Source: Stenotrophomonas raiganjensis (SeqCode) (GTDB taxonomy: Bacteria; Pseudomonadota; Gammaproteobacteria; Xanthomonadales; Xanthomonadaceae). Taken from it: DNA of 64,000 nt. Shown in pieces: positions 1 to 64,000 of the stretch. The position numbers were made by a program, and so were the translations under genes. Numbering within the stretch: position 1 is the stretch's first letter; the number at the start of each line of letters is the position of its first letter. The stretch covers positions 5,870 through 69,869 of the forward strand of contig NZ_JAUTXR010000181.1 in assembly GCF_030658505.1 (NCBI RefSeq). Direction: 5' to 3'. Below the pieces are notes generated by a model. The model was not told the origin of the DNA and searched no databases. It worked only from the letters and a program-made list of their open reading frames with translations.

Positions 1-515
1 ATCGACATCTTGTGCTTGTGCAGGTACTCGATCGGGTCCTCGATGGTGAGGATGTGGCCGGTGGTGGTGCTGTTGCGGTGGTCGATCATCGACGCCAGCG
101 AGGTGGACTTGCCGGAACCGGTGGACCCCACCACCAGCACCAGCCCGCGCGGGGTCATGATGACGTCCTTCAGCACCTGCGGCAGGTTCAGCTCCTCGAT
201 GCTCGGGATGCGGCTGCGGATGGCGCGGATGACCATGCCGACTTCGCCCCGCTGCTTGAACACGTTGACGCGGAAGCGCCCGGCGTCGGGCAGGGCGATG
301 GCCATGTTGAGCTCCAGCTCGCGTTCGAACTGCGGCACCTGGCCTTCGTCCATCAGCGAGTAGGCGATCTTCTTGACCATGCCCGGCGGCAGGCCGGTGT
401 TGCCCAGCGGATAGAGCTTCCCCTCGATCTTGATGTAGACCGGTGCTCCGGTGGTCAGGAACATGTCCGAAGCGTTCTTTTCGGTCATCAGCTTCAGGAA
501 GTAGCCGATATCCAT
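1..515 (-). CDS. pilU: PilU-type twitching motility ATPase, N-terminal part (cut by window edge)
   Basis: This is the first 171 or so codons of a PilT/PilU-family secretion ATPase; the C-terminal half lies outside the window. The protein begins MDIGYFLKLMTEKNASDMF, which is typical of PilU, and holds the Walker A motif GSTGSGKSTS at about residues 138-147, followed by LTIEDPIEYLHKHK. These ATPases drive type IV pilus retraction at the inner membrane; PilU usually works beside PilT. The start codon has a GGGGA ribosome site about 9 bases upstream. A PilT call is possible because the two are close paralogues, but the N-terminus reads as PilU. Confidence 0.85.
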   Translation of the reverse strand, partial: MDIGYFLKLMTEKNASDMFLTTGAPVYIKIEGKLYPLGNTGLPPGMVKKIAYSLMDEGQVPQFERELELNMAIALPDAGRFRVNVFKQRGEVGMVIRAIRSRIPSIEELNLPQVLKDVIMTPRGLVLVVGSTGSGKSTSLASMIDHRNSTTTGHILTIEDPIEYLHKHKMS

Positions 516-612
516 TGCGAATTTTCCCCAACGAAACGGCCGACGCCCGTTGCCAGCACGGTGTCGGCTTGACGACAATGGCCGTGAACCGACAACCGGT
601 ACGGCCTCCCCA

Positions 613-1002
613 ATGAAACGACCTAGCTTCGCACGAATGCGCCATGGCCTGTATGTGATGGCGTTTGCATTCGCACTGTCTGCCCCCGCCTGGGCGCAGG
701 ATGCTGCCCTGGAACTGGCGCAGGCCCGGCAGGCGGTCGACAAGGCCACCCAGGCCGATGCCGACCAGTACGCCCCGGACCTGATCGGGCTGGCCCGGCA
801 GGGGCTGGAGCAGGCCCAGCGCGCTGCCGGCGACCGCCGCGAGCGCAAGAATGCCCCGGCCATGGCCCTGCGTGCCGCCGCCGATGCCGACCTGGCCCGC
901 GTGCGCAGCGAGGAAGCCACCGTGACCGCGCAGCTGCAGCTGCGCCGCAACGAGGTCAACCAGCTGCAACGCCAGCTCTCGACCGGGGAGGACCGCCGGT
1001 GA
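613..1002 (+). CDS. DUF4398-type small exported protein
   Basis: The 129-residue protein has a signal peptide (ALSAPAWAQDAA, cleavage predicted after AWA) followed by an alanine-, arginine- and glutamine-rich helical region with a short DUF4398-like pattern (LELAQARQAVDKATQADADQYAPDLIGLA, quoted here only as a region near residues 33-60). The domain is usually found in periplasmic or outer-membrane-linked proteins of unknown role. A GTG start for the OmpA-like gene overlaps its stop codon, so the pair is almost certainly co-translated. An upstream in-frame ATG at 550 would add residues with no signal-peptide character, so I chose 613. No function is assigned. Confidence 0.7.
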   Translation: MKRPSFARMRHGLYVMAFAFALSAPAWAQDAALELAQARQAVDKATQADADQYAPDLIGLARQGLEQAQRAAGDRRERKNAPAMALRAAADADLARVRSEEATVTAQLQLRRNEVNQLQRQLSTGEDRR

Positions 1003-1883
1003 AGCCGATGACCGCTGCAACCCTGGCTGCGCTGCTGGCGCTGCCGCCCCTGGCCTTGGCCGCCGACAACCCGATGGTGGCGCAATTGAACCAGCGGCTG
1101 ATGGCCATCCAGGCCAACCCCGACACGGCTGAGCTGGGCGCCTTCGAGCGCATGCAGGCCCAGCAGGCCATCGCCACCCTGGACAAGGCCAAGCGCCGCG
1201 ACCAGGAATTGGCGACTTACCTCGCCGAGCGCCGGGTGGAGATCGCCGAGACGGCCGTGCGTACCGCGTTGGCGGCGCGCGAGGTCGACCGCCTCGAGCG
1301 GACCCGCAGCGACCTGCTGATCGAGGCCAGCCGCCGCGATGCCGCCCGTGCCCGCCAGGAAGCCGAGCAGCTGCGCATGCAGGCGCAGATGCAGGCCGAG
1401 GAGGCCGAGCGCCTGCGCCAGGCGGCCGAGGCCGAGACCCTGGCCCGCCAGGATGCCGAGAACGCCCTGACCAGCGTGGCCGGCAAGCAGCAGCAGCGCC
1501 TCAGCGCCGCCCAGCAGAACGCTGCCAGGCTGGCCCGCGAGGAAGCCGAGCTGGTGTCCGGGCAGAAGCTGCCGGGTTCGAGGTTCGATGGTCGCGGCGA
1601 GGTCTTCACCTTCGGGGGTGATGCATTCGCCACCGGCGCCTCAAGCCTGTCCGGTGGGGCCCGCAACCAGGCCAAGGCCCTGGCCGAGTACCTGAACATC
1701 GGCAAGAAGGGCCGCCTGCGCATCGAGGCTTACGACAGTGCCAACGGCGTCGGCCAGAAGCGCGCCGAAGCCCTGCGCGATGCCCTGGTCGCGGCCGGTG
1801 TTGCCAGCAACCGGATCCAGGTCAGCGGCAAGAAGGCTGCCTCGACCCGGGCGCGCTCGGCCGAGGTCATCATCGCCCCGTAA
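999..1883 (+). CDS. OmpA-like domain protein with long coiled coil
   Basis: The 294-residue protein has a signal peptide (LLALPPLALAADN), a DUF4398-like start, an alanine/glutamate/arginine-rich coiled coil at about residues 60-185, and a C-terminal OmpA-like domain at about 198-294 (FTFGGDAF near its start, QKRAEALRDALVAAGV, SNRIQVSGKK). OmpA-like domains bind peptidoglycan, so it probably links envelope layers. The usual TDxxG...LSxxR motif is reduced to YDSANGVGQKR. The GTG start at 999 overlaps the previous stop and has a GGGGAGGA ribosome site at 985-992; the ATG at 1008 lies too far from it. It shares an operon with the small DUF4398 gene. Confidence 0.75.
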   Translation: MKPMTAATLAALLALPPLALAADNPMVAQLNQRLMAIQANPDTAELGAFERMQAQQAIATLDKAKRRDQELATYLAERRVEIAETAVRTALAAREVDRLERTRSDLLIEASRRDAARARQEAEQLRMQAQMQAEEAERLRQAAEAETLARQDAENALTSVAGKQQQRLSAAQQNAARLAREEAELVSGQKLPGSRFDGRGEVFTFGGDAFATGASSLSGGARNQAKALAEYLNIGKKGRLRIEAYDSANGVGQKRAEALRDALVAAGVASNRIQVSGKKAASTRARSAEVIIAP

Positions 1884-1928
1884 TTGCTTGATATTGTTTG
1901 TTTTTCGTTGTGATGAGCATTCAGCCTG

Positions 1929-1957
1929 AACCCCGCCCCGGCGGGGTTCGGTCTTTT
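1929..1957 (+). terminator. Rho-independent terminator of the OmpA-like operon
   Basis: An 8-bp stem AACCCCGC/GCGGGGTT closes on a short loop and is followed by GGTCTTTTT. It lies 45 bases after the OmpA-like stop codon. Confidence 0.7.
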
Positions 1958-2207
1958 TGACGCAGGGGTCTTGTACCCCGCCTTGAGCAGGCGTAGGGTC
2001 AATCGTCCGGGACGCAATGCCGCGGACCGGACGATGGGAGGGCCGGGCCGATGCAAGCAGGGCGCGAACCGCAGCAGATCGACGTGCGCAGGCCAGTGCC
2101 GCAGGTCGTTGCAGGCGTCCAGGTGGCCATCGACCGGCGCTCCTCCATGAACAACGCCCCGTGCCTTGCGGCCGGGGCGTTCGTGTATCTGTCGAAGGAG
2201 GTCCATC
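1958..2207. other. Intergenic leader region with a hairpin
   Basis: This stretch separates the OmpA-like operon from the DUF465 gene. It holds a hairpin with an 8-bp stem (AACGCCCC at 2153-2160, GGGGCGTT at 2174-2181) just before the DUF465 ribosome site, and one small open frame reported separately (2051-2215). I see no convincing sigma-70 promoter in it. Confidence 0.4.
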
Positions 2208-2215
2208 ATGTTTGA
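2051..2215 (+). CDS. Possible 54-residue ORF overlapping the DUF465 start
   Basis: A small frame begins with ATG at 2051, 8 bases after GGGAGGG, and encodes MQAGREPQQIDVRRPVPQ and onward to SKEVHHV. Its TGA overlaps the first codons of the DUF465 gene. I do not recognise the product. The frame runs through the 2153-2181 hairpin, which argues that the sequence is constrained as RNA and not as protein. It could be a real upstream peptide that couples translation, or chance. Confidence 0.25.
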   Translation: MQAGREPQQIDVRRPVPQVVAGVQVAIDRRSSMNNAPCLAAGAFVYLSKEVHHV

Positions 2216-2444
2216 AGATCAGCCCCAGAGCGAGATCGACGCACGTCGCGCGCGTGATCCGGAGTTCAGGGCACTCCATGACCAGCACCGCAAGTTGAAC
2301 AAGAAGTGCATGGACGCGGAGTTGGGTGTACTCCCGATCGATGATGTCACCCTGGGTCGCATGAAGCGCGAGAAGCTGCTGGCCAAGCAACGACTTCTGC
2401 GAATGTACGAAACACCGCTCCCAACGACGTCCCCCACGCTTTGA
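2208..2444 (+). CDS. DUF465 / YdcH-type small protein
   Basis: The 78-residue, charged, mostly helical protein fits the DUF465 (YdcH) family: DPEFRALHDQHRKLNKK, then VTLGRMKREKLLAKQRL. Members are small soluble proteins of unknown function. A strong AAGGAGGT ribosome site at 2195-2202 fixes the start. The tail PLPTTSPTL extends past the usual family end. It appears to be a single-gene unit ahead of the cystathionine beta-synthase gene. Confidence 0.75.
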   Translation: MFEDQPQSEIDARRARDPEFRALHDQHRKLNKKCMDAELGVLPIDDVTLGRMKREKLLAKQRLLRMYETPLPTTSPTL

Positions 2445-2673
2445 CGCACCCCGTCACGCCCGGAACGGCGTGACCCGGCCATCGATGGCCCCGCTGGGCG
2501 CTCCTGCCCCGGCATCGCGGCACCGCCGATGAGGCGGCCGCGCCAAGGCACCACAGGCGGTGGTGCCTTGGCCTGCAGGCACAACTCACCGATGCGGGCG
2601 GTACCGGTCTCCTCGTCGATCCGGGGCCGTCCGCATCCCTTTTTGCGGGCTTGCGGCCCGTCTCCGCGCCGAC

Positions 2674-2702
2674 CTGACTTTCATCGCCATCCGACGGATA
2701 AT
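2674..2702 (+). promoter_or_regulatory. Candidate sigma-70 promoter of the cystathionine beta-synthase gene
   Basis: CTGACT (2674-2679) and GATAAT (2697-2702) match the -35 and -10 boxes at 4/6 and 5/6 with a 17-base spacer. A start near 2709 would give a leader of about 36 bases. This is a sequence match only. Confidence 0.5.
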
Positions 2703-2744
2703 CATCGGTCCGGCCCTGCGTGGCGCGAACCGAAAGTCCTCCGA

Positions 2745-4115
2745 ATGCCCATCCATTCTTCCGTCCTCGAACTCATCGGCCAGACCCCGATCGTCAAGGC
2801 CCAGCGCCTGGATACCGGTGTCTGCGAGCTCTACCTGAAGCTGGAGAGCGCCAACCCGGGCGGATCGATCAAGGACCGCATCGGCCTGTCGATGATCGAA
2901 GCAGCGGAACAGCGTGGCGACCTGAAGCCGGGCGCGACCCTGGTCGAGGGTACCGCCGGCAACACCGGCCTGGGTCTGGCTTTGGTGGCCCAGCAGAAGG
3001 GCTACAAGCTGATCCTGGTCGTTCCCGACAAGATGAGCCGCGAGAAGATCTTCAACCTGAAGGCGATGGGCGCCGAAGTGCGCCTGACCCGCTCGGACGT
3101 GGCCAAGGGCCATCCCGAGTACTACCAGGACCTGGCCAAGACCATCGCCGAGCAGACGCCGGGGGCTTACTTCATCAACCAGTTCGGCAACCCGGACAAC
3201 CCGGCCGCGCATGAGTTCGGCACCGGCCCGGAGATCCTGGAGCAGATGGGTGGCGATCTCGATGCCATCGTGTTCGGCTGCGGCAGCTCCGGCACCATGA
3301 CCGGCCTTTCGCGTGCCTTCGCCAAGCTGTCGCCGAAGACCGAGCTGGTGCTGGCCGATCCGGTCGGCTCGATCCTGGCCGAGTACATCAACGACGGCAA
3401 TCTCAACGACAAGTCGGGCAGCTGGCTGGTGGAGGGCATCGGCGAGGACTTCCTGCCGTCGATCTCTGATTTCAGCCGGGTGAAGAAGGCCTATGCGATC
3501 AGCGACGCCGAGAGCTTCCACACCGCGCGCGAACTGCTGGGCAAGGAAGGCATCCTGGGGGGTTCGTCCACCGGCACCCTGCTGGCCGCCGGCCTGAAGT
3601 ACTGCAAGGAGCAGGCCACGCCGAAGAAGGTGCTGGTGCTGGTGCCGGATACCGGCAACAAGTACCTGTCGAAGATGTACAACGACTACTGGATGCTGGA
3701 CAACGGCTTCCTGCAGCGCCCGCAGCACGGCGACCTGCGCGACCTGATCCTGCGTCCGTACGGCCAGCGCGACACCGTGGTGATCGGTCCGAACGACCTG
3801 CTGACCACCGCCTACCAGCGCATGAAGCTGTACGACGTGTCGCAGCTGCCGGTGATGGACGGCGAGCAGCTCGTCGGCATCGTCGACGAGAGCGACGTGC
3901 TGCTGCACGTCTATGGCGATGAGGCACGCTTCCGCGACACCGTCGCCACCGCGATGGTCAGCAAGCTGGACCGGCTGGACGTGAAGTCGCCGATCGAGGC
4001 GCTGTTGCCGGTGTTCGACCGCGGCCAGGTGGCGATCGTGATGGACGGCAACGCCTTCCTGGGCCTGATCACCCGTATCGATCTGCTGAACTATCTGCGC
4101 CGTCGCGTGCAGTAA
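2745..4115 (+). CDS. cbs: Cystathionine beta-synthase (PLP domain plus CBS pair)
   Basis: The 456-residue protein has a fold-type II PLP domain at about 1-330 and a Bateman module of two CBS motifs at about 335-456. The PLP lysine is K43 in NPGGSIKDRIG; EGTAGNTG (69-75) and GCGSSGT (178-184) bind the cofactor. The enzyme condenses serine with homocysteine to make cystathionine, the first step of reverse transsulfuration. There is no N-terminal haem domain, as is normal in bacteria. The next gene encodes the matching second enzyme. The start at 2745 follows MPIHSSVLELIGQTPI, the usual family start; its ribosome site is weak. A cysteine synthase role cannot be ruled out, but the CBS pair favours this call. 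Confidence 0.9.
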   Translation: MPIHSSVLELIGQTPIVKAQRLDTGVCELYLKLESANPGGSIKDRIGLSMIEAAEQRGDLKPGATLVEGTAGNTGLGLALVAQQKGYKLILVVPDKMSREKIFNLKAMGAEVRLTRSDVAKGHPEYYQDLAKTIAEQTPGAYFINQFGNPDNPAAHEFGTGPEILEQMGGDLDAIVFGCGSSGTMTGLSRAFAKLSPKTELVLADPVGSILAEYINDGNLNDKSGSWLVEGIGEDFLPSISDFSRVKKAYAISDAESFHTARELLGKEGILGGSSTGTLLAAGLKYCKEQATPKKVLVLVPDTGNKYLSKMYNDYWMLDNGFLQRPQHGDLRDLILRPYGQRDTVVIGPNDLLTTAYQRMKLYDVSQLPVMDGEQLVGIVDESDVLLHVYGDEARFRDTVATAMVSKLDRLDVKSPIEALLPVFDRGQVAIVMDGNAFLGLITRIDLLNYLRRRVQ

Positions 4116-4205
4116 GCCGCTGATCGCTGCAGATCGCCGCTGAATTCCGGTTTATTTGCGTCAAAGCTTGTTAAGGCTGCGCTGATAGACTCCCGATCCT
4201 TTGAC

Positions 4206-4224
4206 GGCGCCGCACGTCGGCGCC
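4206..4224 (+). promoter_or_regulatory. Perfect hairpin in the metB leader
   Basis: GGCGCCG and CGGCGCC pair perfectly around a CACGT loop, 5 bases before the AGGAAA ribosome site of the next gene. It has no T-run, so it is not a classical terminator; it may affect leader RNA stability or translation. Confidence 0.35.
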
Positions 4225-4238
4225 ATTCAGGAAACGAC

Positions 4239-5423
4239 ATGTCCAATTTCTCTTCGCCCGACCGCGCGCTAGCCCTGGCCACGCTGGCCATCCACGGCGG
4301 CCAGTCGCCCGATCCCAGCACCGGTGCGGTGATGCCGCCGATCTACGCCACCTCGACCTATGCCCAGTCCAGCCCGGGCGAGCATCAGGGCTTCGAGTAC
4401 TCGCGTACCCACAATCCGACCCGCTTCGCCTATGAGCGCTGCGTGGCCTCGCTGGAAGGTGGCACCCGTGGCTTCGCCTTCGCCTCGGGCATGGCGGCCA
4501 GCTCGACCGTGATCGAACTGCTGGACGCCGGCAGCCACGTGGTGGCGATGGACGACATCTACGGCGGCAGCTTCCGCCTGTTCGAGCGCGTGCGTCGCCG
4601 CACCGCTGGGTTGGACTTCAGTTTCGTAGACCTGACTGATCTGGCTGCATTTGAAGCCTCCATCACGTCGAAGACGAAGATGGTGTGGATCGAGACCCCG
4701 ACCAACCCGATGCTGAAGATCGTCGACATCGCCGCGGTCGCCGCCATCGCCAAGCGCCATGGCCTGATCGTGGTGGTAGACAACACCTTCGCCTCGCCGA
4801 TGCTGCAGCGCCCGCTGGAGCTGGGCGCGGACCTGGTCCTGCATTCGGCCACCAAGTACCTCAACGGCCACTCGGACATGGTCGGTGGCATGGTCGTGGT
4901 CGGTGACAACGCCGAGCTGGCCGAACAGATGGCCTTCCTGCAGAACTCGGTCGGTGGCGTGCAGGGTCCGTTCGACAGCTTCCTGGCCCTGCGTGGGTTG
5001 AAGACCCTGCCGCTGCGCATGAAGGCGCACTGCGCCAATGCGCTGGCGCTGGCGCAGTGGCTGGAAAAGCACCCGGCGGTGGAAAAGGTGATCTACCCGG
5101 GCCTGCCGTCGCACCCGCAGCATGAACTGGCCGGCAAGCAGATGGCCGGCTACGGCGGCATCGTCTCGATCGTGCTCAAGGGCGGTTTCGAGGCGGCCAA
5201 GCGTTTCTGCGAGAAGACCGAACTGTTCACCCTGGCCGAATCGCTGGGCGGCGTGGAAAGCCTGGTCAACCACCCGGCGGTGATGACGCACGCCTCGATC
5301 CCGGTCGCGCGGCGGGAACAGCTTGGCATCAGCGATGCGCTGGTGCGGCTGAGCGTGGGTGTTGAGGATCTGGGCGATCTGCAGGTGGATCTGGAACGGG
5401 CGTTGGCGGGCGCCGCGGAATGA
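4239..5423 (+). CDS. metB: Cystathionine gamma-lyase/synthase-type PLP enzyme
   Basis: The 394-residue protein belongs to the Cys/Met-metabolism PLP family. It shows YSRTHNPTR (54-62), FASGMAASS, DNTFASPMLQRPLELGADLV and the PLP lysine K206 in HSATKYLNGHSD. Adjacent cystathionine beta-synthase makes gamma-lyase (cystathionine to cysteine, 2-oxobutyrate and ammonia) the likeliest activity. In Xanthomonas this locus is named metB and marks one edge of the variable LPS region, so I keep that symbol. Its TGA overlaps the start codon of the wzm gene (ATGA), coupling this metabolic gene to the LPS operon. Motifs alone do not separate gamma-lyase from gamma-synthase. Confidence 0.85.
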   Translation: MSNFSSPDRALALATLAIHGGQSPDPSTGAVMPPIYATSTYAQSSPGEHQGFEYSRTHNPTRFAYERCVASLEGGTRGFAFASGMAASSTVIELLDAGSHVVAMDDIYGGSFRLFERVRRRTAGLDFSFVDLTDLAAFEASITSKTKMVWIETPTNPMLKIVDIAAVAAIAKRHGLIVVVDNTFASPMLQRPLELGADLVLHSATKYLNGHSDMVGGMVVVGDNAELAEQMAFLQNSVGGVQGPFDSFLALRGLKTLPLRMKAHCANALALAQWLEKHPAVEKVIYPGLPSHPQHELAGKQMAGYGGIVSIVLKGGFEAAKRFCEKTELFTLAESLGGVESLVNHPAVMTHASIPVARREQLGISDALVRLSVGVEDLGDLQVDLERALAGAAE

Positions 5424-6250
5424 GCGGCATCCAAGCCGAGTTCGGCAGTTCGCCGGGTGCGCTCGTCCGCAGCTTGGTCTCCAATCGCATGCTGATCTGG
5501 CAGTTGACCCAGCGTGAGGTCATCAGCCGATATCGTGGTTCGGTCTTCGGGCTGGCGTGGTCCTTCTTCAATCCATTGTTGATGCTGGCGGTCTACACCT
5601 TCGTTTTCTCGGTGGTGTTCAAGGCGCGCTGGGGCGTGGAAACCAGCAGCCATGGTGATTTCGCCGTCATCCTGTTCGTCGGCATCATCGTCCACGGCGT
5701 GTTCGCCGAGTGCATCAACCGTGCCCCGGGGCTGATACTCAACAGTGCCAGCTACGTGAAGCGCGTCGTGTTCCCTCTGGAGACCCTGCCGTGGGTCGCG
5801 ATGGGTGCCACCCTGTTCCATTCGATGGTTTCGGTGGTGGTCCTGCTGATCGCCCAGCTGCTCCTGCGCGGCTCGATCCCGCTGACCGCACTGTGGCTGC
5901 CGGTGGTGATCCTCCCGCTGGTGGTCGGCACCATGGGTGTGTCCTGGCTGCTGGCGGCACTGGGTGTCTACCTGCGTGACATCGGCCAGGTCACCGGCAT
6001 CGTCACCACGGTGATGCTGTTCATGGCACCGGTGCTTTATCCGGTGCAGGCCCTGCCGGAGACGCTGCAGCCGTACATCTATCTCAACCCGCTCACGTTC
6101 ATCATCGAACAGGCACGTGAGGTCCTGCTGTGGGGTCATGTCCCGGACTTCATCGGGCTGGGCAAGTACGCAGTAGGCGCTGCGCTTGTCGCGTGGTTCG
6201 GTTTTGCGACGTTCCAGAAAATGCGCCGGGGGTTTGCCGATGTCCTCTGA
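5420..6250 (+). CDS. wzm: ABC-2 type O-antigen exporter permease (Wzm)
   Basis: The 276-residue integral membrane protein has about six membrane segments and the ABC-2 polysaccharide permease pattern: LTQREVISRYRGSVFGLAW near residue 29, LNSASYVKRVVFPLETLPW, then LYPVQALPETLQPYIYLNPL. It forms the channel that moves completed, undecaprenyl-linked O-polysaccharide across the inner membrane. It overlaps metB by 4 bases and its partner ATPase gene by 11 bases. This places O-antigen assembly in the ABC-transporter pathway, and no Wzx/Wzy pair is visible in the window. Confidence 0.9.
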   Translation: MSGIQAEFGSSPGALVRSLVSNRMLIWQLTQREVISRYRGSVFGLAWSFFNPLLMLAVYTFVFSVVFKARWGVETSSHGDFAVILFVGIIVHGVFAECINRAPGLILNSASYVKRVVFPLETLPWVAMGATLFHSMVSVVVLLIAQLLLRGSIPLTALWLPVVILPLVVGTMGVSWLLAALGVYLRDIGQVTGIVTTVMLFMAPVLYPVQALPETLQPYIYLNPLTFIIEQAREVLLWGHVPDFIGLGKYAVGAALVAWFGFATFQKMRRGFADVL

Positions 6251-7598
6251 TCCCTCCAGCGATGTCGCCATCCGGGTCAGCGGCGTCACCAAGTGTTTCC
6301 AGATCTATGGCCAGCCGCACCAGCGGCTGAAGCAGGCCGTGCTGCCGCGCCTGCGTCGTGCCGCGGGCCTTGCGCCGCGCCGCTACTACGACGAATTCTG
6401 GGCGCTGAAGGGTGTCGATTTCGAAGTGAAGCGCGGCGACACGGTCGGCATCATCGGCCGCAACGGGTCGGGCAAGTCCACGCTGCTGCAGATCATCTGC
6501 GGCACCCTGCAGGCCACTTCTGGAACGGTCGAGGTCAAGGGGCGCGTGGCGGCCCTGCTGGAGCTCGGCGCGGGGTTCAACCCGGAATTCAGCGGGCGCG
6601 AGAACGTCTACCTGAGCGCCTCGATCCTCGGCCTGACCCGCCAGCAGATCGACACGCGCTTCGACGACATCATCGCCTTCGCCGACATCGGCAATTTCGT
6701 CGACCGGCCGGTGAAGACCTACTCCAGCGGCATGTACGTGCGACTGGCGTTCGCGGTCATCGCGCACGTCGATGCGGACATCCTGGTCATCGACGAAGCG
6801 CTGGCCGTGGGCGATGCCATCTTCGTGCAGAAGTGCATGCGCTTCCTGCGCAAGTTCCGCGAAACCGGCACGCTGCTGTTCGTCAGCCATGACACCTCCT
6901 CGGTGCTCAATTTCTGCCAGAGCGCGGTGTGGCTCAACCGTGGCGACATGGTCATGCACGGTACTGCCGAAGACACCTGCAACGCCTACATCGAGTACTG
7001 CTCGCAGGAGGTGTACGGCGACACGGTGAAGCTGACCTCGCGCCAGGCCTCGCGTGATGCGGCGCCGGCAAAGCCGCGGTCCAAGGCCCAGGTGGAGCAG
7101 GACACGCGTCTGGAAATGTTCGATAACGTTGCCAATTCGGCTGGCTGGCAGTCCGGTGTCGCCAGCATTGATTCGGTGCTGCTCAGCGATCCCCAGGGCG
7201 AAACCCTCACCTCGTTCGCCGGTGGCGAGGATGTGCTGCTGCGCGTGCGGGCCACTGCACACCAGGCGCTGTCCAGCCCGTTGATTGGTTTCTTCGTGAA
7301 GGACCGGCTGGGTCAGTCGCTGTTCGGCGAGCACACCTTCACCTACATCCAGCCGCCGATGCAGGTCGAGGCCGGGACGACGCTTGAGGCCAGTTTCCGC
7401 TTCACGTTGCCGATGCTGCCCAACGGCGATTACTCGATGACCGTTTCCATTGCCGACGGTGATCCGTTCGCCAACACCCAGCATGCGTGGCTGCATGACG
7501 CGGTGCTGATCAAGGTCGCCTCGCCCAAGTTGCGTTATGGCCTGGTGGGCATCCCCTTCGATGAGGTCACCATGAAGCGGGTAGGGGGAGCGGAATGA
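6240..7598 (+). CDS. wzt: O-antigen exporter ATPase with carbohydrate-binding tail (Wzt)
   Basis: The 452-residue protein has an ABC domain at about 1-260: Walker [10 protein letters not shown], signature [11 protein letters not shown] and Walker [13 protein letters not shown]. The C-terminal 150 or so residues form a Wzt_C-type domain ([48 protein letters not shown]). In E. coli O8/O9a this domain recognises the modified non-reducing end of the finished chain, so chain termination and export are linked. The presence of the tail suggests this O-antigen also carries a terminal cap. The adjacent acetyltransferase and methyltransferase are candidate capping enzymes. Confidence 0.9.
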
Positions 7599-8176
7599 AC
7601 CATGGCTTTATTCCGCCGCTGACCATTGACGACACGCGCGTCAGCATCGGCCGCTTCACCTACGGCGGTGCCAAGTTCAAGCTGTGGAGCGCAGGCGAGC
7701 GCATCGAAGTGGGTGCGTTCTGTTCCTTCGCAGAAGACGTGCTGATCTTCGGCGGCGGCGAGCACCGCATGGACTGGGTCACCACCCATCCGTTGCGCAT
7801 CGCGTTCAATTCGCCGGGTGCGGGCCAGGACGGGCATCCGCACAGCAAGGGCGTGACCCGAATCGGCAACGATGTGTGGATTGGCCATGGCGCGCTGGTT
7901 CTCTCCGGAGTGACGGTGGGCCACGGCGCCTGTATCGGGGCCGGTGCTGTGGTCAGCAGGGACGTCCCGCCCTACGCTATCGTCGCGGGCAACCCCGGCC
8001 GTGTTGTGCGCATGCGCTTCAGTGAGGCGCAGATCGAGCAGTTGCTGCAGATAGCCTGGTGGACCTGGCCGGTGGAGCGGATCAAGCAGTTCGAATCGCT
8101 GCTGTGCAGCCCAAGCATCGACGCATTCATTACGGCCGCACTGGCCGACCCGGACGCTGCGGCGTCGCTCACGTGA
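7595..8176 (+). CDS. Hexapeptide-repeat O-acetyltransferase (CatB/Vat-like)
   Basis: The 193-residue protein is a left-handed beta-helix acyltransferase. It shows the hexapeptide pattern [53 protein letters not shown], and the family signature [14 protein letters not shown]. These enzymes move acetyl from acetyl-CoA to a hydroxyl on a sugar or small molecule. It overlaps wzt by 4 bases (ATGA) and sits in the O-antigen operon, so it probably O-acetylates the O-polysaccharide or its nucleotide-sugar precursor. The acceptor cannot be read from sequence. Confidence 0.8.
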
Positions 8177-9225
8177 TAGAGACTGAGATGATCGATTTCC
8201 CGTTGTCGCCGAACATGCTGATGATGCCCCGCAAGCTCCCGCACAGCGCGTGGCTTGGGCACATTCCGTTCGCCAGCTGGCTGGTGGAAGTGGTGCGGCC
8301 AAAGAGCATCGTGGAGCTGGGTACGCACAACGGCGCCTCGTTCCTTGCCTTCTGCCAAGCGGTGGAAACCCAGCAGGTCAGTGCGCGGGTGTTCGCGGTG
8401 GATACCTGGGAAGGCGACGAGCATGCCGGTTTCTACGGCAATGAGATCTATGCCGAGCTCCGCGATTACCAGCAGCGCCACTACGCTGGCATTTCCGAGA
8501 TGATGCGGATGCGCTTCAACCAGGCGCTGGAGTACTTCGCGGATGGATCGGTCGACGTCCTGCATGTGGACGGTCTGCACACCTACGAAGCCGTCCGCGA
8601 AGACTTCGAGACGTGGCGCAGAAAGCTGTCGCCGCGCGCGGTGGTGTTGTTCCACGACAGCTGCGTGCGCGAGCGCGGATTTGGCGTGTGGCAGTACTGG
8701 AGCGAGATATCCTCGCAGTTCCCGTCGTTTGAATTCACCCACACCCATGGGCTCGGCGTGCTGCTGGTGGGCGAGGAGCAGCCGCAGGCACTGCTGCAAC
8801 TCGCCCAGGCTGCGCGTGATGGCCTGTTCGCTACCATCAACCAGTTCTTCGATGCCTTGGGTCGCAACATCAAGAACGTGGAAGAGATCGAACGGGTGAA
8901 CCACGGCCTGGCCGCCGCCCATGGCGAGATCGGGCGGCTCAACGCCGAGGAAGCACGCCTGCGCGCACTGCTGGAAAAGAGCAGCTACGCCACCGAGGAG
9001 CATTACGCGATAGTGGAGTCGCAGTTGCCGAGCCTGGCCCAGGGCCTGTCACTGCTGGAGCGTCGCGTTATCGAAGGGATGAGCGAGACGCGCCAGGCAC
9101 TGGACCATTCCCGTGAAGCCTCGGTCGCCAATGTGGTGGCGTCGGTGATCCCGCGCTTGGACGAGCAGGACCGGAAACTCAATCTCCTCGTGCGCCCGTG
9201 GTGGCGCCGTGCCCTTGGCCGCTGA
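8173..9225 (+). CDS. SAM-dependent methyltransferase with C-terminal coiled coil
   Basis: The protein is about 350 residues. The Methyltransf_24-like domain (about 5-215) shows [19 protein letters not shown] as SAM motif [37 protein letters not shown] and VVLFHDSC. A helical, coiled-coil-like tail follows at about 245-335. In E. coli O8/O9a a methyltransferase with a coiled-coil ruler (WbdD) caps the chain for a Wzt with the same tail domain; by analogy this is a candidate O-antigen chain terminator. The GTG at 8173 overlaps the previous stop (GTGA); the ATG at 8188 is an equally possible start. Neither has a clear ribosome site. Confidence 0.75.
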
Positions 9226-9252
9226 ACAAACAGGATCCCGCAAGGCACCTAC

Positions 9253-12003
9253 ATGTCCATCGACAAGACCCTACTCAAGCGTGGCCTCAAGCGGGTGGCG
9301 GCAAAGGTGCTGTCCATCAACTGGTTCGCACCGGTTCCCGATCGCCTGAAGCTGCTGGTTGCCCGTCGGGCGGGGTGCTGTGACTGGCACTGGTACGCGC
9401 GCTTCATCCTGCGTTCGCCCGGGGCGGCCGCCGAAGGCCCCAGCCACTTCCTGTCCTTTGGCAATGCCGAAGGGAAATCACCGAGCCCGCTGTTCGATCC
9501 GGCCTGGTACTGCGCACGTTTCGGCCTCAGGGCGTCCCCACTTGATGCCCTGATGCAGTACGTCTGCATCGGCGACCGCCTCGGCCTGGCACCCAGCCCG
9601 TGGTTCGATCCGCGCTACTGCCGGCGCACCGCACCGTCGTCCAGCGGCCTGCGGCCGGTGCTCGGCCAGTACCTGGTGGATTACCACAACTCGGGAACGC
9701 CACACCCATTGTTCGACCAGGACTGGTACCTCAACCAGTACCCGGACGTGCGCGACAGCGGCGCCAATCCGTTGGTGCATTTCCTCTATGACGGCATTCC
9801 CGAAGGACGCCTGCCCAATCCGTACTTCGCGCCGGCGTGGTATCTGGAAACCTATCCGGATGTGGGAGGCAACGACCCGTTCGCACATTTCTTCGCGCAT
9901 GGCGCGGCGGAAGGACGCAGCCCGGGGCCAGAATTCAACGCGCGACAGTATCTGGACCAGAATCCGGATGTTGCGCTGACCGGCATGAACGCGCTGGCGC
10001 ACTACCTGGCGGTGGGTCGCCGCGGTGGTCGCGAGCTGGGCAAGCGTCCCTTCTCGCTGTGCGATCTTGCCGCGCCCGTGGCGCCTGCCGACGCGCCGCT
10101 CCAGGACGGCGTGGTCGACATCGTCCTGCCGGTCTACCGCGGCCTGGAAGAGACGCGCAACTGCATCGATTCGGTGCTGCGCTCGCACAACCGCAGCCGT
10201 ACCCGGCTGCACATCTACAACGACTGCTCGCCCGAGCCGGAAGTGACCGCCTACCTGCGTGAGCTGGCCAGCCGCGAGCAGTCGGTACGCCTGGTCGAGA
10301 ACCCGCAGAACCTGGGCTTCGTGCTGACCGTCAATGCCGGCATGGCGCACGCCCTGCAGCAGGCCGACAGCATCGGTGCTCTCCTGCTCAACAGTGACAC
10401 GATCGTGACCGGTGACTGGGTCGACCGCATGGTTGCCCACCTAGGGGCCAATGTCGGCTCGGTCACGGCGCTTTCCAACAACGCTACGATCTGCAGCTAT
10501 CCCCAGCTGGGCGCCAACGCGCTGCCGAAGGAGATGGATGCGTCGGCGCTGGACCACCTGACCCGCCGCATCAATGCCGGTGTGGCCGTGGATGTTCCCA
10601 CCGGCGTCGGCTTCTGCATGCTGATCTCCCGCGCCGCGCTGGAAAAGGCCGGCCTGTTCGATGCCGAGGCTTTCGGCAAGGGCTACGGCGAGGAGAACGA
10701 CTTCTGCATGCGCTCGGGTCGTCTCGGTTTCCGCCATCGCTTGGCCATGGACGTGTTCGTCGAACACGTGGGTGAAGTGAGCTTCGCCGACGACAGCAAG
10801 CCCGGCAAGATCATCGCGCAGAAGATCATCGACGAGCGCTACCCCGATTACGGTTCGCAAGTTGCCCGGTTCTGTTCGATGGATCCGGGCTTCTCGGCGC
10901 GCGTGCGGCTGACCCTGGAGGTCTGGAAGGCGAGGGCGCGTCCGGTCTCGGTGCTGTTGACCCACACCTGGGGCGGAGGCACCGAGCGTGCCGTGCAGGC
11001 CATGCGTGCCTCGCTGGCCGAAACCGGCGAAGTGGTGATCGTACGGCCGATGGAGGACAACAACGGGTCGGGGCTGGTCAGCGTCAGCCATGCATCGGAC
11101 TTCGATGGCTTCGAGTTCCTGTTTCGCTACCGCACGCCCGACGAGCTGGCCGGGATGCTGCAGGCACTGGGCACCGGGACGCTGCAGATCCACCATCTGG
11201 TCGGGTTTGGCCCGTCGGTGCGTCGCGCGGTGGCGCTGACCGGGCTGCCCTACAGCTTCCACGTGCATGACAACTATGCGATCTGCCCGCAGATCACCCT
11301 GACCGACGCTCGCGGCAACTACTGCGGCGAGCCTGGTGAAAACGGCTGTGACAGTTGCATCGCCGAGCGCCCGTCCAACGGCGCGGCGGACATCCGCAAC
11401 TGGCGCGCCAACAACCAGTGGCCGCTGCTGGGTGCACAGGCAGTGTTCGCACCGAGCCGGGATGCGGCGCAGCGCATGCAGCGCTACACCGGCATTTCCG
11501 TGCAGACCGTTTACCACGAGTCGAGCATCGACACGAATCCGGGCCGGCTTGGGCGAGGCGCGCGGCCGTACCGGGTGCTGCTGCTGGGTGTGATGGCCGC
11601 GCACAAGGGCTTGAATCACCTGCTGGCCATTGCCGAGGAAGCGCGACGTATGCGTGCACCGCTCGCGTTCCACGTGATCGGCTATCCACAGACGGACGTA
11701 CCCAAGAACCCGGGATTCAGCTGGAGCGGTCCCTATGCGGAGCAGGACCTGGACGAGCTGATCGAGGCGCACGACCCCGATGCGTTCCTGTTTCTTTCCC
11801 AGGCCCCGGAAACCTATTCCTACACCCTGTCGCACGCCCTGCGCGATGGCCGGCCGATTGCCGCCAACCGCCTCGGTGCGTTCACCGAGCGGCTGGAAGG
11901 CGTCCCCAATGCACTGATGCTGGCCCATGACGCGACTGCGGCCGATGCGGTACAGGCGCTGGTGACGTGGCTGGAAGGTCTGTACGAAAAGGAAACCGCA
12001 TGA
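9253..12003 (+). CDS. Large multidomain glycosyltransferase (tandem repeats, GT2, GT4-like)
   Basis: The 916-residue protein has three parts. Residues about 44-262 hold six tandem repeats of roughly 37 residues with the consensus DxxWYLxxYPDVxxxG, PLxHFLxxGxxEGRxPxPxF. Residues about 285-510 form a GT2 domain (VDIVLPVYRGLEETRNCIDS; LLLNSDTIVTGDWVDRM; GYGEENDFCMR). The C-terminal third (about 555-910) resembles a GT4-type fold (VLLTHTWGGGTERAV; LLLGVMAAHKGLNHLL). Such fusions assemble O-polysaccharide on the cytoplasmic face, often as rhamnosyltransferases. The dTDP-rhamnose genes nearby fit that, but the sugar specificity is inference. It lies 27 bases after the methyltransferase gene with an AAGG ribosome site. 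Confidence 0.85.
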   Translation: MSIDKTLLKRGLKRVAAKVLSINWFAPVPDRLKLLVARRAGCCDWHWYARFILRSPGAAAEGPSHFLSFGNAEGKSPSPLFDPAWYCARFGLRASPLDALMQYVCIGDRLGLAPSPWFDPRYCRRTAPSSSGLRPVLGQYLVDYHNSGTPHPLFDQDWYLNQYPDVRDSGANPLVHFLYDGIPEGRLPNPYFAPAWYLETYPDVGGNDPFAHFFAHGAAEGRSPGPEFNARQYLDQNPDVALTGMNALAHYLAVGRRGGRELGKRPFSLCDLAAPVAPADAPLQDGVVDIVLPVYRGLEETRNCIDSVLRSHNRSRTRLHIYNDCSPEPEVTAYLRELASREQSVRLVENPQNLGFVLTVNAGMAHALQQADSIGALLLNSDTIVTGDWVDRMVAHLGANVGSVTALSNNATICSYPQLGANALPKEMDASALDHLTRRINAGVAVDVPTGVGFCMLISRAALEKAGLFDAEAFGKGYGEENDFCMRSGRLGFRHRLAMDVFVEHVGEVSFADDSKPGKIIAQKIIDERYPDYGSQVARFCSMDPGFSARVRLTLEVWKARARPVSVLLTHTWGGGTERAVQAMRASLAETGEVVIVRPMEDNNGSGLVSVSHASDFDGFEFLFRYRTPDELAGMLQALGTGTLQIHHLVGFGPSVRRAVALTGLPYSFHVHDNYAICPQITLTDARGNYCGEPGENGCDSCIAERPSNGAADIRNWRANNQWPLLGAQAVFAPSRDAAQRMQRYTGISVQTVYHESSIDTNPGRLGRGARPYRVLLLGVMAAHKGLNHLLAIAEEARRMRAPLAFHVIGYPQTDVPKNPGFSWSGPYAEQDLDELIEAHDPDAFLFLSQAPETYSYTLSHALRDGRPIAANRLGAFTERLEGVPNALMLAHDATAADAVQALVTWLEGLYEKETA

Positions 12004-13052
12004 AACAGCGATTCGGCAAGGAGCTGCGTCCTGCGCTGCGCTCGCAGTACGCCTTGCGGATTGCAGTGATCCCCGAGCGCTACGGCACGGTGATGTCGCC
12101 GTGCGCGAGCATCCGTCTGCACGCGTTCACCGAGCGCTTCGCTGCCGATGTCCGCTACCTGATGCCGGAAGAGATCGCTGCATTCAAACCGCACGCCATC
12201 CTGTGGAACCGGGGAGCGATCGAGGACGCCGACCGGATCGAGCAGATGGCCGTACTGGCCAGAAGGATCGGCGCGCGGCTGATCTATGACATCGACGACA
12301 ACCTGTTGGCGATGGATGAGCACCCCGAGCGCGATGCATACGCAAAGCTGATCAGCGCCGTGCGTGCGTCGATCGACGTGGCTGATGAAGTCTGGTGCTC
12401 GACGGAGATACTGGCATCTGAAATCCGGTCTGCCGGCGGTAACGCCGTTCTCATGCCAAACGCCCTGGATCCGGACCTATGGGGTGCCCCGCGCACGCCA
12501 GTGCAACCAATGCCGAAGTTGAAACTGGTGTACATGGGTACAAGGACCCACGACGAGGACTACGCATTCCTGCAGAGGGTGCTGGGTCGTCTGCAGGCAT
12601 CGCGCCCTGGCAGCTTTTCGTTGACCCTGATCGGGGTGAATGCGGCGTCGGTAGCACTGCCTGACTGGGTCGATGTGCAGTCGCCGCCAGCTCATGTAGG
12701 AGCATCTTATCCCGCGTTCGTGCGCTGGTTCGTCGGCCAAGGCCCATTTGACCTCGGCCTGGCACCGTTGATGGCCACCACGTTCAATCGGGCAAAGAGC
12801 GGCATCAAGGTGCTTGATTACGCCGCGATCGGCGTGCCTACGCTTGCGTCGGACGTCCCTGCATACAGTGCCGGGGCAGTCGGTGACTGCTTGCTGGTCG
12901 AGAACGACGAAGGGGCATGGCTGGATGTCCTGCAGCAGGTGGTCGACAGCAGGGCCATCCTGGAGCCGATCCGGCAACGTATCCAGCATTGCGTTGGTGA
13001 AGGGCATTTTGCCGAGGCGGTTGAACGGCGTTGGTTGCGCATCACTGCCTGA
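12000..13052 (+). CDS. Glycosyltransferase, GT4/GT1 type
   Basis: The 350-residue protein shows a GT-B pattern in its C-terminal half: LVYMGTRTHDEDYAFLQRVL, GPFDLGLAPLMATTFNRAKS and GIKVLDYAAIGVPTLASDVP, which matches the nucleotide-sugar site of GT4 enzymes. The N-terminal half (MSPCASIRLHAF; LIYDIDDNLLAM) fits a group of LPS and capsule glycosyltransferases. It overlaps the large glycosyltransferase gene by 4 bases with AAGGAAA upstream and ends the plus-strand LPS operon. Donor and acceptor are unknown. The second half of the gene has slightly lower GC than its neighbours, in keeping with the mosaic nature of this locus. Confidence 0.85.
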   Translation: MKQRFGKELRPALRSQYALRIAVIPERYGTVMSPCASIRLHAFTERFAADVRYLMPEEIAAFKPHAILWNRGAIEDADRIEQMAVLARRIGARLIYDIDDNLLAMDEHPERDAYAKLISAVRASIDVADEVWCSTEILASEIRSAGGNAVLMPNALDPDLWGAPRTPVQPMPKLKLVYMGTRTHDEDYAFLQRVLGRLQASRPGSFSLTLIGVNAASVALPDWVDVQSPPAHVGASYPAFVRWFVGQGPFDLGLAPLMATTFNRAKSGIKVLDYAAIGVPTLASDVPAYSAGAVGDCLLVENDEGAWLDVLQQVVDSRAILEPIRQRIQHCVGEGHFAEAVERRWLRITA

Positions 13053-13057
13053 CGTGA

Positions 13058-13086
13058 CGCCACCTGCGGGAGATCCGCAGGTGGCG
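13058..13086. terminator. Perfect palindrome between convergent LPS operons
   Basis: A 12-bp perfect stem closes on a 5-base loop (GAGAT) in the 41 bases between the two convergent operons. It could stop transcription from both sides. It has no long T-run on either strand, so it may act as an RNA end-protecting hairpin. Confidence 0.55.
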
Positions 13087-13093
13087 CCTTGGA

Positions 13094-15175
13094 TCAAGGC
13101 GTCAGGTTCGGCATTGCGATCCACAGAAACGAACAGGCGCCCAGTACCACGGCTGCAGCCACGGCATGATGTGCCAGCCGCTCGAGTTGCGAGCCTGGTC
13201 TCAGGTGTGAGAGTTGGGCGCCGAGCAGTACACAGATGCCGAGCACGTACCTGCCTTGTGCCTGGAAATCATAGGTCCAGCTGTGCAGCAGGGACGCGCC
13301 CAGCAGGCTGACCGCCGCGCCGGCAGCCAGCAGGAGCTGGCTGCGTCCCAGTTGCAGCGGCTGCGACGTCGCTGCAGTGCATAGCGCCAGAAGCACCAGC
13401 AGCGTAGTCAGTCCCCAGATCGCCTGGTAATAGGCCAGTGGAGCGTAGTACTGCATGTAGCCGTAGACGCCGAACAGGCTTTTGGCCGTGGCCACCTGCC
13501 ATAGCAGGGGAGGCTGGAGCATCTGCGGGAGCGAATAGCCCTGTTCGTACATGCGAAGGCCGGGGGACGGTGCCGCGTCGCTGGGCTTGAAACCGGGAGC
13601 TGCATGGACTTCACGTAGATGATCGACCAGCTCCGCCTTCTGCGAGCCACTGCCGTTGCGCAGGACATCCACTGCGATCCATGGAGCTGCCAACGCCAGA
13701 GCCAGCGCAAACAGCGCGCCGAGGCGGTAGGCAGGCGCCAGCATCCGGCTGCGGGCAAGTCTCCAGCCGTCGTAAGCCAGGATCATCACCGAAGTGGCGG
13801 ACAGGACGGCCAGGAGCCAGCCGAGTCCGTAAGCTTGATGAAGTGCGTGTCCTCCGGCCGCCCACAGAATTCCCGACGTGCAGACGATCGCCATGGCGAG
13901 CGACGAGCGGACGGGCAGGCGCAATCCGGCTGATGCCAGCGTGGTGGCGATGAAGACCGCGACTGGCCAATAGTTCCGCTTGGAGATGATAAGCAGGCCC
14001 AGGCACAGCGCGAACAGCAGGGCGTGCACGATCACCACCCGCTCGGCGTGGCGCTCACCCAGCAGGTAGCTGCGCAGCGGACTCTCGCGTGTCAACGCAA
14101 TGCCTGCAGCAAGGCTTGCGGCGGCCAGAGGAAGCGCATCGCCGTTCATGTACGAAAAGACATACCACGCCTGCGGCGTGACCAGGACCGGTACGAGAGT
14201 GAACGGCGAGAGACGCAGCAGGAAAACGGCTGCGATCAGTAATAGCAATATCGATGCCTGATAGAGCCTGAATCCCTGACGTTCGGTCAGACCAGCCTGC
14301 GCTGCGACGTTGCTCGCTTTGCCTGCGAACAAATACGTCACGTTCCATTCGGCGAGATAGCTGACGCCGTAGGGACTCGCCTGGTACGAGGGCAGCATCT
14401 CCGGCGAATCAAGCGCCGGCGGCAGCCAATGACTGTTGAAATAACGTGCACCCGCCTCATGCAGATCCTCGTCAGGGCTGACCGAGGGAGAGAGGGTGGC
14501 AAACCCTGCGAGCGCGAGCACCAGCGATGCGCAGATCAGTGATGGCCATGCATAGCTACCGGTATGAGCCATCTGCAGGCCCATCGCAATCGCAAGACAA
14601 AGGCCGAGGCCGACCCAGGCCAGCCGGGCAAGTCGATGCTGCAAGCGCGATGCATTTTCCGCAGGCGTGGGAAGTGCCATCACCAGTTGCGGGTCGCCAG
14701 CATCTGGCAGCAACTGGTAGCGCCCATCCTGGCCTAGCGCTTCGATGGGAACGAGCTCGTTCAGATGGGTCGGGACAAGCGGGGCCACAGCCGAGGGCAT
14801 TGAGCCCTCGATCCGCACATCGCGTACAGCGACGGTCGACGCGCTGGTGGGAGGATCCAGGCGAAGCGTGAATGTACGTCCCGGTGGGAGCTGCAGCTGC
14901 AGATGCGAGCTGCCTGCGGGCAGCTCCCGCGTCACTGACCCGGCCTCGGAGAAACCATTGCCCTGGTCGAAGAAGACCTGAAATGAGCCGGCAGCCGGCA
15001 GTTCCACGTCGAGCGTGAGCTCGGCATTGCTGTACCGGCGGGAGCCCGCCAGCACGACCAGCAACGCGGCGATGACCAGAACGATTAGTTGGCCTCTACG
15101 GAACCGAGCCAACCCCTGCCACCAGCTGGAACACTGATGGAGCAATCCGGCGGCCGGTTGGGAGGCGCTTGTCAT
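13094..15175 (-). CDS. DUF2142-like multi-spanning membrane protein, candidate GT-C glycosyltransferase
   Basis: The 693-residue protein has an N-terminal membrane anchor (LIVLVIAALLVVLAGSRRY), an extracytoplasmic beta-rich region at about 50-170 and then about ten or more membrane segments. Two motifs match DUF2142: SPDEDLHEAGARYF after the second membrane segment and DFQAQGRYVLGICVLL near the end. DUF2142 proteins are thought to be GT-C-type transferases that use undecaprenyl-phosphate sugars in the periplasm. Its place as last gene of an operon with a GT2, an SMR-like protein and a sugar aminotransferase supports transfer of a modified sugar to LPS. Family assignment is by motif; function is inferred. 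Confidence 0.7.
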   Translation of the reverse strand: MTSASQPAAGLLHQCSSWWQGLARFRRGQLIVLVIAALLVVLAGSRRYSNAELTLDVELPAAGSFQVFFDQGNGFSEAGSVTRELPAGSSHLQLQLPPGRTFTLRLDPPTSASTVAVRDVRIEGSMPSAVAPLVPTHLNELVPIEALGQDGRYQLLPDAGDPQLVMALPTPAENASRLQHRLARLAWVGLGLCLAIAMGLQMAHTGSYAWPSLICASLVLALAGFATLSPSVSPDEDLHEAGARYFNSHWLPPALDSPEMLPSYQASPYGVSYLAEWNVTYLFAGKASNVAAQAGLTERQGFRLYQASILLLLIAAVFLLRLSPFTLVPVLVTPQAWYVFSYMNGDALPLAAASLAAGIALTRESPLRSYLLGERHAERVVIVHALLFALCLGLLIISKRNYWPVAVFIATTLASAGLRLPVRSSLAMAIVCTSGILWAAGGHALHQAYGLGWLLAVLSATSVMILAYDGWRLARSRMLAPAYRLGALFALALALAAPWIAVDVLRNGSGSQKAELVDHLREVHAAPGFKPSDAAPSPGLRMYEQGYSLPQMLQPPLLWQVATAKSLFGVYGYMQYYAPLAYYQAIWGLTTLLVLLALCTAATSQPLQLGRSQLLLAAGAAVSLLGASLLHSWTYDFQAQGRYVLGICVLLGAQLSHLRPGSQLERLAHHAVAAAVVLGACSFLWIAMPNLTP

Positions 15176-16305
15176 TCCGCCATGCCCAGGACTTCATCGG
15201 CGGCTGCGAAGATCGCATCGAGATGATCCTCAACGCCGATCCACAACGGCATGCGGACCAGCCGCTCGCTGAGCTCGTTGGTGTTGCGCAGATCGCCGTG
15301 TGTACGCCCTGCCTGCAGTCCAGCCGGGGCGGAATGCAGCGGGATGTAATGGAACACGGTCTGCACGCCGCGGGCCTTCATTTCGCTTATGAATCGCGTG
15401 CGGGCATCGAGGTCCGGGACCAGCATGTAGAACATATGCGCGTTGTGCTGGCAGTCGTCCGGCACGACCGGCCGACGCAGGTGGCCGGCGGCCTCATGCG
15501 GAGCCGCCCACTGCTGATACCGCTCCCAGATTGCCAGTCGACGCGCGGTGATCTGGTCTGCTTCCTCTATCTGCGCGCAGAGGAACGCCGCGGTGATCTC
15601 ACCGGGAAGGAACGATGAGCCAACATCGACCCAGGTGTACTTATCGACCTGTCCGCGGAAGAAGCGGCTGCGATTCGTGCCCTTCTCGCGCAGGATCTCG
15701 GCGCGCTCGCCAAACTCAGCGTCACGACAGAGAAGAGCACCGCCTTCCCCCGAGATGATGTTCTTGGTCTCATGGAAGCTGAAGGCGCCCAGCTCCCCGA
15801 TGGTGCCCAGTGGCCGCCCCTTGTAGCTGGACATGATGGCCTGGGCAGCATCTTCGACAAGCGCCAGCCCATGACGTGCAGCGATGTCGACCAGGGTATC
15901 CATCTCACATGCGACGCCCGCATAGTGGACTGCGCAGATGGCCCGGGTGCGCGGGGTGATCGCTGCTTCGACCAGGCGTTCATCCAGGTTCAAGGTGTCT
16001 TCACGGATGTCGACGAACACCGGGACCGCGCCCCGCAGAACAAACGCGTTGGCGGTGGAAACGAAGGTGTAGGACGGCATGATCACTTCGTCACCGGGCT
16101 GCAGGTCGAGCAGCAGCGCCGCCATCTCCAGCGCGGCCGTGCAACTGTGGGTCAGCAGCGCCCGCTGCGCCCCGGTGCGCTGTTCAAGCCAGGCGTGGCT
16201 GCGCTTGGTGAACTGACCGTCGCCGGACAGGTGGCCGTTGGCGTGCGCCTGCGCAATGTGCCAGAGCTCACGACCAGTCATGAAGGGCTTGTTGAAGGGA
16301 ATCAA
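15172..16305 (-). CDS. wecE: dTDP-4-amino-4,6-dideoxygalactose transaminase (WecE/RffA)
   Basis: The 377-residue protein matches WecE along its length: IPFNKPFMTGRELWHI, LSGDGQFTKRSHAWLEQR, LTHSCTAALEMAALLLDLQP, VEDAAQAIMSSYKGRPLGTI, the PLP lysine in FSFHETKNI, EKGTNRSRFFRGQVDKYTW and NAHMFYMLVPD. WecE transfers an amino group from glutamate to dTDP-4-keto-6-deoxyglucose to give dTDP-Fuc4N. RmlB, encoded nearby, makes that substrate. The start is a TTG at 16305, with GCGAGG upstream and the same IPFNKP start as WecE; an upstream ATG at 16371 would overlap the neighbouring gene. It overlaps the DUF2142 gene by 4 bases. Confidence 0.9.
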   Translation of the reverse strand: MIPFNKPFMTGRELWHIAQAHANGHLSGDGQFTKRSHAWLEQRTGAQRALLTHSCTAALEMAALLLDLQPGDEVIMPSYTFVSTANAFVLRGAVPVFVDIREDTLNLDERLVEAAITPRTRAICAVHYAGVACEMDTLVDIAARHGLALVEDAAQAIMSSYKGRPLGTIGELGAFSFHETKNIISGEGGALLCRDAEFGERAEILREKGTNRSRFFRGQVDKYTWVDVGSSFLPGEITAAFLCAQIEEADQITARRLAIWERYQQWAAPHEAAGHLRRPVVPDDCQHNAHMFYMLVPDLDARTRFISEMKARGVQTVFHYIPLHSAPAGLQAGRTHGDLRNTNELSERLVRMPLWIGVEDHLDAIFAAADEVLGMAE

Positions 16306-16339
16306 GAGTGTGCCTCGCAGGGTGGGCGTTGGAATGGTG

Positions 16340-16705
16340 TCAGGCGACCGATCGTGACAGCACGACCACACCCAGCATGATGATCAGCGTTCCGGCGATC
16401 TTGTATCCATCCAGCTGCTCACGGAAGATCACGCTGGCAAACAGCGCAACCAGGAAGAAATTGATCGCCATGTACGGGTAGGCCCGGCTGATCGGCATCT
16501 TGCTGATGGCCGCCATCCAGCACAGCGATGCACCGAAGGCTGCCGCAAAGGCGGAAATGACCCATGGCTTGAGCAGCAGTTGCAGCACGTTCAACGGCTG
16601 CAGCGGCGCGGAAAGCAGGTGGCCGTGGACGCCTACCTGCCACTTCAGGATCAGCTGGCCGTAGACCGTCAGCATGATCGTCAACGCGATGAAGAGGTAG
16701 CTCAT
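16340..16705 (-). CDS. SMR/EamA-type small membrane protein, candidate lipid-linked sugar flippase
   Basis: The 121-residue protein has four membrane segments, as in EmrE/SMR and ArnE/ArnF proteins: YLFIALTIMLTVYGQLILKW, WVISAFAAAFGASLCWMAAI, ISRAYPYMAINFFLVALFAS and GTLIIMLGVVVLSRS. The AYPYMAINFF stretch is typical of the family. ArnE/ArnF move undecaprenyl-phosphate-Ara4N across the inner membrane. Here it is encoded with an Und-P-type GT2 and an aminotransferase, so flipping of a lipid-linked aminosugar is more likely than drug efflux. The call is by context; the sequence alone fits either. Confidence 0.75.
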   Translation of the reverse strand: MSYLFIALTIMLTVYGQLILKWQVGVHGHLLSAPLQPLNVLQLLLKPWVISAFAAAFGASLCWMAAISKMPISRAYPYMAINFFLVALFASVIFREQLDGYKIAGTLIIMLGVVVLSRSVA

Positions 16706-16709
16706 CGTC

Positions 16710-17936
16710 TCAGTTCCCTGGCAGGGTGATCTTGCGGGTCAGCACGTCCAGCAGGTCGGTGCCGTCCCAGACCGGGTGGAAGTCGAGTGCGCGGCCGAAA
16801 GGCACGATGCGGTCGATGGCACGATTACCGAGCCGGTCAAGCAGCTTGATCAGCGATTCCCGCGGGAAACCCTGCACGACGAGCGTCTGGTCGCGATCAT
16901 CCAGCTGTGGCGCCAGTGCTTCCAGCGTGTCCAACTGAACGTCCACCACCAGCCCGTGGCCACTCTGCAGCTCGCGCAGGTTTCCATCGGCGCGGGCAGC
17001 ATCGAGCGTAAGGGGATAGGTGCCCAGTGACGTGCCCGAATGCAGCCCATCGGAGGAGAGTGCGGCCATCAGGTGGGCATCGGTCACCCGGGCCATCATC
17101 GCGGCGGGCTCATCTGCGACGGCGCCGGATTGCGAGCGTACCGCAGGCCAGAACCGTGCACGCGCGGCCTCCACTGTTTCCTGCGCGCCAACCCAGTACA
17201 GGGTGCGGGGTGAAGAGCACGCCTGCTGGCCGAACCAGAGAACATCGTTGACGAACCGGTGGGCAAGCTGCTGCAGGTCCGCGTCGCTGCTCTGCAGTAC
17301 ATGCGCGGCATCGATGGCTGCCACACCGAATCGATCCGGGAAGGCGAGTTCAACGGCCAACGGCGCCAGCGGCAAGGAACGGATCTTGGCGACCGTTGCG
17401 TCGCCGCCCCAGATGATCCGCGCATGGCAGCTGCGGGAGATCAACGTAGTCACCGCGTCATCATGCGGATAGGTCAGTAGCACGCTGCGCTGCAGGACGT
17501 CGGCATGCAGCCCTTCCTCGCGCATGGCGTGCAGGATCGAGACCAGTGCCTCGCGTTGGGGACTGTGCTTCTGCGACAGGCGGGCTACGTTGCGATTGCC
17601 GGCCAGCACGGACATCAGCCAGGCATAGGCGAACAGCACATCGACGTTGGCCGGCGCAAGATGGAACACCAGGCCACGTGCCAGCAGGTGTTCGGTGGAC
17701 GGCGCCAGCAGGCGCCGCGACAGCTGCTCCTGCGCCGCCGGACGGAACCAGTGCGCCAGCGTCGCCAGTTCGGGATGCTCGCGCAGCACCGGCAGCGCGA
17801 ACACACGTCGTGCGAAATCGGCAACGAACGCGCGCGCCTCCGCACTGAAGGGTGACAGCGGCGGCAGCGTGGCCAGGCGCGCCAGCTGATCCGGCAGCGC
17901 CGCGTCTGCGTCAATGGAGAACAGGATCTGTGTCAT
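16710..17936 (-). CDS. LuxC-like acyl-CoA/acyl-protein reductase
   Basis: The 408-residue protein fits the LuxC (acyl-CoA reductase) family, related to aldehyde dehydrogenases. FGQQACSSPRTLYWVG holds the expected active-site cysteine, and VFHLAPANVDVLFAYAWLMS and AGNRNVARLSQKHSPQ are typical of the N-terminal cofactor region. LuxC reduces an enzyme-bound acyl group to an aldehyde with NADPH. No luciferase genes (luxAB) are present. LuxC/LuxE homologues are known in polysaccharide clusters, where their product is not established. It overlaps the LuxE-like gene by 4 bases. Confidence 0.8.
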   Translation of the reverse strand: MTQILFSIDADAALPDQLARLATLPPLSPFSAEARAFVADFARRVFALPVLREHPELATLAHWFRPAAQEQLSRRLLAPSTEHLLARGLVFHLAPANVDVLFAYAWLMSVLAGNRNVARLSQKHSPQREALVSILHAMREEGLHADVLQRSVLLTYPHDDAVTTLISRSCHARIIWGGDATVAKIRSLPLAPLAVELAFPDRFGVAAIDAAHVLQSSDADLQQLAHRFVNDVLWFGQQACSSPRTLYWVGAQETVEAARARFWPAVRSQSGAVADEPAAMMARVTDAHLMAALSSDGLHSGTSLGTYPLTLDAARADGNLRELQSGHGLVVDVQLDTLEALAPQLDDRDQTLVVQGFPRESLIKLLDRLGNRAIDRIVPFGRALDFHPVWDGTDLLDVLTRKITLPGN

Positions 17937-19036
17937 GCGCGGGGTACCGTTCGTGTGTCGCTGCAGCCGCGGACTTCAACGTTCTTGATGCGGCCCAGTA
18001 CGCTGAAATGCTTCCCGAGTCGACCGCAAGGGCAATCGTCCTCGCCGTGGATCACGCCCAGGTCTTCGGTGAGCAGGCTGTGCCCCGGGTAACTGCCAGG
18101 CAGCAGGCTCAGCACCTGCACGGCACCTGCGGTTCCATTGGCTGTTGGGCTGAGATCCTGCAGGTCACGAATGATCACATCGGCATAAGCCGGTGCATGA
18201 AGATGACCGTGCTCGCACTCGAAGAAAATCGATCCGACCTGCTCGACCATGCCGTAATAATTGTGGACGCGATCAATACCGAAGGTGCTGGAGAGCGAGG
18301 CCTTGTAAGCGGCATTGTCGACCTTCTGTTCGTCCATCTTCTTCCAGCCGCCGCCATGCACCAGCATGCTGCCTTCGGGGAAGCGCAGCGTTACGCCGTC
18401 GCGTGCGGCAGCCTGGACAAAGGACTGCCAGACGATGAAGGTGAAGCCGAACAGCAGTACCGGTTCGTCCGGGGCGTTGGCCAGCCAGTGCGCCAGAGCT
18501 GCCCAGTCGGGCTGCAGCTGTTCGTCGAGCAGGTACAGATGGTCGCGGCCGAAGTTGGAGAAGCCCAGGATGCCGGCTGCGCGCGCGTTGAAGCGGCTGC
18601 GATCGCGCAGGAACGAGTCGTCGTCGATCACCAGCATGCGCATCCGGCGGTTGCCGGCAAAGTGGGAGAAGATCCGCGTCAGGGCGCGGGTCTGCGCGCG
18701 TGCGGTTTCCGCGTCGAGGAAGATCCTCGAGACGGCAGCGCCCGTGGTGCCGCTGGAAACCAGCGTGCGCAGTACCTGGTCGTCGGCGACGCTCTTCAGG
18801 TCGATCTGCTTGAACAGCCGGACCGGCAGCCAGGGCAGCGATTCCAGCGAGTCCGCCTGGCCGCCGCGCCACAATGCATCGAGCATGGCGCGGTAGGGCG
18901 GGCAGGACAGGTGGTGATGCCGGGTGAGCGACTGCAGGCCGTCCAGCAGCCATTCGCGCTTGGCCTGGCGGCCCAGCCCATAGACCTCCGCTTCCAGCGC
19001 AGCCGCTGCCAGCGAACTGTCCGTGCCTGCGTTCAT
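17933..19036 (-). CDS. LuxE-like acyl-protein synthetase
   Basis: The 367-residue protein matches the LuxE acyl-protein synthetase family. It shows VSSGTTGAAVSRIFLDAETA as the adenylate-forming motif and FGFTFIVWQSF, SMLVHGGGWKKMDEQKV and FGIDRVHNYYGMVEQVGSIF further on. LuxE activates a carboxylic acid with ATP and hands it to the reductase LuxC. The next gene encodes a LuxC-like protein, so the two probably form the same activation and reduction pair here. The acyl chain is unknown. It overlaps its upstream neighbour by 4 bases. Confidence 0.8.
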   Translation of the reverse strand: MNAGTDSSLAAAALEAEVYGLGRQAKREWLLDGLQSLTRHHHLSCPPYRAMLDALWRGGQADSLESLPWLPVRLFKQIDLKSVADDQVLRTLVSSGTTGAAVSRIFLDAETARAQTRALTRIFSHFAGNRRMRMLVIDDDSFLRDRSRFNARAAGILGFSNFGRDHLYLLDEQLQPDWAALAHWLANAPDEPVLLFGFTFIVWQSFVQAAARDGVTLRFPEGSMLVHGGGWKKMDEQKVDNAAYKASLSSTFGIDRVHNYYGMVEQVGSIFFECEHGHLHAPAYADVIIRDLQDLSPTANGTAGAVQVLSLLPGSYPGHSLLTEDLGVIHGEDDCPCGRLGKHFSVLGRIKNVEVRGCSDTRTVPRA

Positions 19037-20430
19037 TGACGTGCTCCTTGCGCGGCGAGCTGCCGCAGCGACAGATAGTCGATCTTGCCGCTGGACAGCA
19101 GCGGCAGCGAATCCAGATGGATGCAGCGGACCAGACCGCCGAACAGCTTGTAGCGCGCCTGCACCAGTTGGCGGACGTTGTCCTGCGCAGCGGGGGCATC
19201 GCCATGGCTGAATACGACCAGATCGTCGTCATTGCCCGAGCAGGCGATCTGACGGCCGAGCGCGGTCGACAGCATCGCTTCCACTTCGTCGAGATTGACG
19301 CGGTTGCCGGAGATCTTCAGGAACCGTTTGGCGCGCCCGGTGATGTAATGGAACCCTTCGTCATCCACACGGGCCAGATCGCCCGTGCGAAGCAGGCCGT
19401 GCAGTTCGTCGGGGCGCGCAAGTCCTTCGCGCGAGGTGGCATAGCCCATCATGACATTGGGCCCCTCGTAGACCAGTTCACTGCTTTCCGCATCGACATG
19501 CATACGACCACCCGGCACCGCAATGCCGATGCTGCCGATCTTGTCCAGCAGCCGCTCGGAGGGAACATAGCTGATGCGGGGCGAGGCTTCGGTCTGGCCG
19601 TACATGACGAAGAACTGCAGGCCGTGGTCCTTGGCAGACTCGGCAAAATGCTGGACCAGTTCGTCGCGCAGGCGGCCACCGGCCTGGGTCAGCATGCGCA
19701 GGCTGGGCAGCTGCAGGCGCGCAAGGCCCATGCGGCGCAGTATTTCGTAGGTGGCCGGAACCCCGGACAGGGAGGTGACCGCATTGCCGCGTGCGGCTTC
19801 CCAGAACTCGCGGGTCATCAGGCTGTCTTCGCTCAGCACCACGCAGCCACCACAGCCCAGATGGCTGTTGAGGATGGACATGCCAAACGAATAGGCCAAC
19901 GGCAATGTGGTGATGGCGCGGTCTTCGGGACCCAGGCCGAGATAGGCAACGATCGATGCCGTGTTCGCGGCCAGGCCCTGCGCGGACAACCGCACCAGCT
20001 TGGATGAACCCGTACTGCCCGATGTGCTCAGCAGCAGCGCCAGGTCGCCATGCGGCGATGGGAGCGTGAGGTGGGTTTCGCGCAGGTGGATGCCCAGAGT
20101 GCCTGCGACATGCACCGTCCGGTAACCCGCCGGCGCCGTGCCCGGCATGGCAAGCCAGTCCGGCGCGTACTGGGTCAGCAGCGCGTCCAGCAGCTCCGGG
20201 TCGACATCGGGCTGGATCAGCAGGGGTACCTGACGGGTACTGCGCAGGGCGCCCAGATAGAGCGCGACCGCGTCGATCGTGCTGGGCATCGCCAGCACGC
20301 CCATGCCCCGCCCGGCGGGCAGGTGCGTGGCCAGGGTATCGGCCAGCACGCCCAGTTCGTCATAACTGAGCGTCCGTGTTCCCTCGATGAGCGCAGTGCG
20401 GTTGCCGTGCGCCAACTGCCAGAACTGCAT
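19033..20430 (-). CDS. AMP-dependent acyl-CoA/acyl-ACP ligase
   Basis: The 465-residue protein is an adenylate-forming enzyme. It shows the P-loop LLLSTSGSTGSSKLVRLS near residue 135, YGQTEASPRISYVP (motif A5), LRTGDLARVDDEGFHYITGRAKRFLK (read as the A7-A8 region), GNRVNLDEVEAML and a C-terminal lysine in SSGKIDYLSL. It activates a carboxylate as acyl-AMP and passes it to CoA or to a carrier protein. An acyl carrier protein gene two positions upstream makes acyl-ACP the likely product. It abuts the SDR gene without spacing. Substrate unknown. Confidence 0.85.
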   Translation of the reverse strand: MQFWQLAHGNRTALIEGTRTLSYDELGVLADTLATHLPAGRGMGVLAMPSTIDAVALYLGALRSTRQVPLLIQPDVDPELLDALLTQYAPDWLAMPGTAPAGYRTVHVAGTLGIHLRETHLTLPSPHGDLALLLSTSGSTGSSKLVRLSAQGLAANTASIVAYLGLGPEDRAITTLPLAYSFGMSILNSHLGCGGCVVLSEDSLMTREFWEAARGNAVTSLSGVPATYEILRRMGLARLQLPSLRMLTQAGGRLRDELVQHFAESAKDHGLQFFVMYGQTEASPRISYVPSERLLDKIGSIGIAVPGGRMHVDAESSELVYEGPNVMMGYATSREGLARPDELHGLLRTGDLARVDDEGFHYITGRAKRFLKISGNRVNLDEVEAMLSTALGRQIACSGNDDDLVVFSHGDAPAAQDNVRQLVQARYKLFGGLVRCIHLDSLPLLSSGKIDYLSLRQLAAQGARQ

Positions 20431-21177
20431 TCAGACCACCATCTGTCCGTCGATGCCGATGATCTGGCCTGTGATGTAGGCGGAGCTGTCGCCGAGCAGG
20501 AACGCGACCAGCTCGGCCACTTCGCGCGGCGTTCCTGCGCGGCCCATGCCGATCGATTCCACCCGCTTGGCGTGGGCGGCCTGCGGCATGGCGCGGGTCA
20601 TGTCGGTATCGATGAAACCCGGCGAAATCGCATTCACGCGAATGCCCTTGGCAGCCAGTTCCTTCGACGCGGATCGGGTTGCACCGACCAGTGCCGCCTT
20701 GCTTGCCGAATACAGGCTCAATCCTGCAGCGCCATTGACGCCCATGATCGAGACGAGGTTGACGATGCTGCCCTTCCGGGTTCGCGCCATCAACCGGCTT
20801 GCATACTGCATCATCATCAACGGCGCTTTGACATTCACCGCCAGCACGCGGTCGATGTCTTCGGCACGGATCATGCCCAGAAGACCTTCGTGCAGGACCC
20901 CTGCGTTGTTCACCAGCCCATCCAGGCGGCCGAACTGGTTGAATATCTGCTTGAACACGGCGGCCACCGCATCGACGTCGGCCAGATCGATGACCGCGAC
21001 CATCGGTTCCGGTGCCCCCTGTGCGGTGACCTCGGCGGCGAGCGCGCGCAGCGCGTCGTCATCGCGCGCGACGATCACCAGCTGGACGTGCTGTGCTGCC
21101 AGCAGTTCGCAGATGGCCCGGCCGATGCCTCGCGAGGCCCCGGTAACCACGACAACGGGAGCGTGGGTGCCCGTCAT
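20431..21177 (-). CDS. SDR-family 3-oxoacyl-ACP reductase-like enzyme
   Basis: The 248-residue protein is a classical short-chain dehydrogenase with VVVTGASRGIGRAICELL (cofactor site), VNNAGVLHEG, the catalytic serine in NLVSIMG, and YSASKAALVG with the catalytic tyrosine and lysine. It is close to FabG, which reduces 3-oxoacyl-ACP to 3-hydroxyacyl-ACP with NADPH. Between an ACP gene and an acyl ligase gene, it probably shapes the acyl group, for example into a 3-hydroxyacyl unit. The ATG at 21177 is used because upstream in-frame codons lie inside the ACP gene. A sugar-reductase role is possible. Confidence 0.8.
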   Translation of the reverse strand: MTGTHAPVVVVTGASRGIGRAICELLAAQHVQLVIVARDDDALRALAAEVTAQGAPEPMVAVIDLADVDAVAAVFKQIFNQFGRLDGLVNNAGVLHEGLLGMIRAEDIDRVLAVNVKAPLMMMQYASRLMARTRKGSIVNLVSIMGVNGAAGLSLYSASKAALVGATRSASKELAAKGIRVNAISPGFIDTDMTRAMPQAAHAKRVESIGMGRAGTPREVAELVAFLLGDSSAYITGQIIGIDGQMVV

Positions 21178-21179
21178 TG

Positions 21180-21428
21180 TCAGACAGCAGCGCCGTGCTT
21201 GCGCAGGATTTCGCGCGCCTTGCCGACCGAGCTCATGTCGATCACTTCGTCCATGTCGATCATGACGTTGAACGCTTCTTCCAGTGCGGCGACCACGGAC
21301 ATGTGCGCGATCGAATCCCACTGCGGAATGGTGTTGTAGCGCAGTTCGTCAGTCACCTGGGAGGCATCGATGCCCAACACGCGGGCGAACACGGCTACAA
21401 CCTGGTCTTCGTTGCTGGAGTTGCTCAT
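21180..21428 (-). CDS. Acyl carrier protein
   Basis: The 82-residue acidic protein fits an acyl carrier protein: the phosphopantetheine serine is S39 in PQWDSIAHMSVVAALEEAF. The DSI replaces the DSL of the fatty-acid AcpP, as is common in dedicated carriers of polysaccharide and secondary-metabolite clusters. It sits between the GNAT and SDR genes, overlapping the first by 4 bases. It would need a host phosphopantetheinyl transferase. It is probably not the housekeeping AcpP, which lies with fab genes. Confidence 0.85.
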   Translation of the reverse strand: MSNSSNEDQVVAVFARVLGIDASQVTDELRYNTIPQWDSIAHMSVVAALEEAFNVMIDMDEVIDMSSVGKAREILRKHGAAV

Positions 21429-22186
21429 AGGAATTTCCGGAACCCGTTAAGAGATGAATTGAATTGGAAGCCAAGCCGGGCATACAGATTGATGATGCCG
21501 GTATTGGCGGCGGACACCAGCGTCGTGCAGCGCTGGATATCCCTGGTAGCCAGCGATTGCAGGGCAGTGACCCATAGCGGCATGGCCAGCATGGCGTACG
21601 GGGCGGCTGCACCTGTCAGCAGCAGCTCTGCCCTGTGCTCGTCGGCGAAGACTCGTTCTGCATGGAAGCCAATGACACGGCCGCGTGATTCCGCGGTTTG
21701 GACCAGCTGGGCGTTGACCAGGTCCTCGATCCAGTTGGCGGTGCGAAGACGTGCGTGTGCAGGGTCGATGGCAGGGTCTTCCAGAAAACGGCCATGCCCG
21801 AAGTCGTCGGCGGCGATGGACCGCAGCAACGGAATGTCCGCAGCAATGGCCGGCCGCAGCGTAGGCAGCATCCCGCGCGGGACCGCAGGCAGTTGCCCCA
21901 TGCCGCTGCGTGACACGGTCAGTGACGTTTCAACGAACTGGAAGCCACAGCCGAGCACCGCAGCACGCAACGCATGCGCATTGGCATCGATGCGACCGAA
22001 CAGGTAGTGGACACCCTGCTGCCTGGCCCAGGCCTGGGCCTGGTCGAGCATTGCGGCCGCCTGGTCCGTGGTGGCCGCATCCAAACGGACGATCTCGGCA
22101 GTGGTGCAGCCCAGCGCGCGCTCATCCCAGGGCGTCAGGCGCGCCTCGACCACGCTGCCGCCTGCCTGCAGAGACAAGTGGCTCAT
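21425..22186 (-). CDS. GNAT N-acyltransferase, WecD/RffC-like
   Basis: The 253-residue protein has the two-part layout of WecD (dTDP-Fuc4N acetyltransferase): an N-terminal half with LTPWDERALGCTTAEIVRL and a C-terminal GNAT half with GRFLEDPAIDPAHARLRTAN, VIGFHAE and STLVSAANTG-like CTTLVSAANTGIINLYARLG. WecD acetylates the 4-amino group of the sugar made by WecE. A WecE gene lies in the same operon, so this enzyme is the likely N-acyltransferase. Adjacent ACP and ligase genes raise the possibility that it uses an acyl-ACP and not acetyl-CoA. That last point is inference. Confidence 0.75.
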   Translation of the reverse strand: MSHLSLQAGGSVVEARLTPWDERALGCTTAEIVRLDAATTDQAAAMLDQAQAWARQQGVHYLFGRIDANAHALRAAVLGCGFQFVETSLTVSRSGMGQLPAVPRGMLPTLRPAIAADIPLLRSIAADDFGHGRFLEDPAIDPAHARLRTANWIEDLVNAQLVQTAESRGRVIGFHAERVFADEHRAELLLTGAAAPYAMLAMPLWVTALQSLATRDIQRCTTLVSAANTGIINLYARLGFQFNSSLNGFRKFL

Positions 22187-23154
22187 GGAGCTTCTCCGCG
22201 AACGGTCGTTTCAGAGACGATGTAGTAGGGGCGCCGTTGCACATTGCGGAAGACCTGGCCGACGTACAGCCCCACAACGCCCATGGAGAACATCATCAAT
22301 CCGCCAATCAGCCAGATTGCGGCGATGATCGAGGTGTAACCCGCAACCTGGATGTCGCCGTCCCACCATCGCCAGATGCTGATGGCCACCATGACGAAGG
22401 CGACCAGCGCGCAGAACATGCCAGTGCCGGCCACCATGCGCAGCGGCTTCTCCGAGTAACCCAGGGCGATGTTCATGGCCAGCCGCAACAGGCGCCGCAG
22501 GGTGTAGGACGATTCACCCTCTGCGCGCTGCTGGTGGCGTACGGGAAGCTTGCCCGTGCGGAAGCCGGCCCATTTCACCATCAGCGGGAACGAGCGATCA
22601 CGTTCCGGCATTGCACAGACCGCGTCGATGACCTTGCGGTGGAATATGCCGAAATTGGCCGTGGAAGGGTCCTGCGGCACGCCGGTCAGCCAGCCCAGCA
22701 CCGCAAAGAACCCCCACGACGAGAGGCGCTTGAGCGGGGTGTCCATGCGCTGTATCCGCTGCGCGAACACGGCTTCAAACTGCTCATCCACCGCCTTGCG
22801 GTACAGGCCGGGAATTTCTGCAGGAACATCCTGCAGGTCGCAATCCATGACGACCGTCCAACGGCCCTGGGCATGCTCGATGCCGGCTGAAATGGCCGAG
22901 TGCTGCCCGAAATTTCGCGAGAGCTTCAGGCCCTTGAGCCAAGGCCGGCTGGCGGCCAGCTCCTCGATGCGCGGCCATGCGCCGTCAGGGCTGGCGTCGT
23001 CGACCAGGATCATCTCGAACGACACGCCCATGGATCCTGCCGCAGCCTGGACCTGATCGACGAGATCTTCCAGGCACCCTTTACAGCCATAGACAGGCGC
23101 GACGACCGACAGTTCGACCGGCGGCTGCGGAGGGGAAGGCGGAACAGCGGTCAT
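22183..23154 (-). CDS. Undecaprenyl-phosphate GT2 glycosyltransferase (GtrB/ArnC-like)
   Basis: The 323-residue protein has a GT2 domain (VVAPVYGCKGCLEDLVDQV; EMILVDDASPDG; LKLSRNFGQHSAISAGIEHA; VVMDCDLQDVPAEIPG, with the DxD region) and two C-terminal membrane segments, ending GLYVGQVFRNVQRRPYYIV. This layout is that of GtrB and ArnC, which load a sugar on undecaprenyl phosphate at the inner face of the inner membrane. It is the first gene of the minus-strand LPS operon. I chose ATG 23154; an in-frame ATG at 23211 would add 19 residues without family character but lies just after a candidate promoter. Confidence 0.85.
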   Translation of the reverse strand: MTAVPPSPPQPPVELSVVAPVYGCKGCLEDLVDQVQAAAGSMGVSFEMILVDDASPDGAWPRIEELAASRPWLKGLKLSRNFGQHSAISAGIEHAQGRWTVVMDCDLQDVPAEIPGLYRKAVDEQFEAVFAQRIQRMDTPLKRLSSWGFFAVLGWLTGVPQDPSTANFGIFHRKVIDAVCAMPERDRSFPLMVKWAGFRTGKLPVRHQQRAEGESSYTLRRLLRLAMNIALGYSEKPLRMVAGTGMFCALVAFVMVAISIWRWWDGDIQVAGYTSIIAAIWLIGGLMMFSMGVVGLYVGQVFRNVQRRPYYIVSETTVRGEAP

Positions 23155-23243
23155 GGAGTGGTGGGCCTCGGCGCCATCTTCAGGGAAATCGGAACCATCG
23201 CGCCGGCGCATCCGCCTGCAGGGGGTAAATCCGACAACGGAAG

Positions 23244-23272
23244 AGTATAGACGCCCGGGCAGGGTCCGGCAT
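23244..23272 (-). promoter_or_regulatory. Candidate promoter of the minus-strand LPS operon
   Basis: On the minus strand TATACT (23244-23249) matches the -10 box at 5/6. The -35 position with a 17-base spacer (23267-23272) reads ATGCCG and is weak. The predicted start is near 23237, about 80 bases before the GT2 start codon. Confidence 0.35.
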
Positions 23273-23302
23273 GACGGCGGCGGCGCAGGCGCCGCCGCCG
23301 TC
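23273..23302 (-). terminator. Hairpin after etfA
   Basis: A 12-bp GC-only-like stem (GACGGCGGCGGC with its complement) with a 6-base loop begins 8 bases after the etfA stop codon. No T-run follows, so termination strength is uncertain. It separates the housekeeping etf operon from the LPS operon. Confidence 0.5.
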
Positions 23303-23309
23303 GCTTGAG

Positions 23310-24248
23310 TCAGAGCGCCTTTTCCAGCTCCGGCAGGATCGCAAACAGATCCCCCACCAGGCCGATATCGGCAATCTCGAAGATCGGCGCATCGCCGTCC
23401 TTGTTGATCGCGACGATCGTGCCGGCATCCTTGATGCCGGTCAGGTGCTGGATCGCACCGCTGATGCCGACGGCCACGTACAGTTCCGGCGCGATGATCT
23501 TGCCGGTCTGGCCGACCTGCAGGTCGCTGGGCACGTAGCCGGCATCGACCGCGGCGCGCGAGGCGCCGACGGCGGCACCGAGCTTGTCGGCCAGCTGGAA
23601 GATGACCTTGAAGTTCTCTTCCGAGCCGACGCCACGGCCGCCGGAGACCACGCGCTTGGCGCTCTGCAGGTCCGGGCGGTCGCTGGCACCGGCGGCCAGG
23701 CCGACGAAGCGGGTGTGGGTCGGCAGCGCAGCGTCAACGCTGGCCGCTTCGATGGCGGCACTGCCGCCCTGGGCGGCTTCCGGCCACGACGCGGCGCGCA
23801 CGGTGGCGACCACGATCTGGTCGGCCGGGGCTTCCACGGTGATGATCGCGTTGCCGGCGTAGATCGGGCGCTTGAAGGTATGGCTGCCTTCAACGCTCAT
23901 CAGGTCGGAGACCTGGTTGACGCCGAGCAGGGCAGCCACGCACGGCATCAGGTCCTTGCCGAAGGTGGTGGACGGGCCGAACACGTGGGTGTAGCCCTTG
24001 GCCAGCTGTGCGATCTGCGGCGCCAGTACCTGGGCGATGGCCTGCGCGTTGGCGGCGTTGGCGACGGTCAGGACCTTGGCGACGCCGGCGATCTTCGCGG
24101 CCTCGGCGGCGACCGCGGCCGGGTCGGCGGCCAGCACCAGCACGTCGATGCTGGCGCCGCTGATGGCGGCAGCAGCGCTGACGGTCTTGGCGGTGGCGGC
24201 GTTGAGCTTGCCGTCGTGGTGCTCGGCGATGACGAGAATCCTGCTCAT
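23310..24248 (-). CDS. etfA: Electron transfer flavoprotein alpha subunit
   Basis: The 312-residue protein is EtfA. The C-terminal FAD site is visible in [20 protein letters not shown] followed by [20 protein letters not shown], and the motif [20 protein letters not shown] is typical. With EtfB it forms a soluble heterodimer that takes electrons from acyl-CoA dehydrogenases and passes them to ETF:quinone oxidoreductase. The start codon overlaps the etfB stop by one base (TAATG). In Xanthomonas this gene is the fixed border of the variable LPS locus; the same holds here. Confidence 0.95.
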
Positions 24249-24994
24249 TACAGCAACCCCTTCTGCTTGAGTGCGGCAACCAGTTCGGCCGCGTCCTTGA
24301 CCATCACGCCCTTGCTGCGCTTGGACGGCGCGGCGTACTGGGTGGTCTTGAAGGTGTCGGCGGCTTCAACACCGAGGTCGGCCAGCTGCAGGGTTTCCAG
24401 CGGCTTGGCCTTGGCCTTCATGATGTCCGGCAGCTTGATGAAGCGCGGCTCGTTCAGGCGCAGGTCGGTGGTGACTACGGCCGGCAGGTCCACTTCCAGC
24501 GTTTCCAGGCCGGCGTCGACTTCACGGGTCACCGTGGCCTTGCCGTCGGCAATGTCCAGCTTGCTGGCGAAGGTCGCCTGCGGGCGGCCCCACAGCGTGG
24601 CCAGCATCTGGCCGGTCTGGTTGGCGTCGTCGTCGATGGCCTGCTTGCCGAGGATCACCAGGTCCGGCTGCTCCTTCTCGATCAGCTTGAGCAGGGTGCG
24701 TGCGGCGGTCAGCGGCTGGATGGCCTGGTCGGTGACCACATGGACCGCGCGGTTGGCGCCCATGGCCAGGCCGTTGCGCAGATGCGCCTGGGCATCGGCC
24801 GGAGCAATGGTGGCGACCACGACTTCGCTGGCGATGCCCTTATCGCGCAGGCGCAGGGCTTCTTCCAGGGCGATTTCATCGAAGGGGTTGGGGGACAGCT
24901 TGACGCCGTCGGTGACCACGCCGGAACCGTCCGGCTTGACCTGAATGCGGACGTTGTAGTCCACCACGCGCTTGTACGCGACGAGGATTTTCAT
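24248..24994 (-). CDS. etfB: Electron transfer flavoprotein beta subunit
   Basis: The 248-residue protein is EtfB: it begins MKILVAYKRVVDYNVRIQVK and holds NPFDEIALEEALRLRDKG, MGANRAVHVVTD and ILGKQAIDDDANQTGQMLA, the AMP-binding region. It is the first gene of the etfBA operon. An AAGGA ribosome site lies about 11 bases upstream. A TAGAAT box on the minus strand at 25070-25075, about 75 bases upstream, is a plausible -10, though I see no good -35. Expression is probably independent of the LPS operon downstream. Confidence 0.95.
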   Translation of the reverse strand: MKILVAYKRVVDYNVRIQVKPDGSGVVTDGVKLSPNPFDEIALEEALRLRDKGIASEVVVATIAPADAQAHLRNGLAMGANRAVHVVTDQAIQPLTAARTLLKLIEKEQPDLVILGKQAIDDDANQTGQMLATLWGRPQATFASKLDIADGKATVTREVDAGLETLEVDLPAVVTTDLRLNEPRFIKLPDIMKAKAKPLETLQLADLGVEAADTFKTTQYAAPSKRSKGVMVKDAAELVAALKQKGLL

Positions 24995-25259
24995 CTGGTA
25001 CGGGGTCCTTCACTAAACAGAGAGAACATCCGGTCCTGGAACAGCAACCGGTTCGGGGGTGGGACCCCGATTCTAGCTGGCTTGGGGCGACCATGCGAAT
25101 GCGTATGGTGACTGCTTCGGCTGTTGCGATGCAGCAATGCAGTCGGCCTGAGTTCACTTGTGTGATCGCGTGTTACCGCAGGCCCGTTGTATCCTTAAAC
25201 GTTGCATTGTCGTGGCCATGAAGGCCCCGTCTCACGAATCACGATCAGGAGAACAGGTA

Positions 25260-26315
25260 GTGCCTACATGGCTTGTCACCGGCGGCGCCGGATTCATTGG
25301 CGGTAACTTCGTTCTCGAGGCCGTCGCGCGCGGCGTCAAGGTCATCAACCTCGATGTGCTGACCTACGCCGGCAACCTGAAGACCCTGTCCAGTCTGGAC
25401 GGCAACCCCAACCACCTGTTCGTGCAGGGCGACATCGGCGACCGTGATCTGGTCGCCCGCCTGCTGGCCGAACATCGGCCGGATGCCGTGGTGAATTTCG
25501 CCGCTGAAAGCCACGTTGATCGCTCCATCGACGGTCCCGGCGCCTTCATCCAGACCAACGTGGTCGGCACCCTGGGCCTGCTGGAGGCCGTGCGCGATTA
25601 CTGGAAGGCGCTGCCGGCCGAGCAGGGCACGGCGTTCCGCTTCCTGCACGTGTCCACTGACGAGGTGTACGGCACCCTGGGCGAGACCGGCAAATTCAGC
25701 GAAACCACCCCGTACGCCCCGAATTCGCCGTACTCGGCCTCGAAGGCGGCTTCGGATCACCTGGTCCGTGCCTTCCACCACACCTACGGGCTGCCGGTGC
25801 TGACCACCAACTGCTCCAACAATTACGGCCCGTACCACTTCCCCGAGAAGCTGATCCCGCTGGTGATCGCCAAGGCGCTGGCTGGCGAGCCGCTGCCGGT
25901 GTACGGCGATGGCAAGCAGGTGCGCGACTGGCTGTTCGTGTCCGACCACTGCGAAGCGATCCGCACCGTGCTGGCCAAGGGCCAGGTCGGCGAGACCTAC
26001 AATGTCGGCGGCAACTCGGAAAAGCAGAACATTGAAGTGGTGCAGGCCATCTGCGCACTGCTGGACCAGCGCCGCCCGCGCGCGGATGGCCAGCCGCGCA
26101 GCAGTCAGATCACCTATGTCACCGACCGCCCCGGCCATGACCGCCGCTATGCGATCGATGCGTCCAAGCTGAAGAACGACCTGGGCTGGGAACCGGCCTA
26201 CACCTTCGAGCAGGGCATCACCTTCACCGTCGACTGGTACCTGGACAACCAGGAATGGGTCAACGGCGTGCTGGATGGCAGCTACCGCCTGCAGCGCATC
26301 GGCACTGCCGCCTGA
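25260..26315 (+). CDS. rmlB: dTDP-glucose 4,6-dehydratase
   Basis: The 351-residue protein is an extended SDR. It shows the NAD site [43 protein letters not shown] and the catalytic [20 protein letters not shown]. It converts dTDP-glucose to dTDP-4-keto-6-deoxyglucose, the branch point to rhamnose and, through WecE, to 4-amino sugars. The start is a GTG at 25260 with AGGAGA at 25247-25252; an ATG at 25218 has no such site. It opens the rmlBACD operon. The 265 bases between etfB and this gene carry no other gene that I can support. Confidence 0.95.
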
Positions 26316-26329
26316 GGCTGGGAGAGAAC

Positions 26330-27217
26330 ATGACGCAACGCAAGGGCATCATCCTGGCCGGCGGTTCCGGCACCCGGCTGTACCCGATCACCAAGGGCGT
26401 CAGCAAGCAGCTGCTGCCGGTGTACGACAAGCCGATGATCTATTACCCGCTCAGCGTGTTGATGCTGGCGGGCATCCGCGAAGTGTTGATCATCAATACC
26501 CCGCACGAACAGGCGCTGTTCCAGCAGCTGCTGGGCGACGGCTCGCAGTGGGGCATGGACATCCAGTACGCGGTGCAGCCGAGCCCGGACGGCCTGGCCC
26601 AGGCCTACCTGATCGGCCGCGACTTCGTGGCCGGCAAGCCGAGCTGCCTGGTGCTGGGCGACAACATCTTCCACGGCCACGGCCTGCGCGACGTGCTCAA
26701 GCGTGCCGATGAACGCGTGGATGGCTCGACTGTGTTCGGCTACTGGGTCAATGATCCGGAACGTTACGGCGTGGCCGAGTTCGACATCAGCGGCAAGGTC
26801 ATCGACCTGGTGGAGAAGCCGGAGAACCCGCGCTCGAACTATGCGGTGACCGGCCTGTATTTCTACGACGGCAACGCCAGCGATTACGCGGCCGAACTGA
26901 AGCCGTCGCCGCGTGGCGAACTGGAGATCACCGATCTCAACAAGCGCTACCTGGCCGAGGGCAACCTGCACCTGGAAGCGCTCGGCCGTGGCTATGCGTG
27001 GCTGGATACGGGCACCCACCAGTCGCTGCTGGAAGCCTCAAACTTCATCGAGACCATCCAGACCCGCCAGGGGCTGCAGGTGTGCTGCCCGGAGGAAATC
27101 GCCTTCGGCAAGGGCTGGATCAACGCCGAGCAGCTGGAAGCACTGGCCGCACCGCTGATCAAGAATGGTTACGGCCAGTACCTGCATAAGCTCGCGCTGC
27201 GTGGAGTCGTTCCGTGA
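26330..27217 (+). CDS. rmlA: Glucose-1-phosphate thymidylyltransferase
   Basis: The 295-residue protein shows the nucleotidyltransferase signature [20 protein letters not shown] and [20 protein letters not shown], with [12 protein letters not shown] further on. It makes dTDP-glucose from dTTP and glucose-1-phosphate, the first step toward dTDP-rhamnose. It follows rmlB by 14 bases with GGGAGAG upstream of ATG 26330 and overlaps rmlC by 4 bases. XanA, encoded downstream, probably supplies the glucose-1-phosphate. Confidence 0.95.
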
Positions 27218-27771
27218 AAGTGATTGAAACCAGATTGCCCGGCTGCGTGGTGATCGAGCCGGCGGTGTTCGGTGATGCCCGTGGCTATTTCTTCGAAACC
27301 TGGAACGCCGAGCGCTTCGCTGCGCTGGGCCTGCCGGACCGCTTCGTGCAGAGCAATGTATCCACCTCGGCAAAGGACGTGCTGCGCGGCCTGCATTACC
27401 AGTGGCCGCGTCCGCAGGGCAAGCTGGTCAGCGTGCTCGAAGGCGAGGTCTATGACGTGGCTGTCGACATCCGCCGTGGCTCGCCGACCTTTGGCCAGTG
27501 GGAAGCGGTGGTGCTGAGCGCCGAGAACCGGAAGCAGTTCTGGATTCCCGAAGGCTTCGCCCACGGATTTGCCGTACTGTCCGAGCGCGCGCTGTTCAGC
27601 TACCTGTGCACGGATGTCTACGTCAAGGAAGCCGACGCGGGCATCCGCTGGAACGATGCGGATATCGCCGTGGACTGGCCGGTCAGTGCACCGACCTTGT
27701 CGGCCAAGGACGAGAATGCTCCCTTCCTGAAGGACATTGCTGAAGACCGCCTGCCGGTTTACGTGCCATGA
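27214..27771 (+). CDS. rmlC: dTDP-4-dehydrorhamnose 3,5-epimerase
   Basis: The 185-residue cupin shows [37 protein letters not shown] (catalytic histidine) and [14 protein letters not shown]. It epimerises dTDP-4-keto-6-deoxyglucose at C3 and C5. It overlaps rmlA and rmlD by 4 bases each, so the last three genes of the set are translationally coupled. Length and motifs are normal. Confidence 0.95.
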
Positions 27772-28661
27772 CCGTTCTGGTTTTCGGTGGCAATGGCCAG
27801 GTCGGCCAGGAGCTGCTGCGCGCGCTGGCCCCCCTTGGCAAGGTGGTCGCGACCACCCGCAGCGGTGTCCTGCCCGATGGCAGCCCCTGCGAAACCGCCG
27901 ATTTCGGCCAGCCCGACAGCCTGCCGGCACTGCTGGATCGCCTGCAGCCGTCGGTGGTGGTGAATGCTGCGGCCTATACCGCAGTTGATCGCGCCGAGCA
28001 GGACGTGGAAGCCGCGTTTGCGGCCAACGCGCAGGCGCCTGGCGTGATCGCGCGCTGGTGCGCGGCGCACGGCGTGCCGTTCGTGCATTACTCCACCGAC
28101 TACGTGTTCGATGGCCAGGGCACCGCGCCGTACCGCGAGAACGAGCCGACCGCGCCGCTGGGGGTGTATGGCACCAGCAAGCGTGATGGCGAGGATGCGG
28201 TGCGTGCGGCCGCTGGCCGCCACCTGATCTTCCGCACGGCGTGGGTATATGCCTCACATGGCGCCAATTTCCTGCGCACGATGCTGCGCGTCGGCGCCGA
28301 GCGCGACCAGCTGCGCGTGGTCGCCGATCAGATCGGCACGCCGACGCCGGCGGCGCTGATCGCGGATGTCACTGCGCAGGTGCTGCAGCATCCGGGCCAC
28401 TTGTCTGGAACCTGGCATCTGACGGCCAGTGGCCAGACCAGTTGGCACGGTTTTGCCGAGGCGATCTTCGCCGAAGCGCTGGCTACCGGCGTGTTGGCGA
28501 AGGTGCCGACCGTCGACGCGATTCCCAGTTCCGAGTATCCGACCCCGGCCAAGCGCCCGGCCTGGTCGGTGCTGGACAACCGCAAGCTGCAGCAGGATTT
28601 CGGCATCACCCTGCCGAGCTGGCAGGACGGCCTGAAGCGGGTGATGGCGGAAATTGCCTGA
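27768..28661 (+). CDS. rmlD: dTDP-4-dehydrorhamnose reductase
   Basis: The 297-residue SDR shows VLVFGGNGQVGQELLRALAP, VVNAAAYTAVDRAEQD, YSTDYVFDGQGTAPYRE and the catalytic YGTSKRDGED. It completes dTDP-L-rhamnose using NAD(P)H. It ends the rml operon and is followed by a pair of palindromes before the convergent xanB gene. Rhamnose made here is the likely main sugar of the O-antigen and core. Confidence 0.95.
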   Translation: MTVLVFGGNGQVGQELLRALAPLGKVVATTRSGVLPDGSPCETADFGQPDSLPALLDRLQPSVVVNAAAYTAVDRAEQDVEAAFAANAQAPGVIARWCAAHGVPFVHYSTDYVFDGQGTAPYRENEPTAPLGVYGTSKRDGEDAVRAAAGRHLIFRTAWVYASHGANFLRTMLRVGAERDQLRVVADQIGTPTPAALIADVTAQVLQHPGHLSGTWHLTASGQTSWHGFAEAIFAEALATGVLAKVPTVDAIPSSEYPTPAKRPAWSVLDNRKLQQDFGITLPSWQDGLKRVMAEIA

Positions 28662-28674
28662 CCCGTTAGGCGAT

Positions 28675-28715
28675 GTGCCGACCAACGGTCGGCACCCACC
28701 CCGACCAACGGTCGG
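28675..28715. repeat. Two SMAG-like palindromes between rmlD and xanB
   Basis: Two hairpins sit in tandem: GTGCCGACCAACGGTCGGCAC (28675-28695, one unit read as 9-bp arms around AAC) and CCGACC/GGTCGG around AAC at 28701-28715. They lie between convergent genes and probably serve as bidirectional RNA end structures. Confidence 0.6.
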
Positions 28716-28736
28716 CAGCCTCCAGTGGGCGCGGGG

Positions 28737-30140
28737 TCAGCTGCGCCCGTAGGTATCCTCGAACCGCACGATGTCATCTTCGCCCAGGTAGCTGCCCGAC
28801 TGCACTTCGATCAGTTCCAGCGGCAGCTTGCCCGGGTTGCGCAGGCGATGGGTCACGCCCAGCGGGATGTACGTGCTCTGGTTCTCGCTGAGCAGGATCA
28901 CTTCGTCGCCGCGGGTCACTTCGGCGGTGCCGCTGACCACGATCCAGTGCTCGGCGCGATGGTGGTGCATCTGCAGGCTCAGCGTGCCGCCGGGCTTGAC
29001 GGTGATGCGCTTGACCTGGAAACGCTCGCCGTTGTCGATCGAATCGTAGGCGCCCCAGGGGCGATACACTTTGCGGTGCCAGGTGGCCTCGCTGCGGCCT
29101 TCGGCCTTCAGCTGAGCGACTACGGTCTTGACCTCCTGCATGCGGTCGGCCTTGCCGACCAGCACCGCGTCGTCGGTCTCGACCACGATCACGTCATCCA
29201 GGCCGACCAGTGCGACCAGGCGCTGGGCATAGGCATAGGTGTTGCGGCAGTCAATGGCGATCACATCACCCTGATGCGCATTGCCATCACCGTCCTGCTG
29301 CGAGACATCGCGCAGCGCCGTCCACGACCCGACATCGTTCCAGCCCGCGTTCAGCGGAATCACGACTGCATCGGCGGTCTTTTCCATCACCGCGTAGTCG
29401 ATCGAGTCGGACGCAACGGCAGTGAAGGTAGCCTTGTCCAGACGGGTGAAGTCGGCATCGCGGCGTGCCTGCTGCCAGGCCTGGCGGCTGCCGGCCAGCA
29501 TCGCCGGCTGGAAACGCTCCAGCTCCTGCAGGTAACGCGAGGCCTTGAACAGGAACATGCCACTGTTCCAGTAGTACTGGCCGCTGCTGACGTAACCGGT
29601 GGCGGTGTCAAGGTCGGGCTTCTCGACAAAGCGCTCGACCGCGCGCAGGCCCTGGCCGTCGGCGGCCTTGATGTAGCCGTAGCCGGTTTCCGGACCGGTC
29701 GGCACGATGCCGAAAGTGACCAGCTTGCCGGCTTCGGCGGCACTGGCTGCAGCCTTCACGGCTGCACGGAACGCGGCCTCGTCGGTGATCACGTGATCCG
29801 AGGGCAGCACCAGCAGCAGCGCATCGGCGCCGTCGCGGGTGGCCTCCAGCGCGGCCACGGCGATGGCCGGGGCGGTGTTGCGGCCGACCGGCTCAAGGAT
29901 GATCGCAGCCGGCTCGGCGCCGACCTGCTGCAGCTGTTCGGCAGCGACGAAGCGGTGCTCCTCGTTGGCGATCACCAGTGGACCGTGCGCGGCGATGGCA
30001 GCGATGCGTTGCCACGTGGCCTGCAGCATCGTCAGTTCTCCCGCCAATGGCAGGAACTGCTTCGGGTACGCCTCGCGCGACAGTGGCCACAGGCGGGTAC
30101 CGGAACCACCGGACAGGATGACGGGCTGGATGTTGCTCAT
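28737..30140 (-). CDS. xanB: Mannose-1-phosphate guanylyltransferase / mannose-6-phosphate isomerase
   Basis: The 467-residue bifunctional enzyme has an N-terminal nucleotidyltransferase domain ([33 protein letters not shown]) and a C-terminal cupin with the isomerase zinc site region ([38 protein letters not shown]). It converts fructose-6-phosphate to mannose-6-phosphate and mannose-1-phosphate to GDP-mannose. In Xanthomonas XanB serves xanthan and LPS synthesis. It follows xanA by 12 bases in one operon. Symbol manC is equally used. Confidence 0.95.
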
Positions 30141-30152
30141 GATCTTCCTTGA

Positions 30153-31499
30153 TTACTGCTGGATAAGGCGGGAAATTTCGTCGGTGCGCGCCTGCATCAG
30201 CGCGGCATCAGCGCGGGCTTCGACGTTCAGTCGCAGCAGCGGCTCGGTATTGGAGCTGCGCAGATTGAAGCGCCAGCCACCGAAGTCGGCGCTGATGCCG
30301 TCGGTGTGGTCCAGCGCGGGTGACTGCGCGGCGAAGTGCTCCATCACGCGAGCCACGGCGGCCTTGGCATCGGCCACCTTGAAGTTGATCTCGCCACTGC
30401 ACGGATAGGCCGCCATGCGGTCTTCCACCCAGTCGGCCAGCGAGCGGCCGCTCTCGGAAACCAGCTGCGCGATCAGCAGCCACGGGATCATGCCGGAGTC
30501 GGCATAGGCGAATTCGCGGAAGTAGTGGTGGGCGCTCATCTCGCCGCCATACACGGCATCTTCGGCGCGCATCTTTTCCTTGATGAAGGCGTGGCCGCTC
30601 TTGCACAGCACCGGCACGCCGCCCGCCTGCTCCACCATCTCCACGGTATTCCAGACCAGGCGCGGGTCATGCACGATCTTGCCGCCGGGGTTGCGCGCCA
30701 GGATGGCCTTGGCCAGCAGGCCGACCAGGTAATAGCCCTCGATGAAGCGGCCAGTATGGTCGAAGAAGAAGCAGCGGTCGAAGTCACCGTCCCAGGCGAT
30801 GCCGAAGTCGGCGCCGTGTTCGCGCACCGCTTCGGCGGTGGCGGCACGGTTTTCCGGCAGCAGTGGGTTGGGGATGCCGTTGGGGAAGCTGCCGTCGGGT
30901 TCGTGGCAGATACGGATGAACTCGAACGGCAGGTGGCCGGCCAGCAGGTCGACGATGACGCCCGCGCCGCCGTTGCCGGCATTCACCACCAGCTTCAGCG
31001 GCTTGAGCCTGCTGGCATCGACATAGCTCAGCAGGTGCTGGATATAGGCGGTCTTGTCGTGCTGGGCAACCTGCCCGGCGCGCGGCGGCTGGGCCTCGGA
31101 CGTATCGGCGGCGACCGCATCGGAGATCGCGAACAGGCCAGTATCGGAGCTGATCGGCCGCGCGTTCTCCTTGACCAGCTTCATGCCGTTGTAATCCATC
31201 GGGTTGTGGCTGGCGGTCACCATCACGCCACCGGCCGCGCCGAGGTGATCGGTCTGGAAGTAGACCTCTTCGGTACCGCACAGGCCGATGTCGATCACCT
31301 CACGGCCGGTACCACGCAGGCCTGCGGCCAGTGCATCCTGCAGTGCCGGGCTGGTCAGGCGCACATCGTGGCCGAGGACCACCGGGCCGGGAGCCAGCTG
31401 CGCGGCCAGGGCGACGCCGATGCGGCGGGCCAGGTCGTCGTTCAGTTCTTCCGGCACGCGGCCGCGGATGTCGTAGGCCTTGAAGGCGGGCAGGGGCAT
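30153..31499 (-). CDS. xanA: Phosphomannomutase / phosphoglucomutase
   Basis: The 448-residue alpha-D-phosphohexomutase has the active-site serine S97 in [18 protein letters not shown], the metal loop [12 protein letters not shown], the sugar-specificity loop [12 protein letters not shown] and the phosphate-binding [14 protein letters not shown]. It interconverts 6- and 1-phosphates of glucose and mannose and so feeds both XanB and RmlA. AAGGA lies upstream of the start. A TACAAT box on the minus strand (31530-31535) is a plausible -10. In Xanthomonas xanA and xanB are likewise adjacent. Confidence 0.95.
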
Positions 31500-31595
31500 C
31501 GATCAGATCCTTTGTGAGCTCAGCCTTCAATTGTAGTCCCTGTCCCGTATGGGAATCGTTTCCATCGGAGAACGCCACCTGACTGGCGCCTCGGA

Positions 31596-34226
31596 TCAGG
31601 CCTGCGGCGATCGCCGGCCTGGCCGGCGGGTGCGCTTGGCCGGCAGGCCCGGCAATGGCGCCAGCAGCGCCTGGACGTCTTCCTCGCTGAAACGCGGCCC
31701 CGTACTGCCGCCGCCTTCGAGAATCGAGTCGGCCAGCATGGCCTTGCGTTCCTGCAGTTCGGCGATCCGTTCTTCGATGCTGCCTGCGGCGATCAACCGG
31801 TAAACGAACACCGGCTGCTGCTGGCCAATGCGATGGGCGCGGTCACTGGCCTGGTTTTCGGCGGCCGGGTTCCACCAGGGATCGAAGTGGATGACGGTGT
31901 CGGCGACCGTCAGGTTCAACCCCACGCCACCGGCCTTCAGGCTGATCAGGAACACCGGTACTTCGCCCTGCATGAAGCGCTGCACCGGCATGGCCCGGTC
32001 CTGGGTGTCGCCGGTCAGGGTCACATAGGCCAGCCCCAGCTCGTCCAGCGCCTGCGCGATCAGCGAAAGCATGCCGGCGAACTGCGAGAACACCAGGATG
32101 CGCCGGCCTTCCTCGACCATCGAAGGCAGCATCTCGCGCAGCAGCTCCAGCTTGGCCGAACCGACGTTCCGGGCCGGGGCATCGCCCGGCAGCAGGCGCG
32201 GATCACAGCAGACCTGCCGCAGCTTCAGCAGCGCATCCAGCACCCTGATGTGGTTGCGCGCCAGTCCGCTGTCGTTGATCGCCTCGCGAACCTGCTGCTC
32301 CATCGCTGCACGCACCGTCTCATAGAGATCACGCTGCCCGCCCTCCATCGCTACCGCACGGGTGATGAGGGTCTTCGGTGGCAGTTCGGCGGCGACCTGG
32401 TCCTTGCGCCTGCGCAGGATGAAGGGGCGCAGCCGCTGCGCCAGCAGCTGGGCACGGCGCTGGTCGCTGCCACGCTCGATCGGGTGGCGCCAATGCTGGT
32501 TGAACTGCTTTTCGCTGCCGAGCAGGCCAGGCAGCAGGAAGTCGAACTGCGTCCACAGTTCGCCCAGGTGGTTTTCCAGCGGCGTGCCGGTCAGGCACAG
32601 CCGGTGGCGCGCCTGCAGCGTGCGCAGGGTGATCGCCGCGCGCGACTTTGGATTCTTCACCTGCTGGGCCTCGTCGAGGATCAGCAGGTGGTAGGCATGG
32701 GCCTTCAAGGCTTCTTCGTCGCGCCAGAGCAGCGGATAGGTGGTGATCACCAGGTCATGCTCGGGGATGGACGCGAACGAGGCTTCACGTGCCGGCCCGT
32801 GCAGGATCAGCACGCGCAGGCCCGGGGTGAAGCGTGCCGCCTCGCTCTGCCAGTTGTGCAGCAGCGAGGTCGGCACCACCAGCAGCGCCGGCCGGTCCAG
32901 GCGGCCGCTTTCCTTTTCGACCAGCAGATGGGCCAGGGTCTGCAGGGTCTTGCCCAGCCCCATGTCATCGGCCAGCACCCCGCCCAGACCCTGCTGGCGC
33001 AGGTACTGCAGCCACGACAGGCCTTCACGCTGATAGGGACGCAGCGTTGCCATCAGCCCCGTCGGCGGAGGCACTTCACCCAGCGCGGGGGCCTGTATCA
33101 GCCGCTGCACCCGCGCCTGGGTATCCTCGTGTGCACGGAACTGCAGGCGAGCGGTGTCCTGCAGCGCCTGCAGGCGGCCACGGTCAAGCGCTGACAAGCG
33201 CAGCGGCCCGCCACGCTGGGCGAACAGGTCCGCCAACAGGGCCATGATCGGCTTCAGTCGCGCGGCCCGCAGTGCCAGGCGGATGTTGTCGCCTGCCATC
33301 AACAGGATGTTCTCCTCGTCGCCGATGGCGTCCAGCTGACCACGCATCCAGCGGGGATCGGACTGCAGCACCTGCTGCAGCAGCGGAACCATCGACACGT
33401 TGCGGCCGTCCACCTGGATGTCCAGCCCCAGGTTGAACCAGCCCGCATCCGCCGGGTCGGCCTGGATGTCCAGTCCGATCTCATCCACCCGGGTGATGCG
33501 ATGGCGGAAGTCGTCGTCCGTCTCCACCTTCCAGCCCAGGGCTTCCAGGCGCGGCACGCCGTCCAGCAGGAACCGTGTCCAGTCATGGGTGCGCAGCTGG
33601 AACTGCGGGCCTGCGCCGTCCAATGGCGCCCGCGGCTCCTTGTCGCGATGCAGTCCCACCGTGCGCAGCTCGGCCTCACGCCGTGACTCCTCACCCAGGT
33701 CACGGGGCAGCAGGGCGAGCTGGCCTTCCGGATCGTGTGCGAACAGGCTCGGATCATCCAGGAACCGGACGTGCTCGTCGTATTCGAAGGCCACGGTCGC
33801 GATATCGGCCCATTGCGAAGGGTCGCGGGGGCCGAGCCACGGCGGCCGGAACTCGACCGTGTGCAGGCGCAGGACGGGAGTCATCGAGCTGACCAGCAGC
33901 GTTGGCAGCGTGCTGCTGTCGTCGGGCATGGGGGGCGTACGGTCGATCTGCTGCAGCATCTGCGCCAGCACAGCCGCCACGTGCATGCAGTCGTGGCCGA
34001 GCAGGCAGGAACACCGGTTCCGTAGCGGGCTGTGCCGAGGGCGGAGGCTGGCGGCCAGGTCGATCTCCACCCGGTAGGAGTACTTGGCCGCGATCTTTAC
34101 CTCAGCGACCAGCATGTCACCGAACAGACGCATGCTGTGGACTTCCGACGGGCAATGATCGCTCATTTCCAGCGTCCGGCCGTCCATCCAACGGAGCAGG
34201 TCTTCTTCGGTGTAGGTATGGGCCAT
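31596..34226 (-). CDS. SNF2-family helicase with SWIM zinc finger
   Basis: The protein is about 876 residues. A SWIM-like zinc motif (CSCLLGHDCMHVAAVL) lies near residues 73-88, an SNF2-associated middle region follows, and the C-terminal half holds the two-lobed motor: DDMGLGKTLQTLAHLLVE (Walker A), LLILDEAQQVKNPKS, LTGTPLENHLGELWTQFDFL, LVFSQF and ASDRAHRIGQQQPVF. Bacterial SNF2/RapA-like proteins move along DNA or remodel RNA polymerase. The specific role is unknown. The ATG at 34226 begins MAHTYTEEDLLRWMD; in-frame ATGs at 34259, 34277 and 34307 are alternatives and none has a clear ribosome site. Confidence 0.8.
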   Translation of the reverse strand: MAHTYTEEDLLRWMDGRTLEMSDHCPSEVHSMRLFGDMLVAEVKIAAKYSYRVEIDLAASLRPRHSPLRNRCSCLLGHDCMHVAAVLAQMLQQIDRTPPMPDDSSTLPTLLVSSMTPVLRLHTVEFRPPWLGPRDPSQWADIATVAFEYDEHVRFLDDPSLFAHDPEGQLALLPRDLGEESRREAELRTVGLHRDKEPRAPLDGAGPQFQLRTHDWTRFLLDGVPRLEALGWKVETDDDFRHRITRVDEIGLDIQADPADAGWFNLGLDIQVDGRNVSMVPLLQQVLQSDPRWMRGQLDAIGDEENILLMAGDNIRLALRAARLKPIMALLADLFAQRGGPLRLSALDRGRLQALQDTARLQFRAHEDTQARVQRLIQAPALGEVPPPTGLMATLRPYQREGLSWLQYLRQQGLGGVLADDMGLGKTLQTLAHLLVEKESGRLDRPALLVVPTSLLHNWQSEAARFTPGLRVLILHGPAREASFASIPEHDLVITTYPLLWRDEEALKAHAYHLLILDEAQQVKNPKSRAAITLRTLQARHRLCLTGTPLENHLGELWTQFDFLLPGLLGSEKQFNQHWRHPIERGSDQRRAQLLAQRLRPFILRRRKDQVAAELPPKTLITRAVAMEGGQRDLYETVRAAMEQQVREAINDSGLARNHIRVLDALLKLRQVCCDPRLLPGDAPARNVGSAKLELLREMLPSMVEEGRRILVFSQFAGMLSLIAQALDELGLAYVTLTGDTQDRAMPVQRFMQGEVPVFLISLKAGGVGLNLTVADTVIHFDPWWNPAAENQASDRAHRIGQQQPVFVYRLIAAGSIEERIAELQERKAMLADSILEGGGSTGPRFSEEDVQALLAPLPGLPAKRTRRPGRRSPQA

Positions 34227-34383
34227 CAACGAGGGTGGGCCGGGCACGGGGCCGGCCATTGGCAGGGAACCGGGCATTCTACGGAACCCAGTGCAATGCC
34301 CGTGCAATGCTGCGGCGCATCCAGGCCCTTCGCCGCCCTCCAGCTAGAATGCGGTCATCCTCAACGTGCAGGGTAGTACAGCA

Positions 34384-35115
34384 ATGCAGCAATCGACTTC
34401 CACCGGCAAGCGCAGCAAGCGCTTCGCCAGTGCGGCGGAGGCCCTGCAAGGGGTGGTCGCCGATGGCCAGACGCTGGCCGTGGGCGGCTTCGGCCTGTGT
34501 GGCATTCCCGAGGCACTGATCGCCGCGCTGCGCGACAGCGGCGCCAAGGGCCTGACCGTGATCTCCAACAATGCCGGCGTCGACGGTTTCGGCCTGGGCC
34601 AGCTGCTGGAAACCCGCCAGATCAAGAAGATGATTTCGTCCTACGTGGGCGAGAACAAGGAGTTCGAGCGCCAGTTCCTGGCCGGCGAGCTCGAGCTGGA
34701 ATTCAACCCGCAGGGCACCCTGGCCGAACGCCTGCGTGCCGGCGGTGCGGGCATTCCGGCGTTCTTCACCGCCACCGGCTACGGCACGGTGGTGGCCGAA
34801 GGCAAGGAAACCCGCGAGTTCGACGGCAAGCACTATGTGATGGAGACTGCGCTGCGCGCCGACGTGGCGCTGGTCAAGGCGTGGAAGGCCGACGAAGCGG
34901 GCAATCTGGTGTTCCGCAAGACCGCGCGCAACTTCAACCCGGCCTGTGCGATGGCCGGCAAGGTCTGCATCGTGGAAGTGGAGGAGGTGGTACCGGTCGG
35001 TGCCATCGATCCGGACCAGGTGCACCTGCCAGGCATCTACGTGCACCGCATCGTGCACAACCCGCATCCTGAAAAACGCATCGAACAGCGCACCATCCGC
35101 GCGGAGGGCAACTGA
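34384..35115 (+). CDS. 3-oxoacid CoA-transferase subunit A
   Basis: The 243-residue protein is the A subunit of a type I CoA-transferase (ScoA/AtoD type), with [20 protein letters not shown] and [20 protein letters not shown]. Together with subunit B it moves CoA between succinyl-CoA and 3-oxoacids such as acetoacetate. In Xanthomonas the pair was named lpsI/lpsJ because of its position near LPS genes, not by function. The ATG at 34384 has AGGG about 10 bases upstream; a GTG at 34366 is an alternative. Subunit B follows after one base. Confidence 0.9.
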
Positions 35116-35116
35116 C

Positions 35117-35742
<626 letters not shown>

Positions 35743-35746
<4 letters not shown>

Positions 35747-38568
35747 TCCTGGGGGTTCGCGCTGACCGTGCCGCGGCCGGTGAAGGCGTCTTCGGTGGCG
35801 AGCTGGGCAAGTACATGGTCGGCATTCCATCGCCCATTGCCCAGGCATTCGAGTGGAACCTGGACGCCCTCGGCGTCCAGGACCAGCTCGGCGACGTCCT
35901 CATGGAGCGTATCGCAGGCTTCGTCGATGAAGGTCAGTGTCCCGGCATGGACCTCGGCGAGAATCTCCAGGGCGGACGTTGGAAGCTCAATGGAGCCGAA
36001 GCGGGGCCTCTCCAGGCCCTCGCTGCTTTCAGTGAAGCCGTTGAACTGGCCGTGCGGAGCTGCCAGCAGTGACTCCAGCAGCAGGTCATTGGCGAGGATG
36101 GGGGAGTCTGTGTCATTGCCGCCATTGCGGCCGTCGAAGTACCGTGCCTCGGCCCAGCCCTGCGATGCCAGCGCGCTGGCGCCCGCGCGCAGGGCCATGT
36201 AGCAGCCGCCCAGTGGTGTGCCGAGCAAGCGAGCGAGGTTGCGCTGGATGCTGCCGGCGTAGCCCACATCGATCACCATCGGCGTCGATGAGCCGACGGT
36301 GCGGGCCCAGTACGCCTGATAGGCCTTGCGATGGCGGGCAGCCAGCGACAGAAGCGCATCCCCGGCCGGCTGCAGCCAACGCTGTACCTCGTCGGCCATT
36401 TCGGGCAGGAAGACGTCGCGCTCCATCAGCGCCGGCTGCAGTGCGGCCACCTGTGCCGCGGCATCTTCGCCGAGCCGTGCCTGCAGCAGGCCGCGCAGCG
36501 ACCCGTTGAATGTGCCCTGCATGAGCAGTGCAAGATCTGAGGCGTCGAGCTGGGCGGGCAGCAGCGTTGCCCGACGCGACGCCAGAAAGTAACTGCTCTT
36601 GATCGTGGCGGCGAATGGGTGTGCGGCCTGCAGCCGTGTGAATGCCTGCTCCAGCAGATAGCCTTCGCGGCTCAGAAACAGCAGGTGGTCCACCCCGCGG
36701 CGGCGCGCTACGCCGATGGCATGCAGCAGGAAGTCCAGGACCAATGGGCCGAGTACCGTATAGCCCAGCGTACGTGCATCGAACTGCGGACGACCCAGCA
36801 GCCGCTGCGGAGAGGTGTCGGCGATCGCAGCGAAGCTGTTTGCCAGCAGGCCGCGCCAGAGCTGCTCAGACCATGGTGCCTGGGTGCCCTGGGGATGGCG
36901 GAGCGGGCGAAGGCCCGGTACGACGTCCAGCAGGGTGGCCGGGCGCAGCACGTGTACGGGCGTAAGCAGGCCGCCCAGCTGCGGCATCTGGATGTCGGCG
37001 TGTTCGTTGTCACCCACATGTAGCCAGCGGCCATCTTCGCGCCCTTCCTGACGCGCCAGCTGCTTCCAACTGTCGGCAGAGTCCTTGCGCAGGCCTGTCT
37101 CGCAGGAAATCCACCACCGTGAAATGAGCCGCTGCACTCCATCGGGCAGCACCTGCCGCATGTCCTCGCTGGACAGGTACATATCGGAGAATGCCGTCAG
37201 CGGAGTCACTTTCGCATCTGCAAGCGCTGTCAGCAGACCCTGTCGCGGCCGGAGTATCGCGCGCTCGTGCAGGCGCTCGGCATTGGCGAGCATGTCCGCA
37301 TCCACGCCAGGTAACGCGAGGCGCCCGGCAAGCTCGATGTGGATCTCGGAGAGGGTGGGGTCCCGCTGCAAGGTTTCGCGCAGGCAGCTTTCCGCGTCGG
37401 CGCGATGCCGGGAGAAATCACCTATGCCCCACTGCCGCTCCAGTCGCCAGGCGAGATGCTCACGAGCCGCCGTCGGAGTCAGGAACACGCGGGTGACCAG
37501 CGTATCGAAAATATCGACCGTGACCATGCGTGCATCCAGCGCGGCCAGCGTCAAACGGTCAGACAGGCCGGTTTGAAGTGCCTCACTGATATTACGTTCA
37601 CCTTCGGTAGCAAGAGCTAGGCGACCATCGGGTGGCAGTATGCCCAGGCGGAAACCCTGGTGACGGGTGATGACACCAAACAGGCGCTCGACGGCGTGCT
37701 GCAGCGTTCCATCCACCTGGCCCTGTTCCACCGGGAAGGCATCCAGTGGAAGGTTCAGATCGTACAGCGGCCGAAGCGCATCGACGCGCGCCCAGAACAT
37801 CGAGCCGGCGGGGAAGTCGATGTAACGCTGCGCGTCCAGAGCGATTCCAAGCTTCTGCGCGAGTGCGTCGCACGCGGGGCCATTGCTCAACCACGTGTGC
37901 GCCCAGAGTGGTACACCCACGTAGCTCTCCGGATAGACCAGGCCCAGCTTCGGGTCGGCCTGGAAGGTGCCCAGGATCCAGGCGATGCGTTCTCGCGAGC
38001 CCAGAAGGCTGTCCAACAGGTAGTGGCGCCACGTCTGCTGTTCGCTACCGGTATAGAGCGATTTCTTGGTGTGGATATGGCACACCAGATCCAGTGCCTT
38101 GATCTCTTCGCGGAACGTCACCAGGAGAGGAGCAATATCGCGACCACGATTCTGGACCTGGCGGACAACAAGTGTCTGAACGTTCGGCAGGCGTCCGAAC
38201 GCTTCACGTGCCTGTGCTTCGGCAGCGGCGTCCATCACCGAAACCAGCAATGTGAATCGCAGCGGCATACGCGAGAGCGTGGTGGCGAACTCGTTGATCA
38301 GGTCGGGATAGAACACGTGCGCCATCACACCCACGCTTAAACGCAGCTGTTCCAGCGGGACCGGTGCGGGTAGCGCAGGCGCATCGAAGGGTTCACTGGC
38401 GCGGGTGCGGACCACGCTGGCCGAGCGAAGGCGCGCAATGAAACCGCGTACGCCCATGGCGTGCACCACCTTCATGGCGCGTAGCAGCACCGACCCCAAG
38501 CCTGCGATACCACCACCATGACGCTGTACCGACCGCCGCACGGTGGCGAGATAACGTCCGAAACTCAT
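35743..38568 (-). CDS. RgpF-domain / HAD-domain fusion protein
   Basis: The 941-residue protein has an N-terminal rhamnan-synthesis-F-like domain (about 70-320): [56 protein letters not shown] and [17 protein letters not shown]. From about residue 348 a HAD-type region follows, with [13 protein letters not shown] as motif I (D352 and D355), [18 protein letters not shown] and [14 protein letters not shown]. Similar HAD regions occur in surface-polysaccharide proteins. It probably acts in rhamnose-rich polysaccharide synthesis, although it lies 12 kb from the main LPS locus and stands alone. Which reaction the HAD part performs is unknown. Confidence 0.75.
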
Positions 38569-38728
38569 GGCTGGCCTCTGCGGGGCCGTGGGAGATGCAT
38601 CAGGGGAGAGGGGCGCGGCATCAGGTGCATTGGACAGTAGCGCTGTAGTTCCCTGTCATTCTCCCGTTTGCGCCTGAACCGGGCAAATCAGGCATGCTTG
38701 TGGCCGTTCCTGCCCGGTACCCGGTTCA

Positions 38729-39316
38729 ATGATGTTCCCGCCTGAACTGCCTGACGCTGACGTCCGCCATCTGTCCGGCTGGCTGCCCGCCGGCACGGCC
38801 ACTGCGCTGCTGCTGGCCCTGCAGACGGAAGTCCCTTGGGAAATCCACCGCATCCGCATGTTCGGCAACTGGGTGGATTCTCCGCGGCTGAGCTACTGGA
38901 TCGGTGATCCGCAGGCGCGCTACCGCTATTCGGGTGCCGAATTCGTGCCGCACCCGTGGCTGCCTGCGCTGCAGGCCGTGCGCGACCGCCTGGAAACCGA
39001 GGGCCTCGACCGCTTCAACAGCGTGCTGCTGAACCGCTATCGCGGCGGCAGCGACTACATGGGCTGGCACAGCGATGACGAACCCGAGCTGGGGCCGGCC
39101 CCCGTCATCGCCTCGCTGAGCCTGGGAGCGTCACGCCGCTTTCTTCTGCGCCGCCGCGACGATCCGATGCGGAAGGCCGAGTTCCTGCTCGGTCATGGCG
39201 ATCTGCTGGTGATGGCCGGGCAGACGCAGAGGTTCTACCAGCACGCGCTACCGAAGATGGCGCGCGTGCAGGGCGAGCGTATCAACCTGACGTTCCGCTG
39301 GATTGCGCCACGCTGA
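38729..39316 (+). CDS. alkB: AlkB-like 2-oxoglutarate dioxygenase
   Basis: The 195-residue protein is an AlkB-family Fe(II)/2-oxoglutarate dioxygenase, closest in layout to ALKBH2/3-type repair enzymes: FNSVLLNRYRGGSDYMGWHS, iron ligands H114 and D116 in HSDDE, ASLSLGASRRFLLRRR, and QHALPK followed by RINLTFRWI with the 2-oxoglutarate arginines. It removes alkyl groups from bases in DNA or RNA. It is a single gene, with a SMAG-like palindrome just after its stop. Confidence 0.9.
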   Translation: MMFPPELPDADVRHLSGWLPAGTATALLLALQTEVPWEIHRIRMFGNWVDSPRLSYWIGDPQARYRYSGAEFVPHPWLPALQAVRDRLETEGLDRFNSVLLNRYRGGSDYMGWHSDDEPELGPAPVIASLSLGASRRFLLRRRDDPMRKAEFLLGHGDLLVMAGQTQRFYQHALPKMARVQGERINLTFRWIAPR

Positions 39317-39324
39317 TACGGCGC

Positions 39325-39343
39325 CGCCGGGCCATGCCCGGCG
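39325..39343. repeat. SMAG-like palindrome between alkB and the Mla-type operon
   Basis: An 8-bp perfect stem, CGCCGGGC/GCCCGGCG, closes on CAT. It lies in the 44 bases between convergent stop codons and could end both transcripts. Confidence 0.6.
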
Positions 39344-39360
39344 AGCAAAGCTGGGATGCA

Positions 39361-40002
39361 TCAGCGCTTGGCCGCCACGGTGTCGTTCTGGCCGCTGACC
39401 AGCGTCCAGCCCACCACGTCCTGCGCCAGCTGCTGCAGGCCACGCTCGAACGCGGCGGTCACCGCCGGTACGTCGGTGCTGCCGACCGGCTGCGCCTGGC
39501 GGAACGTACGGTCGGCGACCACGCGCTGGTCGGCGACGTGGATCAGCTTGGCGTTGACCTCGATCACCACCGTCGGCGTCGCTTGGCCCTGATAGTCCGA
39601 TTCGAAGCGGCGCACGTCAGTGGACAGCTTGTAGTCGGCGCGGATGCCAGCGGTGCTGCGGGCGACGCCGCGGATGCGGCCGGAGTCCTCGAAGCCACGC
39701 AACAAGGTGTCCTCGATCATGTCGGTGGCCGGCTGTGCCCAGCTGGCGCCCTTGTAGATCTCCATCTGCGACGGTGTCGGCCGCACGTTGATGCGTGGGC
39801 TGTCGACCAGGCGCGCGGCGCTGGGCTTGGCCAGCACCAGCTGCCAGTTGGCCTGCGGCCACGCCGGATCAGCTTTCACCTGTACAGAGGGCGAGTACAG
39901 CGTCACCGCCGTCTTTTCGCTGCTGCCAAGGATGGAACAACCGCCCAGCAGGCTGACCATCGAAGCAGCCAGCAGCAGGCGCGGAAGGGTGGTCGGGCTC
40001 AT
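39361..40002 (-). CDS. ABC-transport auxiliary lipoprotein (PqiC-like)
   Basis: The 213-residue protein begins with a lipoprotein signal (LLLAASMVSLLGGCSILGSS, lipidated cysteine at about residue 22) and matches the auxiliary-lipoprotein family linked to MCE transporters: VTLYSPSVQVKADPAW, QLVLAKPSAARLVDSPRINV, YKLSTDVRRFESDYQGQATP. It is probably anchored in the outer membrane and works with the MCE protein in lipid transport. It overlaps the MCE gene by 4 bases and ends the four-gene operon. It takes the place of the soluble MlaC shuttle in the classic system. Confidence 0.8.
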   Translation of the reverse strand: MSPTTLPRLLLAASMVSLLGGCSILGSSEKTAVTLYSPSVQVKADPAWPQANWQLVLAKPSAARLVDSPRINVRPTPSQMEIYKGASWAQPATDMIEDTLLRGFEDSGRIRGVARSTAGIRADYKLSTDVRRFESDYQGQATPTVVIEVNAKLIHVADQRVVADRTFRQAQPVGSTDVPAVTAAFERGLQQLAQDVVGWTLVSGQNDTVAAKR

Positions 40003-40925
40003 TTGGGTTCGAACTCCTTCGGTGCGTCGCGGCCCAGCAGGTAGCGCGCGGGATTGTTCTCGAGGCGGTCGCTGACCCGGCGCAGATCGCGGATCAGGCC
40101 GCGCAGTTCGGTCAGCGTCGGGCCCAGCTGGCCGAGGCCATCGTTGGCGAAGCTGTTGATCGCGGCGCGGTTCTCGCCGAGGATCGAGTCGGCATTGCCG
40201 GCCGCCGAATCGAGCTTGGCCAGGGTGCCGTCGAGCTTGTCGATGATGCCGGGCAGCTGCTGCACCAGGTTCTTGTCCAGGCGCTCGATGGTGCCGTTGG
40301 TGGTCTTCAGCGTGGTGTCCAGGCTGCGCGCGGCATCGCGCGCGCTGAGCAGCAGCGCCTGCGTGCCCTGGTCGCGGTCGGCCAGGCCGCCGCTGATGGT
40401 TTCCAGGTTGGCCAGCGTCGCGTTGATCGAGGCCACGTTGCGGTCGCTGAGGATCTGGTCCATGCGCTCGACGATGCGGTTGGCGACGTCGGTGATGTTC
40501 TGCAGTGCCGACGGCGTGGTCGGAATGATCGGCGCCGGGTCCTTGTTGACGGTGGTCAGCGCCGGCGACTGTGGCGTGCCGCCGCTGAGCTGGATGATCG
40601 AGGGACCGGTGAGGCTGGTGATCGCCAGCTTGGCGCGGGTATCGGTCTTGACCGGTGTGGTCGAGTTCAGGCGGATGCGCGCGACCACCTGGCGCGGGTC
40701 GTCCGGCACCAGGTTCAGTTCGATGATCGAACCGACCGCGATGCCGTTGTACTGCACCGGGCTGCCCACCGACAGGCCGGTCACCGCTTCGCGGAAGACC
40801 ACGCGGTACTCCTGCCAGGTACGGTCGGAGGAGTACTTGGCGGCCCACAGGCCGAAGGCCAGCAGGGCCAGGCCGGTGATCAGGGTGAACGCGCCGATCA
40901 GCACGTAGTTGGCTTTGGTTTCCAT
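39999..40925 (-). CDS. MCE-domain protein (MlaD-like)
   Basis: The 308-residue protein has one N-terminal membrane anchor (YVLIGAFTLITGLALLAFGLW) and an MCE domain at about 38-115 (YRVVFREAVTGLSVGSPVQY, NGIAVGSIIELNLVPDDPRQ). A long helical tail follows, where periplasmic tunnels are usually formed. MCE proteins bind lipids in the periplasm and connect an inner-membrane ABC transporter to the outer membrane. It lies 3 bases after the ATPase gene. The single MCE domain fits MlaD more than PqiB or LetB, which carry several. Confidence 0.85.
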   Translation of the reverse strand: METKANYVLIGAFTLITGLALLAFGLWAAKYSSDRTWQEYRVVFREAVTGLSVGSPVQYNGIAVGSIIELNLVPDDPRQVVARIRLNSTTPVKTDTRAKLAITSLTGPSIIQLSGGTPQSPALTTVNKDPAPIIPTTPSALQNITDVANRIVERMDQILSDRNVASINATLANLETISGGLADRDQGTQALLLSARDAARSLDTTLKTTNGTIERLDKNLVQQLPGIIDKLDGTLAKLDSAAGNADSILGENRAAINSFANDGLGQLGPTLTELRGLIRDLRRVSDRLENNPARYLLGRDAPKEFEPK

Positions 40926-40928
40926 GGC

Positions 40929-41756
40929 TCAGGCACTCTCGATCTGTTCGCCACGCGCGGCGCGCGCGCGGGGTCCGTGGAAGTATTCCTGGATCCACGG
41001 ATGATCCAGTTTCTCGATCTCCGGCAGGGGCGCGTTGGCCACCACCCTGCGGTCTGCCAGCACGGCGACGCGGTCGCAGATGGCGTACAGGGTGTCCAGG
41101 TCGTGGGTGATCAGGAACACGGTCAGCCCCAGTGCTTCCTGCAGGGTCTTGATCAGGCGGTCGAAGGCGGCCGCACCGATCGGGTCGAGGCCGGCGGTGG
41201 GCTCGTCCAGGAACAGCAGCGGCGGATCCAGCGCCAGCGCGCGGGCCAGGCCGGCGCGCTTGCGCATGCCGCCGGACAGCTGCGAGGGCAGCTTGTTGAT
41301 CGCATCGGCGGGCAGGCCGGCCAGCTTGACCTTCAGCAGTGCGAGCTCGTAGTGCCAGCGCTCCGGCAGTTCGCGGTGGTGTTCCTTCAGCGGCACTTGC
41401 ACGTTCTCGCCCACGGTCAATGAGGAGAACAGGGCGCCGTCCTGGAACAGCACGCCGGTATTGCGTTCGATGTGCAGGCGGCTCTCGGCATCGTCGGCGC
41501 GCGCGTCGCGGCCCAGCACTTCGATCCGGCCGGCATCGGGCACGCGCAGGCCGAGGATCGAGCGCATCAGCACCGATTTGCCGGTACCCGAACCACCCAC
41601 CACGCCGAGGATTTCGCCCCGGCGTACGTCCAGGTCCAGGTCCTCGTGCACGGTCTGGCTGCCGAAGCGGTTGACCAGGCCACGCACGCGGATGGCCAGG
41701 TCGTGGCCGTCGTCGTCCTGCATGGGAATTTCTTCGGGCGTCGGATGCGTGCTCAT
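40929..41756 (-). CDS. ABC transporter ATPase (MlaF-like)
   Basis: The 275-residue protein is an ABC ATPase with Walker A VGGSGTGKSVLMRSILGL, signature LSGGMRKRAGLARALALDPP, Walker B LLFLDEPTAGLDPIGAAAFD and the switch histidine in FLITHDLDTLY. It powers the MCE-type lipid transporter encoded in the same operon. One base separates it from the permease gene. The GTGKS form of the P-loop and the DPIGA after Walker B are usual in MlaF. Confidence 0.9.
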   Translation of the reverse strand: MSTHPTPEEIPMQDDDGHDLAIRVRGLVNRFGSQTVHEDLDLDVRRGEILGVVGGSGTGKSVLMRSILGLRVPDAGRIEVLGRDARADDAESRLHIERNTGVLFQDGALFSSLTVGENVQVPLKEHHRELPERWHYELALLKVKLAGLPADAINKLPSQLSGGMRKRAGLARALALDPPLLFLDEPTAGLDPIGAAAFDRLIKTLQEALGLTVFLITHDLDTLYAICDRVAVLADRRVVANAPLPEIEKLDHPWIQEYFHGPRARAARGEQIESA

Positions 41757-41757
41757 G

Positions 41758-42879
41758 TCACCAGTCCATGTGCATGAACCACAACGCCGCGAAGGCGTCG
41801 ATGATGATCACCAGCGAGATCGTCTGCACCACGCTGGAGGTGGTGCGTTCGCCGACCGACTGCGCCGTGCCTTCCACCTTCAGGCCTTCCAGGCAGCCGA
41901 TCAGGCCGATCACCAGTGCGAACACCGGTGCCTTCGACAGGCCGACCAGCATGTGCCGTACTTCCATCGTCTCGTGCATGCGCGCGATGTACATCTGCGG
42001 CGGGATGTCGAGGTCGAACGCGCCGACGGTGATGCCGCCGGCCAGGCCGGCCACCATCGCAATGAACGTCAGCAGCGGCAGCGTGACCAGCAGTGCCAGC
42101 AGCCGTGGCAGCACCAGCAGGTCGATCGGGTCCAGGCCCAGTGTGCGCATCGCATCGATTTCCTCGCGCGCCTTCATCGCACCGATCTGTGCAGTGAACG
42201 CACTGGCGGTGCGGCCGGCCAGCACGATTGCGGTCAGCAGCACGGCGAATTCGCGCAGGAAGGCGATGTTGACCAGTTCGACCACATAGATCTCGGCGCC
42301 GAAGTCGCGCAGGATGGTCGAGCCAAGGAAGGCGATCACTGCGCCGACCAGGTAGGACAGCAGTGCCACCAGCGGCACCGCATCCAGCCCGACCTGCTCC
42401 ATCTGGTGCACCGTGGCGGTCATCCGGAAGCGGCGCGGTTCCTTGACCAGGCGCGCCGCCTTGACCAGGTTCTCGCCGAGGAAACTGCACAGCGCCTTGA
42501 TGTTGTGGCCGGTGGCGTGGACGCTGACGCCCAGCCGCTCCAGCGCCGCCAGCACGCCGAAGTCGCGCTTGGGCTTGGGCCGGTCGTCAGCGACTTCCTC
42601 GATGGTGCACACCAGCGCCTGGTGGTCCGGGCGGAACGTCAGTGCGTCTTCGCCAAGGTCGGCGCGATGCGCCACGCGCAGCACCTGCAGCACGCCGGCT
42701 GAATCCATCTTCTCGATGGCGGTGGCATCGATGCCGGTCAGCTTTTCGGGAACGCCGCGCAGGACTTCGGCCGCGGCCAGCGCGGTCTTCAAGGTCCAGG
42801 TGCCGGACAGGCGGATCAGGCCCGGGTCATGGGCATCCTGTTCGAGCTGGGGGGCGTGGTTCGGGGTCACTTGGGCCAT
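41758..42879 (-). CDS. STAS-MlaE fused permease
   Basis: The protein is about 373 residues. Residues 1-105 form a STAS-like domain (GLIRLSGTWTLKTALAAAEV, TGIDATAIEKMDSAGVLQVL), and about 115-373 form an MlaE permease (YLVGAVIAFLGSTILRDFGA; ELVNIAFLREFAVLLTAIVLAGRTASAF; AMRTLGLDPIDLLVLPRLLA). In E. coli the STAS part is the separate protein MlaB. The fusion makes this a self-contained permease and regulator. The start at 42879 is MAQVTPNHAPQ; upstream in-frame codons run into the divergent thrE gene. It opens the four-gene operon. Confidence 0.85.
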   Translation of the reverse strand: MAQVTPNHAPQLEQDAHDPGLIRLSGTWTLKTALAAAEVLRGVPEKLTGIDATAIEKMDSAGVLQVLRVAHRADLGEDALTFRPDHQALVCTIEEVADDRPKPKRDFGVLAALERLGVSVHATGHNIKALCSFLGENLVKAARLVKEPRRFRMTATVHQMEQVGLDAVPLVALLSYLVGAVIAFLGSTILRDFGAEIYVVELVNIAFLREFAVLLTAIVLAGRTASAFTAQIGAMKAREEIDAMRTLGLDPIDLLVLPRLLALLVTLPLLTFIAMVAGLAGGITVGAFDLDIPPQMYIARMHETMEVRHMLVGLSKAPVFALVIGLIGCLEGLKVEGTAQSVGERTTSSVVQTISLVIIIDAFAALWFMHMDW

Positions 42880-42957
42880 TCGGGTCGCAGCATAACCGTT
42901 CTGTCCTGGGCATCGCGTCGAACTCGGATGAATTTCTCCGGTAAGGCCCAGCCTAGG

Positions 42958-42963
42958 TAATAC
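42958..42963 (+). promoter_or_regulatory. Candidate -10 box for a leaderless thrE transcript
   Basis: TAATAC ends 8 bases before the ThrE-like start codon. A start 7 bases downstream would fall at or next to the ATG, and no Shine-Dalgarno sequence precedes it. The -35 position is weak. Confidence 0.4.
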
Positions 42964-42971
42964 TACGGCGC

Positions 42972-44231
42972 ATGTCCGCAGACGCTCACACGATCCCCAC
43001 GCCCCAGGCCACCTACGCGCAGCGCGTGGCCTTCGTTTCCGAGATCGCCGGACGCCTGCACAGCTATGGCACAACGGCCCAGCGCCTGGAAACCGCTGTG
43101 GTGGCACTGGCGCGCCAGCTCGACCTGGATTGTGAACCGTGGTCGAATCCCACCGGTATCATCCTCAGTTTCAGCGACCCGGCACAGGCGATCGGCTCCA
43201 GCGACATCACCCGCGTGATCCGCCTGGCACCCGGTGAGAATGACCTGCACAAGCTCAGCGTCGCCGACCATATCGCCGAGGAAGTCGCCAATGGGCGGAT
43301 GAGCATCGCCCAGGGCCACACCGCGCTGCGCCAGCTGGACAAGGATCCGGGCCGGCGCGGCAAGCTGCGCACCATCCTTTCATTCACCCTGGGCGCGGCC
43401 GGCGTCGCCGGCATGTGGAAGCTGCCGTGGCTGGACATCGCCACCGCTGGCGTCATCGGCCTGATGATCGGCCTGCTCGGCATGGTGACCGATCGCCGCC
43501 CGGCCACCCGCGAAGCCGCCGAGGCACTGGCCGCGCTGCTGGCCGGCATGGTCGCCACCCTGGTGGCGTCGTTCATCGGCGCGCTCAATCTCAACACGGT
43601 GATCATTGCATCGCTGGTGGTGCTGCTGCCAGGCATGTCGTTGACCAACGCCGTCAACGAGCTGGCCAGCCAGCACTGGGTGTCGGGGACCGCGCGCTTC
43701 GCCGGTGCGCTGACCACCATCATGAAGCTCAGCGTCGGCGCGATGATCGCGGTGACCCTGGCCGATGTGCTCGGGCTGGACCCGGTGATTCGTGCCACCC
43801 GGCCGCAGGGGCCGTGGGTGGAATGGGGCTCGCTGCTGACCGCGGCGTTCGCCTTCGCGATGCTGTTCAAGGCCAACCGCCGCGATTACCCATGGGTGAT
43901 CGCCGCCTCGGTGGCCGGTTATGCGATCTCCAAGTTCGGCGGCCATGCCTGGGGTGCGCCGGCCGGCATCTTCCTGTCGGCAATGCTGCTGACCGCCGGT
44001 GGCAATCTGTTCGGTCGCCTGGTCGGGCGCCCGGGCGCGATCATCCGCTTGCCCGGCATCATCATGATGGTGCCCGGCAGCACCAGCCTGCGTGGCGTGC
44101 TCACCCTGGTCCAGCAGCAGGACGTGGGCGCCGGCCAGAGCGTGTTCCTCACCGTGCTCAATGTGGTGATGGCGCTGGTCGCGGGCCTGCTGTTCGGCAA
44201 CCTGCTGATGCCGGCACGCAAAACCCTGTAG
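42972..44231 (+). CDS. ThrE-type threonine/serine exporter
   Basis: The 419-residue protein has a soluble N-terminal half (QATYAQRVAFVSEIAGRLHS, YGTTAQRLETAVVALARQL) and a C-terminal set of about ten membrane segments, with VVLLPGMSLTNAVNELASQH and GRPGAIIRLPGIIMMVPGST. This is the ThrE domain pair, both halves fused in one protein. ThrE exports threonine and serine using the proton gradient. It is divergent from the Mla-type operon with 92 bases between them, and has no ribosome site before its ATG. Function is by family only. Confidence 0.8.
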   Translation: MSADAHTIPTPQATYAQRVAFVSEIAGRLHSYGTTAQRLETAVVALARQLDLDCEPWSNPTGIILSFSDPAQAIGSSDITRVIRLAPGENDLHKLSVADHIAEEVANGRMSIAQGHTALRQLDKDPGRRGKLRTILSFTLGAAGVAGMWKLPWLDIATAGVIGLMIGLLGMVTDRRPATREAAEALAALLAGMVATLVASFIGALNLNTVIIASLVVLLPGMSLTNAVNELASQHWVSGTARFAGALTTIMKLSVGAMIAVTLADVLGLDPVIRATRPQGPWVEWGSLLTAAFAFAMLFKANRRDYPWVIAASVAGYAISKFGGHAWGAPAGIFLSAMLLTAGGNLFGRLVGRPGAIIRLPGIIMMVPGSTSLRGVLTLVQQQDVGAGQSVFLTVLNVVMALVAGLLFGNLLMPARKTL

Positions 44232-44239
44232 ATGGTGGG

Positions 44240-44258
44240 TGTGGATCATTGGTCCACA
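44240..44258. repeat. Small SMAG-like palindrome
   Basis: TGTGGA and TCCACA pair around TCATTGG just after the ThrE-like gene. It sits next to the terminator shared by thrE and the H-NS gene. Confidence 0.4.
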
Positions 44259-44264
44259 TGCCAG

Positions 44265-44296
44265 ACAAAAAAGAAGCCGGCTTTCGCCGGCGTCTT
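44265..44296. terminator. Bidirectional terminator between thrE and the H-NS gene
   Basis: GCCGGC (44276-44281) pairs with GCCGGC (44286-44291) around TTTC. On the minus strand the stem is followed by TTCTTTTTTG, a good T-run for the H-NS gene; on the plus strand it is followed by GTCTTTC. Confidence 0.75.
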
Positions 44297-44319
44297 TCAT
44301 TCCAACCTGATATTTGGCC

Positions 44320-44703
44320 TTACGCCTTCTTGATCAGGAAATCTTCCGGCTTCTTGTTGCCCTTGGCGGTCAGCTCGGCCATCCAGCGCGGCTGCTTGCC
44401 ACGGCCGGTCCAGGTTTCCTTCGGGTTGGCCGGGTTGCGGTACTTCGGCGCAACCTTGCCCAGCTTGCGGCCGGCGGCCTTGGACGGAGCCTTGGTAGCG
44501 GAGGCCACCTTGCGCGCGCGCGGGGCCGGGGCGTCGCCGAACAATTCCTCGATGGTGTAACCCTCGGTCTTGGCCAGCTTGGTCAGCTGGGCCCGGACCT
44601 TGGTGATCGGCCGGCGCTTGGCGACGATGGTCTGTTGCTTCTTGGCGGTACGGATCAGGGCGCCCAGCTCGCGTGCCGACAGGCCGGTCAGGTCAATGCT
44701 CAT
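44320..44703 (-). CDS. H-NS family nucleoid protein
   Basis: The 127-residue basic protein has a short helical N-terminus, a KVASATKAPSKAAGRK linker and the H-NS C-terminal DNA-binding motif TWTGRGKQPRW at 97-107, preceded by YRNPANPKE. H-NS proteins coat AT-rich DNA and silence transferred genes; in this GC-rich genome the LPS locus would be a plausible target, but nothing here shows that. Its oligomerisation region is shorter than in E. coli H-NS. A very good promoter lies upstream and a T-rich terminator downstream, so it is a single-gene unit. Confidence 0.9.
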   Translation of the reverse strand: MSIDLTGLSARELGALIRTAKKQQTIVAKRRPITKVRAQLTKLAKTEGYTIEELFGDAPAPRARKVASATKAPSKAAGRKLGKVAPKYRNPANPKETWTGRGKQPRWMAELTAKGNKKPEDFLIKKA

Positions 44704-44764
44704 TTACGGTTACTCCGGAAACTAATGTGTGGACGGGACGAGCCAGTCCATGGCGTCGGCCGAC

Positions 44765-44793
44765 AGAATAAAGATGAATTAATCAGAGTACAA
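44765..44793 (-). promoter_or_regulatory. Sigma-70 promoter of the H-NS gene
   Basis: On the minus strand TTGTAC (44788-44793) and TATTCT (44765-44770) are separated by 17 bases, in a locally AT-rich stretch. The predicted start near 44758 gives a leader of about 55 bases. The AT-rich tract could also serve as an H-NS binding site for self-control. Confidence 0.65.
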
Positions 44794-44888
44794 ATGCAGG
44801 CAGGACAGGGCATGGCGACATGCCGGCCGCATTGCGTCGATTTTGACCGGATTATGTCCGCTGCAATATCGAATGAAGGATTGGGCGG

Positions 44889-44923
44889 GAAAAAAAAGAC
44901 CGGGGCGTGCCCCGGTCTTTTTT
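44889..44923 (-). terminator. Rho-independent terminator of proS
   Basis: AAAGACCGGGG and CCCCGGTCTTT pair around CGTG, flanked by A and T runs on both sides. It begins 5 bases after the proS stop codon and would work in both directions. Confidence 0.85.
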
Positions 44924-44927
44924 CCGA

Positions 44928-46631
44928 TCAGCCCTGCAGGCGCTGCAGCAGGGTGGCCTTGTCCAGGCTCTCGGCTTCGCTGGCGCGGCGCGAGCGATAC
45001 TCGTAGGTGCCGGCGGCCAGGCCACGTTCGCTCACCACCACGCGGTGCGGGATGCCGATCAGTTCCATGTCGGCAAACATCGCGCCGGGGCGCAGGCCGC
45101 GGTCGTCGAGCGCCGCGTCCAGGCCGGCATCGCGCAGTTCCTGCAGCAGCCTGGCGGCGGCGTCGGCCACGGCGGCGTCGCCCTTCGGGTTGATCACGCA
45201 CACCACCACCTGCCAAGGCGCCATCGCGTCCGGCCAGATGATGCCGGCTTCATCATGGTTCTGTTCGATCGCGGCAGCCACTACGCGCGAAATGCCGATG
45301 CCGTAGCAGCCCATCGCCATCACCGCCGCCTTGCCGTTCTCGTCCAGTACGGTGGCATCCAGCGCTTCAGCGTACTTGCGGCCCAGCTGGAACACGTGGC
45401 CGACTTCGATGCCTCGGGCGATTTTCAGCTCGCCACCGTCCAGTGCGCGGTCACCAGCGCGCACGTTGCGGATGTCGGCCACTTCCGGCTCCGGCAGGTC
45501 ACGGCCCCAGTTGACGCCGGCCAGGTGGAAACCGGCTTCGTTGGCGCCGACGACGAAGTCGGACATGGCGGCCACTTCGCGATCAGCCACCACGCGGATG
45601 GCCTTGGCCGGGGCGACCGGGCCGAGGAAGCCCGGCACGGCGCCCAGATGGTCGGCGATTTCCGCTTCGCTGGCGAAGCGCTGCTCGTCCAGGCCGGCGA
45701 CCTTGGCCAGCTTGATCTCGTTGACCTCGTGGTCACCGCGCACCAGCACCAGCACGAACTGCTGTGCCTCGCCTTCACCGGCGATCAGCGCCACCGACTT
45801 CACCGTGCGCTGCAGGGCAATGCCGAGCAGGGCCGCGACGTCTTCGCAGGTCTTCTGGGTGGGCGTGTCGACCTTGCGCATCGCTTCGCTGGCGGCCGCA
45901 CGGGGTGCCGGATCGGCGGCGATCGCCGCTTCCATGTTCGCGGCGTAGTCCGAGCCGGTGGAGAACACCAACGCGTCTTCGCCGGAATCGGCGATCACGT
46001 GGAATTCCTGCGAGGCGTCACCGCCGATCGCGCCGGAGTCGGCCTGCACCATGCGGAAATCCAGGCCGAGGCGGGTGAAGATGCGGCTGTAGGCCGACTT
46101 CATGTTCTCGTATTCGCGCACCAGGCACTCATCGTGCAGGTGGAACGAGTAGGCGTCCTTCATCAGGAACTCACGTGAGCGCATCACGCCGAAGCGCGGA
46201 CGGATCTCGTCGCGGAACTTGGTCTGCACCTGGTAGAAGTTCACCGGCAGCTGCTTGTAGCTGGACAGCTCGCTGCGCGCGAAGTCGCAGGCGGCTTCTT
46301 CGGCGGTCGGGCTGTAGCAGAACACCTGGTCCTTGCGGTCCTTGATCTTCAGCAGCTGCGGGCCGAACTTCTGCCAGCGACCGGTCTGCTCCCACAGTTC
46401 CTTCGGCTGGATGGTCGGGATCTGGAATTCCACGGCACCGGCGCGGTCCATTTCCTCGCGCACGATGCGTTCAACCTTGCGCAGCACGCGCAGGCCCAGC
46501 GGCGACCAGGTGTACAGGCCCGATGCCAGCTTGCGGATCATGCCCGCGCGCAGCATCAGCCGGTGGCTGGTGAGCTCGGCGTCGCTGGGGGTTTCCTTGG
46601 TGGTGTGCAGGTGGAACTGGGAGAGGCGCAT
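44928..46631 (-). CDS. proS: Prolyl-tRNA synthetase, bacterial type
   Basis: The 567-residue enzyme is a class II tRNA synthetase with an editing insert. Motif 1 lies in [20 protein letters not shown], motif 2 in [20 protein letters not shown] and motif 3 in [20 protein letters not shown]. The insert (about 225-400) removes mischarged alanine. It charges tRNA-Pro. The start [20 protein letters not shown] at 46631 matches the usual N-terminus; longer frames upstream run into repeats. Single gene with its own terminator. Confidence 0.95.
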
Positions 46632-46690
46632 CGTCGGCTTCGGATAACGGCAGAGGCGCCTATTCTGCCAGCCCGGCCGGGGGGAGGGGT

Positions 46691-46949
46691 ATCGGCAGGG
46701 CTGCGCCCTGCACCCGTCTGAAGCAACGTCAACTGCAACGGCAACAGCAAGAACGGGTTTCCTGGGAGATGGCGGGGTGGGTCCGGTTGCGGGGGCGCCG
46801 TGAATACGTCCATGTAGGCTCGGTCGCCGCATCCATGCGGCTCACGCCCCCGCAACCCGACACCGCCCCGCCAAACCTACAGAAAGCCCAGAGCCGGCTG
46901 TTGCCCTTGCTGTTGCCTCTGCGGGTGCAGGGCTGCAAGCCCTGCCGAT
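46691..46949. repeat. Nested 260-bp palindromic repeat element
   Basis: Four sets of inverted arms are nested. Outer arms 46691-46716 and 46922-46949 carry ATCGGCAGGG..., each forming its own small hairpin. Next, GGCAACAGCAAG (46740-46751) pairs with CTTGCTGTTGCC (46906-46917). Inner arms 46771-46796 and 46846-46872 are GC-rich with a few mismatches. The centre is GCCGCAT/ATGCGGC (46826-46841). The inner 100 bp match the two elements at 63.5-63.9 kb in layout and core sequence. The 322 bases between proS and the DUF4124 gene hold this element and no gene. Confidence 0.75.
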
Positions 46950-46953
46950 AACC

Positions 46954-47328
46954 TCACTCCGCCGGGCAGTAGGCCTTGATGGCGGCTTCCGCCAATCCCT
47001 TCTGCGCGCTGCGCTGTTCCGGGGTCAAGGCGGTATCGGCCTTGCCGTCGCCATTTGTGTCCTGCATCACCTGGCCGGAGCCTTCCAGCAGGACCAGGTT
47101 GGCACGGGCGGTGCTGCACTGCTCCGGCACGGGGGCGGCCGGGGTTTCGGCGCTGGCCGCGGCCTGCGGGCTGCGGGCCTGTTCGCGGGTCTCGAATTTC
47201 CTGCCCGCCGGCGGGGTCTCCGAATACTGGGTCACGCCATTGGCGTCCTTCCACTTGTAGACCGGGCCAGCCACGGCGTTGGCACTGGCCAACAACAGCA
47301 GGCATCCGAGGCAGGACAGGGTACGCAT
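46954..47328 (-). CDS. DUF4124-domain exported protein
   Basis: The 124-residue protein has a signal peptide (TLSCLGCLLLLASANAVAG) and a DUF4124 domain with GPVYKWKDANGVTQYSETPP. These small periplasmic or secreted proteins are common in Xanthomonadaceae and have no known function. A DTNGDGKAD stretch near residue 90 resembles a calcium-binding loop. GGAG lies 9 bases before the ATG at 47328. It is divergent from pssA. Confidence 0.7.
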   Translation of the reverse strand: MRTLSCLGCLLLLASANAVAGPVYKWKDANGVTQYSETPPAGRKFETREQARSPQAAASAETPAAPVPEQCSTARANLVLLEGSGQVMQDTNGDGKADTALTPEQRSAQKGLAEAAIKAYCPAE

Positions 47329-47408
47329 GGCAAACTCCACGGAATGGGCGTAGAACGCCGATTGCAGCATTGGCGCCGAGCACTGGCAAGTCGATTAAAC
47401 TGGATTCC

Positions 47409-48185
47409 ATGGACCCGATCACACCGCCGCCGCGTTCGCGCACGATTTACCTGCTGCCCAACCTGTTCACCACCGCCGGCCTGTTTGCCGGCTTCTACGC
47501 GATCATCGCCGCAGCCAACGGGGATTTCGTCAATGCCAGCATTGCCGTGTTCGTGGCGGCGGTCATGGATGGCCTGGACGGGCGCGTAGCGCGCCTGACC
47601 GGCACCAGCAGCGAATTCGGTGTCCAGTACGACTCGCTGGCCGACCTGGTCAGCTTCGGCATGGCCCCGGCGCTGGTGATGTACCACTGGTCGCTGTCGT
47701 GGCTGAAATTCGATGACCCGTTGCTTGGCCGTGTCGGCTGGGCGGTGGCGTTCCTGTACGCCGCCTGCGCGGCGCTGCGCCTGGCCCGTTTCAATACCCA
47801 GGTGGCGGTGGTCGACAAGCGTTGGTTCGTTGGCCTGGCCAGCCCGGCTGCGGCCGGCCTGATGATGTCCTTTGTCTGGGCCTTCGCCGATGGCAACCTG
47901 GGCTGGGACGGCAACCAGCTGCGCTACGTGGCACTGGCGGTGACGATCGTCGCCGCACTGCTGATGGTCAGCCGCATCCGTTTCTGGAGCTTCAAGGGCG
48001 GTGCCGCCAAGGGCACCCGCTCCGACCGCGTGCCGTTCCTGGTGCTGGCGCTGGTGCCGGTGGCGATTGCCATCGCGGTCATTGATCTGCCGCGCGTGCT
48101 GTTCGCGGTGGGCATCCTGTACGCCTTGTCCGGCCCGGTGATGTGGGCCGTGCAGCGCCTGCGCAAGAAGCCCGAGGCCGCGTGA
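47409..48185 (+). CDS. pssA: CDP-diacylglycerol-serine O-phosphatidyltransferase
   Basis: The 258-residue membrane enzyme carries the CDP-alcohol phosphotransferase motif DGLDGRVARLTGTSSEFG followed by QYDSLAD (first aspartate near residue 53), then several membrane segments. It makes phosphatidylserine, the precursor of phosphatidylethanolamine. The start at 47409 (MDPITPPPRSRTIYLLPN) is favoured over long upstream extensions that overlap the divergent gene. A GTG of the next gene overlaps its stop codon, so the three genes pssA to rimI are probably one operon. Confidence 0.9.
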   Translation: MDPITPPPRSRTIYLLPNLFTTAGLFAGFYAIIAAANGDFVNASIAVFVAAVMDGLDGRVARLTGTSSEFGVQYDSLADLVSFGMAPALVMYHWSLSWLKFDDPLLGRVGWAVAFLYAACAALRLARFNTQVAVVDKRWFVGLASPAAAGLMMSFVWAFADGNLGWDGNQLRYVALAVTIVAALLMVSRIRFWSFKGGAAKGTRSDRVPFLVLALVPVAIAIAVIDLPRVLFAVGILYALSGPVMWAVQRLRKKPEAA

Positions 48186-48691
48186 GCCAGGACCTGCCCG
48201 TGCTGTGGTCACCGGCCCAGCAGGCCTGGCTGCAGGCCATGGGCTATACCGTGTACCACGACGGCCAGCTGGCCGCCGAACTGGACGCCGCGCTGCAGTT
48301 GAGCGTGGCCGAAGCCGAGGTGGCTGCCGCGCCCGCAGCGGAGCCGACGCGGGCGCGAACCGCACCCGTACGCGAACACCCGGCCGAAACCACGCCGGTG
48401 CCCCGTCAGGAACGCCCGGTGCCGCCGCGTCGCGAGACGCCGGTCACCGCACCGGATACCGCGCCCGCCTCCGGCCGTGCGCTACCGGGTGGCAATGCCC
48501 GGCAACCGGTGGTGCGCTTGCCGGATCGCCTGCAGATCGCTTTGCTGCGTGCGTCCGGCTGCAATCCCAATGATCCCGCCACACAGGCGCTGATGGACAG
48601 CTGGCCGCTGGACCGGCTTCGCCAGGACCCCGCCGCCAAGCGCGCGCTGTGGCCGCAGCTGCGTGCCCTGCGCAAGCGGGGCACGCCATGA
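48182..48691 (+). CDS. Unknown protein upstream of rimI, possible DNA polymerase III psi subunit
   Basis: The 169-residue protein has an N-terminal segment PVLWSPAQQAWLQAMGYTVY, a proline-, arginine- and threonine-rich low-complexity linker (about 48-110), and a C-terminal helical region (LPDRLQIALLRASGCNP; LRQDPAAKRALWPQLRAL). I do not recognise a domain with confidence. In E. coli holD lies just upstream of rimI, and pseudomonads also carry a divergent psi gene there, so psi is the best guess by position. The GTG start overlaps the pssA stop (GTGA) and its stop overlaps rimI (ATGA). Confidence 0.5.
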   Translation: MSQDLPVLWSPAQQAWLQAMGYTVYHDGQLAAELDAALQLSVAEAEVAAAPAAEPTRARTAPVREHPAETTPVPRQERPVPPRRETPVTAPDTAPASGRALPGGNARQPVVRLPDRLQIALLRASGCNPNDPATQALMDSWPLDRLRQDPAAKRALWPQLRALRKRGTP

Positions 48692-49185
48692 GTGCGGTCA
48701 GGCAGCCCGGTCCCACCAGCCTGCGCGCATTGCGCGAGAGCGATCTGAACGCGGTGATGGCGATTGAAGTGCGTGGCTATCCGTTCCCGTGGACCCGTGG
48801 CATCTTCGTCGACTGCCTGCGCGCGGGCTATCCAGGCCTGGCCATGGAGCGCGATGGCCAGCTGATCGGCTATGGCGTGCTCAGCATCGCGGCCGATGAG
48901 GCGCATGTGCTCAACATCTGCATCGACCCGCTGGCGCAGTCGCGTGGGCTGGGGCGTCAGCTGCTGCGCGCGCTGGTGCAGCTGGCCAGCGGCCGCGGCG
49001 CGCAGCGCGTGTTCCTGGAAGTGCGGCCGTCCAACACGCCGGCGCTGGCGCTGTACCACAGCGAAGGCTTCAATGAGATCGGCCGCCGTCCGCGCTACTA
49101 CCCGGCGGCACAGGGCCGCGAAGACGCTCTGGTGATGGCGATCGAACTGGTCGACGGTGACCTGCAGGCGATGCCGCCGCTGTAG
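48688..49185 (+). CDS. rimI: Ribosomal protein S18 alanine N-acetyltransferase
   Basis: The 165-residue GNAT protein shows LRALRESDLNAVMAIEVRGY, PFPWTRGIFVDCL, the acetyl-CoA site QSRGLGRQLLRALVQLA and FLEVRPSNTPALALYHSEGF, all typical of RimI. It acetylates the N-terminal alanine of ribosomal protein S18. It overlaps the upstream gene by 4 bases (ATGA). A pair of SMAG repeats follows. Confidence 0.9.
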   Translation: MSAVRQPGPTSLRALRESDLNAVMAIEVRGYPFPWTRGIFVDCLRAGYPGLAMERDGQLIGYGVLSIAADEAHVLNICIDPLAQSRGLGRQLLRALVQLASGRGAQRVFLEVRPSNTPALALYHSEGFNEIGRRPRYYPAAQGREDALVMAIELVDGDLQAMPPL

Positions 49186-49193
49186 CGGAGAAG

Positions 49194-49245
49194 GGTTGCC
49201 GGCCAGCGGCCGGCACTACCGGTAGGTGCCAACCTTGGTTGGCAC
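49194..49245. repeat. SMAG palindromic repeat pair after rimI
   Basis: Two palindromes lie head to head: one at 49194-49220 with TTGCCGGCC/GGCCGGCA-type arms ending in CTACC, and one at 49221-49245 beginning GGTAG with GTGCCAACC/GGTTGGCAC arms. The GTAG signature and inverted pair fit S. maltophilia SMAG elements. Confidence 0.8.
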
Positions 49246-49252
49246 GCTTTCT

Positions 49253-50074
49253 TCACGCCATCCGCAGCGCAAGCACCCCACCCACAATCAATGCCGCGGC
49301 CAGCCAACGCGCACGCGGGATCCGCTCGCGCAGCAGGAACACCGAGATCAGCAACGCGAACAGGATCGACGATTCGCGCAGCGCCGAGACCATTGCCACC
49401 GGTGCCTGGGTCATCGCCCACAGGGCCATTGCGTAGGAGGCCGTGGTGCCGACACCGCCGGCCAGGCCGAGTGGCCAGTGCTGGCGGGCATAGGCCAGCA
49501 CCGCGCCCCGCCGGGTGTACAGCGCCCACAGCGGCAGTGGAATGCCCGACAGCAGGAACAACCACAGCGTGTAGCTGAGCGCACTGCCGGACTGGCGCGC
49601 GCCCTGCGCATCGACCACGGTGTAGGTGGCGATCATCGCCGCGGTCAGCAGCGGCAGGCGCAGCTGTCCACCGCGCGCGCCCAGTGCCATGCACAGGATG
49701 CCGGCGCTCACCAGCACCACACCCAACCATGCGGCTGGGGGCAGCCGCTCGCCCAGCAGCGTGCCGGCCAGCGCGACCAGGATCGGCGCGCTGCCCCGCA
49801 TCAGTGGATAGGCCAGGCTCATGTCGACCTGCTGGTAGCAGCGTGCCACCAGGCCGTAGTAGGTCACCTGCAGCAGCACGGATGCAGCCAACCAGGGCCA
49901 GCTGTGCGCGGCCGGGAACGGCAGGAAGGGCAGGGCGGCTGCCGACAGCAGCGAGGCGCTGCCGGTGACCAGCACGGTGCCGAGGAACTTGTCCGGCCCG
50001 CGTTTGACGATCGCATTCCAGCTGGCGTGCAGGGCCGCAGCCGCGAGGACCAGCAGGAAGATGGAAAGAGGCAT
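49253..50074 (-). CDS. EamA/DMT-family membrane transporter
   Basis: The 273-residue protein has about ten membrane segments in two EamA repeats: ALHASWNAIVKRGPDKFLGT with SLAYPLMRGSAPILVALAGT in the first, and MSTL-like ALWAMTQAPVAMVSALRESS with LFALLISVFLLRERIPRARW in the second. The family exports metabolites such as amino acids or is of unknown function; the substrate cannot be read. The start MPLSIFLLVLAAAAL at 50074 is chosen over longer frames that pass through a terminator. Confidence 0.8.
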   Translation of the reverse strand: MPLSIFLLVLAAAALHASWNAIVKRGPDKFLGTVLVTGSASLLSAAALPFLPFPAAHSWPWLAASVLLQVTYYGLVARCYQQVDMSLAYPLMRGSAPILVALAGTLLGERLPPAAWLGVVLVSAGILCMALGARGGQLRLPLLTAAMIATYTVVDAQGARQSGSALSYTLWLFLLSGIPLPLWALYTRRGAVLAYARQHWPLGLAGGVGTTASYAMALWAMTQAPVAMVSALRESSILFALLISVFLLRERIPRARWLAAALIVGGVLALRMA

Positions 50075-50100
50075 CGGGCGATGATGCCATGCCGGGAAAT

Positions 50101-50129
50101 GGAAACGCCGGGCAATGCCCGGCGTTTCC
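50101..50129 (-). terminator. Hairpin terminator of valS
   Basis: A 13-bp perfect stem (GGAAACGCCGGGC with its complement) closes on AAT. On the minus strand it is followed by ATTTCCC. It lies between valS and the transporter gene on the same strand. Confidence 0.6.
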
Positions 50130-50165
50130 GATTCCGCTTGGGTGGGTACCAACCTCTCCCGCCGT

Positions 50166-50190
50166 GGTAGGTGCCAACCGTGGTTGGCAC
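50166..50190. repeat. SMAG palindrome between valS and the EamA gene
   Basis: GGTAG is followed by GTGCCAACC and GGTTGGCAC around GT. It is nearly identical to the unit at 49221-49245 except for the loop. Confidence 0.75.
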
Positions 50191-50206
50191 GCACCAGAGC
50201 GCGGCG

Positions 50207-53035
<2,829 letters not shown>

Positions 53036-53068
53036 GCGGGGGAACCGGTAATCAAGGCGGAAGGGAGA

Positions 53069-53260
53069 TCAGCGCGACCCGAGGGCGCGCCGGATCTTCT
53101 GGTCGGTGTGGTACTGGCTGACCGCGTAGGCGGCCCAGATCGCGGCGGGCAGCCAGCCGATCAGGGTGATCTGCAGGATCAGGCAGACGATGCCGGCCAG
53201 CGGCCGGCCGATGGTGAAGAAGGACAGCCAGGGAAGAATCAGGGCGATCAGCAGGCGCAT
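53069..53260 (-). CDS. Pmp3/YqaE-family small membrane protein
   Basis: The 63-residue protein has two membrane segments: LIALILPWLSFFTIGRPLAG and GIVCLILQITLIGWLPAAIW, then AAYAVSQYHTDQKIRRALGS. This fits the Pmp3 (YqaE) proteolipid family, tied to membrane potential and stress in other organisms. It lies between holC (20-base gap) and valS (33-base gap) and is probably transcribed with them. Its role here is unknown. Confidence 0.75.
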   Translation of the reverse strand: MRLLIALILPWLSFFTIGRPLAGIVCLILQITLIGWLPAAIWAAYAVSQYHTDQKIRRALGSR

Positions 53261-53280
53261 CAAGGGGGTCCTCGCTGGAC

Positions 53281-53706
53281 TTACATGTCGTGCTTGTTCA
53301 GGTCGTAACCGGCGGCCTTGTACTGGCGCCAGCGTTCGCGCAGCGGTTCGCGCGCGTCCGGATCGGCCGGGACCACTTCCAGCACGCGCTCGCACTGGCC
53401 CAGCCAGGGGGCGTCGCGCAGGTTGATCACCAGCGGGCGCGCCGGTGCCTCGGTGCCGGGCACCGCGATCAGCACCAGCGCCTCTTCCTCGTCCATGTCC
53501 TCGCCGGCGATCTGGTGCGGGATGTAGGCATCGTCGTCGAACGCCCACAGCAGCTCGTCCAGCTCCTCGGCCTGGGCCTGGTCACGGGCCAGCACCAGGG
53601 TGAACAACCCGGCGTCGTTGGCCTTGCGCGCCAGCTCGCAGACCAGGCGCAGCGGCTCGGTCAGGAAGCGGGGCTTGGCGATCAGGTAGAAGTCGGCGCG
53701 GGGCAT
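53281..53706 (-). CDS. holC: DNA polymerase III chi subunit
   Basis: The 141-residue protein fits HolC: it starts MPRADFYLIAKPRFLTEPLR, followed by RKANDAGLFTLVLARDQAQA, LLWAFDDDAYIPHQIAGED and RWRQYKAAGYDLNKHDM. Chi pairs with psi and connects the clamp loader to single-strand binding protein. The gene order pepA-holC-valS supports the call. A possible partner, psi, may lie at 48182-48691. Confidence 0.9.
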   Translation of the reverse strand: MPRADFYLIAKPRFLTEPLRLVCELARKANDAGLFTLVLARDQAQAEELDELLWAFDDDAYIPHQIAGEDMDEEEALVLIAVPGTEAPARPLVINLRDAPWLGQCERVLEVVPADPDAREPLRERWRQYKAAGYDLNKHDM

Positions 53707-53788
53707 GGCAGGATCCGGGTCAGGCAGGGGCCCGGTGCTGCCGGGCGAGGCCCCGGCCGGCGGGGGCCGGCCAGGGTCGGGTACGGCA

Positions 53789-55267
53789 TCAGGCGCGGGC
53801 AGCCTGGTCCAGCAGCCACTGGCTCAGCAGGCCGACCGGGCGGCCGGTGGCCATGCCACGCTTGCCTTCATCGCTGGCCACGCCGGCGATGTCCAAGTGG
53901 GCCCAGCGCTGGCCTTCGGCGAAGCGCGACAGGAAGCAGCCGGCGGTGATCGCACCGGCCCAGCGGCCACCGATGTTGTAGACGTCGGCGAAGGTCGAAT
54001 CCAGCATCGGCTGATACTCGTCCCACAGGGGCAGGCGCCAGGCGCGGTCGAACACGTGCTCGCCTGCGGCCAGCAGCTCGTTGGCCAGGTCGTCGTGCTT
54101 GCTCATCAGGCCGGCGGTCTGGTGGCCCAGGGCGACCATGCAGGCACCGGTCAGGGTGGCGACGTCGACCAGCGCGGCCGGCTCGAAGCGCTGCGCGTAG
54201 GTCAGCGCGTCGCACAGGATCAGGCGGCCTTCGGCGTCGGTGTTGCCCACTTCGATGGTCTTGCCCGACATCGAAGTGATCACGTCGGACGGACGGTAGG
54301 CGTTGCCGTCGATGGCGTTTTCAACGGCCGGCACCACCACGACGAGGTTCAGCGGCAGCTTGGCCTTGACTGCGGCGACGAAGGTGCCGATGACGTTGGC
54401 GCCACCGCACATGTCGTACTTCATTTCCTCGATGCCGCCCTGGGTCTTCAGGTTGACGCCACCGGTATCGAAGGTGATGCCCTTGCCGACCAGCACGTAC
54501 GGCTTGGCGTCGCCGCCATTGTTCCACTTCAGCACCACCAGACGCGGGCGGTTGGCCGAGCCACGGGCCACGGCCAGCAGCGAACCCATGCCCAGCGCTT
54601 CCATCTGGTGCTCGTCGAGGATCTCGGCTTCGGCACCGTCGTGCTCGCCGGCGAACTTCACGCCCACTTCGGCCAGGTAGGCCGGGGTGCAGTAGTTCGG
54701 CGGCAGGTTGCCCAGCTCGCGGGCGAACTCGACACCGGCGGCGATGGCCTGGCCCTGGGCCAGGGCCTGGGCGTCGTCACCGGCAACGGCCAGCTGGGCC
54801 AGGCCGGCATCGTCGGCCTTCTTCTTTCCCAGGGTGGCGGTGTAGCGGTAGGCGGCGTGATCGGCGGCGATCACCGCCTGGCGGATCGCCCAGGCCGCGT
54901 CGCGGTCCTTGATGGCCACTTCGGACAGGGTGAACAGTGCGCTGCGGGTTGCGCCGGCCTTCAGCGCGCGCACGGCGTCGCCGATGGCCTTCAGGTACTG
55001 CGGCACGCCGAAGCGGGCAGCTTCGCCGAGGCCGATCACCAGCACGCGCGGGGCGGTCACGCCCGGCAGGTCGTGCAGCAGGGTGGTGGCGCCGGTCTTG
55101 CCGGACAGGTCGCCGCGCTGGGCCAGGGCGGCCAGGCGGCCACCACTGGCAGCGTCCAGGGCCTGCGCGGCCGGGGTCAGGGTATGGTCGGCATACGCGC
55201 CGACCACCACGCAATCAACGGTGGCGGCGGCCGGAGCAACGTGGTTCAGGGTGAATTCGAGGGCCAT
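53789..55267 (-). CDS. pepA: Leucyl aminopeptidase
   Basis: The 492-residue M17 peptidase has the family signature [10 protein letters not shown] and metal-site residues in [20 protein letters not shown] and [20 protein letters not shown]. It removes N-terminal residues from peptides in the cytoplasm; in E. coli PepA also acts as a DNA-binding accessory for Xer recombination, and xerD lies 4 kb away. The start [12 protein letters not shown] at 55267 is preferred over an upstream ATG at 55297. It opens the pepA-holC-valS operon and is divergent from lptF. Confidence 0.95.
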
Positions 55268-55371
55268 TGAGCAGATTCCATTGGCGAGTCCGTACAATCG
55301 CAGGCCGTTTACGCCCAGACAGTAGACTGGGCGGCACCGCGAACGAACCCCAGAGTTTAAACCACCGCCCC

Positions 55372-56454
55372 ATGCTGAAGCTCGACCGATACCTGCTGGG
55401 CGATTTCGTCCAGAGTTTCCTGGCTACCCTGATCGTCCTGCTGGTGGTCAGCGTGGGCGGCGTGCTGGTGGACATCCTCGGCAACATCGCCGACGGGCGC
55501 CTGCCGGCCAAGCTGCTGTTCTCGCAGCTGGGCCTGCAGTTCATCGCCTACCTGCCGCTGATCCTGCCGCTGGCGCTGATGCTGGGCCTGCTGCTGGCCG
55601 TGGCGCGGCTGTACCGCGACTCGGAGATGGCGGTCATCACCGCGATCGGCGTGGGTCCCAAGCGCCTGCTGCGGCCGCTGCTGATGCTGGTAGTGCCGGT
55701 GGTGCTGCTGGTCGGCGCCTGCTCGCTGTGGCTGGGCCCGTGGGCCGGGCGGGTGGCCGAGCAGATGATCATCGAAGCCAACCGCAGCGTGCTGATGGCC
55801 GGCCTCGAGCCGGGCCGCTTCACCCCGCTGCCCAATGGTGGCGTGGTCTACCTGTCCTCGATCTCGCCCGATGGCACCGAGCTGGGCAAGGTGTTCCTGC
55901 AGCGGCAGAAGGATGACCGCCTGGAAGTGGTGTCGGCCAACAGTGGCCGCATGTTCTTCGAGGGCACCCGCCAGCGCTTCCTGGAGCTGGACGACGGCCA
56001 CCAGGTGGAAGGCCCGGTGGCCGGCGCGCTGGATTACCGTCTGGCCACCTTTGCCCGCAACGACGTGGCGCTGCCTGACGGCGCACAGACCCGCACCGAG
56101 GACGACCCGGAACTGATGCCGACCCTGAAGCTGATCGGCGATGAGCGCCCGCAGGCGCAGGCGCAGCTGCACCGCCGTCTGGCACCGCCGCTGATCGCGC
56201 TGGCGTTCGCCCTGTTGACCGTGCCGCTGGGCCGCAGCTCGCCGCGCCAGCAGCGCTACGGCCGCATGATGCTGGCGCTGATGGCCTACATGGTGGGTAC
56301 CAACCTGATGTTCATCGGCAGCGGCTGGATCGCCAACGGCAAGATTCCGCCCGCGCTCGGCCTGTGGTGGCTGACCCTGCCGCTGCTGGCGCTGGCGATC
56401 TGGATGTATGCACGTGATGGCCGCCTGGGCCGCTCGAAGGGAGCCCGCGCATGA
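55372..56454 (+). CDS. lptF: LPS export permease LptF
   Basis: The 360-residue protein is a YjgP/YjgQ permease. It begins [20 protein letters not shown], has three N-terminal membrane segments, a periplasmic jellyroll domain at about 130-260 and three further segments ([40 protein letters not shown]). With LptG and the LptB ATPase it extracts LPS from the inner membrane and feeds it to the transport bridge. No Shine-Dalgarno site precedes the ATG. It overlaps lptG by 4 bases. Confidence 0.95.
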
Positions 56455-57557
56455 GGCTGCGCCCGATGCGTTTCGACCTGTACCTGGGCCAGTCGGTGTT
56501 CACCACGGTGCTGCTGACCTGGGCGGTGCTGGTCGGCCTGGACGTGGTGATGGCGTTTTCCGGCGAGTTCAAGGACATCGGCAAGAACGGCTACACCCTG
56601 GGCCATGCCGCCGCGTGGGTGCTGTACACGGTGCCGCGCCGCGCCTACACGATGTTCCCCACCGCTGCGGTGATCGGTGCGCTGATGGGCCTGGGCCAGC
56701 TGGCGGCGACCTCGGAGCTGACCGCGTTGCGCGCGCTGGGCCTGTCGCGCAAGCGCCTGAGCGTATCGGTGGCGATCGCGCTGTCGCTGTTGACTGCGGT
56801 GATGGTGCTCAGCGCCGAGACCCTGGGTCCCTGGGGCCAGGACCGCGCCGATGCACTGAAGTCCAGCGCCAAGTGGGGGCGGGATATCGCCACCAGCCGC
56901 TACTCCGGGCTGTGGGCGCGCGAAGGCGACACCTTCCTCAATGCGCAGAGTGGCGAGGAGCAGCTGGTGGGCGACAAGGGGACGCGCCTGATCCTGCGTG
57001 ACGTGCGCCTGTACCGTATCGCCGAAGACGGTGGGATCGCGTCGCTGACCCATGCCGACACCGCCGAGCATGACAAGGACGGTTGGGTGCTGACCGGGGT
57101 CCGCCGCGATACCTTCGGCGAGCGTTCGGCGACCCGCCAGGAAGTCGCGCGCGAGCCGTGGAACTCGAAGCTGGACGCGGCCGCATTGGCTACCGGCATC
57201 GCCAAGCCACGCAACCTCAGCGTGGCCGAACTCAGCACCAGCATCGCCTACCGCCAGCGCAACGGTCTGGATGCGCGCGATTTCGAGGATGTGTACTGGA
57301 GTCGCTGGTTCTACCCGGTGAACGTGCTGGCGCTGTGCCTGGCGGCGGTGCCGTTCGCGTTCGGATCACTGCGCAGCGGCGGCATGGGCAAGCGCCTGTT
57401 CCTGGGCATCCTGTTCGCACTGGGCTTCTGGCTGCTGCAGCTGTTCTTCGGCCGCATGGCCGGCGCGTTGAAGTTCGACTACCGCATCGCCTATGCGTTG
57501 CCCCCGATCGTGATGCTGGCGGTGTCCGGGCTGCTGTTCCGGCGAAAATCGGGGTGA
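56451..57557 (+). CDS. lptG: LPS export permease LptG
   Basis: The 368-residue protein is the partner of LptF with the same layout: FDLYLGQSVFTTVLLTWAVL at the start, TAAVIGALMGLGQLAATSEL and LTALRALGLSRKRLSVSVAI in the first membrane half, a jellyroll at about 135-265, and GLDARDFEDVYWSRWFYPVN before the last segments. The two form the LPS-extracting channel. The start overlaps lptF (ATGA). A strong hairpin follows the stop codon. Confidence 0.95.
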   Translation: MRLRPMRFDLYLGQSVFTTVLLTWAVLVGLDVVMAFSGEFKDIGKNGYTLGHAAAWVLYTVPRRAYTMFPTAAVIGALMGLGQLAATSELTALRALGLSRKRLSVSVAIALSLLTAVMVLSAETLGPWGQDRADALKSSAKWGRDIATSRYSGLWAREGDTFLNAQSGEEQLVGDKGTRLILRDVRLYRIAEDGGIASLTHADTAEHDKDGWVLTGVRRDTFGERSATRQEVAREPWNSKLDAAALATGIAKPRNLSVAELSTSIAYRQRNGLDARDFEDVYWSRWFYPVNVLALCLAAVPFAFGSLRSGGMGKRLFLGILFALGFWLLQLFFGRMAGALKFDYRIAYALPPIVMLAVSGLLFRRKSG

Positions 57558-57562
57558 CTCCT

Positions 57563-57590
57563 GGAGCCGGGCCAGTGCCCGGCTCCTTTC
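57563..57590 (+). terminator. Terminator of lptFG
   Basis: A 10-bp perfect stem, GGAGCCGGGC/GCCCGGCTCC, closes on CAGT and is followed by TTTCC. It begins 6 bases after the lptG stop codon. Confidence 0.65.
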
Positions 57591-57641
57591 CACGAGGCCG
57601 GGCGGGTGTCCGGCTGCTTTCCTTCACCTTCAAGGACGAAC

Positions 57642-58514
57642 ATGAATTACCGTTACTTGCTGCCGTGCATTGCGGCTGTACTGCTTTCAGCGGGCTGCAG
57701 CCGATCCCCCGTCGACTTCGAGATCGACAACCCGACCGATGCGCCGGTGACCCTGTCGATCGATGATCAGCAGCACGTCATCGCGCCGCACACTGCGGTA
57801 CCCATCAGCCTGGAACCCGGCCAGTACCGCCTGCAGAGCGAGAAGATCGGCAAGGTGCGCATGGTGGTCTATGCCGGCGGCAACGGCGGCCTGATCAACC
57901 CGACGCTGGGCGAGTACGTGATCGTCACCGAGCAGTACGTCACCAGCAAGACCAACTCCGGTGGCCTGGCGTCGAAAGTCGAGCTGAATGATGTGGAAAT
58001 CGAAGGGCCGTATGTGAAGGCGACCGGCCTGTTGATTCCACGTCGCTGGGACGTGGGCCTGCTCGGCGAGCTGCCGAACATGGTGGTGTCCAACAGCCCG
58101 GATACTTCCTCCGATTACCGGAGCAAGCTCTACAACGTGCCCGGATTCTTCGCGTACCTCGATGCCGAGGACGATCTGCGGGCCGCATTCGGGCCTGGCG
58201 GCTACAAAGCGCCACCCGCGACGGTTGAGTTCACCGCCGCCACCCTGCCGGAACTTCCGGCCGTCCTTGAAGCGCAGGGCAAGCCGATGCGGGACCTGTA
58301 CGCGCAGTACCTGGCGGCCGGCGACGCCGGTGAGCAGAAGCGCCTGAAGAAGGCCAGCCTGAAGCTGTGGCAGGATTTTGCTGCGGCCCAGGGAAAGCTG
58401 AACGGCAAGATCCCGGTGCCCGACGACGTCAAGGCCACGAAATTCTCGTCGCAGTTCTTCGAACTGTGGGCGCAGCCGGCGGTGATCCTGCCGGATCCAG
58501 TACCGGCAGGCTGA
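57642..58514 (+). CDS. Unknown lipoprotein
   Basis: The 290-residue protein starts with a lipoprotein signal (NYRYLLPCIAAVLLSAGCSR, lipidated cysteine at about residue 19) and AAGGA before the ATG. Past the signal it shows VDFEIDNPTDAPVTLSIDDQ, a beta-rich region that resembles a small immunoglobulin-like fold, and PLRDLY-like PMRDLYAQYLAAG toward the end. I do not recognise a domain. It stands alone between the lpt genes and the RDD gene; the nearby LPS export genes do not by themselves give a role. Confidence 0.6.
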   Translation: MNYRYLLPCIAAVLLSAGCSRSPVDFEIDNPTDAPVTLSIDDQQHVIAPHTAVPISLEPGQYRLQSEKIGKVRMVVYAGGNGGLINPTLGEYVIVTEQYVTSKTNSGGLASKVELNDVEIEGPYVKATGLLIPRRWDVGLLGELPNMVVSNSPDTSSDYRSKLYNVPGFFAYLDAEDDLRAAFGPGGYKAPPATVEFTAATLPELPAVLEAQGKPMRDLYAQYLAAGDAGEQKRLKKASLKLWQDFAAAQGKLNGKIPVPDDVKATKFSSQFFELWAQPAVILPDPVPAG

Positions 58515-58534
58515 TCGTCGCGTTGATCGTGCAG

Positions 58535-58561
58535 CGCCGGGCCCCTGCTCGGCGGTTTTTT
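58535..58561 (+). terminator. Weak terminator with a T6 tail
   Basis: CGCCG (58535-58539) pairs with CGGCG (58550-58554) around a 10-base loop and is followed by GTTTTTT. It lies 20 bases after the lipoprotein stop. Confidence 0.45.
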
Positions 58562-58576
58562 GCCATACGGCCCGAC

Positions 58577-58602
58577 AGCCGGGCATGGGCCCGGCTCTAC
58601 CG
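58577..58602. repeat. SMAG palindrome before the RDD gene
   Basis: AGCCGGGC and GCCCGGCT pair around ATGG; CTACC follows, giving GGTAG on the minus strand. It lies in the gap between convergent genes. Confidence 0.7.
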
Positions 58603-58610
58603 GCAGTGCA

Positions 58611-59102
58611 TCACCGCTTCGGCATCCGCACCAGGCGGGTGCCGCTGGCACGGTCATGCCAGGTCAGTCGCTGGCGGTCGATCCACGCCCACCAGAATCC
58701 CAACCCACCCAGCAGCAGCGACAACGTGCCCACCGCAAAGCGCAGCCATAGTTGACTGCGCCGCAGCGGTGCGCCATCGCTCGATTCCAGTTTCAACCGC
58801 CACGGCCGCATGCCCAGGGTCTGTCCGCCACGGCGCCAGCTGGCCGTGGCGTACCACCCCGTGATTCCCCAGCACACCGCCCACAGCAGCCACTGCCAGG
58901 CACTGAACGGTGCGATGTTCTCGCGCTGCGCGTGGCCGCTGAAGGTGTAGGCGAGGGTGAACAGCGTGCCGGCCAGCATCCACAGCGCCAGCACCGGCAG
59001 TGCGTCGTAGACCATCGCCAGCACGCGCCACAGCAGCAATGCGCGCGGGCGGGGCAGCTCGGTAGCGGCCGCAGGGGCCGTGTCGGTGGCAAGGCGGGAC
59101 AT
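58611..59102 (-). CDS. RDD-family membrane protein
   Basis: The 163-residue protein has about three membrane segments: [20 protein letters not shown] with the start of the RDD pattern, [20 protein letters not shown], and [20 protein letters not shown], ending [20 protein letters not shown], which is typical of the family. RDD proteins have no firm function, though some act as ion exchangers. It is divergent from xerD with 56 bases between them. Confidence 0.75.
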
Positions 59103-59158
59103 GCACCGAGCATACGCAAAGCTGGCCGTGCCCGCAGTGGCCCTCGTATCCTGCACGC

Positions 59159-60136
59159 ATGGCCCTTGTTTCCACCCCCGCCGAACGCCGCCAGCTGGTC
59201 CAGCAACTGCCCGAGCTGCGCGCCGACGACAGCGTGCGCATCCAGCGTTTCCTCGATGCGATCTGGGCCGAGAACGGCCTGGCCCGCGCCACCCTCGACA
59301 GCTACCGGCGCGACCTGGAAGGGCTGGCGCGCTGGATGGATGGGCGCGACGGTGGCCTGGCCGGCATCGAACGTCCGGGATTGTTTGATTACCTGGCCTG
59401 GCGCACCCGGCATGGCTGGTCGCCGCGCAGCAATGCGCGCCTGTTGTCGGCCCTGCGTGCGTTTTTCGCCGATGGCGTGCGCCGGGGCGATCGCAGCGAA
59501 GACCCCAGCGCGCTGCTGGACCCACCCAAGTTGCCCAGGCTGCTGCCCAAGGCACTGGCCGAGAGCCAGATCGACGCCTTGCTGGCGGCACCGGACATCG
59601 ACAGCCCGTTGGGCCTGCGCGATCGCGCCATGCTGGAGCTGATGTATGCCGCCGGCCTGCGTGTGAGTGAGCTGGTGCTGCTGCCGGCGACGGCGGTCAA
59701 CCTGCGCCAGGGCGTGCTGCGGGTGACCGGCAAGGGCAGCAAGGAACGGCTGGTGCCGCTGGGCGAGGAATCCCAGCACTGGCTGGAGCGCTACCTGCAG
59801 CAGTCGCGGCCGCAGCTGGTCGGCAAGGGCAAGGTGCAGGCATTGGCGGATGGGCAGGCGCCACTGTTCGTCGAGCCCACGCTGCATGCGCTGACCCGCC
59901 AGGCGTTCTGGCACCTGGTCAAGCGCCATGCGCAGGTCGCGGGCATCGATCCGGCGCGGATCAGTCCGCATGGCCTCCGCCACAGCTTCGCCACCCACCT
60001 GCTCAACCGCGGCGCTGACCTGCGCGCGCTGCAGATGCTGCTCGGCCACAGCTCGCTGTCCACCACCCAGATCTACACCCTGGTGGCACGCGAGCACCTG
60101 CAGAAACTGCATGCCCGCCACCACCCGCGGGGGTGA
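59159..60136 (+). CDS. xerD: Site-specific tyrosine recombinase XerD
   Basis: The 325-residue protein is a tyrosine recombinase: the N-terminal SAM-like DNA-binding domain ([20 protein letters not shown]) is followed by the catalytic domain with an arginine in [38 protein letters not shown] (R274, H275), and the nucleophile Y306 in TTQIYTLV. With XerC it resolves chromosome dimers at dif. The dsbC gene downstream is the usual neighbour of xerD in gammaproteobacteria, so this is the housekeeping recombinase and not an integrase. Confidence 0.95.
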
Positions 60137-60236
60137 GCCGGGGGCTGAACCCCGGCCCCGGGTCGTGCGCGGTGTCGCGGCCCGCCTCGGGTGGCTGTGT
60201 CAGAATCCGGGGTCTTCTTCTGCCGCAGACCGTTCC

Positions 60237-61022
60237 ATGCTCCGATTTGCCATCGCCGCCGTGTTCGGCGCGCTCAGCCTGACGGCCTGTGCCCAGCCCG
60301 CGCCGCCGGCCACCAAGGCCCCTGCCACCGCTGCGGCCAAGGCCAGCCCGGCGGCCAACGCGTCAGCCGACCAGGCCGTGCGTGCCGCGCTGACCGCGCT
60401 CAATCCCGGTTTCCAGGTGGATTACATCGGCGCGGCGCCGTTCCCCGGCTTCCGCGAGGTCGTCGTGTCCGGCCAGTTGCTGTACGTGTCCGATGATGGC
60501 CGCTACCTGTTCCAGTCGCAGCCCTACGACACCCGCGCCAAGGGCCCCGCCAACAGCGAAGGCCTGCTGGGCTACCGTCGCGACCTGCTGGCCAAGGCCA
60601 ACCACGGCGATCGCATCGTGTTCGCCGCACCGAACGCGAAGTACACCATCAGCGTGTTCACCGACATCGAGTGCGGCTACTGCCGGAAGCTGCACCAGGA
60701 CATCGCCGAACTGAACCGCAACGGCATCAGCGTCGAGTACCTGGCGTTCCCGCGCATGGGTCTGGGCAGCAAGGACTACACCGACATGATCTCGGTCTGG
60801 TGTGCCGCCGATCGTCGCCAGGCGCTGACCAACGCCAAGCGCGGTGGCAGCGTGCCGGCGAAGAACTGCACCAACCCGGTGGCGATGCAGTACGCGCTGG
60901 GCCAGCAGCTGGGCGTGAATGGCACGCCGGCGATCTTCGCGCCGGACGGTACCCAGCTGGGGGGGTACCTGCCGCCGGCACAGCTGCGCGCGGCGCTGGA
61001 AAAGCTGTCGGCCAAGCGCTGA
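60237..61022 (+). CDS. dsbC: DsbC-type thiol:disulfide isomerase, lipoprotein form
   Basis: The 261-residue protein has a DsbC N-terminal dimer domain (AVRAALTALNPGFQVDYIGA, VVVSGQLLYVSDDGRYLF) and a thioredoxin domain with the active site CGYC (146-149) in FTDIECGYCRKLHQDIAELN. It corrects wrong disulfides in periplasmic proteins. The signal ends in ALSLTACAQP, a lipobox with C18, so the protein is probably lipid-anchored; the E. coli enzyme is soluble. An alanine- and proline-rich linker follows the cysteine. It lies after xerD, the usual gene order. Confidence 0.9.
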   Translation: MLRFAIAAVFGALSLTACAQPAPPATKAPATAAAKASPAANASADQAVRAALTALNPGFQVDYIGAAPFPGFREVVVSGQLLYVSDDGRYLFQSQPYDTRAKGPANSEGLLGYRRDLLAKANHGDRIVFAAPNAKYTISVFTDIECGYCRKLHQDIAELNRNGISVEYLAFPRMGLGSKDYTDMISVWCAADRRQALTNAKRGGSVPAKNCTNPVAMQYALGQQLGVNGTPAIFAPDGTQLGGYLPPAQLRAALEKLSAKR

Positions 61023-61031
61023 CCGGGAATG

Positions 61032-61092
61032 CCGCCGGGCATGGCCCGGCGCTACCGGGGGTGGGCGGGTAGCGCCGGGCCATGCCCGGCGG
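61032..61092. repeat. Inverted SMAG pair after dsbC
   Basis: Two identical 25-base palindromic units (61032-61056 and 61068-61092) lie in opposite orientation with an 11-base spacer; the GTAG signature is at the inner ends. Together they form a perfect long hairpin as well as two small ones. Confidence 0.8.
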
Positions 61093-61110
61093 ATGCATCA
61101 TTCGAACGAA

Positions 61111-61144
61111 GCCGGGGATGCGAGCCGCATCCCCGGCCTTTTCC

Positions 61145-61146
<2 letters not shown>
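61111..61146. terminator. Bidirectional terminator between dsbC and the chitinase gene
   Basis: A 12-bp perfect stem (GCCGGGGATGCG with its complement) closes on AGC. On the plus strand it is followed by CTTTTCCTT, which fits dsbC; the minus side serves the chitinase gene. Confidence 0.7.
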
Positions 61147-63244
<2,098 letters not shown>

Positions 63245-63523
63245 GGGTAAGTCTCCGATCAAAAGGCGCGCGGGCCCCGATGGCGCCGCGCGTGACGCAG
63301 GTCCGGGCGTCGCCCGGGAAGGCGACGGAGGGGGCGGACGGGGTACCTGGGAGGCCGGGGAGAGAGTCCGGTGCCAGGTGAGGACAACGTTGTCATCAAT
63401 TGCGTGGTCAATCCGTGAGCAAGCGCATGGTTCCGGGATTCGGGCGGGAAGGCGGCGCTGCGCGCGGTCGGCGGCCATCGGCGGAGCCCCTCGTGGCTGG
63501 GCGGCGCGCGAATTCATGGGTTT

Positions 63524-63627
63524 GGCCGGGTGGGTGGGGTCAGGCGGGGACGCCGTGAACCCGTCCCTGGGGGCTTGGCCGCGGCATCCATGCCGCGGAC
63601 ACCCCGCCTGACCCCACCCACCCGGCC
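63524..63627. repeat. Long inverted-repeat element, copy A
   Basis: Perfect 26-base arms (63524-63549 and 63602-63627) enclose a 52-base core that itself holds a 9-bp palindrome, CCGCGGCAT/ATGCCGCGG (63579-63598). The core also contains GACGCCGTGAACCCGTCCCT. The same layout is seen in copy B and in the 46.7-kb element. Confidence 0.85.
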
Positions 63628-63728
63628 TCTGACAGGTTCCTGCGCAGCCAGCCACGAAAGACAGAACAAAAAATCAAAAGCAGAAGCCGGTCGCTGCGCT
63701 CTTCATGCTTGATTTCTGACATTTCTCT

Positions 63729-63785
63729 GGTTGCCGGCCAGCGGCCGGCACTACCGGGAACATCCACGCATGGCGTGGATCTACC
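63729..63785. repeat. Two SMAG units between long inverted-repeat copies
   Basis: The unit at 63729-63755 is the same 27-base sequence as at 49194-49220. A second one at 63761-63785 has ATCCACGC/GCGTGGAT arms around ATG and ends in CTACC. Confidence 0.75.
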
Positions 63786-63808
63786 GCAGATCGCGGAAAT
63801 CTGTCGAA

Positions 63809-63910
63809 GGCGGGGTGGGTCCGGTGGCGGGGGTGTCCGCGGCATGGATGCCGCGGCCCAGCCCCCAGGGATGGGTTTACGGCGTCCCCTGCCACCGGAC
63901 CCACCCCGCC
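63809..63910. repeat. Long inverted-repeat element, copy B (opposite orientation)
   Basis: Arms 63809-63833 and 63886-63910 match over 25 bases with one mismatch. The core carries the reverse complement of the copy A core with a few changes, including CCGCGGCAT/ATGCCGCGG at 63837-63856. The arm sequence differs from copy A but resembles the 46.7-kb element (GGCGGGGTGGGTCCGG). Confidence 0.85.
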
Positions 63911-64000
63911 ATCCCACGGAAATCCTGCTTTTGCTTTGGCAGCTGCTGTTGCTGTTGCCGTTGCCCTGGCCTCGGCGGGTGCCGGGCGCCGCCCGGCCAA

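Follow-up and report, generated by a model that had tools for sequence, protein, structure and literature searches.

The DNA analyzed here (the window) is 64,000 nucleotides of Stenotrophomonas raiganjensis and includes a surface-sugar locus in which 10 open reading frames lie on the minus strand at 13094-23211. All ten genes of a preliminary description were recovered, while its upper limit, 23154, proved to fall on an ATG farther downstream in the GT2 gene, whose reading frame reaches 23211. The cassette and its context comprise the following features.

22183..23211, minus: GT2, predicted polyprenyl-phosphate N-acyl-aminosugar synthase, GtrB/ArnC type (PF00535, 74.7 bits; alternative start 23154)
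21425..22186, minus: GNAT-A, predicted N-acyltransferase on dTDP-Fuc4N (WecD fold in a predicted model)
21180..21428, minus: dedicated acyl carrier protein, ACP (PF00550, 29.9 bits; Ser39 kept in 14/14)
20431..21177, minus: FabG-like SDR reductase (PF13561, 200.9 bits; ATG at 21177; YxxxK kept in 14/14)
19033..20430, minus: AMP-forming acyl ligase that would charge the ACP with an acid (PF00501, 132.7 bits; Lys449 and P-loop Gly138 kept in 14/14)
17933..19036, minus: LuxE-like acyl-protein synthetase (PF04443, 165.4 bits; Cys358 kept in 14/14)
16710..17936, minus: LuxC-like thioester reductase (PF05893, 90.5 bits; Cys240 kept in 14/14)
16340..16705, minus: SMR-like four-segment protein, candidate Und-P-sugar flippase (ArnF/ArnE models, 41.7/35.4 bits)
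15172..16371, minus: WecE-type aminotransferase, predicted dTDP-Fuc4N synthase (597.5 bits, cut-off 375; alternative TTG at 16305)
13094..15175, minus: GT-C-like glycosyltransferase (predicted fold) with an N-terminal beta-sandwich, 693 aa
5420..7598, plus: context, Wzm/Wzt-type ABC exporter of O antigen (PF01061, 90.8 bits; PF14524 Wzt_C, 103.3 bits; ABC_tran, 80.1 bits)
8059..13052, plus: context, O-antigen backbone genes (methyltransferase, two-domain glycosyltransferase of 916 aa and 361-aa putative glycosyltransferase, the last with no family match)
23310..24994, minus: context, etfA and etfB, which mark a conserved edge and lie near the block in all genus and family loci compared
25158..26315, plus: context, RmlB, which would supply the WecE substrate (TIGR01181, 507.7 bits, cut-off 365.1)

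The exporter bears out the lipopolysaccharide (LPS) setting proposed earlier. The names etfA and etfB are putative, assigned from position, and etfA gave no NCBIfam match at E 1e-60. Tight coupling, also described before, was found, as overlaps of 4 bp (GT2/GNAT, GNAT/ACP, ligase/LuxE, LuxE/LuxC, and WecE/GT-C) or gaps of 0 to 4 bp (ACP/SDR, SDR/ligase, and LuxC/SMR, with the SDR ATG at 21177). The start of WecE is ambiguous, being either a GTG at 16371, which overlaps the SMR gene by 32 bp, or a TTG at 16305. A scan for coupled-start patterns gave 16 matches against 13.8 expected, no excess of note. Ten expected catalytic residues in seven cassette proteins, with sites named after known motifs, are intact in all 14 relatives compared.

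Sugar supply, lipid loading, and transfer

The aminotransferase is of the WecE type, as had been claimed: it passes the NCBIfam cut-offs of PRK11706 (597.5 versus 375) and TIGR02379 (593 versus 434.85), stays below that of the ArnB model (210 bits versus 631), is 61% identical to Escherichia coli WecE versus 33% to ArnB, and matches the solved structures of WecE and ArnB with 483 and 172 bits. The RmlB gene, whose product was proposed as the source of the WecE substrate, indeed adjoins the block, and use of that product is predicted.

The assignment of the GT2 to the ArnC/GtrB type likewise appears sound, given the PF00535 match and 31% identity to E. coli ArnC, with scores against the PgfS and ArnC models of 180 and 148 bits, below the cut-offs of 500 and 529. 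With two C-terminal hydrophobic segments and a DxD motif kept in 14/14 relatives, the protein has the features predicted for a membrane-anchored polyprenyl-phosphate GT2. The SMR-like protein, with four hydrophobic segments and similarity to EamA, ArnE, and ArnF (25% to ArnE, E 3e-10), is a plausible small multi-span flippase, in keeping with the flipping role proposed for it earlier.

For the 693-aa protein, a predicted model gives a GT-C-like fold that would place it among GT-C-fold transferases, with a presumably periplasmic beta-sandwich at about residues 49-173. It had been called a DUF2142 (PF09913) membrane protein, a name that is not supported: 0/20 family members match DUF2142 at E up to 1, and the protein itself has no Pfam or NCBIfam match at E 0.01, the only hit being DUF4225 at chance level (E 0.33). 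The structure prediction suggested earlier bore out a GT-C-like fold. By sequence and profile no relation to E. coli ArnT was found: blastp stayed at chance level (E 0.13) and profile comparison gave a probability of 0.4%.

The acyl module

Profile comparison of the LuxE-like protein with LuxE (7xc6_E) scored 85 bits and aligned the GCS cysteines of the two, and Cys240 of the LuxC-like protein is invariant in 6 aligned sequences; we take these cysteines to be the catalytic residues. Both proteins miss the LuxE and LuxC equivalog cut-offs (59.3 versus 550 and 29 versus 750). The GNAT had been described as WecD-like, which stands for the fold of the predicted model and not for the WecD equivalog TIGR02382 (28.2 versus 195.1); a PDB sequence search with the GNAT gave no match at E 10. 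An argument for acyl-ACP use from the CoA loop was abandoned, since the strict pattern [QR]xxGx[GA] is absent from family A (0/112), family B (0/4), and WecD and therefore does not discriminate. A looser version of the loop column does differ, with Gly in 12/112 family A GNATs, in 4/4 of family B, and also in WecD, which may hint at acyl-ACP use.

GNAT-A sits between the GT2 and the acyl module in 9/9 strong family matches. Among the best 80 LuxE loci of a scan of species genomes, picked for likeness to the query, 59 have the ACP, FabG-like SDR, AMP ligase, LuxE, and LuxC together, and an Aeromonas locus has the acyl-module genes in the same order. GT2, SMR, and WecE co-occur with LuxE/LuxC in Pelomonas, Curvibacter, and Saccharibacillus. 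Scanning 229 genomes of the class with PF04443 gave 6 matches, 5 over the cut-off, and was of no help in finding a cholera-type gene; 14 control genomes gave 1 match, below the cut-off.

Conservation and exchange among relatives

In 14 genomes (the window, seven congeners, and six from elsewhere in the family), nine of the genes lie near etfA in an unchanging order, the identity of single proteins falling as low as 46%. An environmental laboratory strain that carries the block is S. acidaminiphila JCM 13310. The preliminary description asked whether the ten genes move as one block, which holds for these nine; the GT-C gene goes with the O-antigen backbone genes. By identity thresholds that we set, the SMR orthologue is found in exactly the same 12/91 genus genomes as WecE, and in 11 of these 12 the gene after WecE encodes a large membrane protein. 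Absence of the SMR and DUF2142 genes from most clusters with the aminotransferase and GT2, which had been named in advance as an outcome that would speak against the scheme, was not observed. The GT-C family of the window itself is present in only 5 of the 12, and where other families occupy the position we assumed the same role from position and hydrophobicity.

The two halves of the cassette, one for acylation and one for attachment, have been exchanged independently among relatives. In genome G092, collinearity with the window extends as far as the SMR gene (16704) and resumes at 23307, and in between the place of the GT2, GNAT, and acyl genes is taken by another GT2 (52% identical) and a single different GNAT; this genome keeps the backbone genes (8059..13052, 75-84% identical), the GT-C (76% identical), WecE, and SMR. 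Conversely, the collinearity of G033 and G099 with the window (95% and 92%) runs outward from 15188 and breaks off at the WecE/GT-C boundary: their donor genes are 94-100% identical, their GT-C is 35-36% identical, and the two neighboring genes do not match in the approximately 4 kb covered beyond GT-C.

In all 12 genus genomes the GT2 falls into two clades that match the acyl type exactly (49-55% identity between clades, 71-99% within), a split that SMR and WecE do not share, and the GT2 proteins of the six other family genomes are 62-85% identical to that of the window and 45-53% to the G092 type. Since the clades divide exactly by acyl type, the acyl group is probably added before the sugar is loaded on the lipid.

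Comparison with known systems

The cassette had been described as Arn-like, and it does resemble the Arn (Ara4N-lipid A) pathway in having an aminotransferase, an ArnC-like GT2, an ArnE/F-like SMR protein, and an ArnT-like fold. It is not an Arn system, however, because the aminotransferase is of the WecE and not the ArnB type, ArnD is lacking, ArnA has a counterpart only at RmlB, and the GT-C is unrelated to ArnT in sequence or profile; moreover, there is one SMR gene and not two. In tblastn searches of the window, E. coli ArnD had no match and ArnA matched only at the RmlB region (23%). A locus of the same genome considered as a separate Arn operon has two SMR-like matches and a DegT protein, with no ArnA, ArnC, ArnD, or ArnT match in 16 kb; its neighbors are kinase, hydrolase, class III aminotransferase, and FemAB-like genes.

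For the tetronate genes of Vibrio cholerae O1, reportedly described by Morona et al. in 1995, the likeness is one of protein kinds: the cassette unites the same ACP, ligase, and LuxE/LuxC kinds. RfbN of V. cholerae O1 is a LuxE/LuxC-type protein, and RfbM, an iron alcohol dehydrogenase, takes the place of the SDR. In the passages cited, these genes provide a precedent for acyl supply (PMC12208996, PMC3441752), although there the acylated sugar, perosamine, forms the O-antigen repeat. A gene table of V. vulnificus names an "acyl protein synthase/acyl-CoA reductase RfbN" (PMC11264103).

Gtr-type three-component periplasmic glycosylation is the better comparison. The Citrobacter pentofuranose system (Kelly et al. 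2024, PMC11127046), in the part of that paper drawn on here, likewise combines a polyprenyl-phosphate-sugar synthase, a small flippase, and a GT-C in an O-antigen locus and adds a side branch after polymerization. In contrast, our cassette has a predicted N-acyl-4-amino-4,6-dideoxyhexose as its sugar, carries sugar synthesis and acyl supply in the same operon, and has a GT-C family without a Pfam match and with the extra beta-sandwich. Acyl modules of ACP, 3-oxoacyl-ACP reductase, AMP ligase, LuxE, and LuxC are described in parts of studies on flagellin glycosylation islands of Aeromonas group II (PMC7874193) and Enterobacteriaceae (PMC4875605), where they are tied to pseudaminic acid and flagellin, whereas here the module is tied to WecE, a WecD-fold GNAT, GT2, SMR, GT-C, and an LPS locus. 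The earlier description called the assembled pathway unfamiliar. For each of its two halves passages of these papers give precedents (PMC11127046, PMC7874193, PMC4875605, PMC3441752, PMC12208996); the whole combination was not found in the open-licence PMC literature, a collection that lacks most subscription papers. The same literature yielded no Stenotrophomonas O-antigen structure for comparison.

Proposed mechanism and alternatives

Our favored reading, which we hold with fair but far from full confidence, is a three-component cassette for post-polymerization modification of O antigen with its own acyl supply, in which an acylated amino sugar is probably assembled on a membrane lipid, flipped to the outer side, and joined to exported O antigen. 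RmlB and WecE would make dTDP-Fuc4N, while the ligase, ACP, LuxE, LuxC, and SDR would produce a short, reduced (hydroxylated) acyl-ACP, from which the WecD-fold GNAT would transfer the acyl group to the sugar amine with the sugar still dTDP-linked. The GT2, acting as an acyl checkpoint, would load N-acyl-Fuc4N onto undecaprenyl phosphate, the SMR protein would flip it, and the GT-C would attach it to O-antigen chains exported by Wzm/Wzt. This last transfer, to polymerized O antigen, we infer from the covariation of the GT-C with the backbone genes.

That covariation also bears on the rather improbable case that the same lipid-linked sugar goes to another acceptor, such as the LPS core, lipid A (like ArnT), or another surface polymer. 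GT-C folds serve many acceptors, the Pelomonas block lies near PglL/Wzy-type ligase, UbiA, and FAD-binding genes, and Saccharibacillus, which is Gram-positive and lacks LPS, has a related set; but a GT-C that is 76% identical where the backbone is shared (G092) and 35-36% identical in G033 and G099, despite donor genes of 94-100%, would be unexpected if the acceptor were lipid A or core. It is very improbable that the cassette joins two unrelated functions, with GT2, SMR, and GT-C adding a hexose in the Gtr manner and WecE and the acyl genes supplying an acyl-aminosugar to cytoplasmic backbone transferases. Although GT2 and SMR are distant from any characterized enzyme and Gtr-type hexose addition is well established (PMC11127046, in part), the exact agreement of GT2 clades with the presence of the acyl module, the constant pairing of SMR and WecE orthologues (12/12), and the position of GNAT-A between GT2 and module all argue against it.

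The nature of the acyl group leaves somewhat more room for doubt. LuxE and LuxC of luminous bacteria use long-chain acids, and the module might make a long-chain acyl group (a liposugar) or an aldehyde that is reductively joined to the amine (an N-alkyl sugar), LuxC being expected to yield the aldehyde and the SDR being able to reduce the imine. We consider both products unlikely. The ACP, the ligase, and the WecD-fold acyltransferase would be superfluous for an N-alkyl sugar, and the mass of the Aeromonas flagellin sugar, 376.14 Da, agrees with Pse carrying acetyl and C4H6O3 groups (376.148, calculated) and not with a long chain, the module being a putative source of the C4H6O3 group. A "liposugar component" was proposed by the Aeromonas authors in the passage cited (PMC7874193), whereas the cholera precedent, as cited in part, uses a C4 acid (PMC12208996).

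Beyond the favored O-antigen cassette, we tentatively speculate, and would not be surprised to be wrong, that LuxE/LuxC-ACP modules across phyla serve the acylation of amino sugars by making short reduced hydroxyacyl-ACPs (C4 dihydroxybutyryl, +102 Da, tetronyl-type); in the present cassette the module would be wired to three-component transfer with the GT2 as acyl checkpoint, and a donor half (GT2, GNAT, and acyl genes) and an acceptor half (GT-C and backbone genes) would recombine around a shared SMR-WecE core, varying the O-antigen type in two independent dimensions.

If true, our reading would assign a role to five genes (ACP, FabG-like SDR, AMP ligase, LuxE, and LuxC) that form a set spread across phyla and little characterized, and would bring acylated amino sugars within the scope of three-component glycosylation. 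The exchanges found in nature are a ready comparison set, with the same donor and a different GT-C or the same GT-C and a different donor, so that recognition of the acyl group and recognition of the acceptor can each be traced to an enzyme by direct test. For Stenotrophomonas, two independent axes of O-antigen variation would be predicted.

The O-antigen locus and its nine-gene block

The O-antigen locus lies between two borders. Its plus strand carries a Wzm/Wzt exporter and the backbone genes, its minus strand the ten coupled genes. The borders and the genes beyond them are:

4239-5423: cystathionine gamma-synthase-type gene, one border of the locus
23310-24994: genes taken from their position to be etfA/etfB, the other border
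25158-28661: RmlB, RmlA, RmlC and RmlD, beyond etfA/etfB, each above the cut-off of its own TIGR model

The same flanking gene names are used in published work on the variable Xanthomonas LPS locus.

LuxE is present in 9 of 91 genus genomes, and in eight of these, nine genes stand in one order near etfA (GT2-GNAT-ACP-SDR-ligase-LuxE-LuxC-SMR-WecE), with an etfA-GT2 spacing of 2.9 kb in genome G021 and less than 0.5 kb in the other seven. A GNAT search of 395 genomes drawn from the family, in which the best six candidates per genome were scored, gave 11 matches, nine strong and two weak; three of the strong ones come from genus genomes counted above, and the other six genomes likewise have the full set of nine next to etfA, in unchanged order. 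The block is therefore found in 14 genomes, with extra sequence around SMR in an otherwise same-order block in G503, G553 and G564. The preliminary description had asked whether the ten genes move as one block; nine do, and the GT-C family of the window's tenth gene occurs in only 5 of the 12 genus clusters. Another large membrane protein, from two further families, takes the GT-C position in six clusters, and in G027 no large membrane protein lies directly downstream. A sixth match to the window's GT-C family, in G016, is weak, partial and outside the 12 clusters, and the family recurs outside the genus at 36% identity (G577).

An additional gene separates SMR from WecE in G021, G006 and G034, and as it is a methyltransferase in the one tested, this suggests a methylated version of the sugar in this sub-group. 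The loci concerned are:

L010, 12330-12956: SAM methyltransferase between SMR and WecE (tested in this locus only)
L011, 12623-13249, and L012, 6806-7429: ORFs of equal length

In G020 (L009, 10243-11639) the acyl ligase match is split into two overlapping pieces. In the ninth LuxE genome, G097, the ACP-SDR-ligase-LuxE-LuxC module beside etfA (L025, 5046-12552) is more distant and has other partners, namely another aminotransferase (27%), another GT2 (29%) and a hexapeptide (PglD-like) acyltransferase, and no SMR or GNAT-A (the window's GNAT) match was found there.

Exchange of the acyl genes and of the acceptor genes

Under identity thresholds set in this analysis, the SMR and WecE orthologues share one set of 12 genomes among the 91 of the genus. 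Identity within the set is 46-100% for SMR, against 35% for the next best match, and 76-100% for WecE, against 34% for the next best by score; at E 0.001, weaker relatives of SMR turn up in 43 of the 91 genomes and weaker relatives of WecE in all 91. The acyl module accompanies them in eight of the 12, and the other four (G092, G027, G071 and G098) carry a single different GNAT between GT2 and SMR; these GNATs share 57-86% identity with one another and do not match the window's GNAT significantly. Elsewhere in the source genome (contig C157; L195, 8423-9745), two tandem SMR-like genes adjoin a gene for a DegT aminotransferase-like protein; around them are kinase, hydrolase, class III aminotransferase and FemAB-like genes, and the sequence examined there holds no complete Arn operon. 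Tandem SMR matches were counted in 35 further genus genomes.

Natural exchanges separate the two halves of the locus. Over 4338-16704, which spans exporter, backbone genes, GT-C, WecE and SMR, G092 runs collinear with the window at 79% identity, and it does so again at 86% over 23307-29057, the difference being confined to the stretch with GT2, GNAT and acyl genes, while G033 (95%, 15188 to 29177) and G099 (92%, 15188 to 28828) are collinear from WecE outward; the outer ends of these stretches (4338, 29177, 28828 and 29057) are the limits of what was compared, and the inner ends are real. The GT-C proteins of G033 and G099 are 35-36% identical to the window's, and no match to its backbone genes was found in about 4 kb beyond GT-C. 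These patterns indicate that the window is a mosaic in which a donor half meets an acceptor half at SMR-WecE.

GT2 identity is 78-99% among genus genomes with the acyl module, 71-97% among those without it, and 49-55% between the two groups; the GT2 proteins of the six other family genomes share 62-85% identity with that of the window and 45-53% with the G092 type. No such division by acyl type is seen in SMR or WecE (G092 SMR is 96% and WecE 93% identical to the window's). The simplest reading of these sequence comparisons is that GT2 would read the acyl group, SMR would tolerate both acyl types, and GT-C would follow the acceptor; if GT2 reads the acyl group, acylation would most simply precede lipid loading. 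In Pelomonas, GT2 is only 32% identical to the window's though the module and GNAT-A are present, which counts against a wider GT2 rule.

The acyl module beyond the family and its candidate product

LuxE is rare in the class, exceeding the Pfam cut-off in 5 of 229 genomes. A LuxE profile scan of species genomes matched at least 595 stretches, of which at least 543 were confirmed, and the best 80 were kept; as these are the most query-like, and some are short, the counts are not frequencies. Under our thresholds, 59 of the 80 have all five module genes, GT2 is found in 12, SMR in 8, WecE in 11, GNAT-A in 5 and GT-C in 1, and 66 have none of these partners. GT2, SMR and WecE occur together in seven, including all five GNAT-A loci. 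Four of the 80 (L027-L030) duplicate genomes already counted (G033, G061, G527 and G553), and the new cases with GT2, SMR and WecE are Pelomonas, Curvibacter and Saccharibacillus, the last two with no GNAT-A above threshold. Pelomonas has all nine genes, rearranged (L032, 2495-17210); they lie near a UbiA-type gene, a FAD-binding gene and a PglL/Wzy-type ligase, so the acceptor or the sugar may be different there. In Saccharibacillus, the WecE, SMR and GT2 genes are arranged head to head with those for ligase, LuxE and LuxC (L053, 5769-15819), and since this genus is Gram-positive, the partnership appears not to be tied to LPS.

Many other loci combine the module with other partners, an example being the flagellin glycosylation islands described from Aeromonas (PMC7874193) and from Enterobacteriaceae (PMC4875605). 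We take RfbN of V. cholerae to be a LuxE/LuxC-type protein. A V. vulnificus gene table lists an "acyl protein synthase/acyl-CoA reductase RfbN" (PMC11264103). Aeromonas piscicola AH-3 has an island type with the module, and its glycan contains a derivative of pseudaminic acid, of 376.14 Da, and an unknown 102 Da unit (PMC7874193). By mass arithmetic, exchanging one acetyl of a Pse5Ac7Ac residue (316.127) for C4H6O3 gives 376.148, and both the derivative and the 102 Da unit match C4H6O3 by mass. Dihydroxybutyryl is therefore the most economical guess for what the module makes; the same mass also allows other compositions.

Assignment of the system

The locus had been described as an Arn-like system with a DUF2142 membrane protein, but the comparisons made support membership in neither Arn nor DUF2142, nor in the Lux system. 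No description of a three-component system that brings its own acyl supply was found in the open-licence literature searched. Judged by its gene kinds, predicted fold and covariation, the block is predicted to work like Gtr, the three-component system of periplasmic glycosylation.
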